Assembly (NCBI RefSeq): GCF_001281485.1
Contig: NZ_CP012669.1
Location: 1,736,001 to 1,800,000 of the forward strand
DNA length: 64,000 nucleotides
Reading direction: 5' to 3'
Source: Altererythrobacter epoxidivorans
GTDB lineage: Bacteria; Pseudomonadota; Alphaproteobacteria; Sphingomonadales; Sphingomonadaceae
The position numbers and the translations under genes were made by a program. Positions 1 to 64,000 of this stretch are shown piece after piece (within the stretch, counting starts at the first letter, position 1; each line of letters opens with the position of its first letter). Under the pieces are notes generated by a model, which saw only the letters and a list, made by a program, of their open reading frames with translations, was not told the DNA's origin and did no database searches.

Positions 1-499
1 CCGCCTTGCGCACATCTCGCGCAGCGAAGACCGTATCGCCCATCACGACCAGCACGCCGCGATCGCGGGCAGCCGGGTCGCGCGCAACCTGCACGGCATT
101 GGCGAAATTGCGCATGCCGTCGCTTCCCACGGCATCGGCGGGCCGCATCGCGCCTACGAGGATCACGGGCATCCCGCAGTCGAGCGTGAGATCGAGCAGG
201 AGCGCTGTTTCTTCCGCAGTGTCGGTGCCGTGGGTGACGATCACGGCGCAGATATCGGGATCGGATTGCGCCTCCAGGATCGCTGCGTGAAGCGCCTGCC
301 ACTCCGGCCAGCCGATGTCCTGCGATCCGATCGATGCGATTTCGCGCGTATCGAACTGCGCATCGATACCGAGCGCCCTCGCCTCGGCCAGCATGGCGCT
401 CGCCCCGATCTGTCCCGGGCGATAGCCGCTGCCAAAAGCGGAGCCGCCGCTGCCCGCAATCGTTCCTCCGGTCGTCAGAACCCTGATCGTGTCGGTCAT
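1..499 (-). CDS. L-asparaginase, truncated by the window edge
   Basis: N-terminal 166 residues of an asparaginase, which hydrolyses L-asparagine to aspartate and ammonia. Both family threonine motifs are visible: TGGTIAG at residues 10-16 (nucleophile Thr) and HGTDT at 90-94, followed by a GAMRPADAVGSDG block and a conserved Lys near the window edge. No N-terminal signal peptide is seen, so a cytoplasmic enzyme is likely. The ATG overlaps the stop of the upstream membrane-protein gene by 4 bases (ATGA), which suggests translational coupling. The gene continues beyond base 1, so the C-terminal domain cannot be checked. The family assignment is firm; the type I or II class is not. Confidence 0.93.
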   Translation of the reverse strand, partial: MTDTIRVLTTGGTIAGSGGSAFGSGYRPGQIGASAMLAEARALGIDAQFDTREIASIGSQDIGWPEWQALHAAILEAQSDPDICAVIVTHGTDTAEETALLLDLTLDCGMPVILVGAMRPADAVGSDGMRNFANAVQVARDPAARDRGVLVVMGDTVFAARDVRKA

Positions 500-1527
500 G
501 CCGCGAAACTCTCTCCGGACTTGAACGCTGATCTACCAGTACAATGTGCCGATATGGCTTTCGGAGCATAGGCCAAACCGGCAAGCAGGGCAGGCAACAT
601 GTTCAGCGACCAATAGGAATTGTCCGGTCGCGCAAAGATCGCGATCACGCCGAAATATCCAAGCATCACGGCCATCCCCCGCGCCGGTGAAAGTATCGAC
701 CAGCCCACGAATGAAAGTGCCAGCATCGCAGCAAAGAGCATGATCGGTAGCTGTCCGAACAGGCTGTAATCCGACATCACATCGACAAATCCTGCCCAGC
801 CTTGCAGGCCGAGCCAACCCCCGGACGTCAGGTCACCTGGCTGGAGTTGGGCTGAAACCATCTGGGAATGATACGCCATCAGGGCTGCGAACAATGCAGC
901 AACGACCAGCCACGCCGACATTTCATTCCAGCGACGCTGGTACAGGGCAAAGGCCCCGAAAATCGCTCCGAACAATAGCGCATGTTCGCGTATCGAAACC
1001 GCCAACGCGGCAAGCAGGACCGTGGGGAGCCATCGCTCTTTCGTATACAGCCCCAGTGCCAATGTCAGAAGCAGTCCCGACCACAAGTCGTGCGAATGTG
1101 CCATCTCGGTGGAGACGGCAAGGAATGCCGAACTCGTCATCGCAACGGCAGCAACCGCGCGTTCAACCACGCTCCCGGGCAGTCTGACGATCCAGACAAG
1201 TATGGCGAGAAACGCCAGTGCGAGCGCGCCAACGCGCGCTGGAACGACCGACTGAAAAAGAGCCAAGGTCGGAAGGCGGACGGTGTAGAACGGTTGGAGC
1301 GGATAGTTCCGCTCGCGGTGCAACTGCGCTGCCGTTTCGTAATAATCGCTTCCCGACGCGACCCCTTCGGCAACGTCGACATAGAGGTCGATATCGGTGA
1401 GTTCGACGGTGTCTGGCGTTAGGCTCGTGTCGATCGGCGGAGAGCCGACATTCGAAACCGAAAAGATCGCCCACACCAGCAACACGGCGATTGCCGCGCA
1501 TTTCAGTTTCGGAAGGCCTCTCGACAT
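496..1527 (-). CDS. polytopic inner-membrane protein of unknown function
   Basis: 343-residue protein with a first membrane segment near residues 10-25, then an extracytoplasmic-looking loop of about 80 residues, then roughly eight hydrophobic segments. The layout (TM1, large loop, many TMs) recalls GT-C type glycosyltransferases and related lipid-linked sugar transferases, but I see no diagnostic catalytic motif, so the function is open. The start at MSRGLPKL is preferred over one 17 codons upstream, because the upstream extension is polar and unlike a signal anchor. The gene is followed by the asparaginase gene with an ATGA overlap, so the two are probably co-transcribed. Confidence 0.75.
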   Translation of the reverse strand: MSRGLPKLKCAAIAVLLVWAIFSVSNVGSPPIDTSLTPDTVELTDIDLYVDVAEGVASGSDYYETAAQLHRERNYPLQPFYTVRLPTLALFQSVVPARVGALALAFLAILVWIVRLPGSVVERAVAAVAMTSSAFLAVSTEMAHSHDLWSGLLLTLALGLYTKERWLPTVLLAALAVSIREHALLFGAIFGAFALYQRRWNEMSAWLVVAALFAALMAYHSQMVSAQLQPGDLTSGGWLGLQGWAGFVDVMSDYSLFGQLPIMLFAAMLALSFVGWSILSPARGMAVMLGYFGVIAIFARPDNSYWSLNMLPALLAGLAYAPKAISAHCTGRSAFKSGESFAA

Positions 1528-1612
1528 GGCTCTTTCACTAGCGTGACTAGCCGGGAGTGACGAGTGCCAAGGGAGCAATTGTCCAAGTTTCGACGAATTG
1601 CGCTTTCAGCAA

Positions 1613-1640
1613 TTGATTTTGAAGATTTGCACGCTAGATA
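1613..1640 (+). promoter_or_regulatory. probable promoter of tRNA-Val
   Basis: TTGATT at 1613-1618 and TAGATA at 1635-1640 are separated by 16 bases and lie about 25 bases before the mature tRNA 5' end. This is the expected place for a sigma-70 type promoter of a single tRNA gene, and no other gene on this strand uses it. Motif-based inference only. Confidence 0.5.
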
Positions 1641-1665
1641 GCGCTCTTCCCGAAGCGGGGCCGTG

Positions 1666-1741
1666 GGGCGATTAGCTCAGTTGGTAGAGCATCTCGTTTA
1701 CACCGAGAGGGTCGGCAGTTCGAGCCTGTCATCGCCCACCA
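1666..1741 (+). tRNA. tRNA-Val (anticodon UAC)
   Basis: A 76-base cloverleaf. The acceptor stem GGGCGAT pairs with ATCGCCC, the D-arm is TAGCTCAGTTGGTAGAGC, the anticodon stem CTCG/CGAG encloses a loop with TAC, and the T-arm contains GTTCGAGC. The 3' CCA is encoded. It sits alone between a leftward membrane-protein gene and the leftward TlpA-like gene. Confidence 0.97.
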
Positions 1742-1751
1742 CCGCCGCTTC

Positions 1752-2330
1752 TCAGTTGCCGATCGCCTCTTCGATCGCAGCGCGCGCTTCCTCGCTATCC
1801 CATTCGTAGCCCCCCGCCACGCGGAAGATTTCGGTGCCGCTCGCATCGTAAAGCACCGTCGTCGGCAAATTGCCCTGGAATTTGAAGCCAAGCTCGTTTT
1901 CGGTGTCCAGCCACGGTTCGAGATTACGGAATTTCTTTTCGGCGAAGAATGGTTCGACCAATTCCGCGCCGCGCAGGTCCTGGCTCACCGTCACAACCCG
2001 CAGCCGGTCGCCGAATTCATCGGCAAGGTTATCGAGCATCGGCATTTCGACCACACAGGGCGCACACCATGTGGCCCAGAGGTTGACCAGCACCGGTCGG
2101 CCCTGCAGCGCGGCCAGGTTCAGCGTCTTGCCAGCGGGGTCGACGAGTTCGACTGCAGGCATCAATTCGCCCGCGAAGCTGCGATCTATCGCCCCGTCCA
2201 AGCCCTGCTTTGCGCTCGCCAATTCGCCCTGTTGTTGCGCAGGCTGTTCAGGCTCTCTATCGCAGCCAGCCAGTAACAGCGCTGATGCGAGACCAAGGAA
2301 GGGCATTGTGAGCGATAGCCGTAAGGACAC
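1752..2330 (-). CDS. TlpA/ResA-like thioredoxin-fold lipoprotein
   Basis: 192-residue lipoprotein predicted to act as a periplasmic thiol-disulfide oxidoreductase, for example in cytochrome c maturation or disulfide reduction. A lipobox (LLAGC) ends the signal peptide, followed by a Gln-rich linker. The thioredoxin fold contains the redox motif WCAPC in [16 protein letters not shown], and the cis-Pro loop is GNLPTT. The GTG start is chosen because GGAG lies six bases upstream; an ATG four codons earlier and one eight codons later are alternatives. It is divergent from argH, and the two 5' ends overlap by about 20 bases. The specific partner is unknown. Confidence 0.88.
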
Positions 2331-3723
2331 GTCGGGCTCCAATCAGATGTGGGGCGGCAGGTTTGCCGAAGGCCCTAGCGCGATCATGCGTGAAATCAAC
2401 GCCTCTATCCCGTTCGACAAGGCGCTGTGGCGGCAGGACATCGCAGCGTCGCGCGCGCATGTCGCCATGCTCGGCGCGCAAGGCATCGTATCGCCCGAGG
2501 ATGCAGCGACCATCGACGGCGGACTGGCCAGGATTGCGGACGAATACGAGCGAGACGGGGTTCCGGAAGACTGGGATCTGGAAGATATTCATATGACGGT
2601 CGAGGCGCGGCTGACCGAACTGGTCGGCCCGGTCGCCGGTCGGCTCCACACTGCGCGCAGCCGTAATGACCAGGTGGCGACCGACTTCCGGCTGTGGGTG
2701 CGCGATGCGAACGACCGCGCCATTGCCGGGATCGATGCCCTTCAGCGGGCGCTCGTCGAACGGGCCGAAGAACACGCCGACAGCGTGATGCCCGGCTTTA
2801 CCCATTTGCAGACCGCGCAGCCGGTGACGCTGGGCCATCACCTGATGGCCTATTACGAGATGCTGCGCCGCGATGCCTCGCGCTTTGCCGATGCACGAGA
2901 TCGCGGGAACGAGAGCCCGCTGGGTGCCGCGGCGCTCGCCGGGACCGGCTTCCCCATTGATCGCGACGCGACCGCATTGGCGCTCGGCTTCGACCGGCCG
3001 ACCGCCAACAGCCTCGACACCGTGTCGGACCGCGACTTTGCGCTCGATTACCTGATGGCGGCGAGCCAGTGCGCGCTCCATCTGTCGCGCCTTGCAGAGG
3101 AATTGATCCTCTGGGCAAGCCAGCCGTTCGGTTTCATCCGACTGCCCGACAGCCTTTCGACCGGCAGTTCGATTATGCCGCAGAAAAAGAACCCCGATGC
3201 CGCCGAACTCGTGCGCGGCCACGCCGGGCGGATCGTCGGTGCAACGACGGCTCTCATGATCACGATGAAAGGCCTGCCCCTCGCCTATTCGAAGGATATG
3301 CAGGACGACAAGCCACCGGTTTTCGAAGCCGCGGGCCTGTTCGACCTGTGTCTCGCCGCAATGCAGGGAATGATCGCGGGCGCGACGTTCAATACAGACA
3401 GGATGCGCGCCGCTGCCGGCCTCGGCCATGCAACCGCCACCGATCTTGCCGACTGGCTGGTCCGCGCGGCCGATATCCCGTTCCGCGAGGCGCACCACAT
3501 CACGGGTGCCGCGGTAAAGCTGGCAGACAGCAAGGGTTGTACATTGGAAGACCTGTCGCTCGGCGATTTGCAGGCTATCGACCTGCGGATCGATGACCGC
3601 GTGCGCGAAGTGCTCACGCTTGATGCATCCGTTGCTGCGAGAAAGTCATTCGGCGGCACCGCACCAGACCAGGTGCGTCAGCGGATAGCCGACGCGCGCC
3701 GGGCACTTGGGATGAACTCATGA
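2308..3723 (+). CDS. argH: argininosuccinate lyase
   Basis: Cytoplasmic enzyme that splits argininosuccinate into arginine and fumarate, the last step of arginine synthesis. The product is 471 aa with the [10 protein letters not shown] start block, the [17 protein letters not shown] region, HLQTAQPVT, and the fumarase/aspartase signature [11 protein letters not shown] at residues 286-296. A GTG start at 2308 is preferred over the ATG at 2347 because AAGGAAGG sits a few bases before it; the ATG start would give the usual 458 aa. A small lipoprotein gene overlaps its stop (ATGA) and lysA follows. Confidence 0.97.
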
Positions 3724-3956
3724 AGAAACTTGCTGCTCTTTCGCTGGCAATCCTGATCGCTGCATGCGGACAGAAGGCCGATCTCGAACCGCAGGCCGGC
3801 CAGACGCTGCCCCCCGCTCCACATGGTGCAGAGGCTCCGCCAGATTCCGAAGAGCTGTTGGAATTGCCCGCGCTTGCGGCACCAGAACGCAGCGTCGAGC
3901 TTCGTCGCCGTTCCGAGGAACGCGAAGACGATCCGTTCGATCTTCCCCCAGAATAG
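3720..3956 (+). CDS. small lipoprotein, LptM/YifL-like
   Basis: 78-residue lipoprotein. The signal peptide [16 protein letters not shown] ends in a lipobox, and the mature part starts [17 protein letters not shown]. This C-G-Q-K-x-x-L-x-P pattern is typical of the short LptM-like lipoproteins encoded next to lysA/dapF-type genes. LptM in E. coli helps oxidative maturation of the LptD-LptE translocon; applying that role here is inference from sequence pattern and position. The C-terminal half is acidic and Pro/Glu-rich, probably disordered. The start codon overlaps the argH stop, and lysA begins 12 bases downstream. Confidence 0.75.
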
Positions 3957-3968
3957 GCTGGACGAAAA

Positions 3969-5228
3969 ATGGACCATTTTGCCTATCGTGACGGCGTCCT
4001 GTTTGCCGAAGATGTGCCGCTGCCGCTGATTGCGGAAGAAGTCGGCACCCCGGTTTACGTCTATTCGCGTGCGACGCTGGAGCGCCATGCCCGTGTGTTC
4101 ACCGAAGGGCTGGCCGATGTGCCGAAGAAGCTGATTGCCTTTGCCGTCAAATCTAACCCGAACCTGGCCGTCCTCAACGTGCTGCAGCGCGCCGGTTTCG
4201 GTGCCGATGTCGTTTCGGGTGGCGAATTGCGGCGTGCGCTTGCAGCCGGCATGGCACCCGAGATGATCGTATTTTCCGGCGTCGGCAAGACGCGGGCGGA
4301 ACTGCAGCTCGGCCTCGACGAGCGGATCGGGCAATTCAACATCGAATCGCGCGAAGAAGGCCGCGAGCTGGCAGAGCTTGCGGCAGAACGCGGTGAACGT
4401 GCCCCTGCCTGCCTGCGTATCAACCCCGATGTCGATGCAAAGACGCACGCCAAGATTTCGACCGGCAAGGCCGAAAACAAGTTCGGCATCCCGCTGGTCC
4501 ATGCACGCGAAGCCTACGCAGAACTGGCCGCACTCGAAGGGCTCGACCTGCGCGGAGTGGCAGTCCACATCGGCAGCCAGTTGTCCGATCTCGAACCGCT
4601 CGAAACCGCTTTCGGTAAGATCGGCGAACTCGTCGAGGACCTGCGCGCGGCCGGTCACACGGTTACCCACGTCGATCTCGGTGGTGGACTGGGCGTGCCC
4701 TACAAGGCTGGCGAAACCATGCCCTCGCCGGCAGAATACGGGGAGATGGTCGCCCGCGTCACCCGCGACTGGGGCGTGCACCTGACGTTCGAACCGGGCC
4801 GTGTCATTGCCGGTAATGCAGGCGTCCTGCTGACCCGGGTGGTTCGCGTGAAGCGGGGCGGCAATGGACCGCCATTCGTGATCGTCGATGCCGCGATGAA
4901 CGATCTTGCCAGGCCCGCTCTCTATGGAGCGTGGCACGATTTCGACGCTGTAGAGCCGACCGGAGAGCGGATGACCGCCAACATCGTCGGTCCGATCTGC
5001 GAGACGGGCGATACCTTCGCTCGCGATCGTGAATGCGATGCGCTGCAATCGGGCGATCTTGCCGTGTTCCGCACCGCAGGCGCGTATGGCGCGACCATGG
5101 CAAGCTCTTACAACTCGCGCGGTTTCGTGGCCGAAGTGCTGGTCGATGGCGACCGCTACGCAGTGGTAGCTGACCGCATCGACGCTGGCGCGATCATGGA
5201 TGCAGAGCGCGTCCCTGACTGGCTCTGA
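3969..5228 (+). CDS. lysA: diaminopimelate decarboxylase
   Basis: 419-aa PLP enzyme that decarboxylates meso-diaminopimelate to L-lysine, the last step of lysine synthesis. Fold III decarboxylase features are visible: the PLP lysine in FAVKSNPN (Lys61), SGVGK, HIGSQ, the glycine loop LGGGLGVPY, EPGRVIAGNAG and the C-terminal CETGDTF and GAYGATMASSYNSR active-site segments. Length matches the family. It lies directly after argH and the small lipoprotein in one transcription direction, and the siroheme gene follows after 12 bases. Confidence 0.97.
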   Translation: MDHFAYRDGVLFAEDVPLPLIAEEVGTPVYVYSRATLERHARVFTEGLADVPKKLIAFAVKSNPNLAVLNVLQRAGFGADVVSGGELRRALAAGMAPEMIVFSGVGKTRAELQLGLDERIGQFNIESREEGRELAELAAERGERAPACLRINPDVDAKTHAKISTGKAENKFGIPLVHAREAYAELAALEGLDLRGVAVHIGSQLSDLEPLETAFGKIGELVEDLRAAGHTVTHVDLGGGLGVPYKAGETMPSPAEYGEMVARVTRDWGVHLTFEPGRVIAGNAGVLLTRVVRVKRGGNGPPFVIVDAAMNDLARPALYGAWHDFDAVEPTGERMTANIVGPICETGDTFARDRECDALQSGDLAVFRTAGAYGATMASSYNSRGFVAEVLVDGDRYAVVADRIDAGAIMDAERVPDWL

Positions 5229-5240
5229 CGAGCAGCAACG

Positions 5241-6038
5241 ATGATCTCGTCGCTGCCGCTGTTCCATCGCATACAGGGCCAGAAGGTCCTTGTGCTGGGA
5301 GACGGCGACGCGGCCGAACCGAAGAAGCGCCTGGTCGAGCGTGCAGGCGGCGAAGTCGAAACCGACATGCAGCGCGCCATCGACGAAGGTGTGCGGATCG
5401 CCTTTGTCGCCTACGAAGATGCGCGCGCCTGCGAAAACGCGGCGATCAATTTGCGCTGTGCAGGAATGCTGGTGAACGTGGTCGACATGCCATCGCTGTG
5501 CGATTTCACGACGCCGAGCATTCTCGACCGTGACCCGGTGCTGATCGCCGTCGGCACGGGAGGAGCATCGGCGGGGTTGGCAAAGCACCTGCGCTTGAGG
5601 CTGGAACGGATATTACCGCAAGGTCTGGGGCGCCTGGCCGAAGCCCTGTTCAGCGCGCGAGATACATTGCGAGAGAAATTTCCCGAAGCATCGGGCAGGC
5701 GGCGTGCACTCGACGAGGCCTTGCGCGAGGGCGGCGCCCTCGATCCCTTCAGGGAAGGCTCCGCGGATTCGGTCGACCAATGGCTGGAGCGGAGCAGCTT
5801 GCCGCAGGACAGGCTTGAGGTTTCATTCGACGTTTCCTCCGGCGATCCTGAAGATTTGACGATCAAACAGGCGCGGTGGCTGGGCGAAGCCGACACGGTC
5901 CTGATCGATAGCGAGGTCCCCGATACGATCTTGGCGCGAGCGCGGGCAGACGCCGCGAGGCTGCCCTATAGTGAAAAGGCACGAACGGCGGCGACCACAG
6001 GCCTGACCGTTATCCTGCGCTACCGTCCGACCGCCTAG
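5241..6038 (+). CDS. precorrin-2 dehydrogenase/ferrochelatase (Met8-like) with a truncated SUMT tail
   Basis: Residues 1-150 match the N-terminal part of CysG/Met8, which oxidises precorrin-2 with NAD and inserts iron to make siroheme. Visible are the Rossmann start VLVLGDGDAAEPKKR, the catalytic-Asp region VNVVDMPSLCDF, and TGGASAGLAKHLR. Residues about 190-250 then look like the first 60 residues of a uroporphyrinogen methyltransferase: SGDPEDLTIKQAR, an ILARARADA block and a Lys. The protein stops there, so the methyltransferase catalytic part is missing. A separate complete CobA is encoded at 43801-44571. The stop overlaps the convergent regulator gene by 4 bases. Its product would supply cysI. 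Confidence 0.9.
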   Translation: MISSLPLFHRIQGQKVLVLGDGDAAEPKKRLVERAGGEVETDMQRAIDEGVRIAFVAYEDARACENAAINLRCAGMLVNVVDMPSLCDFTTPSILDRDPVLIAVGTGGASAGLAKHLRLRLERILPQGLGRLAEALFSARDTLREKFPEASGRRRALDEALREGGALDPFREGSADSVDQWLERSSLPQDRLEVSFDVSSGDPEDLTIKQARWLGEADTVLIDSEVPDTILARARADAARLPYSEKARTAATTGLTVILRYRPTA

Positions 6039-7003
6039 GCCGCGATCGCTACCGGCTCGCCGATTTCCGCGAAATAGCGCGCCATCCCGTCGACTGCGCG
6101 GTCGCTGAGCGAGATGAAAGCGCGGCGCCGGTCCTGCGCATCTTCGACCCGGTCGAACAGGCCGGAATCGATCATCTGCTTGATCCAGCGCAGCGCCGTT
6201 GTCGGCGGGACGCCCGATGCAATGCAAAGCGAGGTGACCGAGACGCGCTGGTGCTCGCAATAGGCTGCCGTCAGGTCGAGCAGCATGTCCCACGCCGGAT
6301 CGGCGAACAGTTCCGCATCGAAGAATTGCGCGCGGGCCTGACGCTGGCGGATCAGGCGCCGCAGCACGCGTGCGTCCGGAAGCGGCGGCCGCGCAGTGCG
6401 CATGCCGACCGGAGGCTGCGTTTCTGCGTCCTCGCCGCGAAACTCGTCACGCCGATCGGCAAGGCTGCGCAGTCCGGCACCACGATCAGAGAGGCTGTCG
6501 ATCTGCCGCGCAATCGCCTCGACCTGCTGCGACAGGTGCAGCAGTGCGACCCGATCGTCTTCCGACATTTCGCGGACACGGCCCGGAGCGGTGTGCGCAA
6601 GGATACGTCCGATCGCAACGACGCGCTCTCCGCGCGTGCAATTGACGAGGATCTGCGGCGCGCTTTGGTCGAAACATCCGAAAACATCGTCCAGCGCATC
6701 GAGCGAGGTGGAGACGATCAGTTGCGACCCCGAACGCGCAACCCGCTTGTCGAGCCGGCAGAGCGCCGCCATCCCTTCCGCATCGACCTGCGGACAATCG
6801 AGCAAAACCACGTCGCCCAGAACCGCAAGCTGCCCCGCAATCAGGGCGCCAATATCGCCGCAGGTGCCGATCCTGAAACCTGCCCCGCGAAGGTCCTCTG
6901 CAATCTGGTCGCGCAGATACGGCCTGTCCGCAAAAACCGAAACACTGACAGGCAGGCCTGCCGGATCGGAGGGCGCGTCATATGTGAAATTGGCCTGGAC
7001 CAT
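6035..7003 (-). CDS. MarR-type winged-helix regulator with an N-terminal receiver-like domain
   Basis: 322 aa. Residues about 15-140 alternate beta and alpha in the manner of a CheY-like fold (VSVSVFADRPYLRDQIAEDL, VVLLDCP, QLIVSTS) but lack an obvious phospho-acceptor Asp pair. A charged linker follows, then a C-terminal winged helix with VSVTSLCIASGVPPTTALRWI as the probable recognition region and a DRRRAFISLSDRA wing typical of MarR proteins. The start at MVQANF is backed by GGAG eight bases upstream. The target genes and signal are unknown. It faces the siroheme gene, with overlapping stop codons. Confidence 0.8.
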   Translation of the reverse strand: MVQANFTYDAPSDPAGLPVSVSVFADRPYLRDQIAEDLRGAGFRIGTCGDIGALIAGQLAVLGDVVLLDCPQVDAEGMAALCRLDKRVARSGSQLIVSTSLDALDDVFGCFDQSAPQILVNCTRGERVVAIGRILAHTAPGRVREMSEDDRVALLHLSQQVEAIARQIDSLSDRGAGLRSLADRRDEFRGEDAETQPPVGMRTARPPLPDARVLRRLIRQRQARAQFFDAELFADPAWDMLLDLTAAYCEHQRVSVTSLCIASGVPPTTALRWIKQMIDSGLFDRVEDAQDRRRAFISLSDRAVDGMARYFAEIGEPVAIAA

Positions 7004-7071
7004 CGAATCACTCCGTAGAGGTACGGAACAATAATGGAACAAATTGGGATCAAGTCAAGAATTCAGGCACT

Positions 7072-7650
7072 TCACTGCCGTATCTCGATCGGCGTCCCGT
7101 CGGGCACAAGTTCCCATATTTCCTCGATTTCCGCGTTCGACAGCGCGATGCAGCCGTCGGTCCAGTCGCCCCGCATCCTGAGGTTCGAGGCGAGCCCGTT
7201 GGGCTGGCCGTGCAGGAAAATGTCACCGCCGGGAGAACGCCCGTAGGCGCGCGCATATTCGCGGTCGCTCGCATTGGGATAGGAAACGCGCAGGCTAAGG
7301 TGATAGGAGCTCTGCGGGTTGCGCGTATCGATCGTGTAGCGGCCCTCTGGCGTGCGTTCGTCCCCCTCGAAACGCTTGTGTCCCATCGGTGCATCGCCGA
7401 ACTGCAGCCCGCGATAGGCGCGAAAGGCCTCGCCCCGATGATAGAGCACGAGGATCCGGTCGCTCTTGTCGACGAGGACGAAATCCGCGACGCGCGGCAC
7501 CATCCGCCGCGCTTCCCTCGGGACGCCATAACTCTGCTCGAGCGTGGGAGCCGCTTCTGGCGTGCCGCGCTCTGCCACTTGCGGGGCGGCGCAGGACGTC
7601 ACCGCCAACGCCCCTACAAGTGCACACAAAAGGCCGCCGTTCCGCTTCAT
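7072..7650 (-). CDS. L,D-transpeptidase (YkuD-fold) family lipoprotein
   Basis: 192 aa with a signal peptide ending in a lipobox-like VTSC. The YkuD domain spans about 55-190 and ends in the family motif HGQPNG followed by GDWTDGCIALSNAEI, with the catalytic His and Cys. Such enzymes form 3-3 crosslinks in peptidoglycan or attach lipoproteins to it; some members with this exact spacing are murein hydrolase/amidase-like, so the precise reaction is uncertain. The start MKRNGG is chosen because it begins the signal peptide. It is downstream of purA on the same strand. Confidence 0.88.
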   Translation of the reverse strand: MKRNGGLLCALVGALAVTSCAAPQVAERGTPEAAPTLEQSYGVPREARRMVPRVADFVLVDKSDRILVLYHRGEAFRAYRGLQFGDAPMGHKRFEGDERTPEGRYTIDTRNPQSSYHLSLRVSYPNASDREYARAYGRSPGGDIFLHGQPNGLASNLRMRGDWTDGCIALSNAEIEEIWELVPDGTPIEIRQ

Positions 7651-7734
7651 GCCTGCCAAGCTATCGCGGCAGGTCCAACATCGCAATTCCGTAAGACCCC
7701 ACGGTCCCGCCGCGGGACCGGTCGTCCTGCCAAA

Positions 7735-9024
7735 TCAGTCGATGAAGGGATCGCGCACCAGGATGGTGTCGTCGCGTTCCGGGCTGGTCGATACCAGCGC
7801 CACCGGTGTTTCGATCAGTTCCTGCACGCGCTGGATGTACTTGATCGCATTGGCCGGAAGGTCGGCCCAGCTGCGCGCTCCAGCAGTGCTCTCGCTCCAG
7901 CCGTCCATTTCCTCGTAGATCGGTTCGACTTCGGCCTGGTCGGCTGCGTGCGAGGGGAAGTAGTCGAGGATCTTGCCGCGCAGGCGATAGCCGGTGCAGA
8001 TCTTCACCTTGTCCAGACCGTCGAGCACGTCGACCTTGGTCAATGCGATGCCGGTCACGCCGCTGATGGCGCAGCTCTGGCGCACCAGCACGGCATCGAA
8101 CCAGCCGCACCGGCGCTGGCGGCCGGTGACGGTGCCGAATTCATGGCCGCGTTCGCCCAGTCGCTGGCCGACCTCGTCCTGCAGTTCGGTCGGGAACGGG
8201 CCGCTACCGACGCGGGTGGTATAGGCTTTGACGATACCCAGCACGAAACCGGTCGAATTGGGGCCGAGACCCGAACCCGCCGCCGCCGTCCCGCTGACGG
8301 TGTTGGAACTGGTGACAAAGGGGTAGGTGCCGTGATCGATATCGAGCAGCACGCCCTGCGCCCCTTCGAACAGGATGCGGGCGCCGGCCTTGCGCACCTT
8401 CTTCAGGCGTTTCCACACCGGCTGAGCGAACCTGAGCACGAAGGGTGCGATTTCCTTGAGGTCGGCAAGCAGCCGCTCGCGATCGACCGGCGGCTGGTCG
8501 AAACCGGCTCGCAGCGCATCGTGATGCGCGCACAGGCGGTCGAGCTGCGGTTCGAGCGCGTCGAGATGTTCAAGATCGCACACGCGGATCGCGCGGCGAC
8601 CGACCTTGTCCTCATAAGCCGGACCGATTCCGCGACCGGTGGTGCCGATCTTGCCCGAGCCCGCAGCCGCTTCGCGCAGCCCGTCGAGATCGCGGTGGAT
8701 CGGCAGGATCAGCGGGCAGTTGTCGGCAATCGCGAAGTTGTCGTCAGTGATGCTGACGCCCTGGCTTTCGAGCTTCTCGATCTCGGACTTCAGGTGCCAC
8801 GGATCGAGCACCACGCCGTTCCCGATGATCGACAGCGTGCCGGTGACGATCCCGCTGGGCAACAGCGACAGCTTGTAGGTGGTGTCGCCGACGACGAGCG
8901 TGTGCCCGGCGTTGTGACCGCCCTGGAAACGGACGACGGCATCGGCGCGGCTGGCGAGCCAGTCGACGATCTTGCCCTTGCCCTCATCGCCCCACTGGGC
9001 GCCGATTACGGTTACGTTGGCCAT
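7735..9024 (-). CDS. purA: adenylosuccinate synthetase
   Basis: 429-aa GTP-dependent enzyme joining IMP and aspartate, the first committed step from IMP to AMP. Signatures are the P-loop [14 protein letters not shown] at the N-terminus, the GGHNAGHT motif, [14 protein letters not shown], and the C-terminal [14 protein letters not shown] region. Full family length. In related genomes hisZ and serA are often near purA; here about 6 kb of accessory genes separate them. Confidence 0.98.
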
Positions 9025-9434
9025 GCTTACACCTTACCCCCTGCCCGGGGGATCCTCATGGTCCTTCGACAGGACTCGACCGTGGGATTTGGATGAAGGG
9101 GCGAAATGCGCCCCGAATGCGCCGCGCGGGTTAGTGCGGCAGGGGGGCCTGAGTCAAGCAAGAGCACCACAAGTTTTCCTACAGGATGGAACACATGGAA
9201 CACAGTCCAGGGGGCAAAATCGCGGGTCGTTGCGGACAGCTATTTCGGTCACGATTTCAGCAGGTTGAGGCCGGTTTCGAGGCATCCGAGCCGCATGCCA
9301 CGGACGTGCGAATGTAGGAAAGTTCTGTTGAAAGAGATTATCGCCATTGGTGCCTCGGATCGGCCATGCTCCGAAGGTCCGCTAACGACCCAATTGCGGA
9401 CATTTATTGGAGGCGTAGCCCGACAAGTGAGCTC
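9025..9434. other. intergenic region upstream of purA
   Basis: 410 bases without a supported gene. It should hold the leftward purA promoter, and it contains one copy of the short palindromic repeat at 9377-9404. I see no riboswitch consensus and no convincing terminator. Confidence 0.6.
9377..9404 (+). repeat. short palindromic dispersed repeat, copy 1
   Basis: GTCCGC and GCGGAC flank a 13-base loop reading TAACGACCCAATT, followed by ATT. The TAACGACCCAATTGCGGAC core recurs at 10830-10848 and, diverged, at 11439-11464. This looks like a REP-like family; the function is unknown. Confidence 0.75.
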
Positions 9435-9686
9435 TTATCGGATTGTCGGAGCGAGGCCTTTCTGTTGGCTCACTTCCTTCTCAACCGCCCTAATGAAAAT
9501 GTCCCCGTACTGTTCCGTTGAGCTGAAATTCTGTTCATACTCGCCAATGTTATGACCTGCTCCAAAGGCGCTCTTCAGACGGGAGACAATTTCGGGCCTC
9601 TCCTCAGCCAGGAATCTAATCAGTGTCTGGAGGATACGAGCGTGTGCCAACACCCGCCGCTCCAGATCGGTATCTTCCGGTTCCAT
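9435..9686 (-). CDS. hypothetical protein (83 aa)
   Basis: Small, mainly helical, charged protein (MEPEDTDLERRVLAHARILQ...) ending in a Lys/Gln-rich tail. The second of two close ATGs is taken as start because AGAGGAA lies at proper spacing for it; starting further upstream would add a basic, low-complexity segment. No family recognised. It is last in a leftward set of three small genes with the 9782 and 10286 genes. Confidence 0.5.
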   Translation of the reverse strand: MEPEDTDLERRVLAHARILQTLIRFLAEERPEIVSRLKSAFGAGHNIGEYEQNFSSTEQYGDIFIRAVEKEVSQQKGLAPTIR

Positions 9687-9781
9687 GTTCATTTCCTCTA
9701 ATCTTCGGCTTTCCGTTAGAGCAGGGTCGAGCATCATCCCGATCGGGATGTGCGGGCTTGAAGTTGTTGCTCTGAGATCTC

Positions 9782-10204
9782 TTACGAGCTGTGCATACGA
9801 TCGGCGGATTGCTGCCGTTTGTGCTCCGCCATCGCGAGTGAGAGATCCTGATAAACGTAAGGCCCGACTTGATACTCGCGAACGAGCTTCATTTCGATAC
9901 CCTCTGGAAGGGGGGTATGCGGGTGGCGCACTGCCCCGCCCTCGTCTTCCCACGATGCAATCGGTTCGGTGGCCGAGCCTTGGGAGGCATCACCCGCATA
10001 AGTGCCATAGATGATGGTCGACCGGTCTGCTGGTTTAGATGGCTTATCGATCATCGATTTTACCTTTCTAAGCGCGCGAATGCGCTCGGCATATTCGGCG
10101 ACCTTGGCGAAGTGATTGTCCCGCTCCGCCCCGTCACCGGAGGCGGCGGCCCTCATCACCGCGGCCTGGTGCTCGTGCAGCAATTCGTTGAGGTCCATTG
10201 ACAT
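9782..10204 (-). CDS. hypothetical protein (140 aa)
   Basis: The N-terminal 55 residues look like a helical hairpin (MSMDLNELLHEHQAAVMRAA ... HFAKVAEYAERIRALRKV), followed by a flexible middle and a short C-terminal segment with EYQVGPYVYQDLSLAMAEH. The start is supported by AGGA seven bases upstream. No enzyme motif is visible. It lies 81 bases downstream of the cold-shock-like gene on the same strand. Confidence 0.6.
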   Translation of the reverse strand: MSMDLNELLHEHQAAVMRAAASGDGAERDNHFAKVAEYAERIRALRKVKSMIDKPSKPADRSTIIYGTYAGDASQGSATEPIASWEDEGGAVRHPHTPLPEGIEMKLVREYQVGPYVYQDLSLAMAEHKRQQSADRMHSS

Positions 10205-10285
10205 GACATGTTCCTGATGCGGAGGATGATGGGGACGGGCGGAATGAACCGGGCGCATCCCGCAGATGCGCCCGGTCATCATGCG

Positions 10286-10549
10286 TCAGCCCTGCTGCTG
10301 GCTGGCCTGGTCGCGCTGCTTTCCGTCCTGGCGGACAGACTGCTCCTGCTGGCGCAGGTTGGTGGCGCATTCCTTGCCGCCATCGGCCTGCTTAGTTTCA
10401 TAGCTGAAACGCTGGCCGGACTTGGGGGTGGAAGCTTCCTGCTGCAGGTCGGACTTGCCGAAATCGAGCACTGCGCCGCCCTGTTCGGGTGCGATCGTGC
10501 CACTGCCCTTGCCGCTGTCATAGCTCCTGATGTTGCCATACTTTGTCAT
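10286..10549 (-). CDS. cold-shock-domain-like small protein
   Basis: 87 aa. Residues 3-65 follow the cold-shock domain pattern: YGNIRSYDSGKGSGTIAPEQGG corresponds to the G-x-V-K-W-F-x-x-x-K-G-x-G-F-I start, then PKSGQRFSYET and a closing strand KECATNL. The usual aromatic RNP1 residues are largely replaced, so nucleic-acid binding may be weak or altered. The tail is rich in Gln, Arg and Lys. Family assignment is by pattern, moderately sure. Confidence 0.65.
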   Translation of the reverse strand: MTKYGNIRSYDSGKGSGTIAPEQGGAVLDFGKSDLQQEASTPKSGQRFSYETKQADGGKECATNLRQQEQSVRQDGKQRDQASQQQG

Positions 10550-10858
10550 GGGGAATGTATCCTTTCATTTCGCGCAGGCGTTCATCAGCGACCGCTTGTG
10601 CGCGGGGCTAGAAGGCGAAATGGAAAGAAGGGAGGGCAACTGGCCCTCGGGACCGTCGATCGCGACTGGTAGCTACTAGCTATATGGGGGGGATACTTAT
10701 CCAAACAAGTAGGTGATGTGAAAACGATCGCAGAATCGATATTGATAGCGACGCTGTCGGGCGTCCGCTTTCCACCCATCTGACGACGCTTTCGCCGAGC
10801 TAACGATGTGCCAAGAGCGGACCGGCGGATAACGACCCAATTGCGGACGTCGAGTTGA
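10550..10858. other. intergenic region between divergent genes
   Basis: 309 bases between the cold-shock-like gene and a rightward lipoprotein gene. It includes a repeated TAGCTA (TAGCTACTAGCTA near 10671) and the second palindromic repeat copy at 10763-10850. Promoters for both flanking genes are expected here but I cannot place them with confidence. Confidence 0.55.
10763..10850 (+). repeat. short palindromic dispersed repeat, copy 2 (long form)
   Basis: Begins GTCCGCTTTCCACCCA and ends TAACGACCCAATTGCGGAC, so the outer six bases are inverted (GTCCGC/GCGGAC) around about 75 bases. It shares its right end with copy 1 and its left end (TTTCCACCCA) with copy 3. Confidence 0.7.
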
Positions 10859-11419
10859 ATGGCCATGATAACCGCTATGAAAACCTTTGCTGCCTCCACT
10901 CTAGTCTTAGTTTTGGTGGGCTGTGCGACATCGACGATCTCGCCAATGAACAGCGACTTTTCTCCACCGGCGGACGCAGAACTTGTGAGTGGTTTCGAAC
11001 TTCGGGACCGGTACAGCCTTCCAAAGTACATAGTCGGCACCGCCATTTACGTGGACAGCGTCGCAGTCCACCATGACTACACCGAAACCAGTACGATTGT
11101 CTGGAAGGACACGGCGGGCGAATGGCAAAGAAGTCAAGTAGTCGAAGTTGGCCCAGGAGGACTTCTCGACATCGAGCGGAAATTGGTGAGTAACGAAACC
11201 AGCTCTCTTACAAAGGTACAAGCCGAGAGCTTGGATAGGCTGATTAGAAGGGCCGACCTTTACAACAGTGAGGTTAATCGGACTGGAGAAATTGGAATCG
11301 GTGCGCCTCGACATATTATGGCAATTGTTACTCCATTCGGACGTACGACCATCGAATGGGATGGCCGACTTCGAGGTAAGAGCGGCGCTGTTGCAGATAT
11401 CGTTCTCGGCCACGACTGA
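10859..11419 (+). CDS. hypothetical lipoprotein
   Basis: 186 aa with a signal peptide ending in LVGC, so probably a lipoprotein. The mature part is a soluble mixed alpha/beta domain with no motif I recognise (FELRDRYSLPKYIVG..., TTIEWDGRLRG). The start is uncertain: ATGs at 10859, 10865 and 10877 are all possible and none has a good ribosome binding site. It is flanked on both sides by palindromic repeat copies. Lower GC than the neighbouring core genes suggests an accessory gene. Confidence 0.65.
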   Translation: MAMITAMKTFAASTLVLVLVGCATSTISPMNSDFSPPADAELVSGFELRDRYSLPKYIVGTAIYVDSVAVHHDYTETSTIVWKDTAGEWQRSQVVEVGPGGLLDIERKLVSNETSSLTKVQAESLDRLIRRADLYNSEVNRTGEIGIGAPRHIMAIVTPFGRTTIEWDGRLRGKSGAVADIVLGHD

Positions 11420-11421
11420 GG

Positions 11422-11467
11422 TCTGTTTTCCACCCAGCTAACGACAATCAACCCGATTGCGGACATT
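11422..11467 (+). repeat. short palindromic dispersed repeat, copy 3 (diverged)
   Basis: TCTGTTTTCCACCCAGCTAA followed by CGACAATCAACCCGATTGCGGACATT. It keeps both end blocks of copy 2 with a short middle. Located just after the lipoprotein stop codon. Confidence 0.65.
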
Positions 11468-11490
11468 CTGTGACGCGCTAACGTGGGAGT

Positions 11491-11841
11491 GTGATCAAGT
11501 TGCTTCATCGCGTCCGTCGAATGATCGATCGAGGATGGATCCGAGTAGGATGGGCAGGAAGGCCGACGCTGCGGCACCAAGTTATCGCATCCGTTCCCTT
11601 GGTCGCTGGCATGCTCCCCGCAGTTGTGTTGGAGCGTTATTCTTACGCGGCGGGTGCCATCATCGTTGCGGCGGGCATCTTACTTTACATCGCAATTATC
11701 ACATGGATACATCTTCGGCGCATGGCTGGAGTGGGCTCATTTTCCACCACGCGGTCGGAGCGCTTCATCAGGCGAAACCGGCGGCAAAGAAACATGGCTG
11801 CGACACAGACCCCGCGCGATGAGCGCACGAATGACAGCTAA
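11491..11841 (+). CDS. small membrane protein, hypothetical
   Basis: A GTG-initiated reading frame of 116 codons with two hydrophobic segments (about residues 32-47 and 51-72) and a strongly basic C-terminus. No family recognised. The ribosome binding site is poor, and the frame could be chance, so treat as tentative. The next gene, an aldo/keto reductase, follows on the same strand. Confidence 0.4.
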   Translation: MIKLLHRVRRMIDRGWIRVGWAGRPTLRHQVIASVPLVAGMLPAVVLERYSYAAGAIIVAAGILLYIAIITWIHLRRMAGVGSFSTTRSERFIRRNRRQRNMAATQTPRDERTNDS

Positions 11842-11907
11842 CCACACAAACCCGGCCATTCCGGAAACATCGCTCCTCTCGCCCATTAATGTGGCAAAGG
11901 AGTATTT

Positions 11908-12723
11908 ATGACCTACCAACCTACCCTCACCCTCAACGACGACCGCCAGATTCCCCAGCTCGGTTTCGGCACATGGGAAATCGCCCAGGACGATGCCGCA
12001 GGTGCCGTACGCACCGCGCTCGAGGCCGGATACTGGCTGATCGACACGGCAGCGATCTATCGCAACGAGGCGGGCGTCGGCGAAGGGATTGGCGACTGGT
12101 CCGACATCTTCCTCCAGACCAAGATCTGGAACGAGAGCCAGGGCTATGACCGAACGCTGGCCGCAGCCGGCAAGTGCCTCGGCAGGCTGGGCCGCGACCA
12201 CGTCGACATGCTGCTGATCCACTGGCCCTGCCCCGACAAGGGTCTGTTCGTCGACACCTGGAAGGCGCTGATCGAGCTGCGCGACCAGGGCAAGGCGAAG
12301 TCGATCGGCGTATCGAATTTCCGCGAGGACGACCTGAAACGCATCGTCGATGCAACCGGCGTCGTCCCAGCGCTTAACCAGATCGAGCTTCATCCCAGTT
12401 TCCAGCAGCGCGACATGCGCAAGGTTCACGAGGACATGGGGATCGTTACGCAAAGTTGGTCGCCGCTCGGCCAGGGCAATGCCTTTGGCAACGATACGAT
12501 CTCTGCCATTGCCGAAGAAACCGGCCAGAGCGCGCCCGCCGTCGTCATCCGCTGGCACATCCAGCACGGTTTCAGCACGCTGCCGCGTTCGACCAACCCG
12601 GATCACATCCGCGACAATTTCAAGGCGCTCAGCTTCGAATTGAGCGACGATCAGATGGAACGGATCGACGCGCTCGACAGCGCCGATGGCCGCATGGGGC
12701 CCGACCCGGCGAAATTCTCGTGA
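11908..12723 (+). CDS. aldo/keto reductase
   Basis: 271-aa TIM-barrel NADPH-dependent oxidoreductase of the AKR superfamily (2,5-diketo-gluconate reductase/YqhE-like clade). The catalytic tetrad is visible: Asp in LIDTAAIYRNE, Tyr in the same block, Lys in LQTKIW and His in LLIHWP. The signature GVSNFREDDL and the C-terminal cofactor motif STLPRSTNPDHIRDN are also present. AAGGAG five bases before the ATG fixes the start. The physiological substrate cannot be told from sequence. Confidence 0.95.
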   Translation: MTYQPTLTLNDDRQIPQLGFGTWEIAQDDAAGAVRTALEAGYWLIDTAAIYRNEAGVGEGIGDWSDIFLQTKIWNESQGYDRTLAAAGKCLGRLGRDHVDMLLIHWPCPDKGLFVDTWKALIELRDQGKAKSIGVSNFREDDLKRIVDATGVVPALNQIELHPSFQQRDMRKVHEDMGIVTQSWSPLGQGNAFGNDTISAIAEETGQSAPAVVIRWHIQHGFSTLPRSTNPDHIRDNFKALSFELSDDQMERIDALDSADGRMGPDPAKFS

Positions 12724-12803
12724 CTTCGTGAAACTTCAATGCCTTGACGCTTGACTGTATTAGAAGCGCATGACACTCCGCCACTTCCCTGCCGGAGAAT
12801 GTC

Positions 12804-13886
12804 ATGTCGCTTCTACTCGCTGCCGCCCTTGTGGCGTCCGCCCCCGTCGCCCTTCCCGCAGATGGCGATCCGGTCGATGTCGTGGATGCGGCGGCGCGTG
12901 AACGCGGCGATCGTTCGCAGATCCTGGTTCTCGGCACATGGCATCTGAGCGCGCTGCCCAAGGAATTCGATCTCGAGCGGTTCGACGCGCTGCTCGACCG
13001 GCTAAAGGAATGGGCGCCCGAAGCGATCGCGATCGAGAACCTTTCCGGATCGCAGTGCGATTATCTCAAGGAATACGAGCACCGCTATCCGGGGACCTGG
13101 GAAAATTACTGCCCCGATCCGTCGGCTGCGCGGGCGACAACGGGCCTGAGCGCGAGCGAAGCGGATAAGGAAATCGCCGAACTGCTTGCCGAAACCGGCA
13201 AGAACCGCAGCGCCGCCGAGCGGCGGCGGCTGGCCGTGCTGTTCCTCGTGACGGGCGAGCCCGATTCCGCGCTGGTGCAATGGTTGCGCCTGCCAGAGAC
13301 AGAGCGGCGCGCCGATGGTGCCCTCACCGCCGACTTCGCCGATATGCTCGACAAGCGGATCATGCGGCGCAATGAATCCTCGCTGATTGCAGCGCATCTT
13401 GCTGCGCGGCTCGGCCATGAGCGTGTCTATCCGGTGGACGACCACACCGGTGACGATGCGAGCGGTCCGTTCGACTACAATGTCTATGGCCCCGAACTGC
13501 GGGAAATCTGGGACAATGACGCATCGACGCAGCGCGGGGACATCTACAAGGACTGGAACGCGAGGCTCGACGCGGGCGACCTGTCGGTCATCGAATGGTA
13601 CCGGATGATGAACACGCCTGAGCATTCCCGGCTGACCATGCAGGGCGATTTCGGCGCCGCTGCCGGGGCACGAAGCCCGAGCGGCACCGGACGCCAATAC
13701 CTCGCCTATTGGGAGACGCGAAATCTGCGCATGGTCGCGAACCTGCGCCATGTGATCGGCCCTGGCCGCCGCGTCCTCACCCTGGTCGGGGCATCGCACA
13801 AACCCTATTACGAGCGCTATCTCGGCATGACGAGCGACGTCGAACTGGTGCCGGTCGACGCCGTGCTTGCCGATCCTGCGGAATAG
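12804..13886 (+). CDS. DUF5694-like (ChaN/TraB-type fold) exported protein
   Basis: 360 aa with a short hydrophobic N-terminus that may be a signal peptide. The paired motifs VLGTWHLSALP near the N-terminus and NLRMVANLRHVIGPG...LVGASHKPYYERYL near the C-terminus match the DUF5694 group, related to TraB/ChaN/EreA proteins that use conserved His and Glu residues (IENLSGSQ, YPVDDH) for metal or substrate binding. The reaction is unknown. GGAGA precedes the ATG by five bases. Probably monocistronic. Confidence 0.8.
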   Translation: MSLLLAAALVASAPVALPADGDPVDVVDAAARERGDRSQILVLGTWHLSALPKEFDLERFDALLDRLKEWAPEAIAIENLSGSQCDYLKEYEHRYPGTWENYCPDPSAARATTGLSASEADKEIAELLAETGKNRSAAERRRLAVLFLVTGEPDSALVQWLRLPETERRADGALTADFADMLDKRIMRRNESSLIAAHLAARLGHERVYPVDDHTGDDASGPFDYNVYGPELREIWDNDASTQRGDIYKDWNARLDAGDLSVIEWYRMMNTPEHSRLTMQGDFGAAAGARSPSGTGRQYLAYWETRNLRMVANLRHVIGPGRRVLTLVGASHKPYYERYLGMTSDVELVPVDAVLADPAE

Positions 13887-13982
13887 GCTGCAAGCCGCGC
13901 AGTGACACTTCGCGACAATTCGCGACTTTCCAACGCCGCGAAAATTCATAGCCTCCGATGTCATAAAACACCGGAGGATTTC

Positions 13983-15020
13983 ATGACCCGTCTCGCCTTG
14001 ACCGCTGCCACGATCGCAGTCGGTTTTTCAGCCGCATCCATCGCTGCCGCGCAGGACATGCTGCCGCGCGAATGTCGCCAGGAAATCGTCCTGCTGTGCG
14101 GCAAGGACAGGAGCCAGCTTCGCAGCTGCATCGCCGAAAAGCGTGACCAGCTCACCGCCAGTTGCCGTGACGAAATCCGCAAGCGGGTTGAGGCAAGGCG
14201 CGGAGACAGACGCGCGGGCAAGCTCGCTGCGGCGTTTTCAGGCAAGGCTGCGGAAATGACCTATGGCAGCGATGCGCTGCAAACGCTCGATTTCCATGCA
14301 GCCGCGACGGATCGGCCCGCCCCGCTCGTCCTGTTCGTCCATGGCGGCGGTTGGAAACGCGGCGACAAGAACAATGCGACGGGCGAGTTCAAGGCCGCCC
14401 ATTACAACGAGCAGGGGTATCACTTCGCATCGATCAACTATCGCCTCGTCCCGGATGCCACCGTGGAAGAGCAGGCTGCCGATGTCGCTGCCGCGCTCGC
14501 AAAACTGCTCGCCGAGGCCGACAGGTTGAAGATTGATCGCAGCCGCGTCGTCCTGATGGGGCACAGCGCGGGCGCGCACCTCGTCTCGCTGGTCGGCACG
14601 GACCCGCAATATTTGCGCGGCGCGGGCCTTACCCTGTCCGATGTGAGGGGGATCATCCCGCTCGACGGCGCAGCCTATGACGTCCCTGCGCAAATGGGTG
14701 AGAACGCCCGGCTGATGGGCGACACTTACGAGCAGGCTTTCGGCACCGATCCTGCGCGCCAGCGTGCGCTGTCGCCTACCTTCAATGCGCGGGCGCCGAA
14801 CGCGCCTGCCTTCCTGATCCTCCATGTCCAGCGCAAGGACGGAACGGCCCAGAGCAAGGCGTTGGGTGAAGCGCTAAGGCAGGGGGGTACCGATGCGACG
14901 GTGCGCGGGTTCGAGGGTCGCGGGCTGCAGGGCCATGCCGAAATCAACCGCCGGATGGGCGACCCCGATTATGCGGCAACGCCTGTGGTCGACGCCTGGC
15001 TGAAATCGGTCTTCCGCTAG
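13983..15020 (+). CDS. secreted alpha/beta hydrolase with a Cys-rich N-terminal segment
   Basis: 345 aa. A signal peptide (residues 1-22) ends at AAAQD. Residues 26-75 contain five Cys with regular spacing (ECRQEIVLLCGKDRSQLRSC, ASCRDEI), like a Cys-rich repeat. The rest is an alpha/beta hydrolase of the esterase/kynurenine-formamidase type: oxyanion motif HGGGWKRGD, nucleophile elbow GHSAGAH and a late His in QGHAEINRR. Both active-site Ser and His are present. GGAGG five bases before the ATG fixes the start. The substrate is unknown, periplasmic location inferred. The stop overlaps hisZ by 4 bases, convergently. Confidence 0.88.
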   Translation: MTRLALTAATIAVGFSAASIAAAQDMLPRECRQEIVLLCGKDRSQLRSCIAEKRDQLTASCRDEIRKRVEARRGDRRAGKLAAAFSGKAAEMTYGSDALQTLDFHAAATDRPAPLVLFVHGGGWKRGDKNNATGEFKAAHYNEQGYHFASINYRLVPDATVEEQAADVAAALAKLLAEADRLKIDRSRVVLMGHSAGAHLVSLVGTDPQYLRGAGLTLSDVRGIIPLDGAAYDVPAQMGENARLMGDTYEQAFGTDPARQRALSPTFNARAPNAPAFLILHVQRKDGTAQSKALGEALRQGGTDATVRGFEGRGLQGHAEINRRMGDPDYAATPVVDAWLKSVFR

Positions 15021-16123
15021 AGCGCGACCGGTTCCTTGCCGTCGAGGCGGTGGGTGCATCCCAGCGCCCTTGCATCCTCGCCTTCGCCGATCTGGGCCCG
15101 CGTGCGCCAGCCGATTGCGCGCAGCCGCGACGCTGCATCGCGGTCATGGCCGAGCGGCAGGTAGAGGCAATCTTCTGCAGGCTGATCGATATCGCCTGAA
15201 GCGAGCGATTCAACGAAGATGGAAAATCCGGTCGCCGCTTCTTCGCTGCCGCGAATTCGATAAGTGCCGCCGCGACCGACTGCACCGCGCACACCCTCTG
15301 CATAGAGGGTGAAGCCGATCCAGCTCTGGTATTCGAAGCCGTGGCGCTCGGTCGGGTCGAGCGTGATGCGCGCCTTGCCATCGATCCGTGCGGCAACCGC
15401 TTTCAGCCCCTCGATCCGGCTGGCGAGCGCGCCGCCTGCGTCGATGTCCTTCAACTTTGCCAGCGCTTCGTCGAAAGGTCCGGCCGCATAAAGCAAGGGC
15501 AGGTAAGCCTCTCCGCCTGCTGCCTTGAGCCCACCTGCATCCTTCATGTCGAGTTCGCGGCGCACGGCGTCCCGGGCGTCACCGGCCAGTGGCAGCGCCT
15601 TGTCCGACAGGGTGTCGACCAGGTCGGGCAGCGTGAAATCGACCGAAACACCCTTCAATCCGGCGGCATGCAGCGCCTCGACCGCGATCGAAACGACTTC
15701 GCAGACGGCCTCGACCGAATCCGAGCCGACCAGTTCCGCGCCAAGCTGGATGCGTTCGCGCGCCGGATCGAGCTGGTCCGCCTTAATAAGCGCGGTTTCG
15801 CCCGAATAAGCGAGCCGCAGCGGCCGCGGCGCGTTGGCCATGATCGTTGCCGCGATGCGCCCGATCTGCGGGGTGATGTCGCTGCGCAGTGCAAGGGTCC
15901 GCAGGCTGACCGGATCGACGAAGCGGAACATGCGGCGCGGCTGCACGCCGTCCATCCGCCCGGCCAGCGACTTTTCGAATTCCACGATCGGCGGCCGCAC
16001 GCGGTCGTATCCATGCGAACCGAGCACATCGAGGCAGGCGCGCATGGCGCGGGTAATCGTTGCCGCTTCGCGCGGCAGGCGGTCTTCGAGACCTTCGGGC
16101 AGGAGATCGTCTGGTTCAGTCAT
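15017..16123 (-). CDS. hisZ: ATP phosphoribosyltransferase regulatory subunit
   Basis: 368-aa HisRS-like protein that lacks an anticodon-binding domain and serves as the regulatory partner of short-form HisG in histidine synthesis. Class II synthetase-like motifs are seen: LPREAATITRAM, FRFVDPVSLRTLALRSDITPQ and a degenerate motif 3 region RGGTYRIRG. It follows serA by 28 bases on the same strand, in line with the serC-serA-hisZ arrangement of related genomes. hisG is not in the window. Confidence 0.92.
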   Translation of the reverse strand: MTEPDDLLPEGLEDRLPREAATITRAMRACLDVLGSHGYDRVRPPIVEFEKSLAGRMDGVQPRRMFRFVDPVSLRTLALRSDITPQIGRIAATIMANAPRPLRLAYSGETALIKADQLDPARERIQLGAELVGSDSVEAVCEVVSIAVEALHAAGLKGVSVDFTLPDLVDTLSDKALPLAGDARDAVRRELDMKDAGGLKAAGGEAYLPLLYAAGPFDEALAKLKDIDAGGALASRIEGLKAVAARIDGKARITLDPTERHGFEYQSWIGFTLYAEGVRGAVGRGGTYRIRGSEEAATGFSIFVESLASGDIDQPAEDCLYLPLGHDRDAASRLRAIGWRTRAQIGEGEDARALGCTHRLDGKEPVAL

Positions 16124-16151
16124 GTCAGCCGGTCGCCTGCCCGAATGGAGC

Positions 16152-17738
16152 TTAAAACTCCAGAGGCTTCACGAATTTCACTCCTTCGAGGTCGCATGCC
16201 TGCTTCACCACGTCCTGCGGGATCGGCTGGTCTACGCTCAGGAGCAGCACTGCCTCGCCGCCGGCATCGCGGCGTCCGAGGTGGAAAGTGCCGATGTTGA
16301 TGCCGTTCTGGCCTAGCAGCGTACCGATGCGGCCGATGAAGCCCGGCGCGTCCTCGTTGACGATGTAAAGCATGTGCCCAGCCAGCTCGGCCTCGATACC
16401 GACGCCGAAGATTTCGACGAGGCGCGGTGCGTCCGAACCGAACAGCGTGCCTGCAACCGAACGGTCGCCCTGCTCGGTCCCAACCGTCACGCGAATCAGC
16501 GTGTTGTAGGCGCCTTCACGCTCGTGACGGACCGATCGCACGTCGAGACCGCGCTCCTTCGCCAGGAACGGCGCGTTGACCATGTTCACCGTGTCCGAAT
16601 ACTGCTTCATCAGGCCGGCGAGCACTGCGCCCTCGATGGGCTTGCCCGACAGACCGGCGGCAGCGCCTTCGCGCTCGATGCTGATCTTGGTCAGATTGCC
16701 ATGCGCCAGTTGCCCGACGAGGCTGCCGAGGTTTTCGGCGAGTTTCATGTAAGGCTTGAGCTTAGGCGCTTCCTCTGCGCTCAGCGACGGCATGTTGAGC
16801 GCATTGGTGACGCCCCCGTTGACGAGGAAATCGGCCATCTGCTCTGCAACCTGCAGCGCGACATTGACCTGCGCTTCGGTTGTCGAAGCGCCAAGGTGCG
16901 GCGTACAGATGAAGTTCGGCGTACCGAACAGAGGGTGATCCTTTGCCGGCGGTTCGGTTTCGAACACGTCGAGCGCGGCGCCTGCGACATGACCGCTGTC
17001 GAGCAGGTCCTTCAGCGCCGCTTCGTCCACCAGTCCGCCGCGTGCGCAGTTGACGATGCGGATGCCCGGTTTCGCATTCTCGAGCCGTTCGCGGCTGAGG
17101 ATATTGCGCGTCTGGTCGGTCAGCGGGGTGTGCAGGCTGACGAAGTCCGCACGGCTGAGCAGCGTGTCGAGATCGACCTTTTCTACGCCGAGTTCGACCG
17201 CGCGGTCTTCCGTCAGGAACGGATCGTACGCGACGACCTTCATCCTGAGGCCGAGCGCACGGCTAGCGACGATCGAGCCGATATTGCCTGCACCGACGAG
17301 GCCGAGGGTCTTGCCGGTCACTTCGACGCCCATGAAGGCGCTCTTGGGCCATTCGCCGGCCTGGGTGCGTGCATTCGCTTCGGGAATCTGGCGGGCAAGC
17401 GCCATCATCAGGGCGATGGCGTGTTCGGCGGTCGTGATCGAGTTGCCGAACGGCGTGTTCATCACCACCACGCCCTTGCCGCTGGCATAGGGAATGTCGA
17501 CATTGTCGACGCCGATACCGGCGCGTCCGATGACCTTCAGATTGGTCGCGGCGTCGAGGATGGCGGGCGTCACCTTGGTCGAGCTGCGGATGGCGAGGCC
17601 ATCGTATTCGCCGATGCGGGCAGCCAGTTCTTCGGGGGTTTCACCGGTGATGACGTCGACGTCGCAGCCGCGCTCTTCGAAAATACGCGCGGCATTGGGG
17701 TCCATCTTGTCACTGATGAGGACTTTGGGTTTGCTCAT
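16152..17738 (-). CDS. serA: D-3-phosphoglycerate dehydrogenase
   Basis: 528 aa. Oxidises 3-phosphoglycerate to phosphohydroxypyruvate, the first step of serine synthesis. The N-terminal substrate domain is followed by the NAD Rossmann motif GLVGAGNIGSIVA, the NCARGGLVDEAAL segment with catalytic Arg/Glu, and His in PHLGASTTEAQ. A long C-terminal part carries an intervening domain and an ACT domain (LYIVNEDAPGFIGRIGTLLG) for serine feedback. MSKPKV is the start; an upstream extension of 14 codons lacks support. Downstream of serC. Confidence 0.97.
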   Translation of the reverse strand: MSKPKVLISDKMDPNAARIFEERGCDVDVITGETPEELAARIGEYDGLAIRSSTKVTPAILDAATNLKVIGRAGIGVDNVDIPYASGKGVVVMNTPFGNSITTAEHAIALMMALARQIPEANARTQAGEWPKSAFMGVEVTGKTLGLVGAGNIGSIVASRALGLRMKVVAYDPFLTEDRAVELGVEKVDLDTLLSRADFVSLHTPLTDQTRNILSRERLENAKPGIRIVNCARGGLVDEAALKDLLDSGHVAGAALDVFETEPPAKDHPLFGTPNFICTPHLGASTTEAQVNVALQVAEQMADFLVNGGVTNALNMPSLSAEEAPKLKPYMKLAENLGSLVGQLAHGNLTKISIEREGAAAGLSGKPIEGAVLAGLMKQYSDTVNMVNAPFLAKERGLDVRSVRHEREGAYNTLIRVTVGTEQGDRSVAGTLFGSDAPRLVEIFGVGIEAELAGHMLYIVNEDAPGFIGRIGTLLGQNGINIGTFHLGRRDAGGEAVLLLSVDQPIPQDVVKQACDLEGVKFVKPLEF

Positions 17739-17825
17739 GACGGAATTGTCCTGTCGTTCTCCCGGCATGCGGCCGGGCAATAATTGGGGAATGGCGGCGA
17801 CCCTGGTTGCGGGTCGCCAGCCGGA

Positions 17826-18983
17826 TCAGCCGTTCTTGACCTGTTCGTAGGCCCACTCGATCCACGGCAGGAGACGCTTCAGGTCTTCCTGTTCGACCGT
17901 GCCGCCGCACCATACGCGCAAGCTCGGCGGAGCGTCGCGATAGCCGTTAAAGTCGTAACCGACATCGCGGTCTTCGAGCAGCTTGACGATCTTCTTGGGA
18001 ACGCCCGCCTTGTCCTCGTCGGATAGGCTGTCGTACCATTCGCCCTGGAAGACGAAGCAGACACCGGTGTTCGTGCGCTTGGCAGGGTCGGAGACCATGT
18101 TGCGCAGCCACGGCGTGGCCTCGATCCAGTCGGTCACGATCTTGGCATTGGCATCAGCGCGTTCGAACATGGCCTTGCGGCCGCCCATTGCCTGGGCCCA
18201 TTCGAGGGCGTCGATGTAATCTTCCGTCGCCAGCATCGACGGCGTGTTGATCGTCTCGCCGCGGAAGATGCCTTCGTTGATCTTGCCGCCCTTCTTGAGG
18301 CGGAACAGCTTGGGCAGCGGCCATTCGGGATCGTATTCCTCGATCCGGGCAACGGCCTTGGGGCTGAGGATCAGCATGCCGTGCTGCGCTTCGCTGCCCA
18401 TCACCTTCTGCCAGCTGTAGGTCGTGGCATCGAGCTTGGCCCAGTCCATCTCCATTGCGAAGACGGCGCTGGTAGCATCGTTGATGGTCACCCCTTCACG
18501 GCCCGGCGCAAGCCAGTCGGTGTTGGGGATCTTCGCGCCGCTCGTCGTACCGTTCCATGTGAACACGACGTCGCTTTCCTGCGGTATCGAGGCGAGATCG
18601 GGGATTTCGCCGTAATCGGCGTCGAGCGTTGTCAGCTGCGGCAGCTTGAGCTGCTTGACCGCGTCCTGGATCCAGACATTGCCGAAGCTTTCCCATGCGG
18701 CGACCGTTGCGGGACGGTCGGGGCGCAGCATCGTCCACATGGCGCATTCGAGCGCGCCGGTGTCCGATGCCGGCATGATGCCGACAAGGTAATCCTCGGG
18801 CACGCCGAGCATCTCCTTCGACAGGTCGATGGCATATTTCAGCCGCGACTTGCCAAGGGCGCTACGATGCGAGCGTCCGAGCGATTCGGTTTTGAGATTG
18901 GAAGCCGACCAGCCCTTGTGCTTGGCGGTCGGACCGGACGAAAAGAAAGGGCGCTCTGGCTTGAGCGTCGGTTCAGCAGTCAT
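17826..18983 (-). CDS. serC: phosphoserine aminotransferase
   Basis: 385-aa PLP enzyme converting phosphohydroxypyruvate to phosphoserine. It belongs to the divergent SerC subgroup common in alphaproteobacteria and archaea: RPFFSSGPTAK at the N-terminus, the PLP lysine in TYSWQKVMGSEAQHG, and FRGETINTPSMLA. The start MTAEPTL is set by AAGGAG in the leader hairpin. A structured leader precedes it and serA lies 87 bases downstream, so both are probably co-regulated. Confidence 0.96.
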   Translation of the reverse strand: MTAEPTLKPERPFFSSGPTAKHKGWSASNLKTESLGRSHRSALGKSRLKYAIDLSKEMLGVPEDYLVGIMPASDTGALECAMWTMLRPDRPATVAAWESFGNVWIQDAVKQLKLPQLTTLDADYGEIPDLASIPQESDVVFTWNGTTSGAKIPNTDWLAPGREGVTINDATSAVFAMEMDWAKLDATTYSWQKVMGSEAQHGMLILSPKAVARIEEYDPEWPLPKLFRLKKGGKINEGIFRGETINTPSMLATEDYIDALEWAQAMGGRKAMFERADANAKIVTDWIEATPWLRNMVSDPAKRTNTGVCFVFQGEWYDSLSDEDKAGVPKKIVKLLEDRDVGYDFNGYRDAPPSLRVWCGGTVEQEDLKRLLPWIEWAYEQVKNG

Positions 18984-19045
18984 GTATTCTCTCCTTGCAG
19001 AGAGCACGCGCGGCGTTGGGACCGCGTGGCCCACTGGCGGCAATA
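18984..19045 (-). ncRNA. structured leader of serC (serC-motif candidate)
   Basis: On the minus strand the 60 bases before serC read CGCCAGTGGGCCACGCGG, then CCCAACG, then CCGCGCGTG, then CTCTCTGCAAGGAGAG. CACGCGG can pair with CCGCGCGTG, and CTCTC/GAGAG forms a second hairpin that buries the AAGGAG ribosome binding site. This shape and position fit the serC leader motif described in alphaproteobacteria; I cannot run a covariance search. The ligand, if any, is unknown. Confidence 0.6.
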
Positions 19046-19169
19046 ATCTTGCGTTGGCCTGAGTCAATGAAGAATATGAATTCATGAACAGAGCGAGCGA
19101 CCGGCAAAAGGGTTCCGTGTCGCGCAGCCTCTCGCCTTTCTCGCTGCGCTTCTCTATGCGCTTGCCGCT

Positions 19170-20360
19170 ATGGAAGTCTCAGATCTCCGCATTGCGCTGT
19201 TCAGCGGCAACTACAATTACGTGCGCGATGGCGCGAACCAGGCGCTGAACCGCCTTGTCGAATACCTGCTGCGCATGGGCGCTTCGGTCAGGATCTATGC
19301 GCCCGTCGTGGAAAATCCCGCCTTCGAACCGACCGGCGACCTTGTTGCAGTTCCGAACATCCGCATGCCGGTGAAGAACCGCGGCGAATACCGCCTGCCG
19401 ACAGGGCTGGACGAGAAGGCGCTCAAGGATCTGGAGAAATTCCAGCCCAATATCGTGCATCTGTCCTCGCCCGATCCGACCGCGCATCGTGCGCTGCGCT
19501 GGGCGCAGGATCACGACATTCCCGTGCTCGCATCGGTGCACACCCGCTTCGAGACCTATCCGCGCTATTACAAGGCGGCCTTCCTCGAACCTCTCGTCGT
19601 CTGGCTGCTGAAGCGGTTCTACCACCGTTGCGACGCACTGGTTGCACCTTCGCAGAGCATGATCGAGGAACTGATCGCGACCGACATGCACGACGATATC
19701 GCGCTGTGGACCCGCGGCGTCGATCGCACGATCTTCTCTTCGGAAAAGCGCGACATGGAATGGCGCCGCTCGCTCGGCCTTGCCGACGATGACGTGGCGA
19801 TCGTCTTCCTGGGCCGCCTGGTGATGGAAAAGGGGCTCGACGTCTTCGCCGAAACCATCGTCCAGCTGCGCAAGATGCAGGTCCCGCACAAGGTGCTGGT
19901 GATCGGTGACGGCCCGGCCCGCAAGTGGTTCGAACACGCGCTTCCGGGCGGGATTTTCGCAGGCTTCCAGACCGGACCCGACCTTGGCCGCGCGCTTGCC
20001 AGCGGCGATATCTTCTTCAATCCGTCGATCACCGAAACCTTCGGCAATGTGACGCTGGAAGCGATGGCGAGCGGCCTGCCCGTGGTTGCCGCAGGCGCGA
20101 CCGGTGCGTCGAGCCTCGTCGACGACTGGGAAACGGGTCGGCTGGTGCCCCCCGGCGATGCCAAGGCCTTTGCCGAGGCGATCAAGCCCTATTGCACCAA
20201 TGACGATCTGCGCGCGCGCCACGGCGCTGCGGGCGAGGACAAGTCCCGCGAATACAGCTGGGACGCGATCAACAGCGTCGTCGCCGAAACCTACATCAGG
20301 CTGGTCGAACGGCGCGAACAGGAACGCGCCGAAGACCTGCTGGCCGAAGGGTCAGCGTAG
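19170..20360 (+). CDS. glycosyltransferase family 4 (GT-B) protein
   Basis: 396 aa. N-terminal domain begins LRIALFSGNYNYVRDGANQA, with HTRFETYPRYY and a membrane-associating amphipathic stretch near WLLKRFYHR; the C-terminal domain has VFLGRLVMEKGLD, the donor-binding EX7E motif in SITETFGNVTLEAMASG, and GETGR-like WETGRLVPPGD. Pattern resembles MgtA/SQD2-type glycosyltransferases that add mannose or other sugars to lipids, but the sugar and acceptor are not determined. Divergent from serC; its 3' end overlaps a convergent membrane-protein gene by 9 bases. Confidence 0.9.
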   Translation: MEVSDLRIALFSGNYNYVRDGANQALNRLVEYLLRMGASVRIYAPVVENPAFEPTGDLVAVPNIRMPVKNRGEYRLPTGLDEKALKDLEKFQPNIVHLSSPDPTAHRALRWAQDHDIPVLASVHTRFETYPRYYKAAFLEPLVVWLLKRFYHRCDALVAPSQSMIEELIATDMHDDIALWTRGVDRTIFSSEKRDMEWRRSLGLADDDVAIVFLGRLVMEKGLDVFAETIVQLRKMQVPHKVLVIGDGPARKWFEHALPGGIFAGFQTGPDLGRALASGDIFFNPSITETFGNVTLEAMASGLPVVAAGATGASSLVDDWETGRLVPPGDAKAFAEAIKPYCTNDDLRARHGAAGEDKSREYSWDAINSVVAETYIRLVERREQERAEDLLAEGSA

Positions 20361-20804
20361 GACGCCTGCTGCCGTCATGCGGCGCGCGTAATAGGCAAGC
20401 GCGGCGGTGACGATCCAGATGACGGCGGTGAAGATCCAGGTGAACGGCGAATCCAGTTCAGCCGGGATGTCGGATGTCATGGTGAAAACCGTCGTGCCGA
20501 GCAGGCCGACGAGCGACAGTACGAATGCGTGGAATGCGAACTTGCTGCGGACCAGCAGCAGGATCGAACCCGCAACCGCACCCCAGACACCGAAGGCCCA
20601 CATGGCATCCGCCCACAGCGGGAAATTGGTGTAATGTCCCACGAGAGTGTCGAGCGGCACGCCCGCGTTGGTCGCAGCGGTCGCAAGGTAATCCATGTTC
20701 CGCGTCTGGGTCATGGTGTAGTCGTAAGCCCCGCCCGAGTTCCAGAGCAGCGCGACGAGCCCGATCACCCAGAGGTGCCACGGCGTTTTGACAGCTTCGG
20801 TCAT
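20352..20804 (-). CDS. small integral membrane protein
   Basis: 150 aa with four predicted membrane helices (about 10-25, 65-85, 90-110 and 120-142) and a conserved-looking loop NSGGAYDYTMTQTRNMDYL. A purine-rich GGAAGGGGGA precedes the ATG. Function unknown; proteins of this pattern occur widely in sphingomonads. Not part of an obvious operon. Confidence 0.75.
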   Translation of the reverse strand: MTEAVKTPWHLWVIGLVALLWNSGGAYDYTMTQTRNMDYLATAATNAGVPLDTLVGHYTNFPLWADAMWAFGVWGAVAGSILLLVRSKFAFHAFVLSLVGLLGTTVFTMTSDIPAELDSPFTWIFTAVIWIVTAALAYYARRMTAAGVLR

Positions 20805-20865
20805 ATTTGATCCCCCTTCCCGAGATGCGGCGTTTTATCACCGGAACCGGGAAGAGGCGAATCAA

Positions 20866-21195
20866 TCAGCAATCGGCGGTTTCTCGCCAGTCGAACGCCA
20901 GCGGAGCTTCGCGGAAGGCAAAACGGTCGAGATGGTGTTCGACAACGCCCTTCAATGCCTCCAGTTGCCCGGGCTCGCTCGCCACGATCGAGCAGCGGAG
21001 TGTCCCATCCTCTGCCGTCATCGTGAACACGGCATCGCCTTGCCACGATCCCGACTTGCCCTCGGCCGGAAACGTCACGCGCCCTTCGTTCTTGTCGAAT
21101 GCGACGTCGAGATTGTGCGACCAGTGCTTGCAAAGCTGCTGCAGGTAACGCGAACCGTTCTGCGTCGGGACGCTAGCTTCGGCGGCGACGCTCAT
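20866..21195 (-). CDS. DUF2218 family protein
   Basis: 109 aa matching the DUF2218 pattern: SRYLQQLCKHWSHNLDVAFDKNEGRV, a G-x-A-F/VF strand, and a closing VVEHHLDRFAFREAPLAFDW. Members are often encoded beside siderophore-interacting proteins and PadR regulators, so a metal-related role has been suggested, but none is established. Its start overlaps the PadR stop codon (ATGA), so the two are translationally coupled. Confidence 0.88.
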   Translation of the reverse strand: MSVAAEASVPTQNGSRYLQQLCKHWSHNLDVAFDKNEGRVTFPAEGKSGSWQGDAVFTMTAEDGTLRCSIVASEPGQLEALKGVVEHHLDRFAFREAPLAFDWRETADC

Positions 21196-21881
21196 AGCCG
21201 TTCGATCCTGCGCGCGGCATCGTCGAGAATATCGACGATCTGTTCGAGCGTTTCGCCATCGAGGTTACCCGCATGGCGGTGGAGCCGCATCGCATTGCGA
21301 AGGTTTTCCATTGCCCGATGCATCTGGCGATTGGGGGATGAACGAACCTGCTCGCCAACCTCCGCCAGCCGCTTGATCACGGCGGCGACTGCCTTTTCCT
21401 CGTCGGCCAGTTCCTTGCGCCCGGCATCGGTCGCTTCGAAAACCTTGCGCGAGGTATCGTCGGGTAGTTCCGCGATCAGCCCTTCATCCAGCATCATCTG
21501 CAAGGTCGGGTAGATCACGCCCGGGCTGGGCGCATATTCGCCGCCGGACGATTCCTCGATCGCCTTGATCAAATCGTAGCCGTGACGTGGCTGGTCGGCG
21601 ATCAGGCTCAGCAGCAGGAGACGAAGCTCACCGCGATCGAACCGGCGGCGGCGTCCACGTCCGCCTCGCCCACCCCGGCCGCCTCCGCGTCCGTCACCGA
21701 ATGGGCCACCAGGACCGAACGGGCCATCGGGACCGAAAGGCCCATCCTCTCCGAACGGACCACCCGGACCGAATACTGCGTCGACGCCGGAGCGTTTGAA
21801 ATCGCGCGAATTCATCTTTCCCATGCGGGCCGCACGCTTCCAGTTCCTGCGCATATCGCGCTCGTCAAAACCGAATCTCAT
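21192..21881 (-). CDS. PadR-family transcriptional regulator with a Gly/Pro/Phe repeat region
   Basis: 229 aa. Residues 37-78 are a low-complexity run of GPFGxxGPFG units, then GRGGGRGGRGG and RRRR. The PadR winged helix follows: RGELRLLLLSLIADQPRHGYDLIKAIEE, PSPGVIYPTLQMMLDEGLI and the wing KVFEATDAGRKEL. A C-terminal dimerisation helix ends the protein. AAGGA ten bases before the ATG supports the start. A palindrome lies just upstream, so it probably represses itself and the overlapping DUF2218 gene. Confidence 0.92.
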   Translation of the reverse strand: MRFGFDERDMRRNWKRAARMGKMNSRDFKRSGVDAVFGPGGPFGEDGPFGPDGPFGPGGPFGDGRGGGRGGRGGRGRRRRFDRGELRLLLLSLIADQPRHGYDLIKAIEESSGGEYAPSPGVIYPTLQMMLDEGLIAELPDDTSRKVFEATDAGRKELADEEKAVAAVIKRLAEVGEQVRSSPNRQMHRAMENLRNAMRLHRHAGNLDGETLEQIVDILDDAARRIERL

Positions 21882-21898
21882 ATATCATAATCCTTCTT

Positions 21899-21920
21899 AA
21901 GATAGCTTACGATATATCTT
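21899..21920 (-). promoter_or_regulatory. probable PadR operator
   Basis: AAGATA and TATCTT are exact inverted repeats ten bases apart, with further ATAT/TTAAG symmetry around them, 18 bases upstream of the PadR start codon. Position and symmetry fit an autoregulatory operator. Inferred. Confidence 0.6.
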
Positions 21921-22006
21921 AGAATGTTTAATCTTCAAGTAGTCCGGTGCATTTTTGCGTTTGCGGGGGTCGCCGCGAAGGCCGCGCTCACCTATCTATG
22001 CTGCCT

Positions 22007-23326
22007 ATGGCCGACCTCTTCGCAGACGAACTTCCCCACGACAGCCGCGCCGATGCCCCTCGCGACGATGCGCCGCTGGCCGACAGGCTGCGGCCGCGTG
22101 TCCTGGGCGAAGTTATCGGACAGGATCACCTGACCGGACCGGAAGGCGCGATCGGCCGGATGGTGGCGGCAGGCCGCCTGTCCTCTATGATCCTGTGGGG
22201 GCCACCGGGCACGGGCAAGACCAGCATTGCACGCCTGCTTGCCGACGCGGTGGGTATGCGTTTCATTTCTGTCAGCGCGGTCTTCTCAGGCGTTGCCGAT
22301 CTCAAGAAAGCCTTTGCCGAGGCGGACAAGGCGGCGCAGGCCGGCCAGCGCACCTTGCTGTTCGTGGACGAGATCCACCGCTTCAACCGTGCGCAACAGG
22401 ACGGCTTCCTGCCCTTCGTAGAGCGCGGAACCGTGACGCTGGTCGGCGCGACCACCGAAAACCCGAGTTTCGAGCTCAACGCAGCACTTCTGAGTCGGGC
22501 GCAGGTTCTCATACTAGAGCGGCTCGATCACGAGGCGCTGGGCAATCTCCTCGACCGTGCGGAGGAACTGGAAGGCCCCCTCCCCCTCACCCCCGAGGCA
22601 CGCGAAGCACTGGTCGCGAGCGCCGATGGCGACGGACGTTTCCTGCTCAACCAGGCCGAAACGCTCTACAATGCGCAGATCCCCGAACCGCTCGATCCGG
22701 CAGGCCTCGGCAAGTTCCTGCAGCGCCGGGTCGCGGTCTATGACAAGGATCGCGAGGGGCACTACAACCTCATCAGCGCGCTTCACAAATCGCTGCGCGG
22801 CAGCGATCCGCAGGCTGCACTTTATTATCTCGCGCGGATGCTCGTGGCTGGCGAGGAACCGCTCTACGTCCTCCGGCGGCTCGTCCGGTTTGCCAGCGAG
22901 GATATCGGCCTCGCCGACCCACAAGCGCTGGTTCAGTGCCTTGCCGCAAAGGACGCCTACGATTTCCTCGGCTCTCCCGAAGGCGAACTCGCCGTGGTCC
23001 AGGCCTGCCTCTACTGCGCAACCGCTCCCAAATCGAACGCCGCCTACAAGGCACAGAAAGCCGCCTGGCGCAGCGCGAAGGAAACCGGCAGCCTGATGCC
23101 GCCGCAGAACATCCTCAACGCACCGACAAAGCTGATGAAAGACATCGGCTACGGCGCGGGATACGCCTACGACCACGATGCGGCAGGTGGCTTCTCCGGC
23201 GCGGATTACTGGCCGGAACAGATGGAGCCGCAATCCTACTATTCGCCCGTAGAACGCGGGTTCGAGCGCGAGATCGCCAAGCGGATCGACTATTGGAACA
23301 AGCTGCGCGCAGAGCGCGGCGACTGA
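22007..23326 (+). CDS. rarA: replication-associated recombination protein A (AAA ATPase)
   Basis: 439 aa MgsA/RarA/WRNIP1-type clamp-loader-like ATPase acting at stalled replication forks. The PLADRLRPRVLGEVIGQDHL start block is typical, with Walker A GPPGTGKTS, Walker B LLFVDEIHRFNRAQQD, sensor 1 GATTENPSFE and the C-terminal tetramerisation region (YYLARMLVAGEEPLYVLRR, QPEQYY-like PQSYYSP). The start at MADLFAD is chosen over an ATG 20 codons upstream that lacks homologous character. The downstream gene begins one base inside its stop codon. Confidence 0.96.
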   Translation: MADLFADELPHDSRADAPRDDAPLADRLRPRVLGEVIGQDHLTGPEGAIGRMVAAGRLSSMILWGPPGTGKTSIARLLADAVGMRFISVSAVFSGVADLKKAFAEADKAAQAGQRTLLFVDEIHRFNRAQQDGFLPFVERGTVTLVGATTENPSFELNAALLSRAQVLILERLDHEALGNLLDRAEELEGPLPLTPEAREALVASADGDGRFLLNQAETLYNAQIPEPLDPAGLGKFLQRRVAVYDKDREGHYNLISALHKSLRGSDPQAALYYLARMLVAGEEPLYVLRRLVRFASEDIGLADPQALVQCLAAKDAYDFLGSPEGELAVVQACLYCATAPKSNAAYKAQKAAWRSAKETGSLMPPQNILNAPTKLMKDIGYGAGYAYDHDAAGGFSGADYWPEQMEPQSYYSPVERGFEREIAKRIDYWNKLRAERGD

Positions 23327-24210
23327 TGACGCCGGGGCGTTTCTCACACTTCCTTGCCATCGACTGGTCGGGCGCGCGGGGCGAACGCCAGAAAGGCATC
23401 GCGCTGGCGCTCGCGCATGGCGATGGCGGGCCGCCCGTACTGGTCGAGCGCGGGACATCGTGGTCGCGCGAGGAAGTCCTCGCGATCCTGCTCGACCTGC
23501 CGGACAATACGCTGGTCGGAATGGACCTCGGCATCGCCCTCCCCTTCTCCGATTGCGGTGCCTTCTTTCCGCAATGGGACGAAAGCCCGCCGGACGCGAA
23601 ATCGCTCTGGGCAATGATCGACAGGTTCTGCACCGGCGATCCTCATTTCGAAGCGACCGGATTTGTCACGCATGAGCGCGCACGCGAATATTTCCGCCAC
23701 GGCAAGGACGCAGAAGGCGCACATTTCCACCTGCGGGCCGCGACCAGCCGCGAAGGGCGCTTCCGCGTGGCTGAGCAAGCCCAGCGCCAGCAGGGCTGCC
23801 GCCCGGTCAGCAATTTCAATCTCGTCGGTGCGGCGCAGGTGGGCAAATCGTCCCTGACTGGCATGCGCGTCCTGAACCGGCTGCAGGGGCGCTTGCCCGT
23901 CTGGCCCATCGACCCGCTGCCGCAGACAGGTTCGGTACTGGTCGAGATCTACACCTCGCTCGCTGCGAAAGAGGCGGGCATCGGGTCGAACCGCAGCAAG
24001 ATCCGCAGCTACGAGGACCTGAACGCCGCGCTATCCACCTGGCAGGTGCCGCCGGTGCCCGGCCACGGGATCATTTCGGACCACGCTTCCGATGCCCTCC
24101 TGACCGCTGCCTGGCTACGCGAAGTGGCACATGATCCTGCGCGCTGGGCGCCCGGCGGCCTGACGGACGAGATTGCGCGAACAGAGGGCTGGACATTCGG
24201 CGCATTCTGA
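23326..24210 (+). CDS. hypothetical protein, possible RNase-H-like fold
   Basis: 294 aa. Starts FLAIDWSGARGERQKGIALAL, an Asp-containing first strand like DUF429/RNase-H-fold nuclease relatives, followed by LVGMDLGIALPFS (second Asp) and later HASDALLTAAWL (Asp near the C-terminus). These three acidic positions could form a metal site, but the family is not proven. The ATG overlaps the rarA stop (TGATG), so it is translated with rarA. Confidence 0.8.
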   Translation: MTPGRFSHFLAIDWSGARGERQKGIALALAHGDGGPPVLVERGTSWSREEVLAILLDLPDNTLVGMDLGIALPFSDCGAFFPQWDESPPDAKSLWAMIDRFCTGDPHFEATGFVTHERAREYFRHGKDAEGAHFHLRAATSREGRFRVAEQAQRQQGCRPVSNFNLVGAAQVGKSSLTGMRVLNRLQGRLPVWPIDPLPQTGSVLVEIYTSLAAKEAGIGSNRSKIRSYEDLNAALSTWQVPPVPGHGIISDHASDALLTAAWLREVAHDPARWAPGGLTDEIARTEGWTFGAF

Positions 24211-24262
24211 AGGAAAGGCGCCATCGCCCTGATGCAGCGAAGCGTTAGGGCGAAAAAAGAGT

Positions 24263-24338
<76 letters not shown>

Positions 24339-24508
24339 CTTTTTCTCTTACAATTTTATAGCTTTAAGCTTTAGTCGCCTTGCCGATTGCGGCTCCCTTG
24401 ATGGGCCGAATACCGAATAGACACCGAGAAGGCCACTAGGCGCTGATTTCCTCAACCTTCTTAAGGGCGGCTCTGGATTGCCTTTAGGGCGTTTGATACC
24501 CCCCAGGC

Positions 24509-25660
24509 ATGTGGCGCTTTGATCAAGGACGAATCGAGTATTTCCAGTTCGATGAGCTGCGGAAGATCGCAAAATTCGCAATCGCGAATGATTTGAAGTC
24601 TGCCTCAAGAGGCCCGCTTGTGTCGGCCACTGGGCTGCCTTTTTTGCCCGCAAACGCCGCTTATCCGCCTTGGCGCAATTATTCTCGCGTCTTTCGCACT
24701 GCGATGCTAGTCGCCAAAATCGGCAATGTTGCTCGGCCCACCCGCGTCGCTGAACTTCTCGCTCAAGATGGCGTGGTCACCTCTGACGACTACTTTCATT
24801 TCTTCGCTCAGGCTTTCACTGATCCAGCTCCCTCGTTCCAAGAATGGGCTCCTAGCCAGTCTCCACGGTTCCCTCTTCTTTTTGCCTTGAAGTTCCTGTT
24901 GGCCCGCTCAGTGTTAGGTGAGCCGGTTGTCGCCATCCGTGAAATCGTCGGAGCCTACAGCAAGAGTGGCTTTGACGGAGATGAGGACCAATCCGCTTAT
25001 CTGGGCTTAGCCAAAAAGCAGTGGTCGTCTGGGGACCACCGGCAGGCCCGAGAAAGCATTCAGATCATTGGCCAGCTTTCGTATCTAAGCGCGTCCTCGT
25101 CAGAGGTAACTGTTTCGCTTGAGGATGACGATGCGCTCGATCTATTTGAAAGCCTTCAGGCGATAAGAGGGAAGCAGAAGGGTGATAGCGAGCATGAAAT
25201 AATGCGGATCGCAGGACTGTTCGAAAGCGCAGTCGCTGGGCTCGATATCGACTTCTCGAAAACCGTTTTTGATGACGCCGTGGAAACCGGTTTTACCGAA
25301 GGAACGCGGGTCGAGAAAACTCACATAGTTCTCGAGCGCAATTCGGCGATCAGAAAGGCCTTTTTCGACAAGAACCCGACAACCACCTGCGACTTTTGTG
25401 CCAGAGACACAAACAGCGAATTTCCTTGGTCAGATCGTGTACTTGACATCCATCACGTGTTACCGCTTTGTTCCGGCACCCGATCAGACCGGAGCGGCAC
25501 GGTCCTGGGCGACTTGGTTGCCGTCTGCCCCACTTGCCATCGCGCAGTTCACCGCTTCTATACCCAGTGGTTGAAGGCGCACAGCAAGAAGGATTTTGCG
25601 GACGCAGCCGAGGCTCGTGCTGTCTATGACGAAGCCAAGAGTAAGAGGAAGAACGCATGA
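24509..25660 (+). CDS. HNH restriction endonuclease (type II R-M)
   Basis: 383 aa. The C-terminal HNH nuclease has zinc-ligand pairs CDFC (about 294-297) and CPTC (about 339-342), the catalytic block DIHHVLPL and HRAVH. The N-terminal 250 residues are a probable DNA-recognition domain with no motif recognised. Its stop overlaps the start of a C5-cytosine methylase gene (ATGA), which strongly suggests a restriction-modification pair. The start lacks a good ribosome binding site, so translation may be weak, as is common for restriction genes. The recognition sequence is not predictable from here. Confidence 0.85.
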   Translation: MWRFDQGRIEYFQFDELRKIAKFAIANDLKSASRGPLVSATGLPFLPANAAYPPWRNYSRVFRTAMLVAKIGNVARPTRVAELLAQDGVVTSDDYFHFFAQAFTDPAPSFQEWAPSQSPRFPLLFALKFLLARSVLGEPVVAIREIVGAYSKSGFDGDEDQSAYLGLAKKQWSSGDHRQARESIQIIGQLSYLSASSSEVTVSLEDDDALDLFESLQAIRGKQKGDSEHEIMRIAGLFESAVAGLDIDFSKTVFDDAVETGFTEGTRVEKTHIVLERNSAIRKAFFDKNPTTTCDFCARDTNSEFPWSDRVLDIHHVLPLCSGTRSDRSGTVLGDLVAVCPTCHRAVHRFYTQWLKAHSKKDFADAAEARAVYDEAKSKRKNA

Positions 25661-26871
25661 CGGTTGCGCAGCTCAAAACGCAGTCTTTGGATCGCGGAGC
25701 AACCCGCCAACAGGCACTGATTCAAGCGGCGTTGCAAAACGGTGGGGACTTGGCCACGGCCTTGGAAGACGCGCGCTGGAGCTACGATGATTTAACATAT
25801 GCGAACTCGCACGAGAAAGTTTGGAGTGGCGGGAAGCCTACTCGCCTGGCCGACTTCAAGAAGCTTGTCGATCAGGTGCCCCTCGTCAGTTTCTTCACAG
25901 GTTGCGGCGGGATGGATCTTGGGTTCGAGAAAATTGGTTTCGAGAACGTGGCCGCCTTCGAATACAATGAGATTTTCTGCAAAACGTTGCGGAAAAATCG
26001 ACCGTCTTGGAAGGTGTTCGGTCCGCCGTTTGGCAACGGTGACGTATCGAAATTTGACGAGGTCGTTGAAGCTCTAGAGCCGCTTATCCAGACACCTTTC
26101 GAGGGCATTTTTGTCGGTGGCCCGCCATGCCAACCATTTAGCATCGCTGCCAATCAGCGCTTTTCCCGATCAGGCGAGAATTTCAAACGGGTAGGCTTCG
26201 CCCACGAGAAGAATGGCAACCTTCTCTTCGACTATGTGAACTTGGTTCTGCATTTCAAACCGAAGGTCTTCATTGTTGAGAATGTTCCGGGTCTGAGGGA
26301 CCTGGACGGTGGAGAACAGTTGGCTTCTGCGATCCAGCTCTTGAGTGAAGCTGGCTACACGATCAACGAACCAACGGTGCTTAACGCTGCTGACTACGGT
26401 GTGCCCCAATTTCGGGAGCGTCTGTTCGTTGTTGGGTCGAGGACTAACGCAAAGTTTGAAATTCCTCCAACCAAAGATCATGTCGGTTGCGGGAGCGTAT
26501 TGAGCGCATTGCCTATTGGCCTCCCAAACCACGAAACCCGTTCGCATAAGGCTGGCTCGATCGAACGCTACGCGCGCCTTGACTATGGCCAAAGGGACCA
26601 ATTGGGCCGTGTCGACCGTCTTGACCCAACTCTTCCGTCGAAGACGGTAATCGCTGGTGGGACTAATGGAGGCGGGCGATCTCACCTGCACCCTGAAATT
26701 CCACGGACGCTCAGTGTTCGTGAGTGCGCGCGTTTGCAGACCTTCCCCGATGATTACGTTTTCTTGGGTCCCACAGCGCGACAGTTTACGCAGGTTGGCA
26801 ACGCGGTGCCCCCAGTTCTTGCAGCCACACTAGCTCAAGCTTTGGCTGAATGTTACTTTGTGACGGATTGA
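25657..26871 (+). CDS. DNA cytosine-5 methyltransferase
   Basis: 404 aa. All main C5-methylase motifs are visible: I (SFFTGCGGMDLGF, SAM binding), IV (GGPPCQPFS with the catalytic Cys, about 154-162), VI (ENVPG, about 207), VIII (QFRERLF) and IX/X (RTLSVRECARLQTFPDDY, QVGNAVPP). The variable target-recognition region lies between VIII and IX. It protects host DNA from the overlapping upstream HNH nuclease. Residues 1-70 form an N-terminal helical extension. Confidence 0.95.
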   Translation: MTVAQLKTQSLDRGATRQQALIQAALQNGGDLATALEDARWSYDDLTYANSHEKVWSGGKPTRLADFKKLVDQVPLVSFFTGCGGMDLGFEKIGFENVAAFEYNEIFCKTLRKNRPSWKVFGPPFGNGDVSKFDEVVEALEPLIQTPFEGIFVGGPPCQPFSIAANQRFSRSGENFKRVGFAHEKNGNLLFDYVNLVLHFKPKVFIVENVPGLRDLDGGEQLASAIQLLSEAGYTINEPTVLNAADYGVPQFRERLFVVGSRTNAKFEIPPTKDHVGCGSVLSALPIGLPNHETRSHKAGSIERYARLDYGQRDQLGRVDRLDPTLPSKTVIAGGTNGGGRSHLHPEIPRTLSVRECARLQTFPDDYVFLGPTARQFTQVGNAVPPVLAATLAQALAECYFVTD

Positions 26872-26944
26872 TCGCCCTACGCACCAAATTGCAGGCATCC
26901 GTCGGCCAACCGTAGCTGACATGACGCTCCGCAAAGGAGCAGAG

Positions 26945-27334
26945 ATGTCTAATTTCAAAAATTATGCCGGCTTTCGTGATCACTCTACTCGTTACGAGGT
27001 CCGCCGTCTGCGCCAACCGTCCCATGGCGGCGTTATTCGGTGTCCCTACATCGAGACCTTCCACGGGCTCGATAGGGCGCGACTAGCCGCGTTCGCACAT
27101 GCGCTTGATGGTCCTGACGGACCCGACAAAACCATTACCGGGCTGGTCGAAATCTGCCGCATCCACCTGAACGGCGATCAAGTCATCAGAGAAGAACTGG
27201 TCGACCTGATTGACGAGCGCGTGGCCTTCAGGTTCTTGAACGACATTGCGCTCCCCCGCCCCAACCAATTGTCTGTCGCTGTCGAGCGTCTGCAAGAAGA
27301 AGTGAATCGGCTTGAACGCTTGGGCATCGACTAG
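26945..27334 (+). CDS. hypothetical protein (129 aa)
   Basis: Soluble, acidic, mainly helical; it ends in a leucine/arginine-rich coiled-coil-like tail (SVAVERLQEEVNRLERLG). AAAGGAGC before the ATG fixes the start. No known motif. It follows the methylase by 73 bases in the same direction and may belong to the R-M transcription unit, but a role is not indicated. Confidence 0.6.
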   Translation: MSNFKNYAGFRDHSTRYEVRRLRQPSHGGVIRCPYIETFHGLDRARLAAFAHALDGPDGPDKTITGLVEICRIHLNGDQVIREELVDLIDERVAFRFLNDIALPRPNQLSVAVERLQEEVNRLERLGID

Positions 27335-27413
27335 TCTCTGATGCAGACAAGCAATTCCCTTCACGGCAAGACAAAGAGCCTATAGTGTCCAAGATATTGT
27401 TTTTGGGGGAGCA

Positions 27414-28187
27414 ATGATGAAGAGTTTTCTTCCTGCCGTCGCTGCGCTGACCGCCGTCGCGGCCGCGTTTGTGCCCGCTGTGGCAGAGGCCAAGAAGAAG
27501 CCTCGTGAAGCCTGGACGGTTTCACGCACCTCGGACCCGATCACAGGGGACAGCAGTTGCGTCGTAACCGCATACGATACCGTTGCCGGCATGAAATACT
27601 CCCGCTTCGGTTTCCTCTACCCGGTGGTCGAGAACAACTCGAAACTGGGACTCCTGATCGGCGTAAGCTCCGGCGGCCAGTATCGGGTCCCGACGGGTGA
27701 CATACTCTGGCGCATCGACAGCAATCCTCATCGAACTCTGCGAGCGGCTGACAACCCCGCTACCGCCATGAACTCGGCTTACACGACCCAGCCCTTCAAG
27801 ACAGGAAACGCAGAGACAGATAAGCGGATTGCAGAGGCGATGGCGCAGAGTGGAAGCATGGTCGCTGCGATCACCGCCACGAGCACCATGGCGAGCGGCG
27901 AATTAGCCCAGGATTTGCTCACGGAAATGGTCGGAGGGCAAACCCTTCTTTACCGGCAAGCGCAGGTCGCTCCCGCCTACGGTCTTCCCAGCAGCCAGAC
28001 GGGCCGCGTCGGCCAATACACGAGTGACGAGGGACAGGTGCCGTTCAAGCTCGACGCTTCGTTCCACCGTGGCCTGAAGGAATGCGGCATTGCTCCTGCC
28101 CCCAAGCCCGCTGTTACCGAAGAAGCGTCAACTGGCGAGCAGGCAGAGCAGCAACAGGGCGTTGAGCCAGAGACCGGCGGGAACTAG
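27414..28187 (+). CDS. exported hypothetical protein
   Basis: 257 aa with a clear signal peptide (MMKSFLPAVAALTAVAAAF..., cleavage after AEA near residue 26). The mature domain has repeated beta-like stretches (SSCVVTAYDTVAGMKYSRFGF, LLIGVSSGGQYRVP) and a disordered Pro/Glu/Gln C-terminus. No family recognised. An exported protein in a satellite-like element could modify the host surface, but this is speculation. A bidirectional hairpin terminator follows at 28340. Confidence 0.75.
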   Translation: MMKSFLPAVAALTAVAAAFVPAVAEAKKKPREAWTVSRTSDPITGDSSCVVTAYDTVAGMKYSRFGFLYPVVENNSKLGLLIGVSSGGQYRVPTGDILWRIDSNPHRTLRAADNPATAMNSAYTTQPFKTGNAETDKRIAEAMAQSGSMVAAITATSTMASGELAQDLLTEMVGGQTLLYRQAQVAPAYGLPSSQTGRVGQYTSDEGQVPFKLDASFHRGLKECGIAPAPKPAVTEEASTGEQAEQQQGVEPETGGN

Positions 28188-28339
28188 CCAGAGCGCCATA
28201 TGGCCCGTTCTGGACCTTCGGCGGACGCTGCCGCAGTCTCGGCAGGCTTCGGTCACCGAAAGCTCATATCGGTGACCACCGTGGAACCTACAGGCATCTT
28301 CCCTCATCGTGTTCTCCTTCTGACAGCAAGATGACGCAA

Positions 28340-28372
28340 AAAGGCCCGACCGGGAGCGCCGGACGGGCCTTT
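28340..28372. terminator. bidirectional intrinsic terminator
   Basis: AAAGGCCCG and CGGGCCTTT form a 9-bp stem around a 15-base loop with A-rich bases before and T-rich bases after. It lies between the convergent 27414 and 28393 genes, so it can stop both. Confidence 0.8.
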
Positions 28373-28392
28373 CGTTTGCGACACTTATGGGT

Positions 28393-28701
28393 TCAGCTCA
28401 TCAGGACGTAGGCTGTGAAGTCTCGGTCCTTGTTCGCACGGTAGTCGATAGGCCAAGGGCCACGACACCAGAGATGCTGCATCTTCGGGCGACCAAGTTG
28501 GGCGACCCACATCTCCTCGTATCCGAGGTCGACCAGAAACTGCTTGAACTCGACCAGGTGTTCGGGCGCGACTTCGTTCAGCTCTAGGTCGGTGCAAGCG
28601 TGGAACGCCTCAGCCAGACCAACGACCTGGTGACCGGCAAGCCGATGAATGCCGAGCCGCATGGCATGGGCCCGGTCGTCATCGATCAGTTTCCCGATCA
28701 C
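28393..28701 (-). CDS. hypothetical protein (102 aa)
   Basis: Small soluble protein with a GTG start that overlaps the stop of the upstream 28698 gene (GTGA). Contains LELNEVAPEHLVEFKQFLVDLGYEEMW and a Trp/Arg-rich segment. No family recognised. It is the last gene in a leftward four-gene run. Confidence 0.6.
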   Translation of the reverse strand: MIGKLIDDDRAHAMRLGIHRLAGHQVVGLAEAFHACTDLELNEVAPEHLVEFKQFLVDLGYEEMWVAQLGRPKMQHLWCRGPWPIDYRANKDRDFTAYVLMS

Positions 28702-28958
28702 GAGTTGAGCGCGCGGTTCGACCGCGTCCGGTCCGGCCAGGTGCCGTTGTCAGGCGCGCCGACCGGCAGGCCCTCTACGGCGACCGGGTCGATGCCCGTG
28801 GTGATCGCAACAGCCGCCCAGGCGTCGATGCCAGGTGCGCCGACCAGGTGAGCGGCGGCAATGCGTGCGGCAGCCTCGTCGGCGCCCTCGGCGATGATGA
28901 AGCCGATACCGTCAGCGCGGCGATCGGAGGGAGCGGGATGGAATGCAAAAATGGCCAT
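28698..28958 (-). CDS. hypothetical protein (86 aa)
   Basis: Ala-rich small protein, MAIFAFHPAPSDRRADGIGF at the N-terminus, then a helix rich in Ala and a Gly/Pro/Asp tail. It overlaps the downstream 28393 gene. AAAGGAAAT lies just before the ATG. Function unknown. Confidence 0.6.
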   Translation of the reverse strand: MAIFAFHPAPSDRRADGIGFIIAEGADEAAARIAAAHLVGAPGIDAWAAVAITTGIDPVAVEGLPVGAPDNGTWPDRTRSNRALNS

Positions 28959-29000
28959 GGCTTAATTTCCTTTCAGTGTCGGTGGGGTCTGGGGCTGTAT

Positions 29001-29840
29001 TCAGGCGGCGCGACGGGCAGCGAGCCCGGCAGCGATGCGGTCGGTGGACGCAGGTTCGTCCGTGGGCGTTTCGTCGGCTTCGGACTGGTCGTCGTGGGCC
29101 TCATCCTCTTCGGTCTCGTAGCCGTAGGCGCCAATCTCCTGCTCGCGCTTCTTGAGCATAGCGATGTCGATGGAGCGCTGCGGATTGGACTTGCCTGTCT
29201 CGAACTCCTGGTCCGAATTGAGAGCTTCCAGGACGCGGCGCTCGGCTTCGACGAGGGCTTGGCTCAGTTCGCGATGGAGCTCTCCGAAAAGAATGTCCGA
29301 AAGCTCGCCTGCGTTGAACGGGCGATCGTCACGCTTCATGCCGTGGACGCGTCCGCAAAGTGCGGCGGCCAGTTCCTTGTCCTTGGTAGCAGCAGCCAGT
29401 TCGGCCAGGCTTGCCAGTTCGACAGGACCCGAGTTCTCGATCTGCTGCTGGATGCGGCTGCGGCGTTCCGAACCGAGCGTGTCCCGCATCAGGAGTTGCA
29501 TGGGCGAGCGGTAGAGGGCTTCGGCCTTGCGGACCCGTTCGGCCAGTCCGCCAAGCTCGCGGGTAAGCGCGAGACGGTTGTCCTTGGTCTGGCGGACAAG
29601 CTCGGCACGGTAGCCGCTGATTGCCTTGCTCACCATCGAGTTGCGGTCGCGTTCGCCGATACCGTCGAGCGAGTTTTCGAGCTGCTGGCGACGCTGCGCG
29701 AGATTGCTGTTCGCGCTACGGACCAAGGTGTCGTGGTTGTGGCGGTTGGTCGCGATCTTGGCGAGGGTGATGCGAATGTCATCCGGGGTCATCCAAGAGG
29801 TCCCGAGGTTGGCCGTCGTCTTGGCGGGGGCAGTGGGCAT
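29001..29840 (-). CDS. hypothetical coiled-coil protein
   Basis: 279 aa, almost entirely helical: heptad-like stretches around residues 20-190 (RQQLENSLDGIGERD, LTRELGGLAERVRKAEALY) and a strongly acidic, disordered tail (EEDEAHDDQSEADETPTDEP). The start is set by AAAGGAAT six bases before the ATG. No homologue recognised. A long coiled coil with an acidic tail resembles phage scaffolding or satellite capsid-remodelling proteins only in a general way; this is a guess. The gene may share the leftward promoter at 30722-30866. Confidence 0.65.
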   Translation of the reverse strand: MPTAPAKTTANLGTSWMTPDDIRITLAKIATNRHNHDTLVRSANSNLAQRRQQLENSLDGIGERDRNSMVSKAISGYRAELVRQTKDNRLALTRELGGLAERVRKAEALYRSPMQLLMRDTLGSERRSRIQQQIENSGPVELASLAELAAATKDKELAAALCGRVHGMKRDDRPFNAGELSDILFGELHRELSQALVEAERRVLEALNSDQEFETGKSNPQRSIDIAMLKKREQEIGAYGYETEEDEAHDDQSEADETPTDEPASTDRIAAGLAARRAA

Positions 29841-29948
29841 GGTATTCCTTTCAGTTGAGGCTCTAGGCATCTCGCCCGAGGCTGAACCTTTCGACCATGC
29901 CCAGGACCATTGCCCAGACGATCGGTCCGCCAACGCAGACCTGGCCGA

Positions 29949-29990
29949 AGCGCATTCGCTTCGAACTCGACACGAGAAGTCGAATGCGCT
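29949..29990. repeat. inverted repeat in the 29841-30115 spacer
   Basis: AGCGCATTCG and CGAATGCGCT are exact inverted copies 22 bases apart, extended by GCCG/CGGC outside. A second small hairpin, GCGGGTCAGACCCGC, follows at 30091-30105, just past the stop of the 30116 gene. Both could end the leftward transcript or be protein sites. Confidence 0.55.
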
Positions 29991-30115
29991 CGGCAGGCGA
30001 ATTAGCGGACCAGCATATTGCCGATGCGGTGCCCACCGCGGTGCTTGAGGGCGACCGCAGTGGGCTAGAGCATGGGATTTAAGGGGAATTGCGGGTCAGA
30101 CCCGCCGATTGGTTG

Positions 30116-30721
30116 TTAGGCGGCCTGCTGAAGGCGCTGGATCACACCGACCTGCCCTGCACGGCCGGTGATTTCCTGCCACTCTTCGAATATCGCGACG
30201 GGGGAAACCTCGGGCGCATCGCCAGCCACATATTGCAGCACCACCCGGACCAGGCTGGCGGTTTTGGCTTTGATCGCCAGTTCACGGTCGAACGGCATCT
30301 TTTTCGCCCGCGAAACCCACTCGGCTTCCTCTCTCGCAAGCTTTTCCTTGCCCCGGTGCCACGTGTCGGTGAGCTGCTTCTGCGAGAAGCCCGCCACAGA
30401 AGGGACGTGTGTATACGGTTCAGGAAGTGCGAGGTGGAGCTGGAGGTAGGTGTCTTTGCCGGGCTCCTCTGAGAAGTGGTTCATTGCAAGCAATTCCTCG
30501 CCGGTCTCATCATCCCGCATGAGGGCGACTGGCATCGGCAGCTCCACGCCGTCTTCATTCGAACCCCAGATTGCCTCTCCCAACAGGTCATTCGCGAAGA
30601 CGAAGTCTTCTTCTTCAAGCTTGGTGCTGATCGTGAGCAATCCGTTGAGGGTTAGCTCTGCGCCGATCACATCACAGCTGAGATTGAGTTCATTGGGGGT
30701 AGTGTTCTTCCGCATTTTCAT
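30116..30721 (-). CDS. hypothetical protein (201 aa)
   Basis: Acidic soluble protein. Features an N-terminal beta-like stretch (LNLSCDVIGAELTLNGLLTIS), a middle segment YLQLHLALPEPYTHVPSVAGF and a helical C-terminus (LVRVVLQYVAGDAPEVSPV). AAGGAG precedes the ATG. No family recognised. It is the first gene of the leftward run, divergent from the RHH-like regulator, and the two share an operator region. Confidence 0.6.
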   Translation of the reverse strand: MKMRKNTTPNELNLSCDVIGAELTLNGLLTISTKLEEEDFVFANDLLGEAIWGSNEDGVELPMPVALMRDDETGEELLAMNHFSEEPGKDTYLQLHLALPEPYTHVPSVAGFSQKQLTDTWHRGKEKLAREEAEWVSRAKKMPFDRELAIKAKTASLVRVVLQYVAGDAPEVSPVAIFEEWQEITGRAGQVGVIQRLQQAA

Positions 30722-30744
30722 TCTCCTTGGTCGTCAGCCGCTTT

Positions 30745-30763
30745 GGGCTGCTTCAGGCCGCCC
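30745..30763. promoter_or_regulatory. 19-bp palindrome 1, operator candidate
   Basis: GGGCTGCTTCAGGCCGCCC, an imperfect palindrome, 24 bases upstream of the leftward 30116 gene. Its second copy is at 30831-30849. Confidence 0.65.
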
Positions 30764-30830
30764 ATCGGCTCGCTGAGCGGCCCTATTCACGATTCGCTTG
30801 CGGCTGTCAAGGGCTACTGTTATGAGCCTT

Positions 30831-30849
30831 GGGCTGCTTGAAGCGGCCC
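30831..30849. promoter_or_regulatory. 19-bp palindrome 2, operator candidate
   Basis: GGGCTGCTTGAAGCGGCCC, nearly a perfect palindrome, immediately before the AAGGAG of the RHH-like gene. With copy 1 it brackets the divergent promoters, so binding would control both directions. Confidence 0.65.
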
Positions 30850-30866
30850 ATAAGGAGAATGTCAGA

Positions 30867-31229
30867 ATGAGTGGTGAAAAGCCGTCGCCCGGTCGCAGAT
30901 TGAAGCGCATCTCAGTCGCGCTCCAAGAGGATCAGTATATCGGTCTGGAAGAGGTCGCCGAAGATATGGGCGTCACGCTCGCCGATGCGGCAAGGGAGGC
31001 GATCAACAGTTACTTGCTCACGGAGCATTGGGGGCAAACGGTCGGTAAGCTGGCCGAGGCGGAAATCGCCAAGGGGCTAACCAACGAGGAAGTCCTAGAG
31101 CGGGTGCTCGCCAAATTCCCCCACGCGCAGACCAGCCGGGAATCTGTGGCTTGGTATCGGAGCAAGATGCGTAAGGAGAACCCGAACGTGCCCACCGACA
31201 GAGAGGCGCGGGTTAGACGAGAGAGCTAA
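30867..31229 (+). CDS. ribbon-helix-helix-like DNA-binding protein
   Basis: 120 aa. Residues 10-52 follow an RHH pattern: RRLKRISVALQEDQYIGLEE gives the beta strand and first helix, and VTLADAAREAINSYL the second helix. A helical C-terminus follows (LTNEEVLERVLAKFP). AAGGAG nine bases before the ATG fixes the start. Two 19-bp palindromes flank its promoter, so it likely regulates itself and the leftward 30116 gene. It may be the lysogeny-like switch of the element; that is inference. Confidence 0.75.
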   Translation: MSGEKPSPGRRLKRISVALQEDQYIGLEEVAEDMGVTLADAAREAINSYLLTEHWGQTVGKLAEAEIAKGLTNEEVLERVLAKFPHAQTSRESVAWYRSKMRKENPNVPTDREARVRRES

Positions 31230-31271
31230 TCCGGTATCCAGACCGGTGCTTTATCATGCGGGTGAAGGCAA

Positions 31272-31303
31272 AGGGCTTGGAAGCATTGTGCTTTCCAAGC
31301 CCT
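31272..31303 (+). terminator. hairpin terminator after the RHH-like gene
   Basis: AGGGCTTGGAA and TTCCAAGCCCT form a perfect 11-bp stem with a 10-base loop, about 40 bases past the stop. The following tract is CTCTCTC, so termination may be partial. Confidence 0.65.
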
Positions 31304-31357
31304 CTCTCGCTGATATGCAATCAGCGGAAATTATTGGTGGATTTCGCTTGGATAAGG

Positions 31358-31438
31358 CTCATATAAATTTTATGAGACTCTTATGTTGACATATGGCCCT
31401 ATTATGGGTATAAAAGCCTCTATAAGGTCATATAGAGG
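31358..31438 (+). promoter_or_regulatory. strong promoter with two flanking palindromes
   Basis: TTGACA (31386-31391) and TATAAA (31409-31414) are 17 bases apart, a near-ideal sigma-70 promoter. Upstream is CTCATA-N7-TATGAG (31358-31376); downstream is the perfect CCTCTATA-N6-TATAGAGG (31417-31438), which runs into the ribosome binding site GAGGAG of the 31447 gene. Repressor binding or an RNA hairpin at the start site is likely. Confidence 0.75.
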
Positions 31439-31446
31439 AGTTTAAT

Positions 31447-31908
31447 ATGCCAGAAGATATTGATAATGAAGTTAAGGATGCCATTCGGGGACTTTATCGC
31501 TCCAATGAGCTCGCTAGGAAGTTTTTCGACCATTGTGCGCAACGCGAGCGCGACGCCTCGGAAACAAGCATTGACCGCATCGCTTACCGTCTCGACGTCT
31601 CACGAGAGGCCGCCATAGGCTTGGCTCAGGCTTTTGAACAGGCTGGCATCGGTTCGTTTGTGGTCGGACGTAGGGGGCATAAGTCCCGATTTGTTTGGGA
31701 ATATAGCTGCATAAGCGTAGGGCAGGTGGCAGCGGGCGAAAACGCAGCGCTAGAAGAGCCTGAAAATGCCGTGGATGATACCGACGGTATCGAAGTCGGC
31801 GATGCCGGGCAGGCACTGCAAACAATCACTATCGCTGAGGCGAAGAACCTGCTTTCGCGTAGTCTTGGTGTGCCCGTTGAGGCAATTCAAATCACCGTCC
31901 AATATTGA
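31447..31908 (+). CDS. hypothetical regulator-like protein
   Basis: 153 aa. Residues 35-80 look like a helix-turn-helix or winged-helix (SIDRIAYRLDVSREAAIGLAQ, then FEQAGIGSFVVGRRGHKSRFVW as a wing). The C-terminal 45 residues are an acidic linker plus TIAEAKNLLSRSLGVPVEAI. It is driven by the strong promoter with palindromes, as expected for an autoregulated control gene. The function is inferred only from shape and context. The base composition of its upstream region is very A/T-rich. Confidence 0.65.
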   Translation: MPEDIDNEVKDAIRGLYRSNELARKFFDHCAQRERDASETSIDRIAYRLDVSREAAIGLAQAFEQAGIGSFVVGRRGHKSRFVWEYSCISVGQVAAGENAALEEPENAVDDTDGIEVGDAGQALQTITIAEAKNLLSRSLGVPVEAIQITVQY

Positions 31909-31929
31909 ACCGACAACTGGTGAGCCGGG

Positions 31930-32553
31930 CTACCTGCCCGGCTTGACCAGCCGTAGCCCTTCAATCCCTGGCGTGCCGGTATGCGGGGCATTCGCCTTGC
32001 GGGCTTCCGCCTCGCTTTCGGCCATCTGGTCGAGCACGTCCTGGGGCGCTTCTCGATACTGTTCCTGCTGCTTAAGTGCGGCCACGCTCCACTGATCGAG
32101 CGGGATGGTGCCAGGAACGACCAGGACGCCTGCCTGGCCATCGGTGTCGAACTTGACCCGGCCATCGTCGCGATCGCGCCAGCCGAACTGGCTCTTGCCC
32201 AAGAAGATGGCGGCCACGGTATCACCCTTGCGCGCCATGCCCATCAGGAGCTCCCGCAATTCAGCTTCTTCGGCGTCCTTGCGGACATCGACCGCATCAA
32301 GCAGTTCACCGTCCTCGTCGATCAGCCGTTTGAGCGTCTTGACTGTGGTGCCGAGCGCCTTCGCGATCTGGTTACGTGGATACCCGTCGAGCAGAGCCTT
32401 CGCGACAGCCTGGCGACCTTCGACAGACAGGGCGAGCTTGTTCCAGGGGATAGGCGCCAGTGACGGTAGGGGTGCCTGATACTGCTCCTCGAGCGGGTCA
32501 GCCATCGCTGCCGCACGTTCCCGCCTAGCTCGCTTTTTGGGAGATCCTGCCAT
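31930..32553 (-). CDS. phage small-terminase-like protein
   Basis: 207 aa. An N-terminal HTH (GYPRNQIAKALGTTVKTLKRLI) is followed by helices with AELRELLMGMARKGDTVAAIFLGKSQFGWRDR. That last pattern (A-x-I/A-F-L-x-K-x-x-F-G-W-R-D-R) is characteristic of many phage TerS proteins, which recognise pac/cos DNA. No large terminase is present, so packaging would need a helper phage, as in PICI satellites. The assignment is from pattern only. It may be co-transcribed with the 32602 gene. Confidence 0.65.
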   Translation of the reverse strand: MAGSPKKRARRERAAAMADPLEEQYQAPLPSLAPIPWNKLALSVEGRQAVAKALLDGYPRNQIAKALGTTVKTLKRLIDEDGELLDAVDVRKDAEEAELRELLMGMARKGDTVAAIFLGKSQFGWRDRDDGRVKFDTDGQAGVLVVPGTIPLDQWSVAALKQQEQYREAPQDVLDQMAESEAEARKANAPHTGTPGIEGLRLVKPGR

Positions 32554-32601
32554 GTGCGGGCATGTGTCGCGCGGGTGATCGCGGATGATGCCAGCAAATC
32601 G

Positions 32602-33228
32602 TCACACCTTCGGAACGGTCTTCCGATCAAGCACCAGTTTGCGACGCTCCGTCTTGCCATCAAGCATCACGTGTTTCTGCCTTTTTGCCCAATCAATCTT
32701 CCGCCGCAGCATTTTCTTGCGTGACGTCCGATCGGCTTCTCGGATGCCTGGGAATAGGTCGAGATACTTCTGACGATCAGCCACCTGGACTTTGTCTGGG
32801 TAGCAGGAAAAATACCACGCTTGGAAAGCTTGGGCTTCGATTGGCAACACGCCTACCGCCAGTCCGTAGTCATGCCACCCGATGAAGAGCACATGGTCAT
32901 TCTTCTCATCGTCGAAGGCGTCCATCAGGTCTTGATCGTCTCTAAGGCTGCCGTCTCGGGATCGCGCATGTTTCATGGCGTTCCAGTATTTGTTGCGGAG
33001 ACTGACCAGCTCGCCCGTCTTCATTTCGGGGAATGTCATAAGGGCATGTTCGGTGAAGGAGGTCTGATCGGATTGATCCGCAAGAAACGCAGCCAGCTCT
33101 GTTCCCCCGCAGGCAAGACAGTGCACAGAGACCGGATCATCGTCTTGGAGAAACAGGGCTAGAGCGGTCCCTAGCTGGCGTCGCGCCAGAGCTACTTTGA
33201 CTTGTCTTGCTTCGTCCATTGATCCCAT
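32602..33228 (-). CDS. hypothetical protein (208 aa)
   Basis: Mixed alpha/beta protein with SVHCLACGGTELAAFL, LRNKYWNAMKHARSRDG and a basic C-terminus (RKKMLRRKIDWAKRQKH) that could bind nucleic acid. A second ATG three codons in is an alternative start. No family recognised. It lies between the origin candidate and the small-terminase-like gene, all reading leftward. Confidence 0.65.
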   Translation of the reverse strand: MGSMDEARQVKVALARRQLGTALALFLQDDDPVSVHCLACGGTELAAFLADQSDQTSFTEHALMTFPEMKTGELVSLRNKYWNAMKHARSRDGSLRDDQDLMDAFDDEKNDHVLFIGWHDYGLAVGVLPIEAQAFQAWYFSCYPDKVQVADRQKYLDLFPGIREADRTSRKKMLRRKIDWAKRQKHVMLDGKTERRKLVLDRKTVPKV

Positions 33229-33711
33229 GCTCGGTGCTTCACCCGGTTCTTCGGGTCACCATGAGCCCAAAGGTCCTACAATCCCAAAGGCTTGTATTGA
33301 GTTTATCCCCTATTGCCGATCAGAGGGTCAGTCCCATGCGGGCATACACGTGCGCATAATGCACGCGGGCGCGCCTTTTGGGGAAAGGCGGCGAGGACGT
33401 GAGCGCATCCCGTCCAACCTCATTCCCTAACATTCAAACCGCCGAAACGGCCACGCTCCGACCAGGGAATTTCTCTTTCCCCCCTGTCAGGCCCTGTCCC
33501 GGATAAGAAGGCGCGGCTAGACTTCGCATTGTAAAAATCACTATGTTTCTATGAGTTTCTAAGAGCTTTTCCCCTCATCCAGAGGATCATCCGTCTTAGA
33601 AAAGCTTAGAAACATAGTGATATCCGGGATGAGGAGCAGAGCCCTGTCTTGGTGACCGTGTCCTAAGAAACGGCCCCCTCACACCTCACTCTATCACCAC
33701 CGTGTTTTGGC
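33229..33711. other. 483-base spacer between primase and 32602 genes
   Basis: No supported gene. It contains the inverted-repeat cluster at 33537-33634 and A/T-rich stretches on both sides, and must also hold the promoter of the 32602 gene. Position just past the primase gene suits a replication origin. Confidence 0.6.
33537..33634. repeat. nested inverted repeats, candidate replication origin
   Basis: ATCACTATGTTTCTA (33537-33551) is an exact inverse of TAGAAACATAGTGAT (33607-33621). Inside lie TTTCTAAGA (33556) and TCTTAGAAA (33594), and CCTCATCC (33573) pairs with GGATGAGG (33627). The TTTCTA unit therefore occurs four times, two in each direction, like iterons. It sits downstream of the primase-helicase gene, as origins do in SaPI-type satellites. 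Role inferred. Confidence 0.65.
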
Positions 33712-36129
33712 TCACTGCTTGGCCAAATACGCCTTTTCACGCTCGGTCGGCCCCATCGCCTCTGCTGCTGCATCGTCAGCCCTGTAGTAGATGGTCACAC
33801 CTTGGCCGTTCTTGTTCCGGCCATTAGCAAAACCAGCCACCTTGAGCCACTTGCGGATTGCATCAAGCATCTGCGCTTCCGACGCATCGAAGCGATCCAG
33901 AGCGCCATTCTTAACGACCGAAAGCACGTCTTCGGCAGTGAAGAACTGGCCGAACTGTTCCATCTCCCTTTCGAGTGCCTGGAAGTCGACCGGGGCCTCG
34001 CCATCGGCCTGTAGGCTCTCGCGCTGTATCGACGCCTTGGCTGGCGTCATTGGCGGGTCAGTGTCGAATAGCACCCTGCCCACGCCGATCCGGTCCAGCC
34101 CGAGTTCGTCCCACTTCACACGGCTTGGGGCCCATTCGTTCACCAGCCACCAGCGGACTGCTGCCATCGCCTTGCGGTCCTGGTAGTTGGCCTTCAGCTT
34201 GGCGAAATAGGGCGCACGTTCGTCCATCGCTTCCGGACTGGGACGCAAGTAGCAGAAGCGCCTCTCATCCTCCCCTGGCGAGATGTAGAACTTCTGCTCG
34301 GGGTTACGGTTGAAGATGTAGTTGGCACCGTTCGGCACCTGCAACTGGCTTTCTTTGTGCATCGGCCGGATGGCAATGAAGTCCTCGGTGATGGGGGCTT
34401 TCATGCCCTCATATGCCTCACGCGCCTTCTTCCAGTCAGCGAAGCCGATTTCTTCGCCGAACAGATTGGCCGCAGATACCCGCCACGAGTCATACTTGTC
34501 CGTCATTTGCGTGCGACCGAAGTCACCGCAGTTGCGCCAGCCAAGCAATGTGCTCAGTCCAATCTTCATCATGCCTTTGCCTGCACCCTGGGCGCTTTCC
34601 AGCACCAGAGCCCAGCGCAGCTTGCGACCCGGTTCCAGACAGCGGGCAGCCCAGTAATCGAGCAGAATTTCCTGCTGCAGCTGATCGCCTGGGAAGAGCC
34701 GTTCGACTTCCTGCCGCCACCAGCTTGCATCGCCCGGTTCGGCAGCAAGCGTGGTGTCATACCAGGAATTGAGCGCCACATCTTCGTGCGTGCCCATGTC
34801 GATCGAGACCATGCGGTCTTTGCCTGGGAATGCGCCGCACATGCGCACTGAAGGTATGTCGATACCTGCCCGCCCTTTCTTGATCGCATCAAGCAGCGAG
34901 CCCTTGCCATTCGACTTTGCCCAGCCAGGTCCGTGCTCAATCTCAAGACCGCGGTCGTCCAGAGTTTCGCCGGTTTCGATATTCACCCACAAGGCGGTCG
35001 AACGATCGCGAACGAAAGTCGAGTTAAGCCACTTCGCATATTCGGCTTGATCAGCAGCCTGCTTCAGTTTGCGCAGCTTGCCCTTCTCCAGCTTCGCCTT
35101 TCGAGCCTTTGCTGCGTTGGCCTGAAGCTTCGCCTTTACCGGGTCAATGCCCTGCGAAAATGGCTCGGCACCCAGATCATCAGCGAAATCATTCGCTACT
35201 GTCGCCGCGTTGATTAGGTCACCACGGTTGCGGTCATTGAGCGCCTTGAAAAGCGTTTTGACAGTGACCCGACGACCATTGTCATCGCTGTGCAAGCTGT
35301 CCCACCGACGACCGATGATGTGAGCGTGGTCCGCGTATTCAGGATCCGAAGTGGACCAGTCGATAAACTCCTGACGGGCTTCGCCACCAGAAGCATGGTG
35401 GCATGACATCATGAGTTCACGCCATTTGTCTTCTTTTCGATAATCGCACGCCTCAAGACCTGACAACATCAGTTCGACAGCCTCTGCGTCGAACTCGCCA
35501 TCGCCTTCCGAAGCGACTGCTTCAGGACGACGAATTAGCTGCAAGAGTGCTTCCGGAGCCGGTCGAGTGTCTGCAACTGGCTCGGCAAAAGGATCCCATC
35601 GATAGGCCCGGCGCGTGGCCGGATGACTGCTGCCAGGCGCGACCATCTGGCGACCGTGCCCCTTGAACTCGATACCCGGATACTCGTCGTCGGTGTCCCT
35701 GACGAGCGTGCCTGCCTCGACGGTCATGTAATAGTGCTGACCGCCTGCACCCGTGTCGACACGCGGCCACTGGTCAAGCTTGATGCCAAGATTGGCTTCA
35801 AGACGTGCGACTGGATCGTCGCCATCCTTGAATGCTCGCGGGTCAACGTCGACGACTAGATCGGTCGGGCGCAAACGCACTCCGACATTTACGCCTGCTT
35901 TGAGCAGTTCCATAGCCTGGTCAACATCAAGTGCTGCGACCTTGCGCCACCCGCTACCGGGTGCCTTCCCGATGGGCTTACCTTTGGCATCCAGTGCGTT
36001 CGGAACATGAAGTGAAATGAACTCATGCGTCGTCGCACGAAAGGGCTCCAGTTCGACAGCATCGAACTCAAATGCTGGCCCCTCACGTTGATTGGAGGGG
36101 CTATTCGTCAATACATCAGTCACTTTCAA
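33712..36129 (-). CDS. primase-polymerase/helicase (prim-pol, PriCT-2-like, DUF5906-like)
   Basis: 805 aa. Residues 30-200 are a bifunctional prim-pol domain: LVVDVDPR with the catalytic DxD (94-96), GGQHYYM (129-135) and IEFKGHGRQMVAPGS. Residues about 217-300 match a PriCT-2 pattern. A basic linker (about 335-365) is followed by a phage helicase-type ATPase with P-loop ESAQGAGKGMM (about 508-518) and EEIGFADWKKAREAYEGMKAPITED, then a C-terminal helical domain. It would start and drive replication of the element. The candidate origin lies immediately downstream. Confidence 0.9.
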   Translation of the reverse strand: MKVTDVLTNSPSNQREGPAFEFDAVELEPFRATTHEFISLHVPNALDAKGKPIGKAPGSGWRKVAALDVDQAMELLKAGVNVGVRLRPTDLVVDVDPRAFKDGDDPVARLEANLGIKLDQWPRVDTGAGGQHYYMTVEAGTLVRDTDDEYPGIEFKGHGRQMVAPGSSHPATRRAYRWDPFAEPVADTRPAPEALLQLIRRPEAVASEGDGEFDAEAVELMLSGLEACDYRKEDKWRELMMSCHHASGGEARQEFIDWSTSDPEYADHAHIIGRRWDSLHSDDNGRRVTVKTLFKALNDRNRGDLINAATVANDFADDLGAEPFSQGIDPVKAKLQANAAKARKAKLEKGKLRKLKQAADQAEYAKWLNSTFVRDRSTALWVNIETGETLDDRGLEIEHGPGWAKSNGKGSLLDAIKKGRAGIDIPSVRMCGAFPGKDRMVSIDMGTHEDVALNSWYDTTLAAEPGDASWWRQEVERLFPGDQLQQEILLDYWAARCLEPGRKLRWALVLESAQGAGKGMMKIGLSTLLGWRNCGDFGRTQMTDKYDSWRVSAANLFGEEIGFADWKKAREAYEGMKAPITEDFIAIRPMHKESQLQVPNGANYIFNRNPEQKFYISPGEDERRFCYLRPSPEAMDERAPYFAKLKANYQDRKAMAAVRWWLVNEWAPSRVKWDELGLDRIGVGRVLFDTDPPMTPAKASIQRESLQADGEAPVDFQALEREMEQFGQFFTAEDVLSVVKNGALDRFDASEAQMLDAIRKWLKVAGFANGRNKNGQGVTIYYRADDAAAEAMGPTEREKAYLAKQ

Positions 36130-36199
36130 TCCTATTCGTCGAGGGTTTTGGGGGTGCTGTCTGCAGTTGGGCCAATCCCATTCCGGCCTTTCGCTCTAG

Positions 36200-36232
36200 G
36201 GGCGCATCCATCACGCTGCGATGGGTGCGCCC
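36200..36232 (-). terminator. strong hairpin between the AlpA-like and primase genes
   Basis: GGGCGCATCCATC and GATGGGTGCGCCC make a 13-bp stem with one G-T pair and a 7-base loop, six bases past the AlpA-like stop. There is no T-run, so it may only attenuate. Confidence 0.5.
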
Positions 36233-36237
36233 TCCTC

Positions 36238-36450
36238 TTATGCGGTGGGTGAAAGGCGGGTTGTGGCTTTGGCCAGGTATGCGTTCAAATCGCGCTCGCG
36301 ATACATTACCGCCGAGCCGATCTTTATGAATCTGGGACCACGTCTGATCGCACGATAGCTGCGCAAGCTGTTCTCGGTCGAACCGAGATAAGCTGCGGCT
36401 TCCTTGGTAGTAAGCAGCGGGTCATCGCTGCATGCGGTTTGATTAGTCAT
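36238..36450 (-). CDS. AlpA/excisionase-like helix-turn-helix protein 1
   Basis: 70 aa. LLTTKEAAAYLGSTENSLRSYRAIRRGPRFIKIGSAVMYRERDLNAYL matches the winged MerR-like fold of AlpA and phage excisionases, with the wing around RFIKIGSAVMY. Such proteins activate integrase expression and/or direct excision. It is transcribed toward the primase gene. A paralogue is encoded just upstream. Confidence 0.88.
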   Translation of the reverse strand: MTNQTACSDDPLLTTKEAAAYLGSTENSLRSYRAIRRGPRFIKIGSAVMYRERDLNAYLAKATTRLSPTA

Positions 36451-36540
36451 TTCGATGCTCTCTGCTGCGGGTCAGGAGCTAAGCAATGCGTTGCCAACAA
36501 TTCAATTAACGCCAGCAGATTGCTGAATGGGACTTGGCCA

Positions 36541-36765
36541 CTAGCCTCGGGCGAAGGCGTCCAGATCGTCCACATGGTAGCGGATAAGGCGATCTTGGAG
36601 CACGCTGTAGCGGGGCCCCTTGGACGTAGCCCGCCAAGTCTTCAGCGTGCCCGCCGTAGTGCCGAGATAGGCTGCCGCTGCTGCACTATCGAGCCAAGGG
36701 CTCCTAGGGCTGCTCATTTCCTCACGGACGATCGATCGGATGGCTTCAAGGGTCAGTTCGGTCAC
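36541..36765 (-). CDS. AlpA/excisionase-like helix-turn-helix protein 2
   Basis: 74 aa. The motif SPWLDSAAAAAYLGTTAGTLKTWRATSKGPRYSVLQDRLIRYHVDDLDAF has the same fold as the 36238 protein with a different N-terminus. Two such proteins in a row suggest a split of tasks (excision and transcription control). No strong ribosome binding site is seen. Confidence 0.8.
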   Translation of the reverse strand: MTELTLEAIRSIVREEMSSPRSPWLDSAAAAAYLGTTAGTLKTWRATSKGPRYSVLQDRLIRYHVDDLDAFARG

Positions 36766-36900
36766 GGCGGTCTCTCGATAGGACTTGCAGAAGCTCAGCT
36801 AGCTGATCGTGCCGGACGCCTAACCCATCACTTGGACGACTACCTCTTGACTCTCCTTTTTTCTATAGATACGAGTAAATAGTAGAAAGGAGAATTTGAG

Positions 36901-37317
36901 ATGTCGAAGCGAATTATTGAGGTTTCCACCGATGTTTATGCAGCCATTTGGGCATCGCGCCTTGCGGGCGAGAACAGCGAGGAAGAGGTGTTGGCTCGTG
37001 TTCTGAAAGTGAGGAATTCGAAGCGTAGCAATGTGGAGGAAAAGCCGAGGTCTTCGGCAGGAGGTGGTGTCTATGATCGGCGCAACAACGTCCACTTTGA
37101 TGAAGGCTTCAGAATCTTCCGAGACTACAAGGGTGAGCGCTATGAAGCAGTCGCATCAAGCGGCCACTGGGTGCGTTCGGACAACGGATTGAAGTTCCCT
37201 ACATTGAACCAATTGAATGGCTCAATTGCAGCTGGTGCTGAGAATGTTTGGAATGGCTCCTGGCAGTATCTGAATTCAGAAGGAAAAGCCGTTTCGATTG
37301 CGACACTGCGAAGCTAA
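36901..37317 (+). CDS. protein with SeqA-N-like and RAMA-like domains
   Basis: 138 aa. Residues 1-36 (RIIEVSTDVYAAIWASRLAG..., ARVLKV) resemble the SeqA N-terminal or an RHH-type oligomerisation segment. Residues 70-135 (GFRIFRDYKGERYEAVAS, HWVRSDNGLKFPTLNQLNGS, NVWNGSWQYL) resemble the RAMA domain linked with modified-DNA binding. A modified-DNA-sensing role is inferred from pattern only, and it makes sense beside a methylase. AAAGGAGA precedes the ATG. It reads rightward against the two HTH genes and toward the integrase. Confidence 0.7.
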   Translation: MSKRIIEVSTDVYAAIWASRLAGENSEEEVLARVLKVRNSKRSNVEEKPRSSAGGGVYDRRNNVHFDEGFRIFRDYKGERYEAVASSGHWVRSDNGLKFPTLNQLNGSIAAGAENVWNGSWQYLNSEGKAVSIATLRS

Positions 37318-37377
37318 ACCCGATCACAGAGCTTTTGGGGAGCCGGAGGAGCAGTGCTCCGGCTCCGATCATGGTGG

Positions 37378-38577
37378 TTAGGCAGGCGACGGCAATCTAA
37401 AGCCCACCGGGTCAATCAGACAGCCATTCGGCAATTCGGTGAACTTGCTCTCGCCTGCGCCGAAGACGAGGTCTTCGAGACGCTGTGCGTGGCCACGCAA
37501 GTGCTCGACGAGGTGTTCGGCATGGACGTAGCCGCCCGACGCACCCGGAAGCCTCTGGCCAAGCAGAAGCGCACTCTCGGCATATGGCACCCCAGCCTCA
37601 ATATAGAGCGTTCGAGCATGGTGGCGGTATTCATGCGGGCTCGGCAGCCCTTTCTCTTTCGGCTCCTGTATATGGCCGCTCTTGCTCGTCGGCGATGGCC
37701 ACAACCACTCGCTATTGAGAGGTCTGTCTGCTTCCAGCCTTGCCCGCAAGATCGCCGCCAGCCGGTGCCCTATCGGAAGGGTCAACGGGTCATCTGACGT
37801 CTTCATATGGGTGAACGTGACCGACTGTCGCTCAATGTCCACGTCTTCCCTTCGGACATTCAAGATGGACGAACGGCGAGCACCTGTGAGCAGCATTGCC
37901 ACATGCAGGTCACGGCGAGCGGGGCTAAGCCGCATTACCTTCTCCCACCACTTGGCCAGGTCCAGTCGTTCGACCTTCCGTCGCTTGGTTTGCGGCACGT
38001 GAAGAGCGGCAACCGGGTTGGCCACAAGCGTCTCATCGGCCCTCATCGCCGTGTTGATGATTGCCCTTAGGGTGCGCATAACCGAAGCTGCCGTGGGCTC
38101 ACCGTGCTTCCTTTTCAACTCTGCAAAGAGGTCTCTCACCATCTGGCGAGAAATGTCGGCCACGGCCTTATTCTTCCAATTCTTGAGATAGCGGTCGAGG
38201 TGGTAGCGGTAACCCTCCTCGGTCGCGGGCCTCGGGCTCTTTTCTTCGATATGGGTGTCGAGTGCCTTGGCCAGAGTGATGCCTGTCTCATCGGGTCCAT
38301 CGGTCGGGTCGATGCCGCTTTGTATTTGGCTCATCAGAACGCGGGCGCGGTTGCGGGCTTCACGCAGCCCAATCCTGTCCACCCGGTCGATCTTGACCCG
38401 AACCGTTCGGACGTGACGACCATTGCGTCTCACGTCGCCCTGGCAGGCATAGGACTTTGTGGTCTTGTGGCAGATCACCATGAGGCCCTTCACCTCGGTG
38501 TCTCTGTGAATGCCCGACCCGAGCGGCAAATCTCGGATGCGGGCTTCGGTCAGTTTGGTCACGGCCATGTTCGACAT
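37378..38577 (-). CDS. tyrosine recombinase, element integrase
   Basis: 399 aa phage-type integrase. The N-terminal arm-binding/DUF4102-like part is followed by the SAM-like core domain (about 100-180) and the catalytic domain: Arg in LLTGARRSSIL (234/235), Lys in HMKTSDDP, HEYR (315-318) and the nucleophile Tyr near residue 350 in GGYVHA. The usual second histidine (LGH) is replaced by Gln (LGQ, residue 341), unusual but tolerated in some families. It lies 150 bases inside the right att site and acts on the tRNA-Thr 3' end. Confidence 0.95.
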   Translation of the reverse strand: MSNMAVTKLTEARIRDLPLGSGIHRDTEVKGLMVICHKTTKSYACQGDVRRNGRHVRTVRVKIDRVDRIGLREARNRARVLMSQIQSGIDPTDGPDETGITLAKALDTHIEEKSPRPATEEGYRYHLDRYLKNWKNKAVADISRQMVRDLFAELKRKHGEPTAASVMRTLRAIINTAMRADETLVANPVAALHVPQTKRRKVERLDLAKWWEKVMRLSPARRDLHVAMLLTGARRSSILNVRREDVDIERQSVTFTHMKTSDDPLTLPIGHRLAAILRARLEADRPLNSEWLWPSPTSKSGHIQEPKEKGLPSPHEYRHHARTLYIEAGVPYAESALLLGQRLPGASGGYVHAEHLVEHLRGHAQRLEDLVFGAGESKFTELPNGCLIDPVGFRLPSPA

Positions 38578-38726
38578 TCTCCATTGCGAGCACCGCGCCA
38601 GACACCGAACGGCCGCTATCCTTAGCTGCCGTCTGCTGACGCTGATTGCCTTGAATGTCGTGGTTTTACTGACCCGCGAGCGCCTAACTGACCATGATTA
38701 GCCGTGGCTGACGCAGCCTTCCCCTT

Positions 38727-38771
38727 TTTGTAATCATCAGGTCGCGAGTTCGAGTCCCGCAGCCGGCACCA
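38727..38771 (+). repeat. attR: second copy of the 45-bp tRNA-Thr end
   Basis: Identical to 24294-24338. It lacks the 5' part of a tRNA, so it is only a remnant. It marks the right boundary of the element. Confidence 0.95.
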
Positions 38772-38795
38772 TTTTTCAAACAATCTGCCTATCGC

Positions 38796-39254
38796 TCAGC
38801 CGCGGCCGCGATAGCTCGCCACGCCCTGGTCCGGCACCCAGAGCCCTTCGGGCGGAGCGCCGGTCTGCCAGAATACGTCGATGGGGATGCCGCCGCGCGG
38901 ATACCAATAGCCGCCGATCCTGAGCCATTTCGGCTTCATCTCTTCGACCAGACGCTGGCCGATCCCGACCGTCACATCCTCGTGAAATCCGGAATGATTG
39001 CGGAACGAGCCGAGAAACAGCTTCAGGCTCTTGGATTCGACGATCGTGTCGCCGGGCGCGTAATCGATCACGATATGGGCAAAATCGGGCTGGCCGGTCA
39101 CCGGGCACAGAGAGGTGAATTCGGGGGCCGCAAAGCGCACGAGATAAAGCGATCCCTTGCGCGGGTTTGCCGGATAATCGAGCTGCGCTTCTTCAGGTGA
39201 AGCCGGAAGCGCGCTGGTCTGGCCGAGGTGGAGAGTTTCAGGTGTGTCGCTCAT
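38796..39254 (-). CDS. queF: NADPH-dependent 7-cyano-7-deazaguanine reductase
   Basis: 152 aa, the unimodular type. Reduces preQ0 to preQ1 in queuosine synthesis for tRNA. Visible are [13 protein letters not shown] with the catalytic Cys, the QueF motif [21 protein letters not shown], and [16 protein letters not shown]. Cytoplasmic. It is the first core gene after the mobile element. No preQ1 riboswitch is evident upstream. Confidence 0.97.
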
Positions 39255-39360
39255 GCCGCGCTGTTGCCGCGAAGTGACGTCATTAGCAAGAGATTGGCTG
39301 GACGCGGCGAATTCAGAGCCTATTCAGCGCGCAGTCCGCTTTTGCACCCAAATCCAGTTC

Positions 39361-40482
39361 ATGCGCACCGTTTCGACCCTCCTTATTTCTGCACTTGCAC
39401 TCGCTGCGAGCCCTGTTGGCGCGAGCTCGTTCAAGCTGCCGCCCAACCCGACTTCCACGCCCGATGTCGAAGGGCCGGTGGACGATTCAGGCGTCGTGCC
39501 TGTCCGCCCGCGCGACCTTACGCGTCGGACGCCGACGCCGACGCCGACCCCGACGAGCGCACCTACCGCAGCGCCGACCACCGCTCCGCGACCGACGCCG
39601 AGTGCGCAGCCCACAGGAACCGCACCGGCCCAGCCGCGCACAGCCACGCCCACGACTCGCGCAACAACGGCTCCGACGGGTGAGCCCTCTCCGCGTGTCG
39701 TACCTTCGCCGCAGTTAATCCCGGCCGACACGCTGCCATCTTCGACCCCATCGGCGCCGGTCGAAAGCATCACAACGCAGGTCGATCCCGCTCCTACCGC
39801 CTCGATTGCTCCTGTGCAGCAGGAAGCCGATGCCGAGGGCGGTTTTCCCTGGGGCTGGATCATCGGGGTGCTGGCGGGCCTCCTCGCGATAGCCGGAGGC
39901 TGGATTGCCTGGCAGCGCCGCGCCGCGCTTGCCCCGCCTCCGCTGATCGAAAAACCGATAGTCCCTGCCGCCGGAGAAGCCATGCTTGCCGGTCTTGCAG
40001 GAGAAAAACTGCGCTACGAGCTTGAGCTCGAGGTCGAGGGCGTGACGCGGTCGGTCATGATGCTGACGATCCGCTATCACCTGACGGTATCCAACCGTTC
40101 GGACCGCGCATTGCGCGACTTGGCAATCCACGCCGACCTGACCACTGCACGCGCCGGTGCGCCTACCGAAGCGCAACTCGCCAATGACGCAACTTCGCTT
40201 CCGCTGGTCGAAACCATCGACCGGATCGGTCCGCACCAGACCAGGACCCTCAGGGGCACGGTGCAGCTGCCGATGCAGCAGGTTTCACCGATTTATCGCG
40301 GCCAACACCCGATGCTGGTGCCGCTGATCCGCGTTCGCGCCGAAGCGCCTGCTGCCGAAACGAAGGTGCAGACCTTCATGGCCGGTATTTCGAGCGGCAT
40401 GTCGGGCGGCAAGCTGTTGCCGCTTTCGCTCGAGGGGCCGCCGGGCGGTTATCAGGGCGTCAGGGCACGCGCGCTCGCCTGA
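39361..40482 (+). CDS. exported, membrane-anchored protein with a Thr/Pro-rich linker
   Basis: 373 aa. A signal peptide (1-22) is followed by a long low-complexity region with TPTPTPTP and Pro/Ser/Thr runs (about 50-145), one membrane helix (GWIIGVLAGLLAIAGGWIAW, about 160-180) and a C-terminal soluble domain of beta-rich character (LELEVEGVTRSVMMLTIRYHLTVSNRSDRALRDL). The domain resembles conserved sphingomonad hypothetical proteins; function unknown. The DNA in the linker is repetitive (CCGACG units). Confidence 0.75.
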   Translation: MRTVSTLLISALALAASPVGASSFKLPPNPTSTPDVEGPVDDSGVVPVRPRDLTRRTPTPTPTPTSAPTAAPTTAPRPTPSAQPTGTAPAQPRTATPTTRATTAPTGEPSPRVVPSPQLIPADTLPSSTPSAPVESITTQVDPAPTASIAPVQQEADAEGGFPWGWIIGVLAGLLAIAGGWIAWQRRAALAPPPLIEKPIVPAAGEAMLAGLAGEKLRYELELEVEGVTRSVMMLTIRYHLTVSNRSDRALRDLAIHADLTTARAGAPTEAQLANDATSLPLVETIDRIGPHQTRTLRGTVQLPMQQVSPIYRGQHPMLVPLIRVRAEAPAAETKVQTFMAGISSGMSGGKLLPLSLEGPPGGYQGVRARALA

Positions 40483-40555
40483 GACGCGACACTCTTCTCG
40501 ACGCCCTCTCGACGCCCCTCTCGACGCAGGCGCGGCGCGCGGCTAGGTCCGCTGC

Positions 40556-41398
40556 ATGGACAGTCTCGTCAGCACACAATGGCTAGCCGGCCAGATCGGG
40601 TCACCCGATCTCGTCGTGCTCGACGCCAGCAGGCATTTGCCGGCTGCGGGCCGCGACGGGCGCGCAGAATTCCTCGACAGCCATATCCCCGGTGCGCGCT
40701 TCTTCGACCTCGGGGCTCTCATCGACGACACTTCACCAGTCCCCTCGGCATTTCCGCGGCCCGAACAATTCGCATCCGTTCTTGCAGCGGCAGGGGTAAG
40801 CCCGGGCGATAGCATCGTCTTCTACGAAGATTCAGCAGTGAAAACCTCGGCCAGGGCATGGTTCATGTGCCGTGCGTTCGGGCGCGAGAATGTTGCGATC
40901 CTCGATGGCGGCCTCGCCAAGTGGAAGGCAGAAGGCCGTCCGCTCGAAAGCGGCGAGGCAGTTTTCGAAACGGCAGAGCAATCGAGCTACCCGCAGCCGA
41001 CAGGTATACGCTTCAAGACCGACATGCTCGCCAATATCGAAAGCAAGTCAGAAGAAGTGGTCGATGCGCGCGATGCAGGACGGTTCACCGGGGCATTCGA
41101 AGACACGGTGCACAACCTTCCGTCAGGTCACATTCCCGGATCGTGCAATCTGCATTTCGCCACCCTCTTCAACGAGGATGGCACCTACAAACCGCTTCCA
41201 GAGATCGAGCGGGCCTTCCGCAATGCAGGCATCGATCTGAGCAGGCCGGTCACAGCCACCTGCGGCAGCGGCGTGACAGCCAGCGTCCTGCTTTTCGCAT
41301 TACACCTGATCGGCCATGACGACTGGGCGCTCTACGACGGCAGCTGGAGCGACTGGGGCAGCGATCCGACCACACCCAAGGCGCGAACCACCGAATGA
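40556..41398 (+). CDS. sseA: 3-mercaptopyruvate sulfurtransferase
   Basis: 280 aa with two rhodanese domains. The first keeps the fold but no Cys; the second has the active-site loop CGSGVTAS of the MST type, and WKAEGRPL and DAGRFTG motifs are typical. Transfers sulfur from mercaptopyruvate or thiosulfate to thiol acceptors or cyanide. It overlaps the next gene (ATGA), forming a three-gene overlapping unit with the lyase and MscS genes. CTCTCGACGCCC repeats occur just before its start. Confidence 0.93.
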   Translation: MDSLVSTQWLAGQIGSPDLVVLDASRHLPAAGRDGRAEFLDSHIPGARFFDLGALIDDTSPVPSAFPRPEQFASVLAAAGVSPGDSIVFYEDSAVKTSARAWFMCRAFGRENVAILDGGLAKWKAEGRPLESGEAVFETAEQSSYPQPTGIRFKTDMLANIESKSEEVVDARDAGRFTGAFEDTVHNLPSGHIPGSCNLHFATLFNEDGTYKPLPEIERAFRNAGIDLSRPVTATCGSGVTASVLLFALHLIGHDDWALYDGSWSDWGSDPTTPKARTTE

Positions 41399-42603
41399 CC
41401 GACAATTCCAAGAACAATCGCCCAGCTACCCGGTTGGTAGGGGCAGGCCGCCGACCCGAATGGACGGGCCCGGTGGTCAATCCCCCGGTGTGGCGCGCCA
41501 GCACGCATCTCTATCCCGACGAAGCATCTCGCAAGGCGGGTGGGCCCAAGAACGAGGATGGCCGCTTCTATTACGGTCGCCGCGGCGGCCCGACCCAGTG
41601 GTCTTTGGCCGAAGCACTGACCGAGATCGAACCGGGCGCTGCAGGTACTGTATTGTACCCCAGCGGTGTCGCGGCAATCGCGGGCGCGCTTATGGCTGTG
41701 CTCGAGCCGGGCGATGCCCTGCTGGTGACAGACAATGCCTACGAACCGACGCGGGCGATGGCGACCGGCCTGCTGTCACGATGGGGTGTCGAACACCGCT
41801 TCTTCGACCCGCTCGACATCGAATCCTATCGCGGCGCCTTTTGCGAGCGGACGAAAGCGGTCTGGCTGGAAAACCCGGGCAGCCTGACGATGGAAGTGTG
41901 CGACGTGCCGGAACTTGCCCGTATCGCGAGGGAGAAAGGCGCGGTCAGCCTGCTCGACAATACCTGGGCCAGCCCGCTCGGCTTCGCGGCGCTCGGTAAC
42001 GGCTGCGATATTTCGGTGATGAGCCTGTCGAAACATGTCGGCGGCCACTCGGACCTGATGATGGGTTCTGCCACCGCTGGCGAGGCGTTGTACAAACGCC
42101 TTCGCATCACCAGCCAGCAACTGGGACAGGTGGTATCGCCCGACGACGCATCGCTCGCCCTGCGCGGGCTTCGCACCATGGGGGTGCGGTTGAAGCAATC
42201 GAGCGAGAACGCGGTGGCAGTTGCCAACTGGCTCGCCTCGCGTCCCGAGGTTGCGCAGGTTCTCTGCCCCATGCTGCCGGGTGCACCGGGCCACGAGTTG
42301 TGGCGGCGCGATTTCAGCGGTGGCTGCGGCCTGTTCAGCTTCGTCCTGAAAGGGGCGAGCGAGGAACAGCGTGCGAAGCTGATCGATGCGCTGCAACTGT
42401 TCGGGATCGGATACAGCTGGGGCGGGTTCGAAAGTCTCGCCATTCCGTTCGACCCGCCTTCGATGCGCAGCGTCATGGCCTGGCCTCCGGAAAATGCCGA
42501 GACTGGCGATAGGCTGGGCATTCGCCTATCGATAGGTCTCGAGGATCCGCAGGACCTGATCGCGGACCTCGAACAAGGATTGGCTGCAACGGGAATTTCA
42601 TGA
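41395..42603 (+). CDS. metC: cystathionine beta-lyase (MetC/PatB-like)
   Basis: 402-aa Cys/Met-metabolism PLP enzyme that cleaves cystathionine (or cysteine) to homocysteine, pyruvate and ammonia. The PLP lysine is in SLSKHVGGHSD, with VYPSGVAAIAGAL, AVWLENPGSLTMEV and the C-terminal SWGGFESLAIPF typical for the group. It overlaps sseA upstream and the MscS gene downstream by 4 bases each, so all three are coupled. Confidence 0.92.
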   Translation: MTDNSKNNRPATRLVGAGRRPEWTGPVVNPPVWRASTHLYPDEASRKAGGPKNEDGRFYYGRRGGPTQWSLAEALTEIEPGAAGTVLYPSGVAAIAGALMAVLEPGDALLVTDNAYEPTRAMATGLLSRWGVEHRFFDPLDIESYRGAFCERTKAVWLENPGSLTMEVCDVPELARIAREKGAVSLLDNTWASPLGFAALGNGCDISVMSLSKHVGGHSDLMMGSATAGEALYKRLRITSQQLGQVVSPDDASLALRGLRTMGVRLKQSSENAVAVANWLASRPEVAQVLCPMLPGAPGHELWRRDFSGGCGLFSFVLKGASEEQRAKLIDALQLFGIGYSWGGFESLAIPFDPPSMRSVMAWPPENAETGDRLGIRLSIGLEDPQDLIADLEQGLAATGIS

Positions 42604-43667
42604 CCACCACGACCACACCTGAAAGCGCCGCCAGCGCATCGCCAGAGGCTCTGCCGCCGGGCCAGGTGTGGAGCCTTGCCGAACCTGCCCCGCCCGAGGA
42701 ACAGATCGAGGCAGCGCAAGGGCTGAAGGAAGCGGTCGCTGCCAAGAGCGAAACCGCAGCGGGCATCGTCGAGACGCTGGACAACATGGCCGTCAGCATC
42801 GGTCATATGCGTATTTCGGTGTGGGACGGCATCGTCACCATCGGCATCATCGTGCTGGTCATCACGCTCGCCTGGATCGGCAGCAAGCTGGCCAAATCTT
42901 TTCTCAAGAGGATCACCAAGCTCGATTCCACCCAGCAATTGCTGGCGGAAAAGCTGCTGACGATCGCCGTCTGGGCAGCCGCATTTTTCCTTGGCATCGA
43001 CCTGCTCGGGATCGACCTTACCGCGCTCGCGCTGTTTTCCGGCGCATTCGGCCTGGCCATCGGTTTCGGCCTGCAGAAGACATTCGGTAATTTGATCGCC
43101 GGCATCATCCTGCTGATGGACAAGTCGATCAAGCCGGGCGACGTGATCGCCGTGACCGACATGGCCGGAAACGAAAGCTTCGGTCAGATCCGCAAGATCG
43201 GCATTCGCGCGGTTTCGGTGACGACGCGCGACCAGCGCGAATACCTGATCCCGAACGAGAACCTGATGATCAACCAGGTCGAAAACTGGTCATATTCGTC
43301 GAAGAACGTGCGCATGCAGGTCCCCGTCGGCGTCAGCTACAACGCCGATCTCGACGCTGCGGAAAAGCTGATGCTGGAAGCGGCCAAGGGTTGCGACCGC
43401 GTGCTCAAGGCGCCGCCGCCGACAGTCTGGCTGAGCGAATATGGCGACAGTTCGGTCAATTTCGTTATCCAGGTCTGGATCGACGATCCCGAAGAAGGCG
43501 TCGGCAACGTCCGTTCGGCGGTGCTCAAGAACCTGTGGCGACTGTTCAAGGAAAACGACGTCGAAATCCCGTTCCCGCAGCGCGATCTCAACCTGCGGAA
43601 CAATGAACAGTTCGAACGACTGATCGAAGCGCTCGCCGCGCGTGAGGAAAAGCGCAGCAAAGGCTAG
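42600..43667 (+). CDS. MscS-family mechanosensitive channel
   Basis: 355 aa. Three membrane helices (about 75-100, 115-140 and 145-170). The pore helix/TM3 region GLAIGFGLQKTFGNLIAGI followed by KSIKPGDVI and the beta domain VSVTTRDQREYLIPNENLM are the MscS signatures, and PFPQRDLNLR closes the C-terminus. Opens under membrane tension to release solutes. Its gene is translationally coupled to the preceding PLP lyase gene. Confidence 0.94.
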   Translation: MTTTTTPESAASASPEALPPGQVWSLAEPAPPEEQIEAAQGLKEAVAAKSETAAGIVETLDNMAVSIGHMRISVWDGIVTIGIIVLVITLAWIGSKLAKSFLKRITKLDSTQQLLAEKLLTIAVWAAAFFLGIDLLGIDLTALALFSGAFGLAIGFGLQKTFGNLIAGIILLMDKSIKPGDVIAVTDMAGNESFGQIRKIGIRAVSVTTRDQREYLIPNENLMINQVENWSYSSKNVRMQVPVGVSYNADLDAAEKLMLEAAKGCDRVLKAPPPTVWLSEYGDSSVNFVIQVWIDDPEEGVGNVRSAVLKNLWRLFKENDVEIPFPQRDLNLRNNEQFERLIEALAAREEKRSKG

Positions 43668-43800
43668 CTTCCATATCGGATACCTGCGCTTCTGAAATCG
43701 CTCCTACCATACCGAGTAGCGGCAATTTCAAAATGCAAACTACTAGACCTGCGAGCCATTCTCGTTAGCGGAATCCCGCCCGTGCCCTGAATAAGGCGGC

Positions 43801-44571
43801 ATGAAAAATAGTGGCACCATCTATCTCGTCGGCGCTGGGCCGGGCGACCCGGACCTGCTGACATTGCGGGCGGCGCGCCTGATAGAAAGCGCCGCGATCA
43901 TCGTTCACGATGGTCTTGTCGATCCATCCATCCTCGCTCTCGCGCGGCCTGATGCAGAGCTGGTTTCGGTCGCCAAGAAGCGTTCGAAGCACACCCTGCC
44001 GCAGGAAGAGATCAACGCGCTGCTGGTGCGCGAAGCGCTTGCCGGGCGCGATGTCGTGCGCCTCAAGGGCGGCGATCCGATGATATTCGGACGCGGCGGA
44101 GAGGAAGCCGAGGCAGCACGTGCCGCAGGCGTGAAGGTCGAGATCGTTCCGGGCATCAGCGCCGCGAACGGAGCGGCCGCAGCGGCGCAGCTCTCGCTGA
44201 CGCACCGCGAAGCTTCTTCCATCGTCTCGTTCGTCGCGGGCCAGTGCAAGGGACTGACGGATCAGGACTGGACCGGACTTGCCGGCAAGGGAAGGACGCT
44301 CGTCATCTATATGGGCGTGAAAACCGCGCCGCAGATCGCGGAAAAACTGATGGCAGACGGGCTTGCCCCAGACATGCCCATCGCCGTGATCGAAAACGCC
44401 GCGCGTCCGCAGATGCGCGTGTTGCGGTCAAGCCTTGCTGGGCTGCCGGAAATGGTCTCGCACGAGCGTGTTTCCAGCCCCGCCCTGATCGTGATCGGCG
44501 AGGTCGCTTCGCGCAATAGCCGGGCGGACGATCCCGCCCTTACCCGTATCGCTATGGAGGCGGTTCGATGA
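43801..44571 (+). CDS. cobA: uroporphyrinogen-III C-methyltransferase (SUMT)
   Basis: 256 aa. Methylates uroporphyrinogen III at C2 and C7 to give precorrin-2. The N-terminal GAGPGDPDLLTLRAARL (from residue 11), the RLKGGDPMIFGRGGEEAEAA block and the substrate loop VPGISAAN are visible. It heads the sulfite-assimilation operon, so its main job is probably siroheme for CysI. The Met8-like enzyme that completes siroheme is at 5241. Its stop overlaps the next gene (ATGA). Confidence 0.95.
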   Translation: MKNSGTIYLVGAGPGDPDLLTLRAARLIESAAIIVHDGLVDPSILALARPDAELVSVAKKRSKHTLPQEEINALLVREALAGRDVVRLKGGDPMIFGRGGEEAEAARAAGVKVEIVPGISAANGAAAAAQLSLTHREASSIVSFVAGQCKGLTDQDWTGLAGKGRTLVIYMGVKTAPQIAEKLMADGLAPDMPIAVIENAARPQMRVLRSSLAGLPEMVSHERVSSPALIVIGEVASRNSRADDPALTRIAMEAVR

Positions 44572-44864
44572 AAATTCTTACCGGTAATGACCTCAAATCA
44601 GGCGCTGTCGTCTGGTGGGACGGAACGGGCTGGTCGCTCTATGTCGACGATGCCGTCGACGTCGGAGACCGTGCCGACGAAATCGCCAGCCGCGAGGAAT
44701 CCTCGCGCCGCGTCAACGTACCGTTCGCGATCGAGGCCGAGAAACAGGGCGACCGTGTCCGCCCCCTTCATATCAAGGACCGGATCAGGGCGCTTGGCCC
44801 GACTGTCCGTCCCGACCTCACTCTCAAACCCGCCGATCCCGACATCGGCAACTGGGTGATCTGA
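44568..44864 (+). CDS. DUF2849 family protein
   Basis: 98 aa: MKILTGNDLKSGAVVWWDGTGW at the N-terminus and RVNVPFAIEAE with PLHIKDRIRALGPTVRPDLTLK at the C-terminus, matching DUF2849. It occurs between cobA and cysI in many alphaproteobacteria, so a helper role in sulfite reduction is inferred, unproven. It overlaps cobA at its start and cysI at its stop (TGATG). Confidence 0.9.
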   Translation: MKILTGNDLKSGAVVWWDGTGWSLYVDDAVDVGDRADEIASREESSRRVNVPFAIEAEKQGDRVRPLHIKDRIRALGPTVRPDLTLKPADPDIGNWVI

Positions 44865-46495
44865 TGTACGCTTACGACAAATACGACCAGGCGATGGTTG
44901 ACGCGCGCGTGGAAGAATTCCGCGACCAGGCGCGCCGACGCATCGAAGGCAAGCTGACCGAAGACCAGTTCAAGCCGCTGCGGCTGATGAACGGCCTCTA
45001 TCTGCAGCTGCACGCCTATATGCTGAGGGTCGCCATCCCCTATGGCACGCTCGATTCCCGCCAGATGCACATGCTTGCCGATATCGCCGACAAGTACGAC
45101 CGCGGTTACGGGCACTTCACCACGCGCCAGAATATCCAGTACAACTGGATCAAGCTGGAAGATGCCGGCGACATCCTTGCCGACCTCGCGACGGTCGAAA
45201 TGCATGCGATCCAGACCAGCGGCAACTGCATCCGCAACATCAGCTCTGACCATTTCGCCGGGGCTGCGGCGGACGAAGTGACCGACCCGCGTCCCTATGC
45301 CGAGTTGCTGCGCCAGTGGTCCAGCTTCCATCCGGAATTCATGTACTTGCCGCGCAAGTTCAAGATTGCCGTGATCGCATCCGACAGCGACCGCGCAGCG
45401 ATGCGGCTGCACGACATCGGTATCCAGATCGTGAAACGCGATGGAGTCGTCGGAGCGGCATTCTACGTCGGCGGCGGCATGGGCCGTACCCCGATGATCG
45501 CACCCTGCATTCGCGAGTTCGTGCCGGTCGACCAGCTGGTCACTTATGCAGAGGCATGCCTGCGCGTTTACAACCGCCACGGCCGCCGCGACAACAAGTA
45601 CAAGGCCCGTATCAAGATCCTCGTCCATGAAATGGGCGCAGAGGAATACACCCGCCAGGTCGAGGAAGAATTCGCCCACCTGCTGGATCAGGGCATCGAG
45701 CCGCCATTGGCCGAACTCGAGCGGATTGCCGGCTATTTCGCAGACCCGGCATTTGAAAGCGGCTTGAGCGCAGAGCTGGATCGCACGGACCCCGATTTCG
45801 CCTTGTGGGTCGATCGCAACACCGTTGCGCACAAGGCTGCAGGTTATGTCAGCGCCGTGATCAGCCTGAAACCTGTTGGCGGCATTCCCGGCGATGCGAC
45901 GTCACAGCAGATGCACCTGATGGCCGATCTGGCGAAGGAGTACAGCTTCGATGAATTGCGCGTCATGCACACGCAGAACATCGTGCTGCCGCATGTGAAG
46001 ATTGCCGACCTGCACGCGCTGTGGACCGCGCTAGAGGAAGCTGGCCTCGGCGCTCCCAATCTCGACACGATCGAGGACATCATCGCATGTCCCGGGCTCG
46101 ATTATTGCAGCCTTGCCAACGCCCGCTCGATCCCGCTGGCGCAGAAGATTTCCGAACGCTTCGCATCCAGCGGCCGGACCGGTGAACTCGGCGCGCTGAA
46201 GCTCAAGATCTCTGGCTGCATCAATGCTTGCGGCCACCACCACGCGGGCCACATCGGCATCCTCGGCGTCGATAAGAAGGGCAAGGAAAACTACCAGCTC
46301 CTGCTCGGCGGCAGCGAGGCCGAGGACACGAGCCTGGCCAAGATCACCGGCCCCGGTTTCGACGAGGACGGGATCGTCGAAGCGGTGGAGAAGGCGACCG
46401 ACGTCTATCTCGCGCAGCGGACCGACGGCGAGCGTTTCCTCGATACCTATCGCCGCATCGGAATGGATCCATTCAAGGAGGCTATTTATGGCTGA
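44864..46495 (+). CDS. cysI: sulfite reductase hemoprotein (beta subunit)
   Basis: 543 aa nitrite/sulfite reductase. Reduces sulfite to sulfide with a siroheme and 4Fe-4S cluster. The cluster ligands are seen in CPGLDYCSLANARS and CINACGHHHAGH. The N-terminal ferrodoxin-like half-domains contain RGYGHFTTRQNIQYNWI. Reading frame starts inside the DUF2849 stop. The downstream DUF934 gene overlaps it by 8 bases, so the operon is tight. The electron donor gene is not in the window. Confidence 0.96.
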   Translation: MYAYDKYDQAMVDARVEEFRDQARRRIEGKLTEDQFKPLRLMNGLYLQLHAYMLRVAIPYGTLDSRQMHMLADIADKYDRGYGHFTTRQNIQYNWIKLEDAGDILADLATVEMHAIQTSGNCIRNISSDHFAGAAADEVTDPRPYAELLRQWSSFHPEFMYLPRKFKIAVIASDSDRAAMRLHDIGIQIVKRDGVVGAAFYVGGGMGRTPMIAPCIREFVPVDQLVTYAEACLRVYNRHGRRDNKYKARIKILVHEMGAEEYTRQVEEEFAHLLDQGIEPPLAELERIAGYFADPAFESGLSAELDRTDPDFALWVDRNTVAHKAAGYVSAVISLKPVGGIPGDATSQQMHLMADLAKEYSFDELRVMHTQNIVLPHVKIADLHALWTALEEAGLGAPNLDTIEDIIACPGLDYCSLANARSIPLAQKISERFASSGRTGELGALKLKISGCINACGHHHAGHIGILGVDKKGKENYQLLLGGSEAEDTSLAKITGPGFDEDGIVEAVEKATDVYLAQRTDGERFLDTYRRIGMDPFKEAIYG

Positions 46496-46955
46496 CCACA
46501 ACGCCGCCAATATCGCTGGCACCAGCCCTGACGACGTCCAGTTCCGGTTTCGGGACGACGAGGTCGCCGATCATGCGCAGGTGACGGTCGATGCCTTTCT
46601 CGACCAGAGCAATGCCGCTGCTGTCCGTATCGAACCGGGCGACGACGCACGCGCTCTGATCCCGCATCTGGACCGGTTGCGGCTAGTCGAAATCAATTTC
46701 CCGGTGTTCGGCGACGGGCGCGGCTATTCTGCTGCGCGGATCCTGCGCGAAGCCGGATACGATGGCGAGATGCGTGCGGTCGGCGATGTGCTGGTCGACC
46801 AGGTAGCCTACATGCGCCGCTGCGGTTTCGATGCCTTTGCACCCGACAAACCGCTGGACGAAAGCGATGTCCAGGCGGCACTCGAGCGCTGGCCCTACGC
46901 CTACCAGGCGGCTGCCGATGCGGAAAAACCCATCTGGGCGCGTCGCCATGCCTGA
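46488..46955 (+). CDS. DUF934 family protein
   Basis: 155 aa. Contains HLDRLRLVEINFPVFGDGRGYSAARILRE and VGDVLVDQVAYMRRCGFDAF, the DUF934 signature. The family is found almost only in sulfite-reduction operons and is thought to support sulfite reductase. AAGGAG precedes the ATG by seven bases. It overlaps cysI and cysH by 8 bases each. Confidence 0.93.
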   Translation: MADHNAANIAGTSPDDVQFRFRDDEVADHAQVTVDAFLDQSNAAAVRIEPGDDARALIPHLDRLRLVEINFPVFGDGRGYSAARILREAGYDGEMRAVGDVLVDQVAYMRRCGFDAFAPDKPLDESDVQAALERWPYAYQAAADAEKPIWARRHA

Positions 46956-47745
46956 ATCGGCGTCGAACCTGCGCGAGGCGGACCGCATCGACACAGGTCC
47001 GCGCTTCACAGACCACGATGCAGTGCGTCTCAATCGCATGTTTCGCGGCATGGGGACCGAGGAAATGCTCGAGGCCGTCATCAAGGACGACCTCGCCGGC
47101 GACCTCGCCATAGTATCGAGCTTCGGTGCGGAAAGCGCGGTCCTGCTGCACCTGATTGCACAGGTCGACCCCGGAGTGCCGGTGCTGTTCCTCGATACGG
47201 GCAAGCACTTTCCCGAAACGCTCGCCTATCGGGACGAACTTGTCGACCGACTCGGCCTCAAGAACCTCGTCAACCTGCACCCTTGCCTCGCCGAGCTTGA
47301 AATGCGCGACGAGTCCGGCCTTCGCTGGTCATACGACCCAGACGGATGCTGCGAATTGCGCAAGGTAAAGCCGCTGGCGAAGGCGCTGGCGAAATACGAT
47401 GCCAGTTTCACCGGGAGAAAGGCTTTCCAGTCCTCGACCCGGGCCAACCTGCCCCGTTTCGAGATCGATACTTCCGACGCTCAGGGGCGGCTCAAGATCA
47501 ATCCGCTGATCGACTGGAAGGCGGAAGATATCGCCGCCTACATGAGCTTGCATGAACTGCCACGCCATCCACTGGTGGAGCGGGGCTTCCCGTCCATCGG
47601 TTGCTCGCCGTGCACCCGCCCTGTCGCAGAGGGCGAAGACCCGCGTGCGGGCCGGTGGTCCGGATGGGACAAGACCGAATGCGGCATCCATACGCCCTCG
47701 GGTGAAGAAGGCGACCTGCCGCCCGGCTACGAACCGTTCCTGTAG
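46948..47745 (+). CDS. cysH: phosphoadenylyl/adenylyl-sulfate reductase
   Basis: 265 aa. Reduces (P)APS to sulfite. The PP-loop is SSFGAESAVLLHL; the cluster ligands CC in PDGCCELRKVKPL and CSPC plus the C-terminal GKTECGIH-like DKTECGIH are visible. The four Cys suggest a 4Fe-4S enzyme that prefers APS, by family rule. It ends the operon cobA-DUF2849-cysI-DUF934-cysH. Confidence 0.95.
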   Translation: MPESASNLREADRIDTGPRFTDHDAVRLNRMFRGMGTEEMLEAVIKDDLAGDLAIVSSFGAESAVLLHLIAQVDPGVPVLFLDTGKHFPETLAYRDELVDRLGLKNLVNLHPCLAELEMRDESGLRWSYDPDGCCELRKVKPLAKALAKYDASFTGRKAFQSSTRANLPRFEIDTSDAQGRLKINPLIDWKAEDIAAYMSLHELPRHPLVERGFPSIGCSPCTRPVAEGEDPRAGRWSGWDKTECGIHTPSGEEGDLPPGYEPFL

Positions 47746-47791
47746 GATCGACGGGGAGCGCCATCGGCACCCCCCGCACAATCAGGTCCAG

Positions 47792-48205
47792 TTATTCTGC
47801 AGTCGCTTCGATGCGTTCGACAGTGACCGTCGTTCCGTCGTCCGGATCGGTCGACACCCAAACGCCATTCTCGTCGATCTTTTCGGGATGGCATTTCTCG
47901 ACTGCACCTTCCTTGTCGTCGGTGGTGCAGTATTCGCCGGGCTTCTGGACCCAGGTCCCCGTTTCCGTGGTGCCGTCGGCCATGGTTGCAGTCCAGGTTC
48001 CGTCTTCGCGGACGTCTTCCATGATGACGGTGCCGTCTGCCCGTGTAACACGGAAATTGCCGTAAGCCGGTCCGCCATCGGCAGCCATGACTTCCGCAGT
48101 TTCGGCGGCAGCGACTTCTTCGGTTGCGGCAGCGTCGGGTGCAGTCTCGGTCTCCGAGCATGCGGAGACGGCAGCCAGAACGGCCAAGGCTATGATTTTT
48201 TTCAT
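47792..48205 (-). CDS. small lipoprotein, hypothetical
   Basis: 137 aa with a lipobox (VSAC) after an 18-residue signal. The mature part is acidic and has three repeats of a D-G-T strand pattern (ADGTVIMEDVREDGTWTATM, DGTTETGTW). No family recognised; acidic beta-rich lipoproteins of this type are common in sphingomonads. AAGGGG precedes the ATG. Confidence 0.8.
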   Translation of the reverse strand: MKKIIALAVLAAVSACSETETAPDAAATEEVAAAETAEVMAADGGPAYGNFRVTRADGTVIMEDVREDGTWTATMADGTTETGTWVQKPGEYCTTDDKEGAVEKCHPEKIDENGVWVSTDPDDGTTVTVERIEATAE

Positions 48206-48320
48206 GATTTTCCCCTTATCGTGACTCGAACAGGCGGCTGTTACCGCCATTGCGACTCGCGATCCCGCGCGACCTTACGCCGAACGTTGCGAAGTGGGAA
48301 ACGGAAGCGGTTCTTTCAGT

Positions 48321-49247
48321 TCAGAGCCAGCCGTGTTGCCGATACCATTCGGCCGTATGCTTCAACCCGGTCTCACCCGATATTTCGGGCGTCCACACTG
48401 CGCCCGGCACTGCACGATCGGATCTGGCGACCCAGTTGGGATGAGCCATGTATCCGACGCGGTCGGCGGTCAGCTTCGCCTTGTTACCGCGGGCCATCCG
48501 GTCCAGCCAGGCCGCAATGTCCATCACCGGGCGTGGCAGATGCGGCGCGAACACGCGTCGCCCCACGGCATCGCCGATCGCGGCAGCAAGCTCCTTGTGC
48601 GCCCAGCCCCCGACGCGGCCATCGTCAGGCTCGAATATCCGGCGGCGCACCAGGGCCGGTTGTGCATCGACGAGCGTCAGCAGAAGGTTCGCAAGGTCAT
48701 CGACATGGATGATCGAACTCGCGCCGCGCGGTGGCAGCGGGACGAAGCCCATCTTCGCCGTGCGGAACATCTCGAGGTAGTCGGTGTCGCGGGGTCCATA
48801 GACGCCGGGCGGGCGGATGATCGTCCAGTCCAGACCGCTATCCTCGACCAGTTTTTCGGCATCGGCCTTGGACGCGCCGTAGAGCGACAGCCCCGGCTCC
48901 CGCGCGGAAAGCGAGGATACGAAGACCAGCCGCTTTGCCCCGGCATTGCGGGCTGCCTCGATGACACGCCGCGTCCCTTCGACATTCACGTCGGCGAATT
49001 TTGCCGGATCGGGCGTGTTGGTCAGACCTGCAATGTGGATGATCGCCTTTGCGTCTCCGGTCAGGCGGTCGAGTGCGGCCGCATCGCCCAGATCGCCCTG
49101 GATCCAGTCCACTCCGTTTCGCGGGTCTGACGGTACTTTGCGCGCCAGTGCGAGCACCGGCAGGCTGGCATGCCCGGCTGCATCCAGCACGGCCTGACCG
49201 ACGAAGCCGGTGCCGCCTGTAATCGCGATTGGCGTGGCTTCGCTCAC
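48321..49247 (-). CDS. NAD(P)-dependent SDR, atypical type
   Basis: 308 aa. Starts ITGGTGFVGQAVL, a GxxGxxG nucleotide site, and has VFVSSLSAREPGLSLYGASKADAE with the catalytic Tyr and Lys. It resembles complex-I-subunit-like (NDUFA9-type) or uncharacterised nucleoside-sugar epimerase relatives. The substrate is unknown. It overlaps the proB stop by 4 bases on the same strand, so it is likely co-expressed with proB. Confidence 0.88.
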   Translation of the reverse strand: MSEATPIAITGGTGFVGQAVLDAAGHASLPVLALARKVPSDPRNGVDWIQGDLGDAAALDRLTGDAKAIIHIAGLTNTPDPAKFADVNVEGTRRVIEAARNAGAKRLVFVSSLSAREPGLSLYGASKADAEKLVEDSGLDWTIIRPPGVYGPRDTDYLEMFRTAKMGFVPLPPRGASSIIHVDDLANLLLTLVDAQPALVRRRIFEPDDGRVGGWAHKELAAAIGDAVGRRVFAPHLPRPVMDIAAWLDRMARGNKAKLTADRVGYMAHPNWVARSDRAVPGAVWTPEISGETGLKHTAEWYRQHGWL

Positions 49248-50359
49248 AGCAACACCATGTGATCGCGATGGACGACCGCGCTGCGCGGAGCATATCCCAG
49301 CCGCTGCGCCTGGTCTTCCGCTCGTTTCCCGGCAATCGACTGCACTTCGTCGGCATCGTATTCGGCAAGGCCCTGGGCCAGTTCCTCGCCGCGCATGGTC
49401 AGGATACGCACGAGGTCACCGCGCTGGAACGCGCCTGAAATGCCGACCACTCCCGCCGCAAGCAGGCTCGCCCCGCCCTTCAGCGCAGTCGCGCAGCCTT
49501 CGTCGACCCGAAGCGTCCCCTTGGGCGCCAACCGTCCGCCGAGCCATGCCTTGCGGGCACCATCGGTGCGCTGTGGCAGGAACACCGTGCCGCAATTGGC
49601 AGCAACCGCATTGGCGATGGGCGATTCCTGGGTGCCGTCGATAATCGCGAGCGTGATCCCGGCGCGCTCGGCAATCTGTGCGGCGCGCAGTTTCGAAGCC
49701 ATTCCGCCCGAGCCAAGTCCCGAGGACGAGGACGAGCTCGCCATTGCCAGCACGTCGGGCGTGATCCCATCGACTGTCGGGACCAATTGCGCAGCTTCAT
49801 CGCGCGGGTCGCGATCAAAAAGGCCTGCGACATCGGACAACAGCAACACTGCGTCTGCACCCGCAGCCTGCGCGACGCGTGCTGCCAGCCGGTCGTTGTC
49901 GCCGAACCGAATTTCCTCGGTCGCAACGCTGTCGTTTTCGTTGATGACGGGAACGGCGCCGGTTTCGATGAGCCTTTCCACGGTCGCCGAAACATTGAGG
50001 TAACGCCTGCGATCTTCCAGGTCCTCGAGCGTCAGCAGCATCTGCGCCGCGGTCATCTCAAAACCTGCGAAGCTGTTCGACCAGAGCCGCGCAAGCTCGA
50101 TCTGGCCTACCGCAGCAGCGGCCTGTGCATCGGCAAGGTTGCGCCGTCCGCCGTCGGGCAGGCCGAGTTTCGCAGCACCCAGGGCGATGGCCCCAGAACT
50201 GACCACGATAAGCTCGATCCCCTGCGTCCGTAGCGAGTGGAGGTTGCTTGCCAGCCTGTCGAGCCAGTCCACGCGAGGCTGCCCCTGCTCGACCAGCAAG
50301 GCAGAACCGACCTTCACGACGAGGCGGCGACATTGATGAAGATCGGCAAGGCTTCGCAT
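49244..50359 (-). CDS. proB: glutamate 5-kinase
   Basis: 371 aa. Phosphorylates glutamate, the first step of proline synthesis. The amino-acid kinase core has VVKVGSALLVEQG, SSGAIALG and FGDNDRLAARVA; a C-terminal PUA domain (about 290-371) is present. It lies downstream of obg, a common arrangement. proC is also in this window; proA is not. Confidence 0.96.
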   Translation of the reverse strand: MRSLADLHQCRRLVVKVGSALLVEQGQPRVDWLDRLASNLHSLRTQGIELIVVSSGAIALGAAKLGLPDGGRRNLADAQAAAAVGQIELARLWSNSFAGFEMTAAQMLLTLEDLEDRRRYLNVSATVERLIETGAVPVINENDSVATEEIRFGDNDRLAARVAQAAGADAVLLLSDVAGLFDRDPRDEAAQLVPTVDGITPDVLAMASSSSSSGLGSGGMASKLRAAQIAERAGITLAIIDGTQESPIANAVAANCGTVFLPQRTDGARKAWLGGRLAPKGTLRVDEGCATALKGGASLLAAGVVGISGAFQRGDLVRILTMRGEELAQGLAEYDADEVQSIAGKRAEDQAQRLGYAPRSAVVHRDHMVLL

Positions 50360-50423
50360 CGAAAGCGTCCTTAGCCGGATTTGGACCCTTTCGGGAACGA
50401 GGTTTTTCTTAGCCCCGCCCTCG

Positions 50424-51497
50424 TCAATCCAGCGGCGACCAGTCGTCTGCGTTCTCTTCGGCCATATCCTCGACCTCGTTGCCCTTGGTTTCGGTCGAAG
50501 TCCGCTCCGGCAGGTATTGCAGCACGGCGTCCATCAGCTGTTCGATGCCTTCGCCGGTTGCGCCAGAGACCATGAAAACCTTGTCAGCGCCGGCTTCCTG
50601 CAGTTCTTCAGCGAACCCTTCGGCCAGTTCCTTGTCGGCAAGATCGAGCTTGTTGAGCACGACGAGGCGCGGCTTGTCATCGAGGCCACCCCCGTATGCC
50701 GCCAATTCCTCTTCGACGATGCGCATCGCTTCTGCCGGGTCCTGGTCCCCGGTGCCGGAGATATCGATCAGGTGGATCAGGACGCGGCAACGTTCGATAT
50801 GGCCGAGGAAGCGGTCGCCGATACCGGCGCCGTCCGCTGCCCCTTCGATCAGGCCGGGGATGTCCGCCAGCACGAATTCGCGCCCCTTGTGATGCACCAC
50901 GCCCAGCTTGGGGATCAGCGTCGTAAAGGCGTAATGGCCGACCTTCGCCTTGGCATTGGAAACTTGGTTGATGAAGGTCGATTTGCCCGCATTCGGCAGG
51001 CCAACGAGGCCGACATCGGCGAGCAGCTTGAGCCGCAGCCACACCCACATTTCTTCACCTGGAATGCCCGGCTGGTGCTGGCGCGGCGCCCGGTTGGTGG
51101 CCGATTTGTAGCTGGCATTGCCGCGGCCGCCGAGGCCGCCTTCGAGGAAAACCTCGCGCTGGCCGACCTCGGTGAAGTCGGCGAGCACTTCCTCGCGGTC
51201 TTCGGAAAGGACCTGCGTGCCGACGGGCACCTTGATCACGAGATCGGGGGCAGATGCACCTGTGCGATCCTTGCCCTGCCCGTGTTCGCCGCGCTTCGCC
51301 TTGAAATGCTGGGTGTAACGGAAGTCGATCAGCGTGTTGAGGCCGGCAACGGCTTCGAACACGATGTCGCCGCCCTTGCCGCCGTTGCCGCCGTCAGGAC
51401 CGCCGTATTCGACATATTTTTCGCGGCGAAAACTCACCGCGCCGGGGCCGCCAGCGCCCGATTTCAGATAGATCTTGGCTTGATCGAGGAAATGCAT
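50424..51497 (-). CDS. obg: GTPase Obg/CgtA
   Basis: 357 aa ribosome-associated essential GTPase. The Obg domain MHFLDQAKIYLKSGAGGPG is followed by the G domain: G1 GLPNAGKST, G3 DIPGLIEGA with GIGDRFLGHI, G4 LNKLDLAD and G5 SGATGEG. An acidic tail ends the protein. The start is MHFLDQ, three codons after an upstream ATG. proB follows 64 bases downstream. Confidence 0.97.
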   Translation of the reverse strand: MHFLDQAKIYLKSGAGGPGAVSFRREKYVEYGGPDGGNGGKGGDIVFEAVAGLNTLIDFRYTQHFKAKRGEHGQGKDRTGASAPDLVIKVPVGTQVLSEDREEVLADFTEVGQREVFLEGGLGGRGNASYKSATNRAPRQHQPGIPGEEMWVWLRLKLLADVGLVGLPNAGKSTFINQVSNAKAKVGHYAFTTLIPKLGVVHHKGREFVLADIPGLIEGAADGAGIGDRFLGHIERCRVLIHLIDISGTGDQDPAEAMRIVEEELAAYGGGLDDKPRLVVLNKLDLADKELAEGFAEELQEAGADKVFMVSGATGEGIEQLMDAVLQYLPERTSTETKGNEVEDMAEENADDWSPLD

Positions 51498-51549
51498 GGC
51501 GCCCACCTATGCATTTCCTCGTCAAATTGCGAGAGGATTAGAGCGCGCC

Positions 51550-53517
51550 TCAAAACTCTGCGCGTATTCCTGCAACCACCTGCCGGCCAGGAGATACGAA
51601 GCTGAACACCTGTTCGTAGCGTTCGTCGAACAGGTTCTCGATACGTCCGAAGAGGCGCAGGCGGTCGTTCAACCGCGCCTCACCCGCCAGATTGACGAGC
51701 GTAAATGCGTCCAGCCTTTCGATTACCGGAATGTAGCTGGGATCGGTGAAGGCGAGATCGTCGGTTGCCCCATTGTGGCGCACGATCAGGGTCGCACTCG
51801 CCGCGTCGTCGGGAGCCACCCATCCCAGAATAGCCGAGGCGATGTTGCCCGGACGGCGGACTTCCTCGACCCCGTCTTCCTTTGCATCGAGCCAGGTGTA
51901 GGCGAGGTCGAGCGTGATATTGCTGGCGAGCTTCGCCTTTCCGCTCAGTTCCAGCCCCTTGCGGCTGGAAACGCTGTCGCGGTTGGCGGGCGTCGCAACA
52001 TAGTCCGGCGCCGGATAGGTGGTGTAGATTTCGTCCTTCAGCTCGCTATCGAACCAAGTCGCCGAAAGTTGCACGGCGCCGTCCAGAAGCTTCTGATCGA
52101 GGCCGACCTCCCAGCCTTCCGACTTTTCGGGCTTAAGATCGGCATTGCCGATGAATTGCCCGTCGAAATAACCGAACAGTTCGAAGAAGCCCGGGTTCTT
52201 GATGCCGCTGCCATAGCTCGCCCGGATTCGCGTACCCGCGGACAGATCGTAGCCGCCGCCAATGCGGTAGGTGGTTTCATCCGCGAAACGCGAATTGATG
52301 TCGTGGCGGACGGCGAGCGAGAAATCGATGCTGTCCGAAGCAAAGAGATATTCGGCTGCGAGGCCGGTATTCTCGATCGAGCGCCAATCGGAAAATGCCG
52401 AGCCATAGGGGTCGTCGTTGCGGTAGCGTTCCTTCTCCCATTCAGCGGCGAAGGTCAGCGAATGCCTTTCAGGCCCCTCGCCAAAGGCAAACGCACTGAC
52501 ATAGGAAGCCTTCAGTCGCTGGCCGTCGTTCCCCGAGGTGCGCCCGAACGGTCCGAAGGTATCGCGGCGGATGTCCGCGACCTGTGCCGACAGATCGTGG
52601 GTCCAGCGATCATCCATTGTCGCAAGCCTTGCGCCGACGAGCGCATAGAGCGCGTCGTTCTCATAGCGCACGCCGGGGGTGTCGATCACCATGCCGAATG
52701 TCGGGCTGCTCGGGTCGTAATCCTGGTCGTTGTAATCGCCGGTCGTCCTTGTGAAGCGGCCCACGGCGCGCAGGTGCAGGATGTCGCTCGCCTCGATCCC
52801 GCCATTTGCCGACAGGGTATAGCTGTCGCGGCCGATATTGCGCGCACCGCCGCGGGCATTGGGCTCGCCATCGGTGCTTACGACTGTCGCCGACAGCGCA
52901 AGATTGCGGACTGCATCGCCCAGGCCAGCGCGCGCCGAGCCGTTGAGCCTACCGTTCGTACCGGCTTCGACAAATGCCCTCAGGCCGCTCGCTACATATC
53001 CCGGGGCGGTCTGGTATGACACGACGCCGCCGATCGCATCCGAGCCGTAGAGCGCGCTTTGCGGGCCGCGCACCACCTCGATCCGCGATCCGATTTCAGC
53101 CTGCAGCGTTCCCATGTCGAACTCGCCGGCGAACGGGTCTGACACTTCGATCCCGTCGACCAGCACCATGACGTGGTTCGCCTCTGCCCCACGAAGGCGA
53201 AGCTGGGTCTGTCCCGGGGTACTGGTGACGGCAACGCCCGGAGTATCGCGGAGGATGTCGGCGACATCGCGGACCTGGCGCTGCTCCAGCGTCTCGGTTT
53301 CAAGGACGGTGCCAGCACCGGTGAAATCCTGCAATCGCACAGCACCAGAGCGGCTTCCGGAAACGAGAATACGTTTGCCGGGATAGCAAAGCAGCTGCTC
53401 TTCGCCCTGCTCGCCCCCGACGATATAGCAGACGTTCTCTTCATTCTCCTGCGCGGAAACCGGCACAGTATGGGCGAGCCCGGCAAGGCCCGCACCCAGT
53501 AAAAGGCATTTCTTCAC
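51550..53517 (-). CDS. btuB: TonB-dependent vitamin B12 receptor (BtuB-like)
   Basis: 655 aa outer-membrane receptor. Signal peptide MKKCLLLGAGLAGLAHTVPVSA (start GTG); plug domain with RQVRDVADILRDTPGVAVTS and GIEVSDPF; beta-barrel of 22 strands ending in GRQVVAGIRAEF with a terminal aromatic. A cobalamin riboswitch in its 5' leader supports cobalamin or cobinamide as substrate. Needs TonB-ExbB-ExbD, not in the window. Confidence 0.95.
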   Translation of the reverse strand: MKKCLLLGAGLAGLAHTVPVSAQENEENVCYIVGGEQGEEQLLCYPGKRILVSGSRSGAVRLQDFTGAGTVLETETLEQRQVRDVADILRDTPGVAVTSTPGQTQLRLRGAEANHVMVLVDGIEVSDPFAGEFDMGTLQAEIGSRIEVVRGPQSALYGSDAIGGVVSYQTAPGYVASGLRAFVEAGTNGRLNGSARAGLGDAVRNLALSATVVSTDGEPNARGGARNIGRDSYTLSANGGIEASDILHLRAVGRFTRTTGDYNDQDYDPSSPTFGMVIDTPGVRYENDALYALVGARLATMDDRWTHDLSAQVADIRRDTFGPFGRTSGNDGQRLKASYVSAFAFGEGPERHSLTFAAEWEKERYRNDDPYGSAFSDWRSIENTGLAAEYLFASDSIDFSLAVRHDINSRFADETTYRIGGGYDLSAGTRIRASYGSGIKNPGFFELFGYFDGQFIGNADLKPEKSEGWEVGLDQKLLDGAVQLSATWFDSELKDEIYTTYPAPDYVATPANRDSVSSRKGLELSGKAKLASNITLDLAYTWLDAKEDGVEEVRRPGNIASAILGWVAPDDAASATLIVRHNGATDDLAFTDPSYIPVIERLDAFTLVNLAGEARLNDRLRLFGRIENLFDERYEQVFSFVSPGRQVVAGIRAEF

Positions 53518-53635
53518 GTCGGTGATACTCCCGTCTCAAGCGACAGGCGCCACGAGGACCATCCCCGGAGCTGCCCGCTTACGTCGCTCAGACGAAAGGT
53601 TTCGCGCCTGGCCAATCCCTGAGCCGGGCAAGAGC

Positions 53636-53803
53636 GACGCGCTCCGGTCGGTCTCCTGGCTCACGGGTCGACACATCCGGCAAGCCTTCCCGGGCAAGGC
53701 CCAGTGGCATAAAAGAGCCGGACGCTCTCCGCTTACAGTTGCAGGGACAGCTGCGGAATGGGATGGCGAACCATCCGCACCGCATTCCCGTTACCGATGC
53801 GCG
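53636..53803 (-). ncRNA. cobalamin riboswitch
   Basis: On the minus strand: CGGTAACGGGAATGCGGTGC near the 5' end, then GCCACTGGG in the conserved core, then the B12 box AGCCAGGAGACC. It precedes btuB by about 120 bases on the same strand. Binding of adenosylcobalamin should lower btuB expression. Confidence 0.95.
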
Positions 53804-53892
53804 AAATCGCCCCTAGCCACGGGCGTGGCAGGACACAAGCGTGAGGGCAGGATTGAATGTCGGGTGAAGCCCGAAGCCCGGGCCAATCCGCG

Positions 53893-54870
53893 TCAATTGC
53901 CGCGGTTGGCCTCGTCCTTCTCTTCCGTCTGGACCACTGGCTGCGACACGAACTGCGGCGCAGGTCCGCTGGGCTGCGACGGCTGGGTAACCTCGTCGCT
54001 GCCGGCTGGCTCGCCCGTCCCGGTGACGAACTGGATCTGCGGCTGCGCCCCCATGTTGACCGGCGCCGTCAGGTCCGACTGGCCCTGCGCTGCCGTGCTT
54101 GCGACAGGCGTGTAGGTTACTGCGGTTTCCGGCGGGCTGTAGGTACCCTGGAGCATGGTCGTGGCAGGATCGCCCACCGCGCCATAGGTCCGCACCGTCG
54201 TTACCGTCTTGGGACCATAAGCCTCGGTCCACGCGGCGAGGTTCACGCGGTATTGCTCGTAAGCGCGGAAGAAGTTTTCGAACACCGCTTCCATGCGCGG
54301 CAGGGCGCTTTGCGCATATGTGCCGAGTTGTCCGGCGGGCACCTGGATCACCTCGTTGCTGACCTGCAAGGAGACGTCGCAGAAATCCGACAGAGCCGGC
54401 GGCAGGGCGAAATAGTTATAGACCTGCGTCATGTAGGAATCCTGCTGGTCGCGATAACTCGCACCATAGCGATTGCGGTATTCCTTCTGTAGCGCAGTGT
54501 TGGTCGAAGCGAGCTCGCGCTTGTGCGCGTTCAGCATGGTCTTGTAATTGTCGACCAGCGTCGCGTGCTCTGCCCTCAGGCAGTTGAGCGCAGCAACGTT
54601 GAGGCCCGAACGCAGGTTCCACAGCCTTTGCGCTTCGGTGATGTTGTTGTTCACCGTATCGCGCAGGCCGTTCGCGCCCATCTGGGGGATCGCCATGACC
54701 GCAACCGCGCCGGAAGGCGGCGTGGGTTTCGGCGGAATGACCACACGAACAGGCGGCGGAGGGGGCGGAGGCGGTGGCGGAGGCGGCGGAGGCGTTGCGC
54801 ACGCGGACAGGGCCGCTGCCCCGATTGCCGCCGTGACGATCTTCAATCCGACCCTGTTACCCGCTCCCAT
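53893..54870 (-). CDS. poly-proline lipoprotein, hypothetical
   Basis: 325 aa. A lipobox (LSAC) follows the signal, then a 14-Pro run and PPKPTPPSG. The mature domain is mostly helical (residues 70-230) with YKTMLNAHKRELASTNTALQKEYRNRYG, then a Pro/Gln/Ser-rich tail. The proline run suggests a flexible spacer through the periplasm. AGAGGAA before the ATG sets the start. It is downstream of the 54949-55045 spacer; function unknown. Confidence 0.75.
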   Translation of the reverse strand: MGAGNRVGLKIVTAAIGAAALSACATPPPPPPPPPPPPPPVRVVIPPKPTPPSGAVAVMAIPQMGANGLRDTVNNNITEAQRLWNLRSGLNVAALNCLRAEHATLVDNYKTMLNAHKRELASTNTALQKEYRNRYGASYRDQQDSYMTQVYNYFALPPALSDFCDVSLQVSNEVIQVPAGQLGTYAQSALPRMEAVFENFFRAYEQYRVNLAAWTEAYGPKTVTTVRTYGAVGDPATTMLQGTYSPPETAVTYTPVASTAAQGQSDLTAPVNMGAQPQIQFVTGTGEPAGSDEVTQPSQPSGPAPQFVSQPVVQTEEKDEANRGN

Positions 54871-55045
54871 CGTACTTCCTCTTTCAAATCCCGATACGCA
54901 TATCGCGGCAGGGTGCACATCCCATCCTTGCCGCAAGCTGAAGGTCAAAGCTTACGCTTAGTTTCCGGCAAAGAAAATGCCCGGACCGCCATTGGCAGCC
55001 CGGGCATCGACGAGTTGACTCGTACTTGCGATTATCGGTGCGGAA

Positions 55046-55786
55046 TTACTCGCGCGAACCCATGAACCGCAGCAGGAACAGGAACATGTTGATGAAGTCG
55101 AGGTACAAACTCAGCGCGCCGAGGACGACGGCCTTGCCCGCAAATTCAGTGCCCCGGCAATAGCTGTACTCGGTCTTCAGCCGCTGGGTATCGTAGGCGG
55201 TGAGGCCTGCGAAGATCAGCACACCAAGGAAGCTGATGACCAGCGACATGGTGCCCGAACCCAGGAACATGTTGATCACGCTTGCGATGATCAGGCCGAT
55301 CACGCCCATGAGCAGGAAGCTGCCCCAGCCCGAGATGTCTTTCTTCGTGGTGTAACCCCACAGGCTGAGACCTGCGAAGGCACCTGCCGTGGCGAAGAAC
55401 GTCGCAGCGATGCTCGAGCCCGTGTAGACGAGGAAAATCGTCGACAGGGAGAGGCCCATCAGCACCGCAAAGCCCCAGAACATCGCCTGGAGCGTGGTCT
55501 TGCTGAACTTGTTTGCGCCAAAGCTCATCGCGAAAACGATTGCGAGCGGCGACAGGGCGACGATCCACATCAGCGGCCCGCTGGCAAAGGACAATGCCAG
55601 TCCCGAACGCGCAGTGAGCAGCGCGACGATCCCTGTCAGCAGGACGCCGGATGTCATGTAGTTGTAGATGGAGAGCATATGCTTGCGCAGGCCCTCGTCG
55701 AAGGTGACGCCAGAAGCGAGATCGCCCGTGCGCGGGACGGTGCCGAAACCCGGTCGGCTACGCTGCTGTTCGTTCCAATCAGCCAT
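55046..55786 (-). CDS. Bax inhibitor-1/YccA family protein
   Basis: 246 aa with seven membrane helices and an N-terminal cytoplasmic segment. BI-1 pattern SLSTIFLVYTGSSIAATFFATAG and SVINMFLGSG, ending IFAGLTAYDTQRLKTEYS and FINMFLFLLRFMGS. Members of this family include pH- or calcium-linked membrane leak channels and FtsH-interacting proteins (YccA). A structured leader RNA precedes it, as for ybhL in alphaproteobacteria. Confidence 0.95.
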   Translation of the reverse strand: MADWNEQQRSRPGFGTVPRTGDLASGVTFDEGLRKHMLSIYNYMTSGVLLTGIVALLTARSGLALSFASGPLMWIVALSPLAIVFAMSFGANKFSKTTLQAMFWGFAVLMGLSLSTIFLVYTGSSIAATFFATAGAFAGLSLWGYTTKKDISGWGSFLLMGVIGLIIASVINMFLGSGTMSLVISFLGVLIFAGLTAYDTQRLKTEYSYCRGTEFAGKAVVLGALSLYLDFINMFLFLLRFMGSRE

Positions 55787-55860
55787 TTCAAACTCCTTTC
55801 CGGCGCCGAGCGACGACAAGCCGGTACCGGATATATCGCAACCGGAACGCTGATATTCAA
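55787..55860 (-). ncRNA. structured leader of the BI-1 gene (ybhL-motif candidate)
   Basis: On the minus strand CCGGTACCG pairs with CGGCGCCGG around a 13-base loop (9-bp stem, one mismatch), ending just before AAAGGAG. An upstream GATATATCC element can form a smaller hairpin. The position matches the ybhL leader known for this family; a covariance search is needed to confirm. Confidence 0.55.
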
Positions 55861-55890
55861 GGAAAACCGGCTTGCATTCGGTGCAAGCTG

Positions 55891-56703
55891 TTAAGGCTGT
55901 TTCGCTGCACCCCTGCCCAATTCGGCGCCCTTGTCCGCGGTCGCGCGCAATGTCTCGACCAGGAGGTTTTTCAAGGCGTTATCGGCATCCAAGATATTCA
56001 GCCCCTCGCGCGTCATCCCGCCGGGGCTCGCAACGCGGTCGGCCAGCTCGCCCGGAGAAATGTCCGCACCGGCCGCCAATGCGGCCGATCCTTCGACCGT
56101 TGCCAGCGCCAGGCTGTCCGCCATGTCCGGTTCGACCCCCAGGCTCACTGCGGCAGATGCCAGCGCGTCGATGAAGCGATAAACGAAGCCGGGGCCCGAT
56201 CCAGCAAGGGCCGTGACGATGTCGAATTTGCGCTCGTCATCCAGCCACAGGGCCGTCCCGAGCTTGCCGAACACGTCGAGCGCCGCGGGCTTCTCGCTTT
56301 CCGTCAGGCCGCTCTCGCACAGTATCACCGGGGATTTGCCGATGCGCGATGCGAGGTTTGGCATGACACGTACGTGGGCGTGCGCTGCGGGGAAAGCATC
56401 ACGGAGCGTCGCGCGATCGAGGCCTGCAAGCAGGGAGAACACGGTCACTTCCGGTCCGGTCAGCGACTGTATGCCGGGGGCGATCGCACCCAATTGTTGC
56501 GGCTTGAAGCCGAGCAGGACGCAATCGTGCGAACCCGCTTCGGACGCATCGCGGATCAGTTCGACGCCCTCTGGTGCAGCGTCCAGTTGCGGGTCGAGCA
56601 CGGTGAACCTCGCCGCGCTCTCGCCAGCAGCAAGCCATCCTGCGAGCATGGCTCCGCCCATGTTACCGCATCCGATGATCAGCATTTTTTCAAAATGCGG
56701 CAC
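55891..56703 (-). CDS. proC: pyrroline-5-carboxylate reductase
   Basis: 270 aa. Reduces pyrroline-5-carboxylate to proline. IIGCGNMGGAML is the NADPH site, VMPNLASRIGKSP and the C-terminal DLADRVASPGG-like ELADRVASPGGMT signature are present. GTG start with AGGAG seven bases upstream. It follows the YbjN gene on the same strand and completes the proline path begun by ProB. Confidence 0.96.
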   Translation of the reverse strand: MPHFEKMLIIGCGNMGGAMLAGWLAAGESAARFTVLDPQLDAAPEGVELIRDASEAGSHDCVLLGFKPQQLGAIAPGIQSLTGPEVTVFSLLAGLDRATLRDAFPAAHAHVRVMPNLASRIGKSPVILCESGLTESEKPAALDVFGKLGTALWLDDERKFDIVTALAGSGPGFVYRFIDALASAAVSLGVEPDMADSLALATVEGSAALAAGADISPGELADRVASPGGMTREGLNILDADNALKNLLVETLRATADKGAELGRGAAKQP

Positions 56704-56774
56704 GATGGTTCTCCTGTCGTGAAATCAGCGAATGCTGGCGATCCTTAGACCGGATTGCCCTGACGGCAAGCCTC

Positions 56775-57281
56775 TCAGGCTTCGCCGGCGGCGTCCACCA
56801 TGGCGCTCTCGAGCGCGGCTTTCGGGGTCTTGTCGCCCCACAGCACGAACTGGAAAGCGGGATAGAACCGGTCGCATTCGTCGATCGCTGTCTCGACCAG
56901 CGCCTGCGCCTGCATGAGCGACAGCATGCCGTCATCGCCGAGCAGCGCGCCGTGCCGGTACAGCAGCACGTCGCCGTTCGACCAGATGTCGAAATGGCCG
57001 AGCCACATCTGCTCGTTCACCAGCGAAAGAAGCTCGTAGGCCTCGCCGCGCTTGTGGCTGGCGACCCGGATATCGGGCAGGCAGAGCAATTGCAGGACAT
57101 TGTCCTCGCCGCGCCAGATCGCGCGGATCTGGTATTTCGCCCAGCTTCCCTGCACCTCGCCCGTGACCTCGTCTTCGGACACGATTTCGCACGGCCACCC
57201 ACGCGCATCGAACAGCGCAGCCAGCATATCCACTGGTCCGGCGTCATCCTGAGCCGAATATTCCTGCTCGCGCACTCTCAT
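56775..57281 (-). CDS. YbjN domain-containing protein
   Basis: 168 aa. The YbjN fold is indicated by DMLAALFDARGWPCEIVSED, an AIWRGEDNVLQLLCLPD strand pair and VNEQMWLGHFDIWSNGDVLLYRH. YbjN proteins resemble type III secretion chaperones; a role in sensory or motility control has been proposed, not proven. It is encoded upstream of proC on the same strand, 71 bases away. Confidence 0.9.
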   Translation of the reverse strand: MRVREQEYSAQDDAGPVDMLAALFDARGWPCEIVSEDEVTGEVQGSWAKYQIRAIWRGEDNVLQLLCLPDIRVASHKRGEAYELLSLVNEQMWLGHFDIWSNGDVLLYRHGALLGDDGMLSLMQAQALVETAIDECDRFYPAFQFVLWGDKTPKAALESAMVDAAGEA

Positions 57282-57422
57282 CGAATTGGGTTGCCTTTCG
57301 TCATTGCCCGTTGGATGCAATGGCACGAGGGTGGAAAGCAATGGCACGCAAGATGGCTGCTGGGGAGAACCGATTTCGCTTGTTCAAAGCTTGTGAACAA
57401 GTAACCGGGGAAACCCTGTAAC

Positions 57423-59156
57423 CTACTGAAGAATTGTGATTTCCTGGCCTTCGGGGCTCGTGAAGGTGAAGGCGTCGAGGTCCTTGCCCTTCAACGCCTT
57501 GACGAGATCCCTTGCGGCCGCATCGGAAGCCACCGGACCAGCGAGCAAACGGTTGGCCTGCCCCCACGCGGTCACATGCGGTTTGAAATCCCCAAGCAAT
57601 TCGGGAGCCTGGCGGGAAAAACGCCGCCAATCGAACTTGAGCGCGGAAAGCTCCTTGCCCGTGGCGACCTGGACCCAGATCCGGCTCGGGTGGGTCGGCT
57701 TTTCCGGTTTCGGTGGTTCAGGCGGTTTCTCGCGCGGCACCTTGATCGCGGTAATGTCGACAGCACCTGTTCCAGCATTCGTGCGCGTGGTCGGTCCGGC
57801 GGTAAAATCGGCAAATGCGTCGGCGACACTGGGTGCCGGTTCCGGCACCGACTGGACTGTCGGGACGGCTTCGGAACGCTGCGCCGTCTGCGCCATCTGC
57901 GGAGGTGCGGCAGGAAGGCTGGACGCTGATGAGGCGACAGGGGGAAGCTCCCCGCTACTTACTTGCGCGAGGTCAAAGGTAGAGACTGCGGGACGCACGA
58001 CCTCGGTCGGCGCGCTGGCTGGCGGTGCAGCAACGACGGTGACGACCTCTGCCGATGGTGCCTGCTGCATCGGCTGCGGTGGCGGCGGCGCAAGCGATTG
58101 TTCGCGGGCGACAGCGGCAAGCCTGCTGCCCGATTGGGCTGGCGGCATGGCCTCCACCCGCGTTGCGGCAGCCACCTTGACCGTATTGTCGGCCTTGCCC
58201 TTCGACTTGGCGGCGCTCTTGGTGTTCGTATTCTTCAACCTGATGGGCTTGGGATTGCCGAGCGGCGCCCCTTGCGGAGCCAGCTTGTCGCCAGCCTGAG
58301 CAGCAGCCGGTGCCGTAGAACTGGCATATTGGGCAATTCGCGGATCATCGCGGCCGATCTGTGCTGCGCGGGGAAAGATACCGAGATTGGCCGCGGCCGC
58401 CTGCTGGGCCTTTGTCAGGCGCGGCATGTAATCGAGATAGGGCGCGATCCGGCTCGCCAGATCTTTCGGCATCACGGCATCGGTGATCGCCCGCGCTTCC
58501 TTCGCGTCGCCCAGGATGGCGAGACCAAAGGCACGCGTCCGGTATGCGGCATAATCGCGCTTGTCGAGCAAGGGCCGCAGGGTCGCTTCGAAGCCTGCCC
58601 GGTCTCCGGCGATCGCCTGGCTCAGCGCCAGCCGACGGACAATCTCGTCATTGTTTTCGCGCGCAAGTGCGGCGCGATAGCTGGCCTGCGCTTCATAGCC
58701 ATTGCCGACGAGATCGTAGGCCAGCCCGCGTTCGGGCAGCACTGCGGACGGAGAGGCGCCGGACTTCTCAGCCTCGCTGAACAGGCGCAATGCCTCTACC
58801 GGACGTTCCGATCGGAGGAAGATGGCCGCCATCCCCATCTTTGCATCGGCATTGCTGGGCGACAATTCCTGTGCCCGGCCGAAAAACCCCATCGATGCAT
58901 CGAGATCGTTGAGAGCAAGCGCTGCATTTCCGGCATCGATCAGTGCGCCGAGGTCGCGGGAGTTGGTTGCTAGCCGCTTGAGCGCGCGATTGAGCCGCTG
59001 CACATCTGGCGACGGGAGCGGCTGGACCACTTCGCGCGATACCGGCGCATCGCCCGACTGGGCATAGGCCGGAATCGCTGGAACGGTCGCAGCTGTCAGG
59101 GCCGTCGCGGCCAGGAGCGCTTTCGGAACATGCTGGAAATTCATGGAGCGGGTCAT
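57423..59156 (-). CDS. SPOR-domain protein with TPR-like repeats
   Basis: 577 aa. Signal peptide ends near residue 31. Residues 40-290 contain TPR-like helical pairs (ALIDAGNAALALNDLDASMGFFGRAQELSP, ASYRAALAREN). A long Pro/Ala/Thr linker (about 320-490) precedes the C-terminal SPOR domain (RIWVQVATGKELSALKFDW ... EGQEITIL), which binds denuded peptidoglycan at division sites. It is adjacent to ftsZ, so a role in septum remodelling is plausible. Confidence 0.88.
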   Translation of the reverse strand: MTRSMNFQHVPKALLAATALTAATVPAIPAYAQSGDAPVSREVVQPLPSPDVQRLNRALKRLATNSRDLGALIDAGNAALALNDLDASMGFFGRAQELSPSNADAKMGMAAIFLRSERPVEALRLFSEAEKSGASPSAVLPERGLAYDLVGNGYEAQASYRAALARENNDEIVRRLALSQAIAGDRAGFEATLRPLLDKRDYAAYRTRAFGLAILGDAKEARAITDAVMPKDLASRIAPYLDYMPRLTKAQQAAAANLGIFPRAAQIGRDDPRIAQYASSTAPAAAQAGDKLAPQGAPLGNPKPIRLKNTNTKSAAKSKGKADNTVKVAAATRVEAMPPAQSGSRLAAVAREQSLAPPPPQPMQQAPSAEVVTVVAAPPASAPTEVVRPAVSTFDLAQVSSGELPPVASSASSLPAAPPQMAQTAQRSEAVPTVQSVPEPAPSVADAFADFTAGPTTRTNAGTGAVDITAIKVPREKPPEPPKPEKPTHPSRIWVQVATGKELSALKFDWRRFSRQAPELLGDFKPHVTAWGQANRLLAGPVASDAAARDLVKALKGKDLDAFTFTSPEGQEITILQ

Positions 59157-59271
59157 AATTGGCAACACCTGCACAGGCTAGCCTGACGCGCCTGAACCGG
59201 GGTCTAACGGCACACAGGCGCGCCAGGCCGCTTCAGATCAGCGAACCGGACGCGCCTGCGTTTCTACCCTT

Positions 59272-59306
59272 GTGATTACTGGCGTGATTACTGGCGTGAT
59301 TACTGG
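59272..59306. repeat. 12-bp tandem repeat at the ftsZ stop codon
   Basis: GTGATTACTGGC occurs three times (59272, 59284, 59296, the last partial). On the coding (minus) strand each unit contains CAGTAA, so each copy carries the terminal Gln codon and the stop in frame. Confidence 0.9.
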
Positions 59307-61033
59307 TTGTTCTGGCGACCCAGGAAGCGCGGGATGCTGAGCGAGCCACCCGCATCGCCATCATCATCGTCCTCGTCTTCATCGTCGCTACCCGAGGTGC
59401 CGCGCGAGAGGTTTGCCATCCGTTCGAACAGCGTGCTGCCGCCGGCAGCACCTCCGCCGGCTGCACCGCCGCCGGACTCGCTTCCGCCACCGCCCAGAAG
59501 GCTCCGGCGCCGACCGCCCTGGGGCTGTTCGACAGGTTCGTCTTCACTCGACAGTTTATCGGCATTGGCCAGGAGATCGTCCTGAGGAGCGCCGCCTGCA
59601 CCGCCTGCGCCCATGTCGGACGTCAGGTCGAGCGTTTCGTCACCTTCGCCATAACCGCCTTCGTCAGCGCTACCGTATCCGCTGTCCGCGGCAGGTTCCG
59701 GAAGTCCTTCGGCCGGATCGGCGTAGGGATCGTTTTCGGCATTACGCAGGCCTGCCAGCGGATCGACGATGCCATCGACATCGTCATCGTCGGCGTCACC
59801 CATTTCGTCGCCTGCCTGCATGCCGGTGAGGTCGAAGGGTTCTACTTCACCCTCTTCCTCGTCACCGAAACCCGAAAGCGGTTCGAGAGCAGGTGCTGCA
59901 TCGCCTTCCGGCTCGCCGTCCATTTCGGTGGCGAGTTCCAGCGGCTCTTCCTCGCCCGAAGTTTCAGGCGCGGCATTTTCCTCTTCCGAATAGGAAATGA
60001 TCGGACGTTTCGGCGGACGCGAAGCCCCGAGCGACACAGGTGCGCTGGACGACGATCCGGCGACAGCACTGTGATCGATGCCGGTCGCGACGACAGAAAC
60101 GCGGATCTTGCCATCGAGGTCAGGGTTGAACGCCGAACCCCAGATGATGTTCGCATCATCGTCGACCAGTTCGCGAATGTGGTTTGCAGCTTCGTCGACT
60201 TCGAGCAGGCGCATGTCCTCGCCGCCGATGATCGAGATGATTACACCCTTTGCGCCCTGCATGCTGACACCGTCGAGCAGCGGGTTGGCGATCGCGCGTT
60301 CCGCAGCTTCGAGAGCGCGGTTTTCGCCTTCGCTTTCGCCGGTACCCATCATCGCCTTGCCCATCTCGCTCATCACCGAACGCACGTCGGCGAAGTCGAG
60401 GTTGATGAGGCCGGGCATGACCATGAGGTCGGTGATTGAACGGACACCTTGCTGCAGGACTTCGTCCGCCAGCATGAAGGCTTCCTTGAAGGTGGTTTCC
60501 GCCTTCGCGACCAGGAACAGGTTCTGGTTCGGGATCACGATCAGCGTGTCGACATGCTTCTGCAGTTCGTCGATGCCCGATTCAGCAGCGCGCATGCGGC
60601 GCGTGCCTTCGAACAGGAACGGCTTGGTCACGACACCGACGGTCAGAACACCCTTGCGGCGGGCAGCTTCGGCGATAACGGGCGCCGCACCGGTACCGGT
60701 GCCGCCGCCCATGCCGGCCGCGATGAAGACCATGTTGACGCCTTCGAGAGCATCTTCGATCTCGGCTACGGTTTCTTCAGCCGCCGCCTTGCCGACTTCG
60801 GGCCGTGCACCGGCACCCAGGCCACCGGTGATTTCCGGGCCGAGCTGGATCCGCTTTTCCGCGGTCGAGGCATTGAGCGCCTGCGCATCCGTATTTGCCA
60901 CGATGAAATCGACGCCTTCGATTTCGGCTTCGATCATGTTGGCGATCGCGTTTCCGCCTGCACCGCCGATCCCGATAACGGTAATGCGGGGCCGCAGTTC
61001 TTCGTTCGACGCAGGTCCGATATTGATGCTCAT
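59300..61033 (-). CDS. ftsZ: cell division protein FtsZ
   Basis: 577 aa, much longer than the typical 380-400. The GTPase core has [18 protein letters not shown] [10 protein letters not shown] at the N-terminus and the tubulin signature [23 protein letters not shown] contacts NTDAQAL and TKPFLFEG are visible. The acidic linker (about residues 325-560, Asp/Glu/Gly-rich) is exceptionally long. It ends in the conserved C-terminal peptide [11 protein letters not shown] for FtsA/ZipA-type partners. The ATG is preceded by GGAGG at eight bases. It forms the Z ring. Confidence 0.97.
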
Positions 61034-61120
61034 CAACTATTCCTCCGGATGCATCGCACCCAAAACTAATCTGATTTACTGTGGCACAGATAGGAAGCGC
61101 CGTTGATAGCGCGAAAACCC

Positions 61121-61129
61121 TTATCCACA
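61121..61129 (+). promoter_or_regulatory. consensus DnaA box upstream of ftsZ
   Basis: TTATCCACA, an exact match to the DnaA box consensus, in the 153-base ftsA-ftsZ spacer. It suggests DnaA may affect ftsZ expression, as known in Caulobacter. One copy only. Confidence 0.6.
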
Positions 61130-61186
61130 GTGGTTAAAACGACAAGACTCCAGTGTTTGCGTGCGATCCCGGTTCCGTCTGTTTTA

Positions 61187-62479
61187 TCAAAAATATTCCC
61201 TGAGCGCCCGGAAAAGGCGCGTTACCGTTTCCGAACCGCCGTAACGGGTCGATACCTGCTTGCGCGCTCCGACCGAACGAATGTCGATCGGATCGTCGAT
61301 GGCATAGAGGCAAAGACCGGCCAAAGTCGAAAAACCCGGGGTCGAATGCGCTTCGGGAAGCCCCTTGAGCGCTGGCGGCTTGCCGATCCGGACCGGCATG
61401 CCGAGCGCGCCTTGCGCGAATTCGGCCAGACCGGCGAGTTCGGCACCGCCGCCGGTGAGCACGACCTGCCCCCCGCGCGAGCCTGAAAAGCCCATCGATT
61501 TGAGAGCGCGCCCGACCTCTGTCGTCAGGTGCGAAAGGTTTTGCGTGACGATTGATACGAGTTCCGAACGCGGAATGCGGTTGCGATCGTCTGCACCGCG
61601 CGCGACCGGGCCAACCTGGTCGTCACCCGGACCGTTCACCGGTATCATCTCGCGGTGATCGGTCGGGCTGGCAATGGCCGAACCGGACACGCATTTAAGC
61701 CGTTCGGCCTGGAAACGGCGAATGCCGAAAGCAGAGGCGATGGCATCGGTGATGTCGGTCGAACCGAAAGGTAGCGCCGTCAGCCCCAGCAGCATTCCGC
61801 CTGCGAAGACCGAAACATTGGTCACTTCGCCGCCGATCTCGACCAGCGCCACGCCCAGCTCGCGTTCTTCGTCCGAGAGGCAGGCATAGCCTGCAGCGAG
61901 CGGAGCGGCCACGACCGCTTCGACCTCCAGATGCGCATTCTGCACCGCTTCGGTCAGGTTGCGGACCGGCGCACCATCGGCCAGCATCACGTGGACATCC
62001 ACGCCAAGCCGTTCGGCATGCAGTCCCTTGGGATTGGCGACGCCGTGCGCGCCATCGAGCGTGTAATGGGCAGGCTGGGCATGCAGCACCATGCGCCCGT
62101 CGGGCCGGATGGTATCGCGCGCCGCAACCAGCAGTTGCTCGATATCCTCTTCCTCGATCCGGCGACCGCCGATCTCGATTTCGACCTTGGAAACCTGGCT
62201 GCCCAGACCCGCGCCCGAACATCCGACCCAGACGCTCTGGATCGATGTACCGGCATTCTTTTCCGCGCGCTCCACAGCATCGCGAATGGCATAGGTCGCC
62301 GCCGCCATGTCGGTGATATAGCCGCGCTTGATCCCCTGCCCGGCGCGGTGCCCGCTACCCAGCACCTGCAATTCGCCATCCTCGCCCACGCCCATGATCA
62401 TGGCGGAAATGCGGAACGAGCCGATGTTGACGGCGCCAAATACCTTGTTGATGCGATTGTTGCCCTTGGGCGGTGCCAT
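61187..62479 (-). CDS. ftsA: cell division protein FtsA
   Basis: 430 aa actin-like ATPase that anchors FtsZ to the membrane. Begins MAPPKGNNRINKVFGAVNIGSFRISAMI; phosphate motifs and SHTA region (VEIGGEVTNVSVF, VVLTGGGAELAGL) are present, and the C-terminus ends in a basic/aromatic amphipathic tail (RLFRALREYF). TGATG overlap with ftsQ upstream. The leftward ftsZ gene follows. Confidence 0.95.
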   Translation of the reverse strand: MAPPKGNNRINKVFGAVNIGSFRISAMIMGVGEDGELQVLGSGHRAGQGIKRGYITDMAAATYAIRDAVERAEKNAGTSIQSVWVGCSGAGLGSQVSKVEIEIGGRRIEEEDIEQLLVAARDTIRPDGRMVLHAQPAHYTLDGAHGVANPKGLHAERLGVDVHVMLADGAPVRNLTEAVQNAHLEVEAVVAAPLAAGYACLSDEERELGVALVEIGGEVTNVSVFAGGMLLGLTALPFGSTDITDAIASAFGIRRFQAERLKCVSGSAIASPTDHREMIPVNGPGDDQVGPVARGADDRNRIPRSELVSIVTQNLSHLTTEVGRALKSMGFSGSRGGQVVLTGGGAELAGLAEFAQGALGMPVRIGKPPALKGLPEAHSTPGFSTLAGLCLYAIDDPIDIRSVGARKQVSTRYGGSETVTRLFRALREYF

Positions 62480-63381
62480 CAGTTTGTCCCTTCCCCCAGC
62501 ACCTGGTCTGCACGACCGGGAATACGCATGTAGATGCGCGGCGGTGCACGCATGTCGAAAGTCGCGACCTTGCCGCCGAGCAGGCGATTCTGTCCGTCGA
62601 GCCGCGCGAAATTGATCAGCGCCGATGCTGCTGCATCCTCGCCCTGCGGAAGGGCGAGTTTCTGCCCCGTCCTGAAGGTGAGGTTCCAGCGCCGGTTCCC
62701 GATCCATTCAGCCTCGCGGACCTGCGGGCGAAGAGCGGGCGCAGCTTCCAGCAGCTCATCGAGGTCGGGGACCTGGCGGTTGGCACCCGGCCCGCTGATG
62801 ACCAGCATGTCCTTGGCGCTGGCGCGGGAAACAGGCTCCAGCTCTGCGCCGGTCGCATCGATCAGCATCAGGCGATCGGGTTTCTGGAGTACGGCGTGCG
62901 GCTCGCGCTCGACGATATCGATGGCGAGCGTTTCGGGAAGCTGCCGCGACACGCGCGCATCCTCTACCCAGGCAAGCTGCAGCAGGTCTTCGCGCAAGTT
63001 TTCGAGCTCGACCTGCGGCATGGGCATGTCGCGCTGCGACAGGACCTTCTCGTAAACGCGCTGCGCATTCATCCGCTCGACGCCGGTTACGCGGACATGG
63101 CGCACTTCGAACCCGGCATCGGACGCAAGCCCTGCAATCTGCGCCTGCGCCATGGCCGGCAACCCTGCGAGGCTGGCGATGAACCATGCGAGCGCCACCG
63201 CACCGCCGAGGATTACGGCAAGGAAAATGCGGTGCATCTGTTCATCCGTGAACGGCAGCAATGCCATTGCACCGTCGAGAAAACCGCTGGTCTTCGCCTT
63301 CGCCTTGCGCGCGGTCGTGGCACGGCTGTTGGCGCGTGCAGCGCGCCTTACCCCTTTGCCGCCGCGCTTAATCGTCGCCAT
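62479..63381 (-). CDS. ftsQ: cell division protein FtsQ
   Basis: 300 aa. A basic cytoplasmic N-terminus, one TM helix (about 54-75), then a POTRA domain (FEVRHVRVTGVERMNAQRVYEKVL), and the FtsQ beta domain. It acts in the periplasm in the FtsQLB complex. The start MATIKRG has GGAGG five bases upstream. It overlaps the ddl stop by 14 bases and ftsA by TGATG. Confidence 0.93.
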   Translation of the reverse strand: MATIKRGGKGVRRAARANSRATTARKAKAKTSGFLDGAMALLPFTDEQMHRIFLAVILGGAVALAWFIASLAGLPAMAQAQIAGLASDAGFEVRHVRVTGVERMNAQRVYEKVLSQRDMPMPQVELENLREDLLQLAWVEDARVSRQLPETLAIDIVEREPHAVLQKPDRLMLIDATGAELEPVSRASAKDMLVISGPGANRQVPDLDELLEAAPALRPQVREAEWIGNRRWNLTFRTGQKLALPQGEDAAASALINFARLDGQNRLLGGKVATFDMRAPPRIYMRIPGRADQVLGEGTN

Positions 63382-64000
63382 CGCCGCCTCCCGATGGTGT
63401 GTCGGCGTGGACGCGCATTGCTTCTGCGACGATCGCTTCGACGATATCGGCATAATCCATGTCGATCAGCCGCGCCTGTTCGGGCACCAGGCTGAGAGGG
63501 GTCATGCCCGGCTGCGTATTGGTTTCAAGGACGAACAGGCCATCCTCGCCAAGTTCGTCGTCCCAGCGGAAATCGGTGCGGCTCACCCCGTGACAGCCGA
63601 GCAGCTTGTGTGCTTTCACCGCATATTCGCGGCACAGGGCGGCGATGTTTTCAGGGATCTGCGCGGGGCAGATGTGGGTCGTCATCCCGTCGGTATACTT
63701 GTGGTCGAAATCGTAGAATCCGGTTTCGATGACGAGTTCGGTAACGCCCAACGCGCGCGGCCCTTCGGGCCCGTCGAGCACGGCCGTCGTCAGTTCGCGA
63801 CCCTTGATGAAAGGTTCGGCGAGCAACTGCTTGAAGTCCTGCCACGGACCCTTCGCATCGCGTGCGATCGGATTGCCGTAATTGCTGTCGTCGGTGACGA
63901 TCGCGACGCCGACAGAAGACCCTTCGTTGACCGGCTTCAGGACGTAAGGGCGCGGCAGGGGATCGCGGTCGAACAGGTCGACACACTGGACGATGCGTCC
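63368..64000 (-). CDS. ddl: D-alanine--D-alanine ligase, truncated by the window edge
   Basis: 210 C-terminal residues of the ATP-grasp enzyme making D-Ala-D-Ala for peptidoglycan. KPVNEGSSVGV, KGRELTTAVLDG, and the catalytic LETNTQPGMTPLSLVPEQA motif are visible. The N-terminal part lies beyond base 64000. It heads ftsQ-ftsA-ftsZ, the standard order. Confidence 0.96.
   Translation of the reverse strand, partial: GRIVQCVDLFDRDPLPRPYVLKPVNEGSSVGVAIVTDDSNYGNPIARDAKGPWQDFKQLLAEPFIKGRELTTAVLDGPEGPRALGVTELVIETGFYDFDHKYTDGMTTHICPAQIPENIAALCREYAVKAHKLLGCHGVSRTDFRWDDELGEDGLFVLETNTQPGMTPLSLVPEQARLIDMDYADIVEAIVAEAMRVHADTPSGGGDGDD

What the first reader, a model, noticed from the sequence alone, without database searches (positions are those of the whole stretch)
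31930..36765. PICI-like satellite in an alphaproteobacterium
The element has integrase, two AlpA-like proteins, prim-pol/helicase, a candidate origin just past it and a small-terminase-like gene, but no structural, large terminase, lysis or conjugation gene. That set defines known PICI satellites; in this group it would be little described.
Basis: partly seen in the sequence, partly recalled or inferred. Interest (0 to 1): 0.85.

Follow-up and report, generated by a model that had tools for sequence, protein, structure and literature searches.

The report
Phage-satellite island family in Sphingomonadales
A 14.4-kb stretch of this bacterial chromosome looks like a satellite that rides in the particles of an unidentified virus of bacteria, and it has equal-sized relatives, many with restriction genes, in a range of related bacteria.

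Summary
A 50-bp direct repeat (98%) marks a 14,433-bp island, 24294-38776, in tRNA-Thr(TGT). It carries integrase, two AlpA-like proteins, Prim-Pol/DUF5906 helicase, a terminase small subunit (phrog_309, E 1.6e-9), conserved unknown genes and an HNH + C5-methyltransferase pair; scans of 17 ORFs found no capsid, portal, large terminase, lysis or conjugation gene. I found 15 further islands bounded by att repeats in Sphingomonadales with the same core. Total length stays at 14.2 ± 0.38 kb although its two parts each vary by ±0.68 kb (r = -0.85, permutation P = 4e-5), as expected if a capsid sets the size. TerS is homologous to genes just before TerL in relatives and IMG/VR contigs. Some members carry TerS+TerL, two a TerS of another family; the TerS-only members form one clade. 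Recognisable cargo includes restriction and abortive-infection genes. Best reading: PICI-like phage satellite; helper, induction and packaging are untested. New variant of a known kind.

The parts
24263..24338 (+). tRNA-Thr (TGT), integration target
24294..24343 (+). att repeat (left), 3' part of the tRNA
   Evidence: 50 bp, 98% to 38727-38776
24509..25660 (+). HNH endonuclease, cargo; probable restriction partner of the methyltransferase (inference)
   Evidence: mREase_IV 3e-7, REase_II 3.7e-6; 87% and 81% homologues in islands L031, L034
25657..26871 (+). C5-cytosine DNA methyltransferase, cargo
   Evidence: PF00145 1.4e-59; dcm 2.3e-56
26945..27334 (+). unknown protein recurrent in the family (o26945)
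27414..28187 (+). unknown protein (phrog_20142, E 6.6e-19; signal-peptide-like N terminus by eye), recurrent in the family
28393..28701 (-). unknown core protein (o28396)
28698..28958 (-). unknown core protein (o28701)
29001..29843 (-). conserved family marker protein (o29004); candidate packaging or head-size factor (inference)
30116..30721 (-). unknown protein before o29004
   Evidence: no hit; one 23% match in L014
30867..31229 (+). ribbon-helix-helix regulator on the opposite strand, between TerS and the o29004 genes
   Evidence: PF01402 E 9.8e-4, below Pfam's cut-off; 70-87% homologues in L014, L016, L018, L037
31447..31908 (+). unknown, possible winged helix
   Evidence: E 0.042, weak
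31930..32553 (-). terminase small subunit (TerS), long form
   Evidence: phrog_309 E 1.6e-9
32602..33228 (-). unknown protein
   Evidence: no convincing hit
33312..33382 (-). non-coding block conserved in 8 of 21 islands or island loci examined; candidate pac-like site (inference)
33508..33650 (.). large inverted repeat next to PrimPol, origin candidate (inference)
33712..36129 (-). primase-polymerase / DUF5906 helicase
   Evidence: PF09250 6.5e-16, PF08707 4.2e-10, PF19263 4.8e-9
36238..36450 (-). AlpA/excisionase-like regulator 1
   Evidence: PF12728 3.6e-9, phrog_66 3.7e-7
36541..36765 (-). AlpA/excisionase-like regulator 2
   Evidence: PF12728 3.2e-6, phrog_66 6.5e-6
36901..37317 (+). unknown protein
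   Evidence: 60% homologue in L014, 57% in L093
37378..38577 (-). tyrosine integrase
   Evidence: phrog_1 6e-40; 65-83% identical in the islands
38727..38776 (+). att repeat (right)

Best explanation
It is an integrated, PICI-like phage satellite of 14.43 kb. Shown from sequence: an island in tRNA-Thr with intact integrase, AlpA-type regulators, its own primase-helicase, a real TerS under purifying selection, defence-type cargo, and no particle or TerL gene found. Inferred: on infection by a helper phage the AlpA proteins switch on excision; the circle replicates from the palindrome beside PrimPol; the satellite TerS recognises a pac-like site (best candidate 33312-33382) and directs the helper's TerL to load the satellite into helper-made, probably small, heads of about 14-15 kb capacity; the restriction cargo protects the host from other phages. 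The o29004 protein, coded next to the terminase genes, may be the packaging or head-size factor.
For: att repeats and tRNA; an uninterrupted empty tRNA-Thr site in 3 of 29 same-genus loci and nearly so in 2 more. Domains. TerS homologues just before TerL in L021 and L028, L041 and L093 and in ten IMG/VR contigs, L098-L107, some of them near copies of each other. All 11 island TerS-slot proteins scanned hit a PHROG 'terminase small subunit': nine phrog_309 (window; L021; L093; L108, L041, L037, L038, L031, L016) and two phrog_4044 (L095, L096). Length compensation over 16 att-to-att islands: total 14,219 ± 377 bp, r = -0.85, P = 4e-5. dN/dS 0.07-0.32 for TerS and 0.09-0.20 for o29004, 8 pairs each, some with dS above 1. 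Cargo families NotI, SmaI, MvaI/BcnI, EcoO109I, McrBC, GmrSD, Abi_C.
Against: No helper, induction or packaging was observed. The window's genome gave no PF04860 portal, and its only good TerL lies in a GTA-like remnant. TerS and o29004 have no match in 50,697 phage records; the o29004 scan of viral contigs found nothing, although three IMG/VR contigs found by other queries do encode it (L095, L096, L108). Length compensation could have another cause, the islands are related and so not independent, and without L038 r falls to -0.71 (13 islands).
Confidence: 0.82

Rival explanations
1. A non-packaged integrative defence island: it excises and replicates but moves only by rare transformation or as a passenger, and TerS is used for something else.
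For: Restriction and abortive-infection families in the cargo, a C5-methyltransferase homologue in 10 of the 15 islands gene-called; no helper seen; no structural genes.
Against: A TerS of one family or another sits in the same slot in every member whose integrase-to-o29004 stretch was held; purifying selection on it; total length compensated.
Confidence: 0.1
2. A decayed prophage that lost its structural genes.
For: Integrase, AlpA and TerS are phage-like; L026 shows that members can decay (TerL fused in frame to o29004, 11.06 kb).
Against: Same core, nearly the same length and open core genes in 16 islands; low dN/dS.
Confidence: 0.03
3. A satellite that uses the host's gene transfer agent rather than a phage.
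For: Portal matches in 8 of 10 island-bearing genomes, not checked for GTA or prophage one by one; the own genome keeps a GTA-like remnant with TerL.
Against: The own GTA-like cluster has a shortened portal frame (249 residues) and no PF04860 match; its TerS gave no BLASTP match to the island TerS; recalled: RcGTA heads hold only about 4-5 kb.
Confidence: 0.03

Closest known systems
Gram-negative PICIs (e.g. EcCICFT073, PmCI172; PMC6092414)
   Same: Integrase, AlpA, primase-replicase, optional terS, about 12-15 kb, no structural or lysis genes, accessory genes
   Different: Int runs in the same direction as AlpA/PrimPol, whereas the paper's general scheme has int opposite to xis/pri/rep; core genes o29004/o28701/o28396 match no named family; some members carry TerL
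cfPICIs (capsid-forming PICIs; definition from a passage of PMC10690885)
   Same: Some family members (L021, L028, L041, L093) encode both TerS and TerL
   Different: No capsid, protease, portal or connector was found: window ORFs all scanned; non-core ORFs of L021 and L041 scanned; L093 and L028 scanned only in part
PICMIs (Vibrionaceae; passages of PMC10803314)
   Same: int, alpA, DUF5906-type primase, defence cargo
   Different: PICMI115 has no terS and only six main genes; no Fis-type gene was hit here
P4-like satellites (features partly recalled)
   Same: Integrase, AlpA-like protein, primase-helicase
   Different: No Psu, Sid, Delta or Ash was hit in the scans; TerS present

Membership tests
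Gram-negative PICI | Integrase, replication module and master regulator | tested here: met
   that AlpA is the master regulator here is inference
Gram-negative PICI | No phage structural or lytic genes | tested here: met
   17 window ORFs, PHROGs and Pfam, apart from the short RHH match to phrog_21789. Relatives: 79 non-core ORFs, Pfam all 23 families shown, PHROGs only 25 of 43 shown
Gram-negative PICI | Size about 12-15 kb | tested here: met
   14,433 bp between repeat starts; 16 islands 13.4-14.9 kb
Gram-negative PICI | att site never used by prophages | not tested
   Only empty sites and a 0.8-kb remnant (L067) seen at the tRNA-Thr site; 22 of 29 loci unresolved
Gram-negative PICI | Phage-dependent induction and packaging | not testable with these tools
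   needs a helper phage
PICI (general scheme in PMC6092414 introduction) | int transcribed opposite to xis/pri/rep | tested here: not met
   Int, both AlpA-like genes and PrimPol are on one strand in the window; scheme. In G253 and G030 PrimPol is turned
cfPICI | Own major capsid, protease, portal, connectors | tested here: not met
   window:
PICMI | int, alpA, DUF3987/DUF5906 primase and Fis; no terS | tested here: not met
   TerS present, no Fis hit; definition
P4-like | Sid/Delta/Psu/Ash core | tested here: inconclusive
   no such name among the hits of 17 ORFs, but no P4 model was run on purpose; core list seen

The most novel reading that the evidence does not exclude
A Sphingomonadales-wide satellite family with a swappable terminase slot (TerS alone, TerS+TerL, or a TerS of another family), whose TerS-only clade arose once, by loss of TerL and lengthening of TerS, from members whose terminase is kin to that of capsid-bearing elements; o29004 is a new type of head-size or packaging factor that, with TerS, fixes the 14.2-kb size.
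Probability: 0.35. Interest if true: 0.78.

Novelty: new variant of a known kind. Interest (0 to 1): 0.6.

Why it matters
My literature searches found no satellite described for Sphingomonadales (no paper; two papers, neither on them in what I saw; 'phage satellite' absent from the 15 listed of 789). A passage of PMC10690885 says satellites are widespread across Pseudomonadota, so an earlier survey may hold some of these islands unnamed. A family with a conserved core, fixed size and interchangeable terminase genes makes testable how a satellite is matched to a helper's TerL, how size is set, and how satellites spread restriction systems. It lacks most hallmark genes that virus finders use, so it is easily overlooked.

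Tried and rejected
Structure prediction of o29004: tool switched off. o29004 profile against PDB sequences: one chance hit, E 0.72; four remote o29004 relatives against PHROGs: nothing convincing; against the scaffold-like proteins of L105/L106/L100 by profile: probability 0.3%, so homology to that scaffold is not supported. NCBIfam gave a weak SbcC match for o29004 (E 0.0025), read as coiled coil only. TerS profile against PDB: best E 2.7e-4 to a 'CAP repeat' chain over 54 positions, otherwise helix-turn-helix-like hits, no terminase. phrog_247 in the own genome: none, but the control rang nowhere, so uninformative. PrimPol in plasmids: weak matches in 2 of 72,556 records. Helper search: no TerS match in phage records; the L021 TerL matches 632 records, all under 60%, best-ranked 34%; the second portal region of G219 gave only one very weak TerL match, E 0.004.

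The pile-up of protein-cluster contigs at island length (13 of 37 contigs of 8-30 kb lie in 13.9-14.9 kb; 119 of the 120 rows listed, own genome left out) looked like free satellite DNA. I do not use it as proof: most are marked 'lgn', which I take for Logan, and the roughly 50-bp att repeat may itself break a short-k assembly at the island ends (recalled). TerS-like genes beside ParB-methyltransferase genes (L022, L024, L025) were set aside as another context.

Full report
What is there. The finding's span is the inner third of an island that runs from a 50-bp direct repeat at 24294-24343 to its copy at 38727-38776 (98%). The left copy is the 3' part of tRNA-Thr(TGT), 24263-24338. Unit length is 14,433 bp; G+C is 57.5% inside and 62.5%/62.9% left/right. 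The window lies in a one-contig 2.79-Mb genome. Reading from the integrase end: integrase, two AlpA-like proteins (with an unknown gene on the other strand beside them), Prim-Pol/PriCT_2/DUF5906 protein, an unknown protein, TerS, an unknown gene and a ribbon-helix-helix gene on the other strand, o30119, o29004, o28701, o28396, two recurrent unknown genes, then a C5-methyltransferase and an HNH protein. I name unknown genes by window coordinates.

Is the small terminase real? Against PHROGs it hits phrog_309 'terminase small subunit' at 1.6e-9, residues 43-133; Pfam sees only helix-turn-helix families, NCBIfam nothing. Independent support: the relative L021 has a homologous TerS (39% over 100 residues; E 1.4e-12) whose stop lies 3 bases before a 450-residue TerL (phrog_2 E 3e-33). 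L028, L041 and L093 show the same pair. A viral-contig scan with the TerS alignment gave 12 loci. L097 has the same match figures as L034 and so is probably the same island; in ten (L098-L107) a relative of the L021 TerL follows, 54-56% in L098-L106 and 38% in L107; in L108 none was found. L099/L102 and L103/L104 look like near copies. L098 also has a tail-completion/neck protein (phrog_169, 1.1e-39), so at least that one is phage-like.

Family. TerS matches 13 of 296 genomes of the order sample, own included, at E <= 1e-5; only some of these are islands. The o29004 alignment matches 12 of 397 genomes of the family sample, own included, in 11 of 96 genera; no second genome of the window's genus is among the matches. 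A scan of the GTDB collection gave 12 loci with Sphingomonadales titles (Erythrobacter, Citromicrobium, Sphingopyxis, Sandaracinobacteroides, Sphingorhabdus, Novosphingobium, Altererythrobacter and MAGs; that these genera belong there is recalled). Eleven of the 12 have integrase, AlpA, PrimPol, TerS and o29004 in the same order; L042 is a fragment. PrimPol is turned round in G253 and G030.

Borders and size. Flanking direct repeats were found in 15 of the 19 loci examined and 2 of 2. A tRNA-Lys (TTT or CTT) is called at the repeat in 15 of these 17, and no tRNA in two (G253, L093). The window's tRNA-Thr is a different target that shares TAATCA beside the anticodon. I dropped L033 (same as G030) and L026 (11.06 kb; front half of TerL fused in frame to o29004), leaving 15 islands plus the window. 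Total length, one repeat included, is 14,219 ± 377 bp (13,422-14,857). The part from the integrase end to the end of o29004 and the remainder vary by 684 and 681 bp, but in opposite directions (r = -0.85); shuffling the remainders among islands gives a mean s.d. of 957 bp and reaches the observed value with P = 4e-5. With 14 islands r = -0.84, P = 2.7e-4, and without L038 r = -0.71. Gene ends come from a simple gene caller of mine, and the islands are related, so the P value is indicative only.

Integration. Joining the window's two flanks predicts the empty site. Of 29 same-genus loci fetched by the neighbouring gene (QueF-like, name recalled), three align across the joint without interruption (L064, L072, L075), two have the tRNA close by (L061, L081), two have 0.8-1.4 kb between (L067, L071), and in 22 no tRNA lay within the 1.5 kb fetched; those are unresolved.

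Terminase slot and history. The slot holds a long TerS alone (A; window and 14 others in the tree), a shorter TerS with TerL (B; L021, L041, L093 and the 6.7-kb contig L028), or a TerS of another family, phrog_4044 (C; L095, L096). In an o29004 tree of 22 rows (L026 left out) A is a single group (99/99); B and C rows lie outside it, the four B rows on long branches, and the root is by midpoint next to L108, which has TerS but no TerL match. One loss of TerL on the way to A is the simplest reading, not proven; the outgroup's lack of TerL speaks neither way. The terminase of B is close to that of IMG/VR contigs of which L100, L103 and L105 also carry a major head protein (phrog_247) and L105 a scaffold (phrog_206, 1.1e-6).

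Other conserved features. A palindrome with 15-base perfect arms lies beside PrimPol (33508-33650) and aligns with the same place in L031 (69% over 155 bp). A second non-coding block, 33312-33382, is kept (68-82%) in 8 of 21 islands or island loci examined: window, L031, L040, G128, L037, G253, L032, G219; L096 gave a weak match outside its island, and the other 12 none at E <= 0.01, among them seven TerS-only ones with more distant TerS. In those eight the PrimPol genes are 34-75% identical to the window's, and turned round in G253, so the block does not simply follow PrimPol; common descent may still explain it. It occurs once in the genome. That it is a pac-like site is inference. TerS and o29004 are under purifying selection (NG86, several pairs with dS above 1).

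Cargo. The window's HNH + C5-methyltransferase pair is 80-87% identical to pairs in the islands of Erythrobacter donghaensis (L031) and Sphingopyxis (L034). A homologue of the methyltransferase was labelled in 10 of the 15 islands gene-called. Across 14 relatives, 79 non-core ORFs show NotI, SmaI, MvaI/BcnI, EcoO109I, Vsr, McrBC, GmrSD, Abi_C and Fic families, and no structural family in Pfam; PHROGs showed 25 of its 43 families, none structural. L091 and L093 were not in that set.

Helper. None found. The own genome has one good TerL (6.3e-25), in what looks like a gene-transfer-agent remnant with a shortened portal (names recalled), one weak TerL match (2.7e-4) inside a very long frame, and no PF04860 portal. 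Phage records hold no relative of TerS or o29004.

Comparison. PMC6092414 (introduction read in full; other passages) lists for Gram-negative PICIs: organisation, unique att site, no structural or lytic genes, 12-15 kb; the three tested are met. Its general scheme of int opposite to the replication genes is not met. The definitions of cfPICI (passage of PMC10690885) and PICMI (passages of PMC10803314) are not met; no P4 core protein was hit. PMC12424806, PMC11389934 and PMC11773190 were seen in passages. Two surveys of satellites known to me could not be read, so it is not excluded that they list such islands. Works like a PICI: likely. Member of the PICI family in a strict sense: open.

Noticed in passing
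L100, L103, L105, L106: Small IMG/VR contigs with TerS and TerL of the island type and a major head protein (phrog_247 in L100, L103, L105; L106 similar by eye); L105 also a scaffold. With integrase-like frames by eye, they may be capsid-bearing satellites or pieces of phages; no portal was looked for.
   Followed up: partly
L026:9104-10387: In this island the front half of TerL is fused in frame to the back of o29004, and the island is only 11.06 kb: a natural deletion.
   Followed up: partly
L045 (own genome 2,686,001-2,706,000): Gene-transfer-agent-like remnant: TerS, TerL, shortened portal and distal genes by eye; capsid genes not seen.
   Followed up: partly
L067:1501-2914: A copy of the tRNA-Thr 3' end and the full tRNA-Thr 0.8 kb apart: remnant of another integration at the same site.
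   Followed up: no
window 53629-53813: Cobalamin riboswitch on the minus strand (98.6 bits).
   Followed up: no
L022, L024, L025: A TerS-like protein beside a ParB-methyltransferase protein (phrog_498), in three Sphingomonadales genomes.
   Followed up: no
L108: Distant island-like contig: weak integrase, AlpA, PrimPol and o29004 homologues plus, by eye, a resolvase-like gene before TerS.
   Followed up: partly
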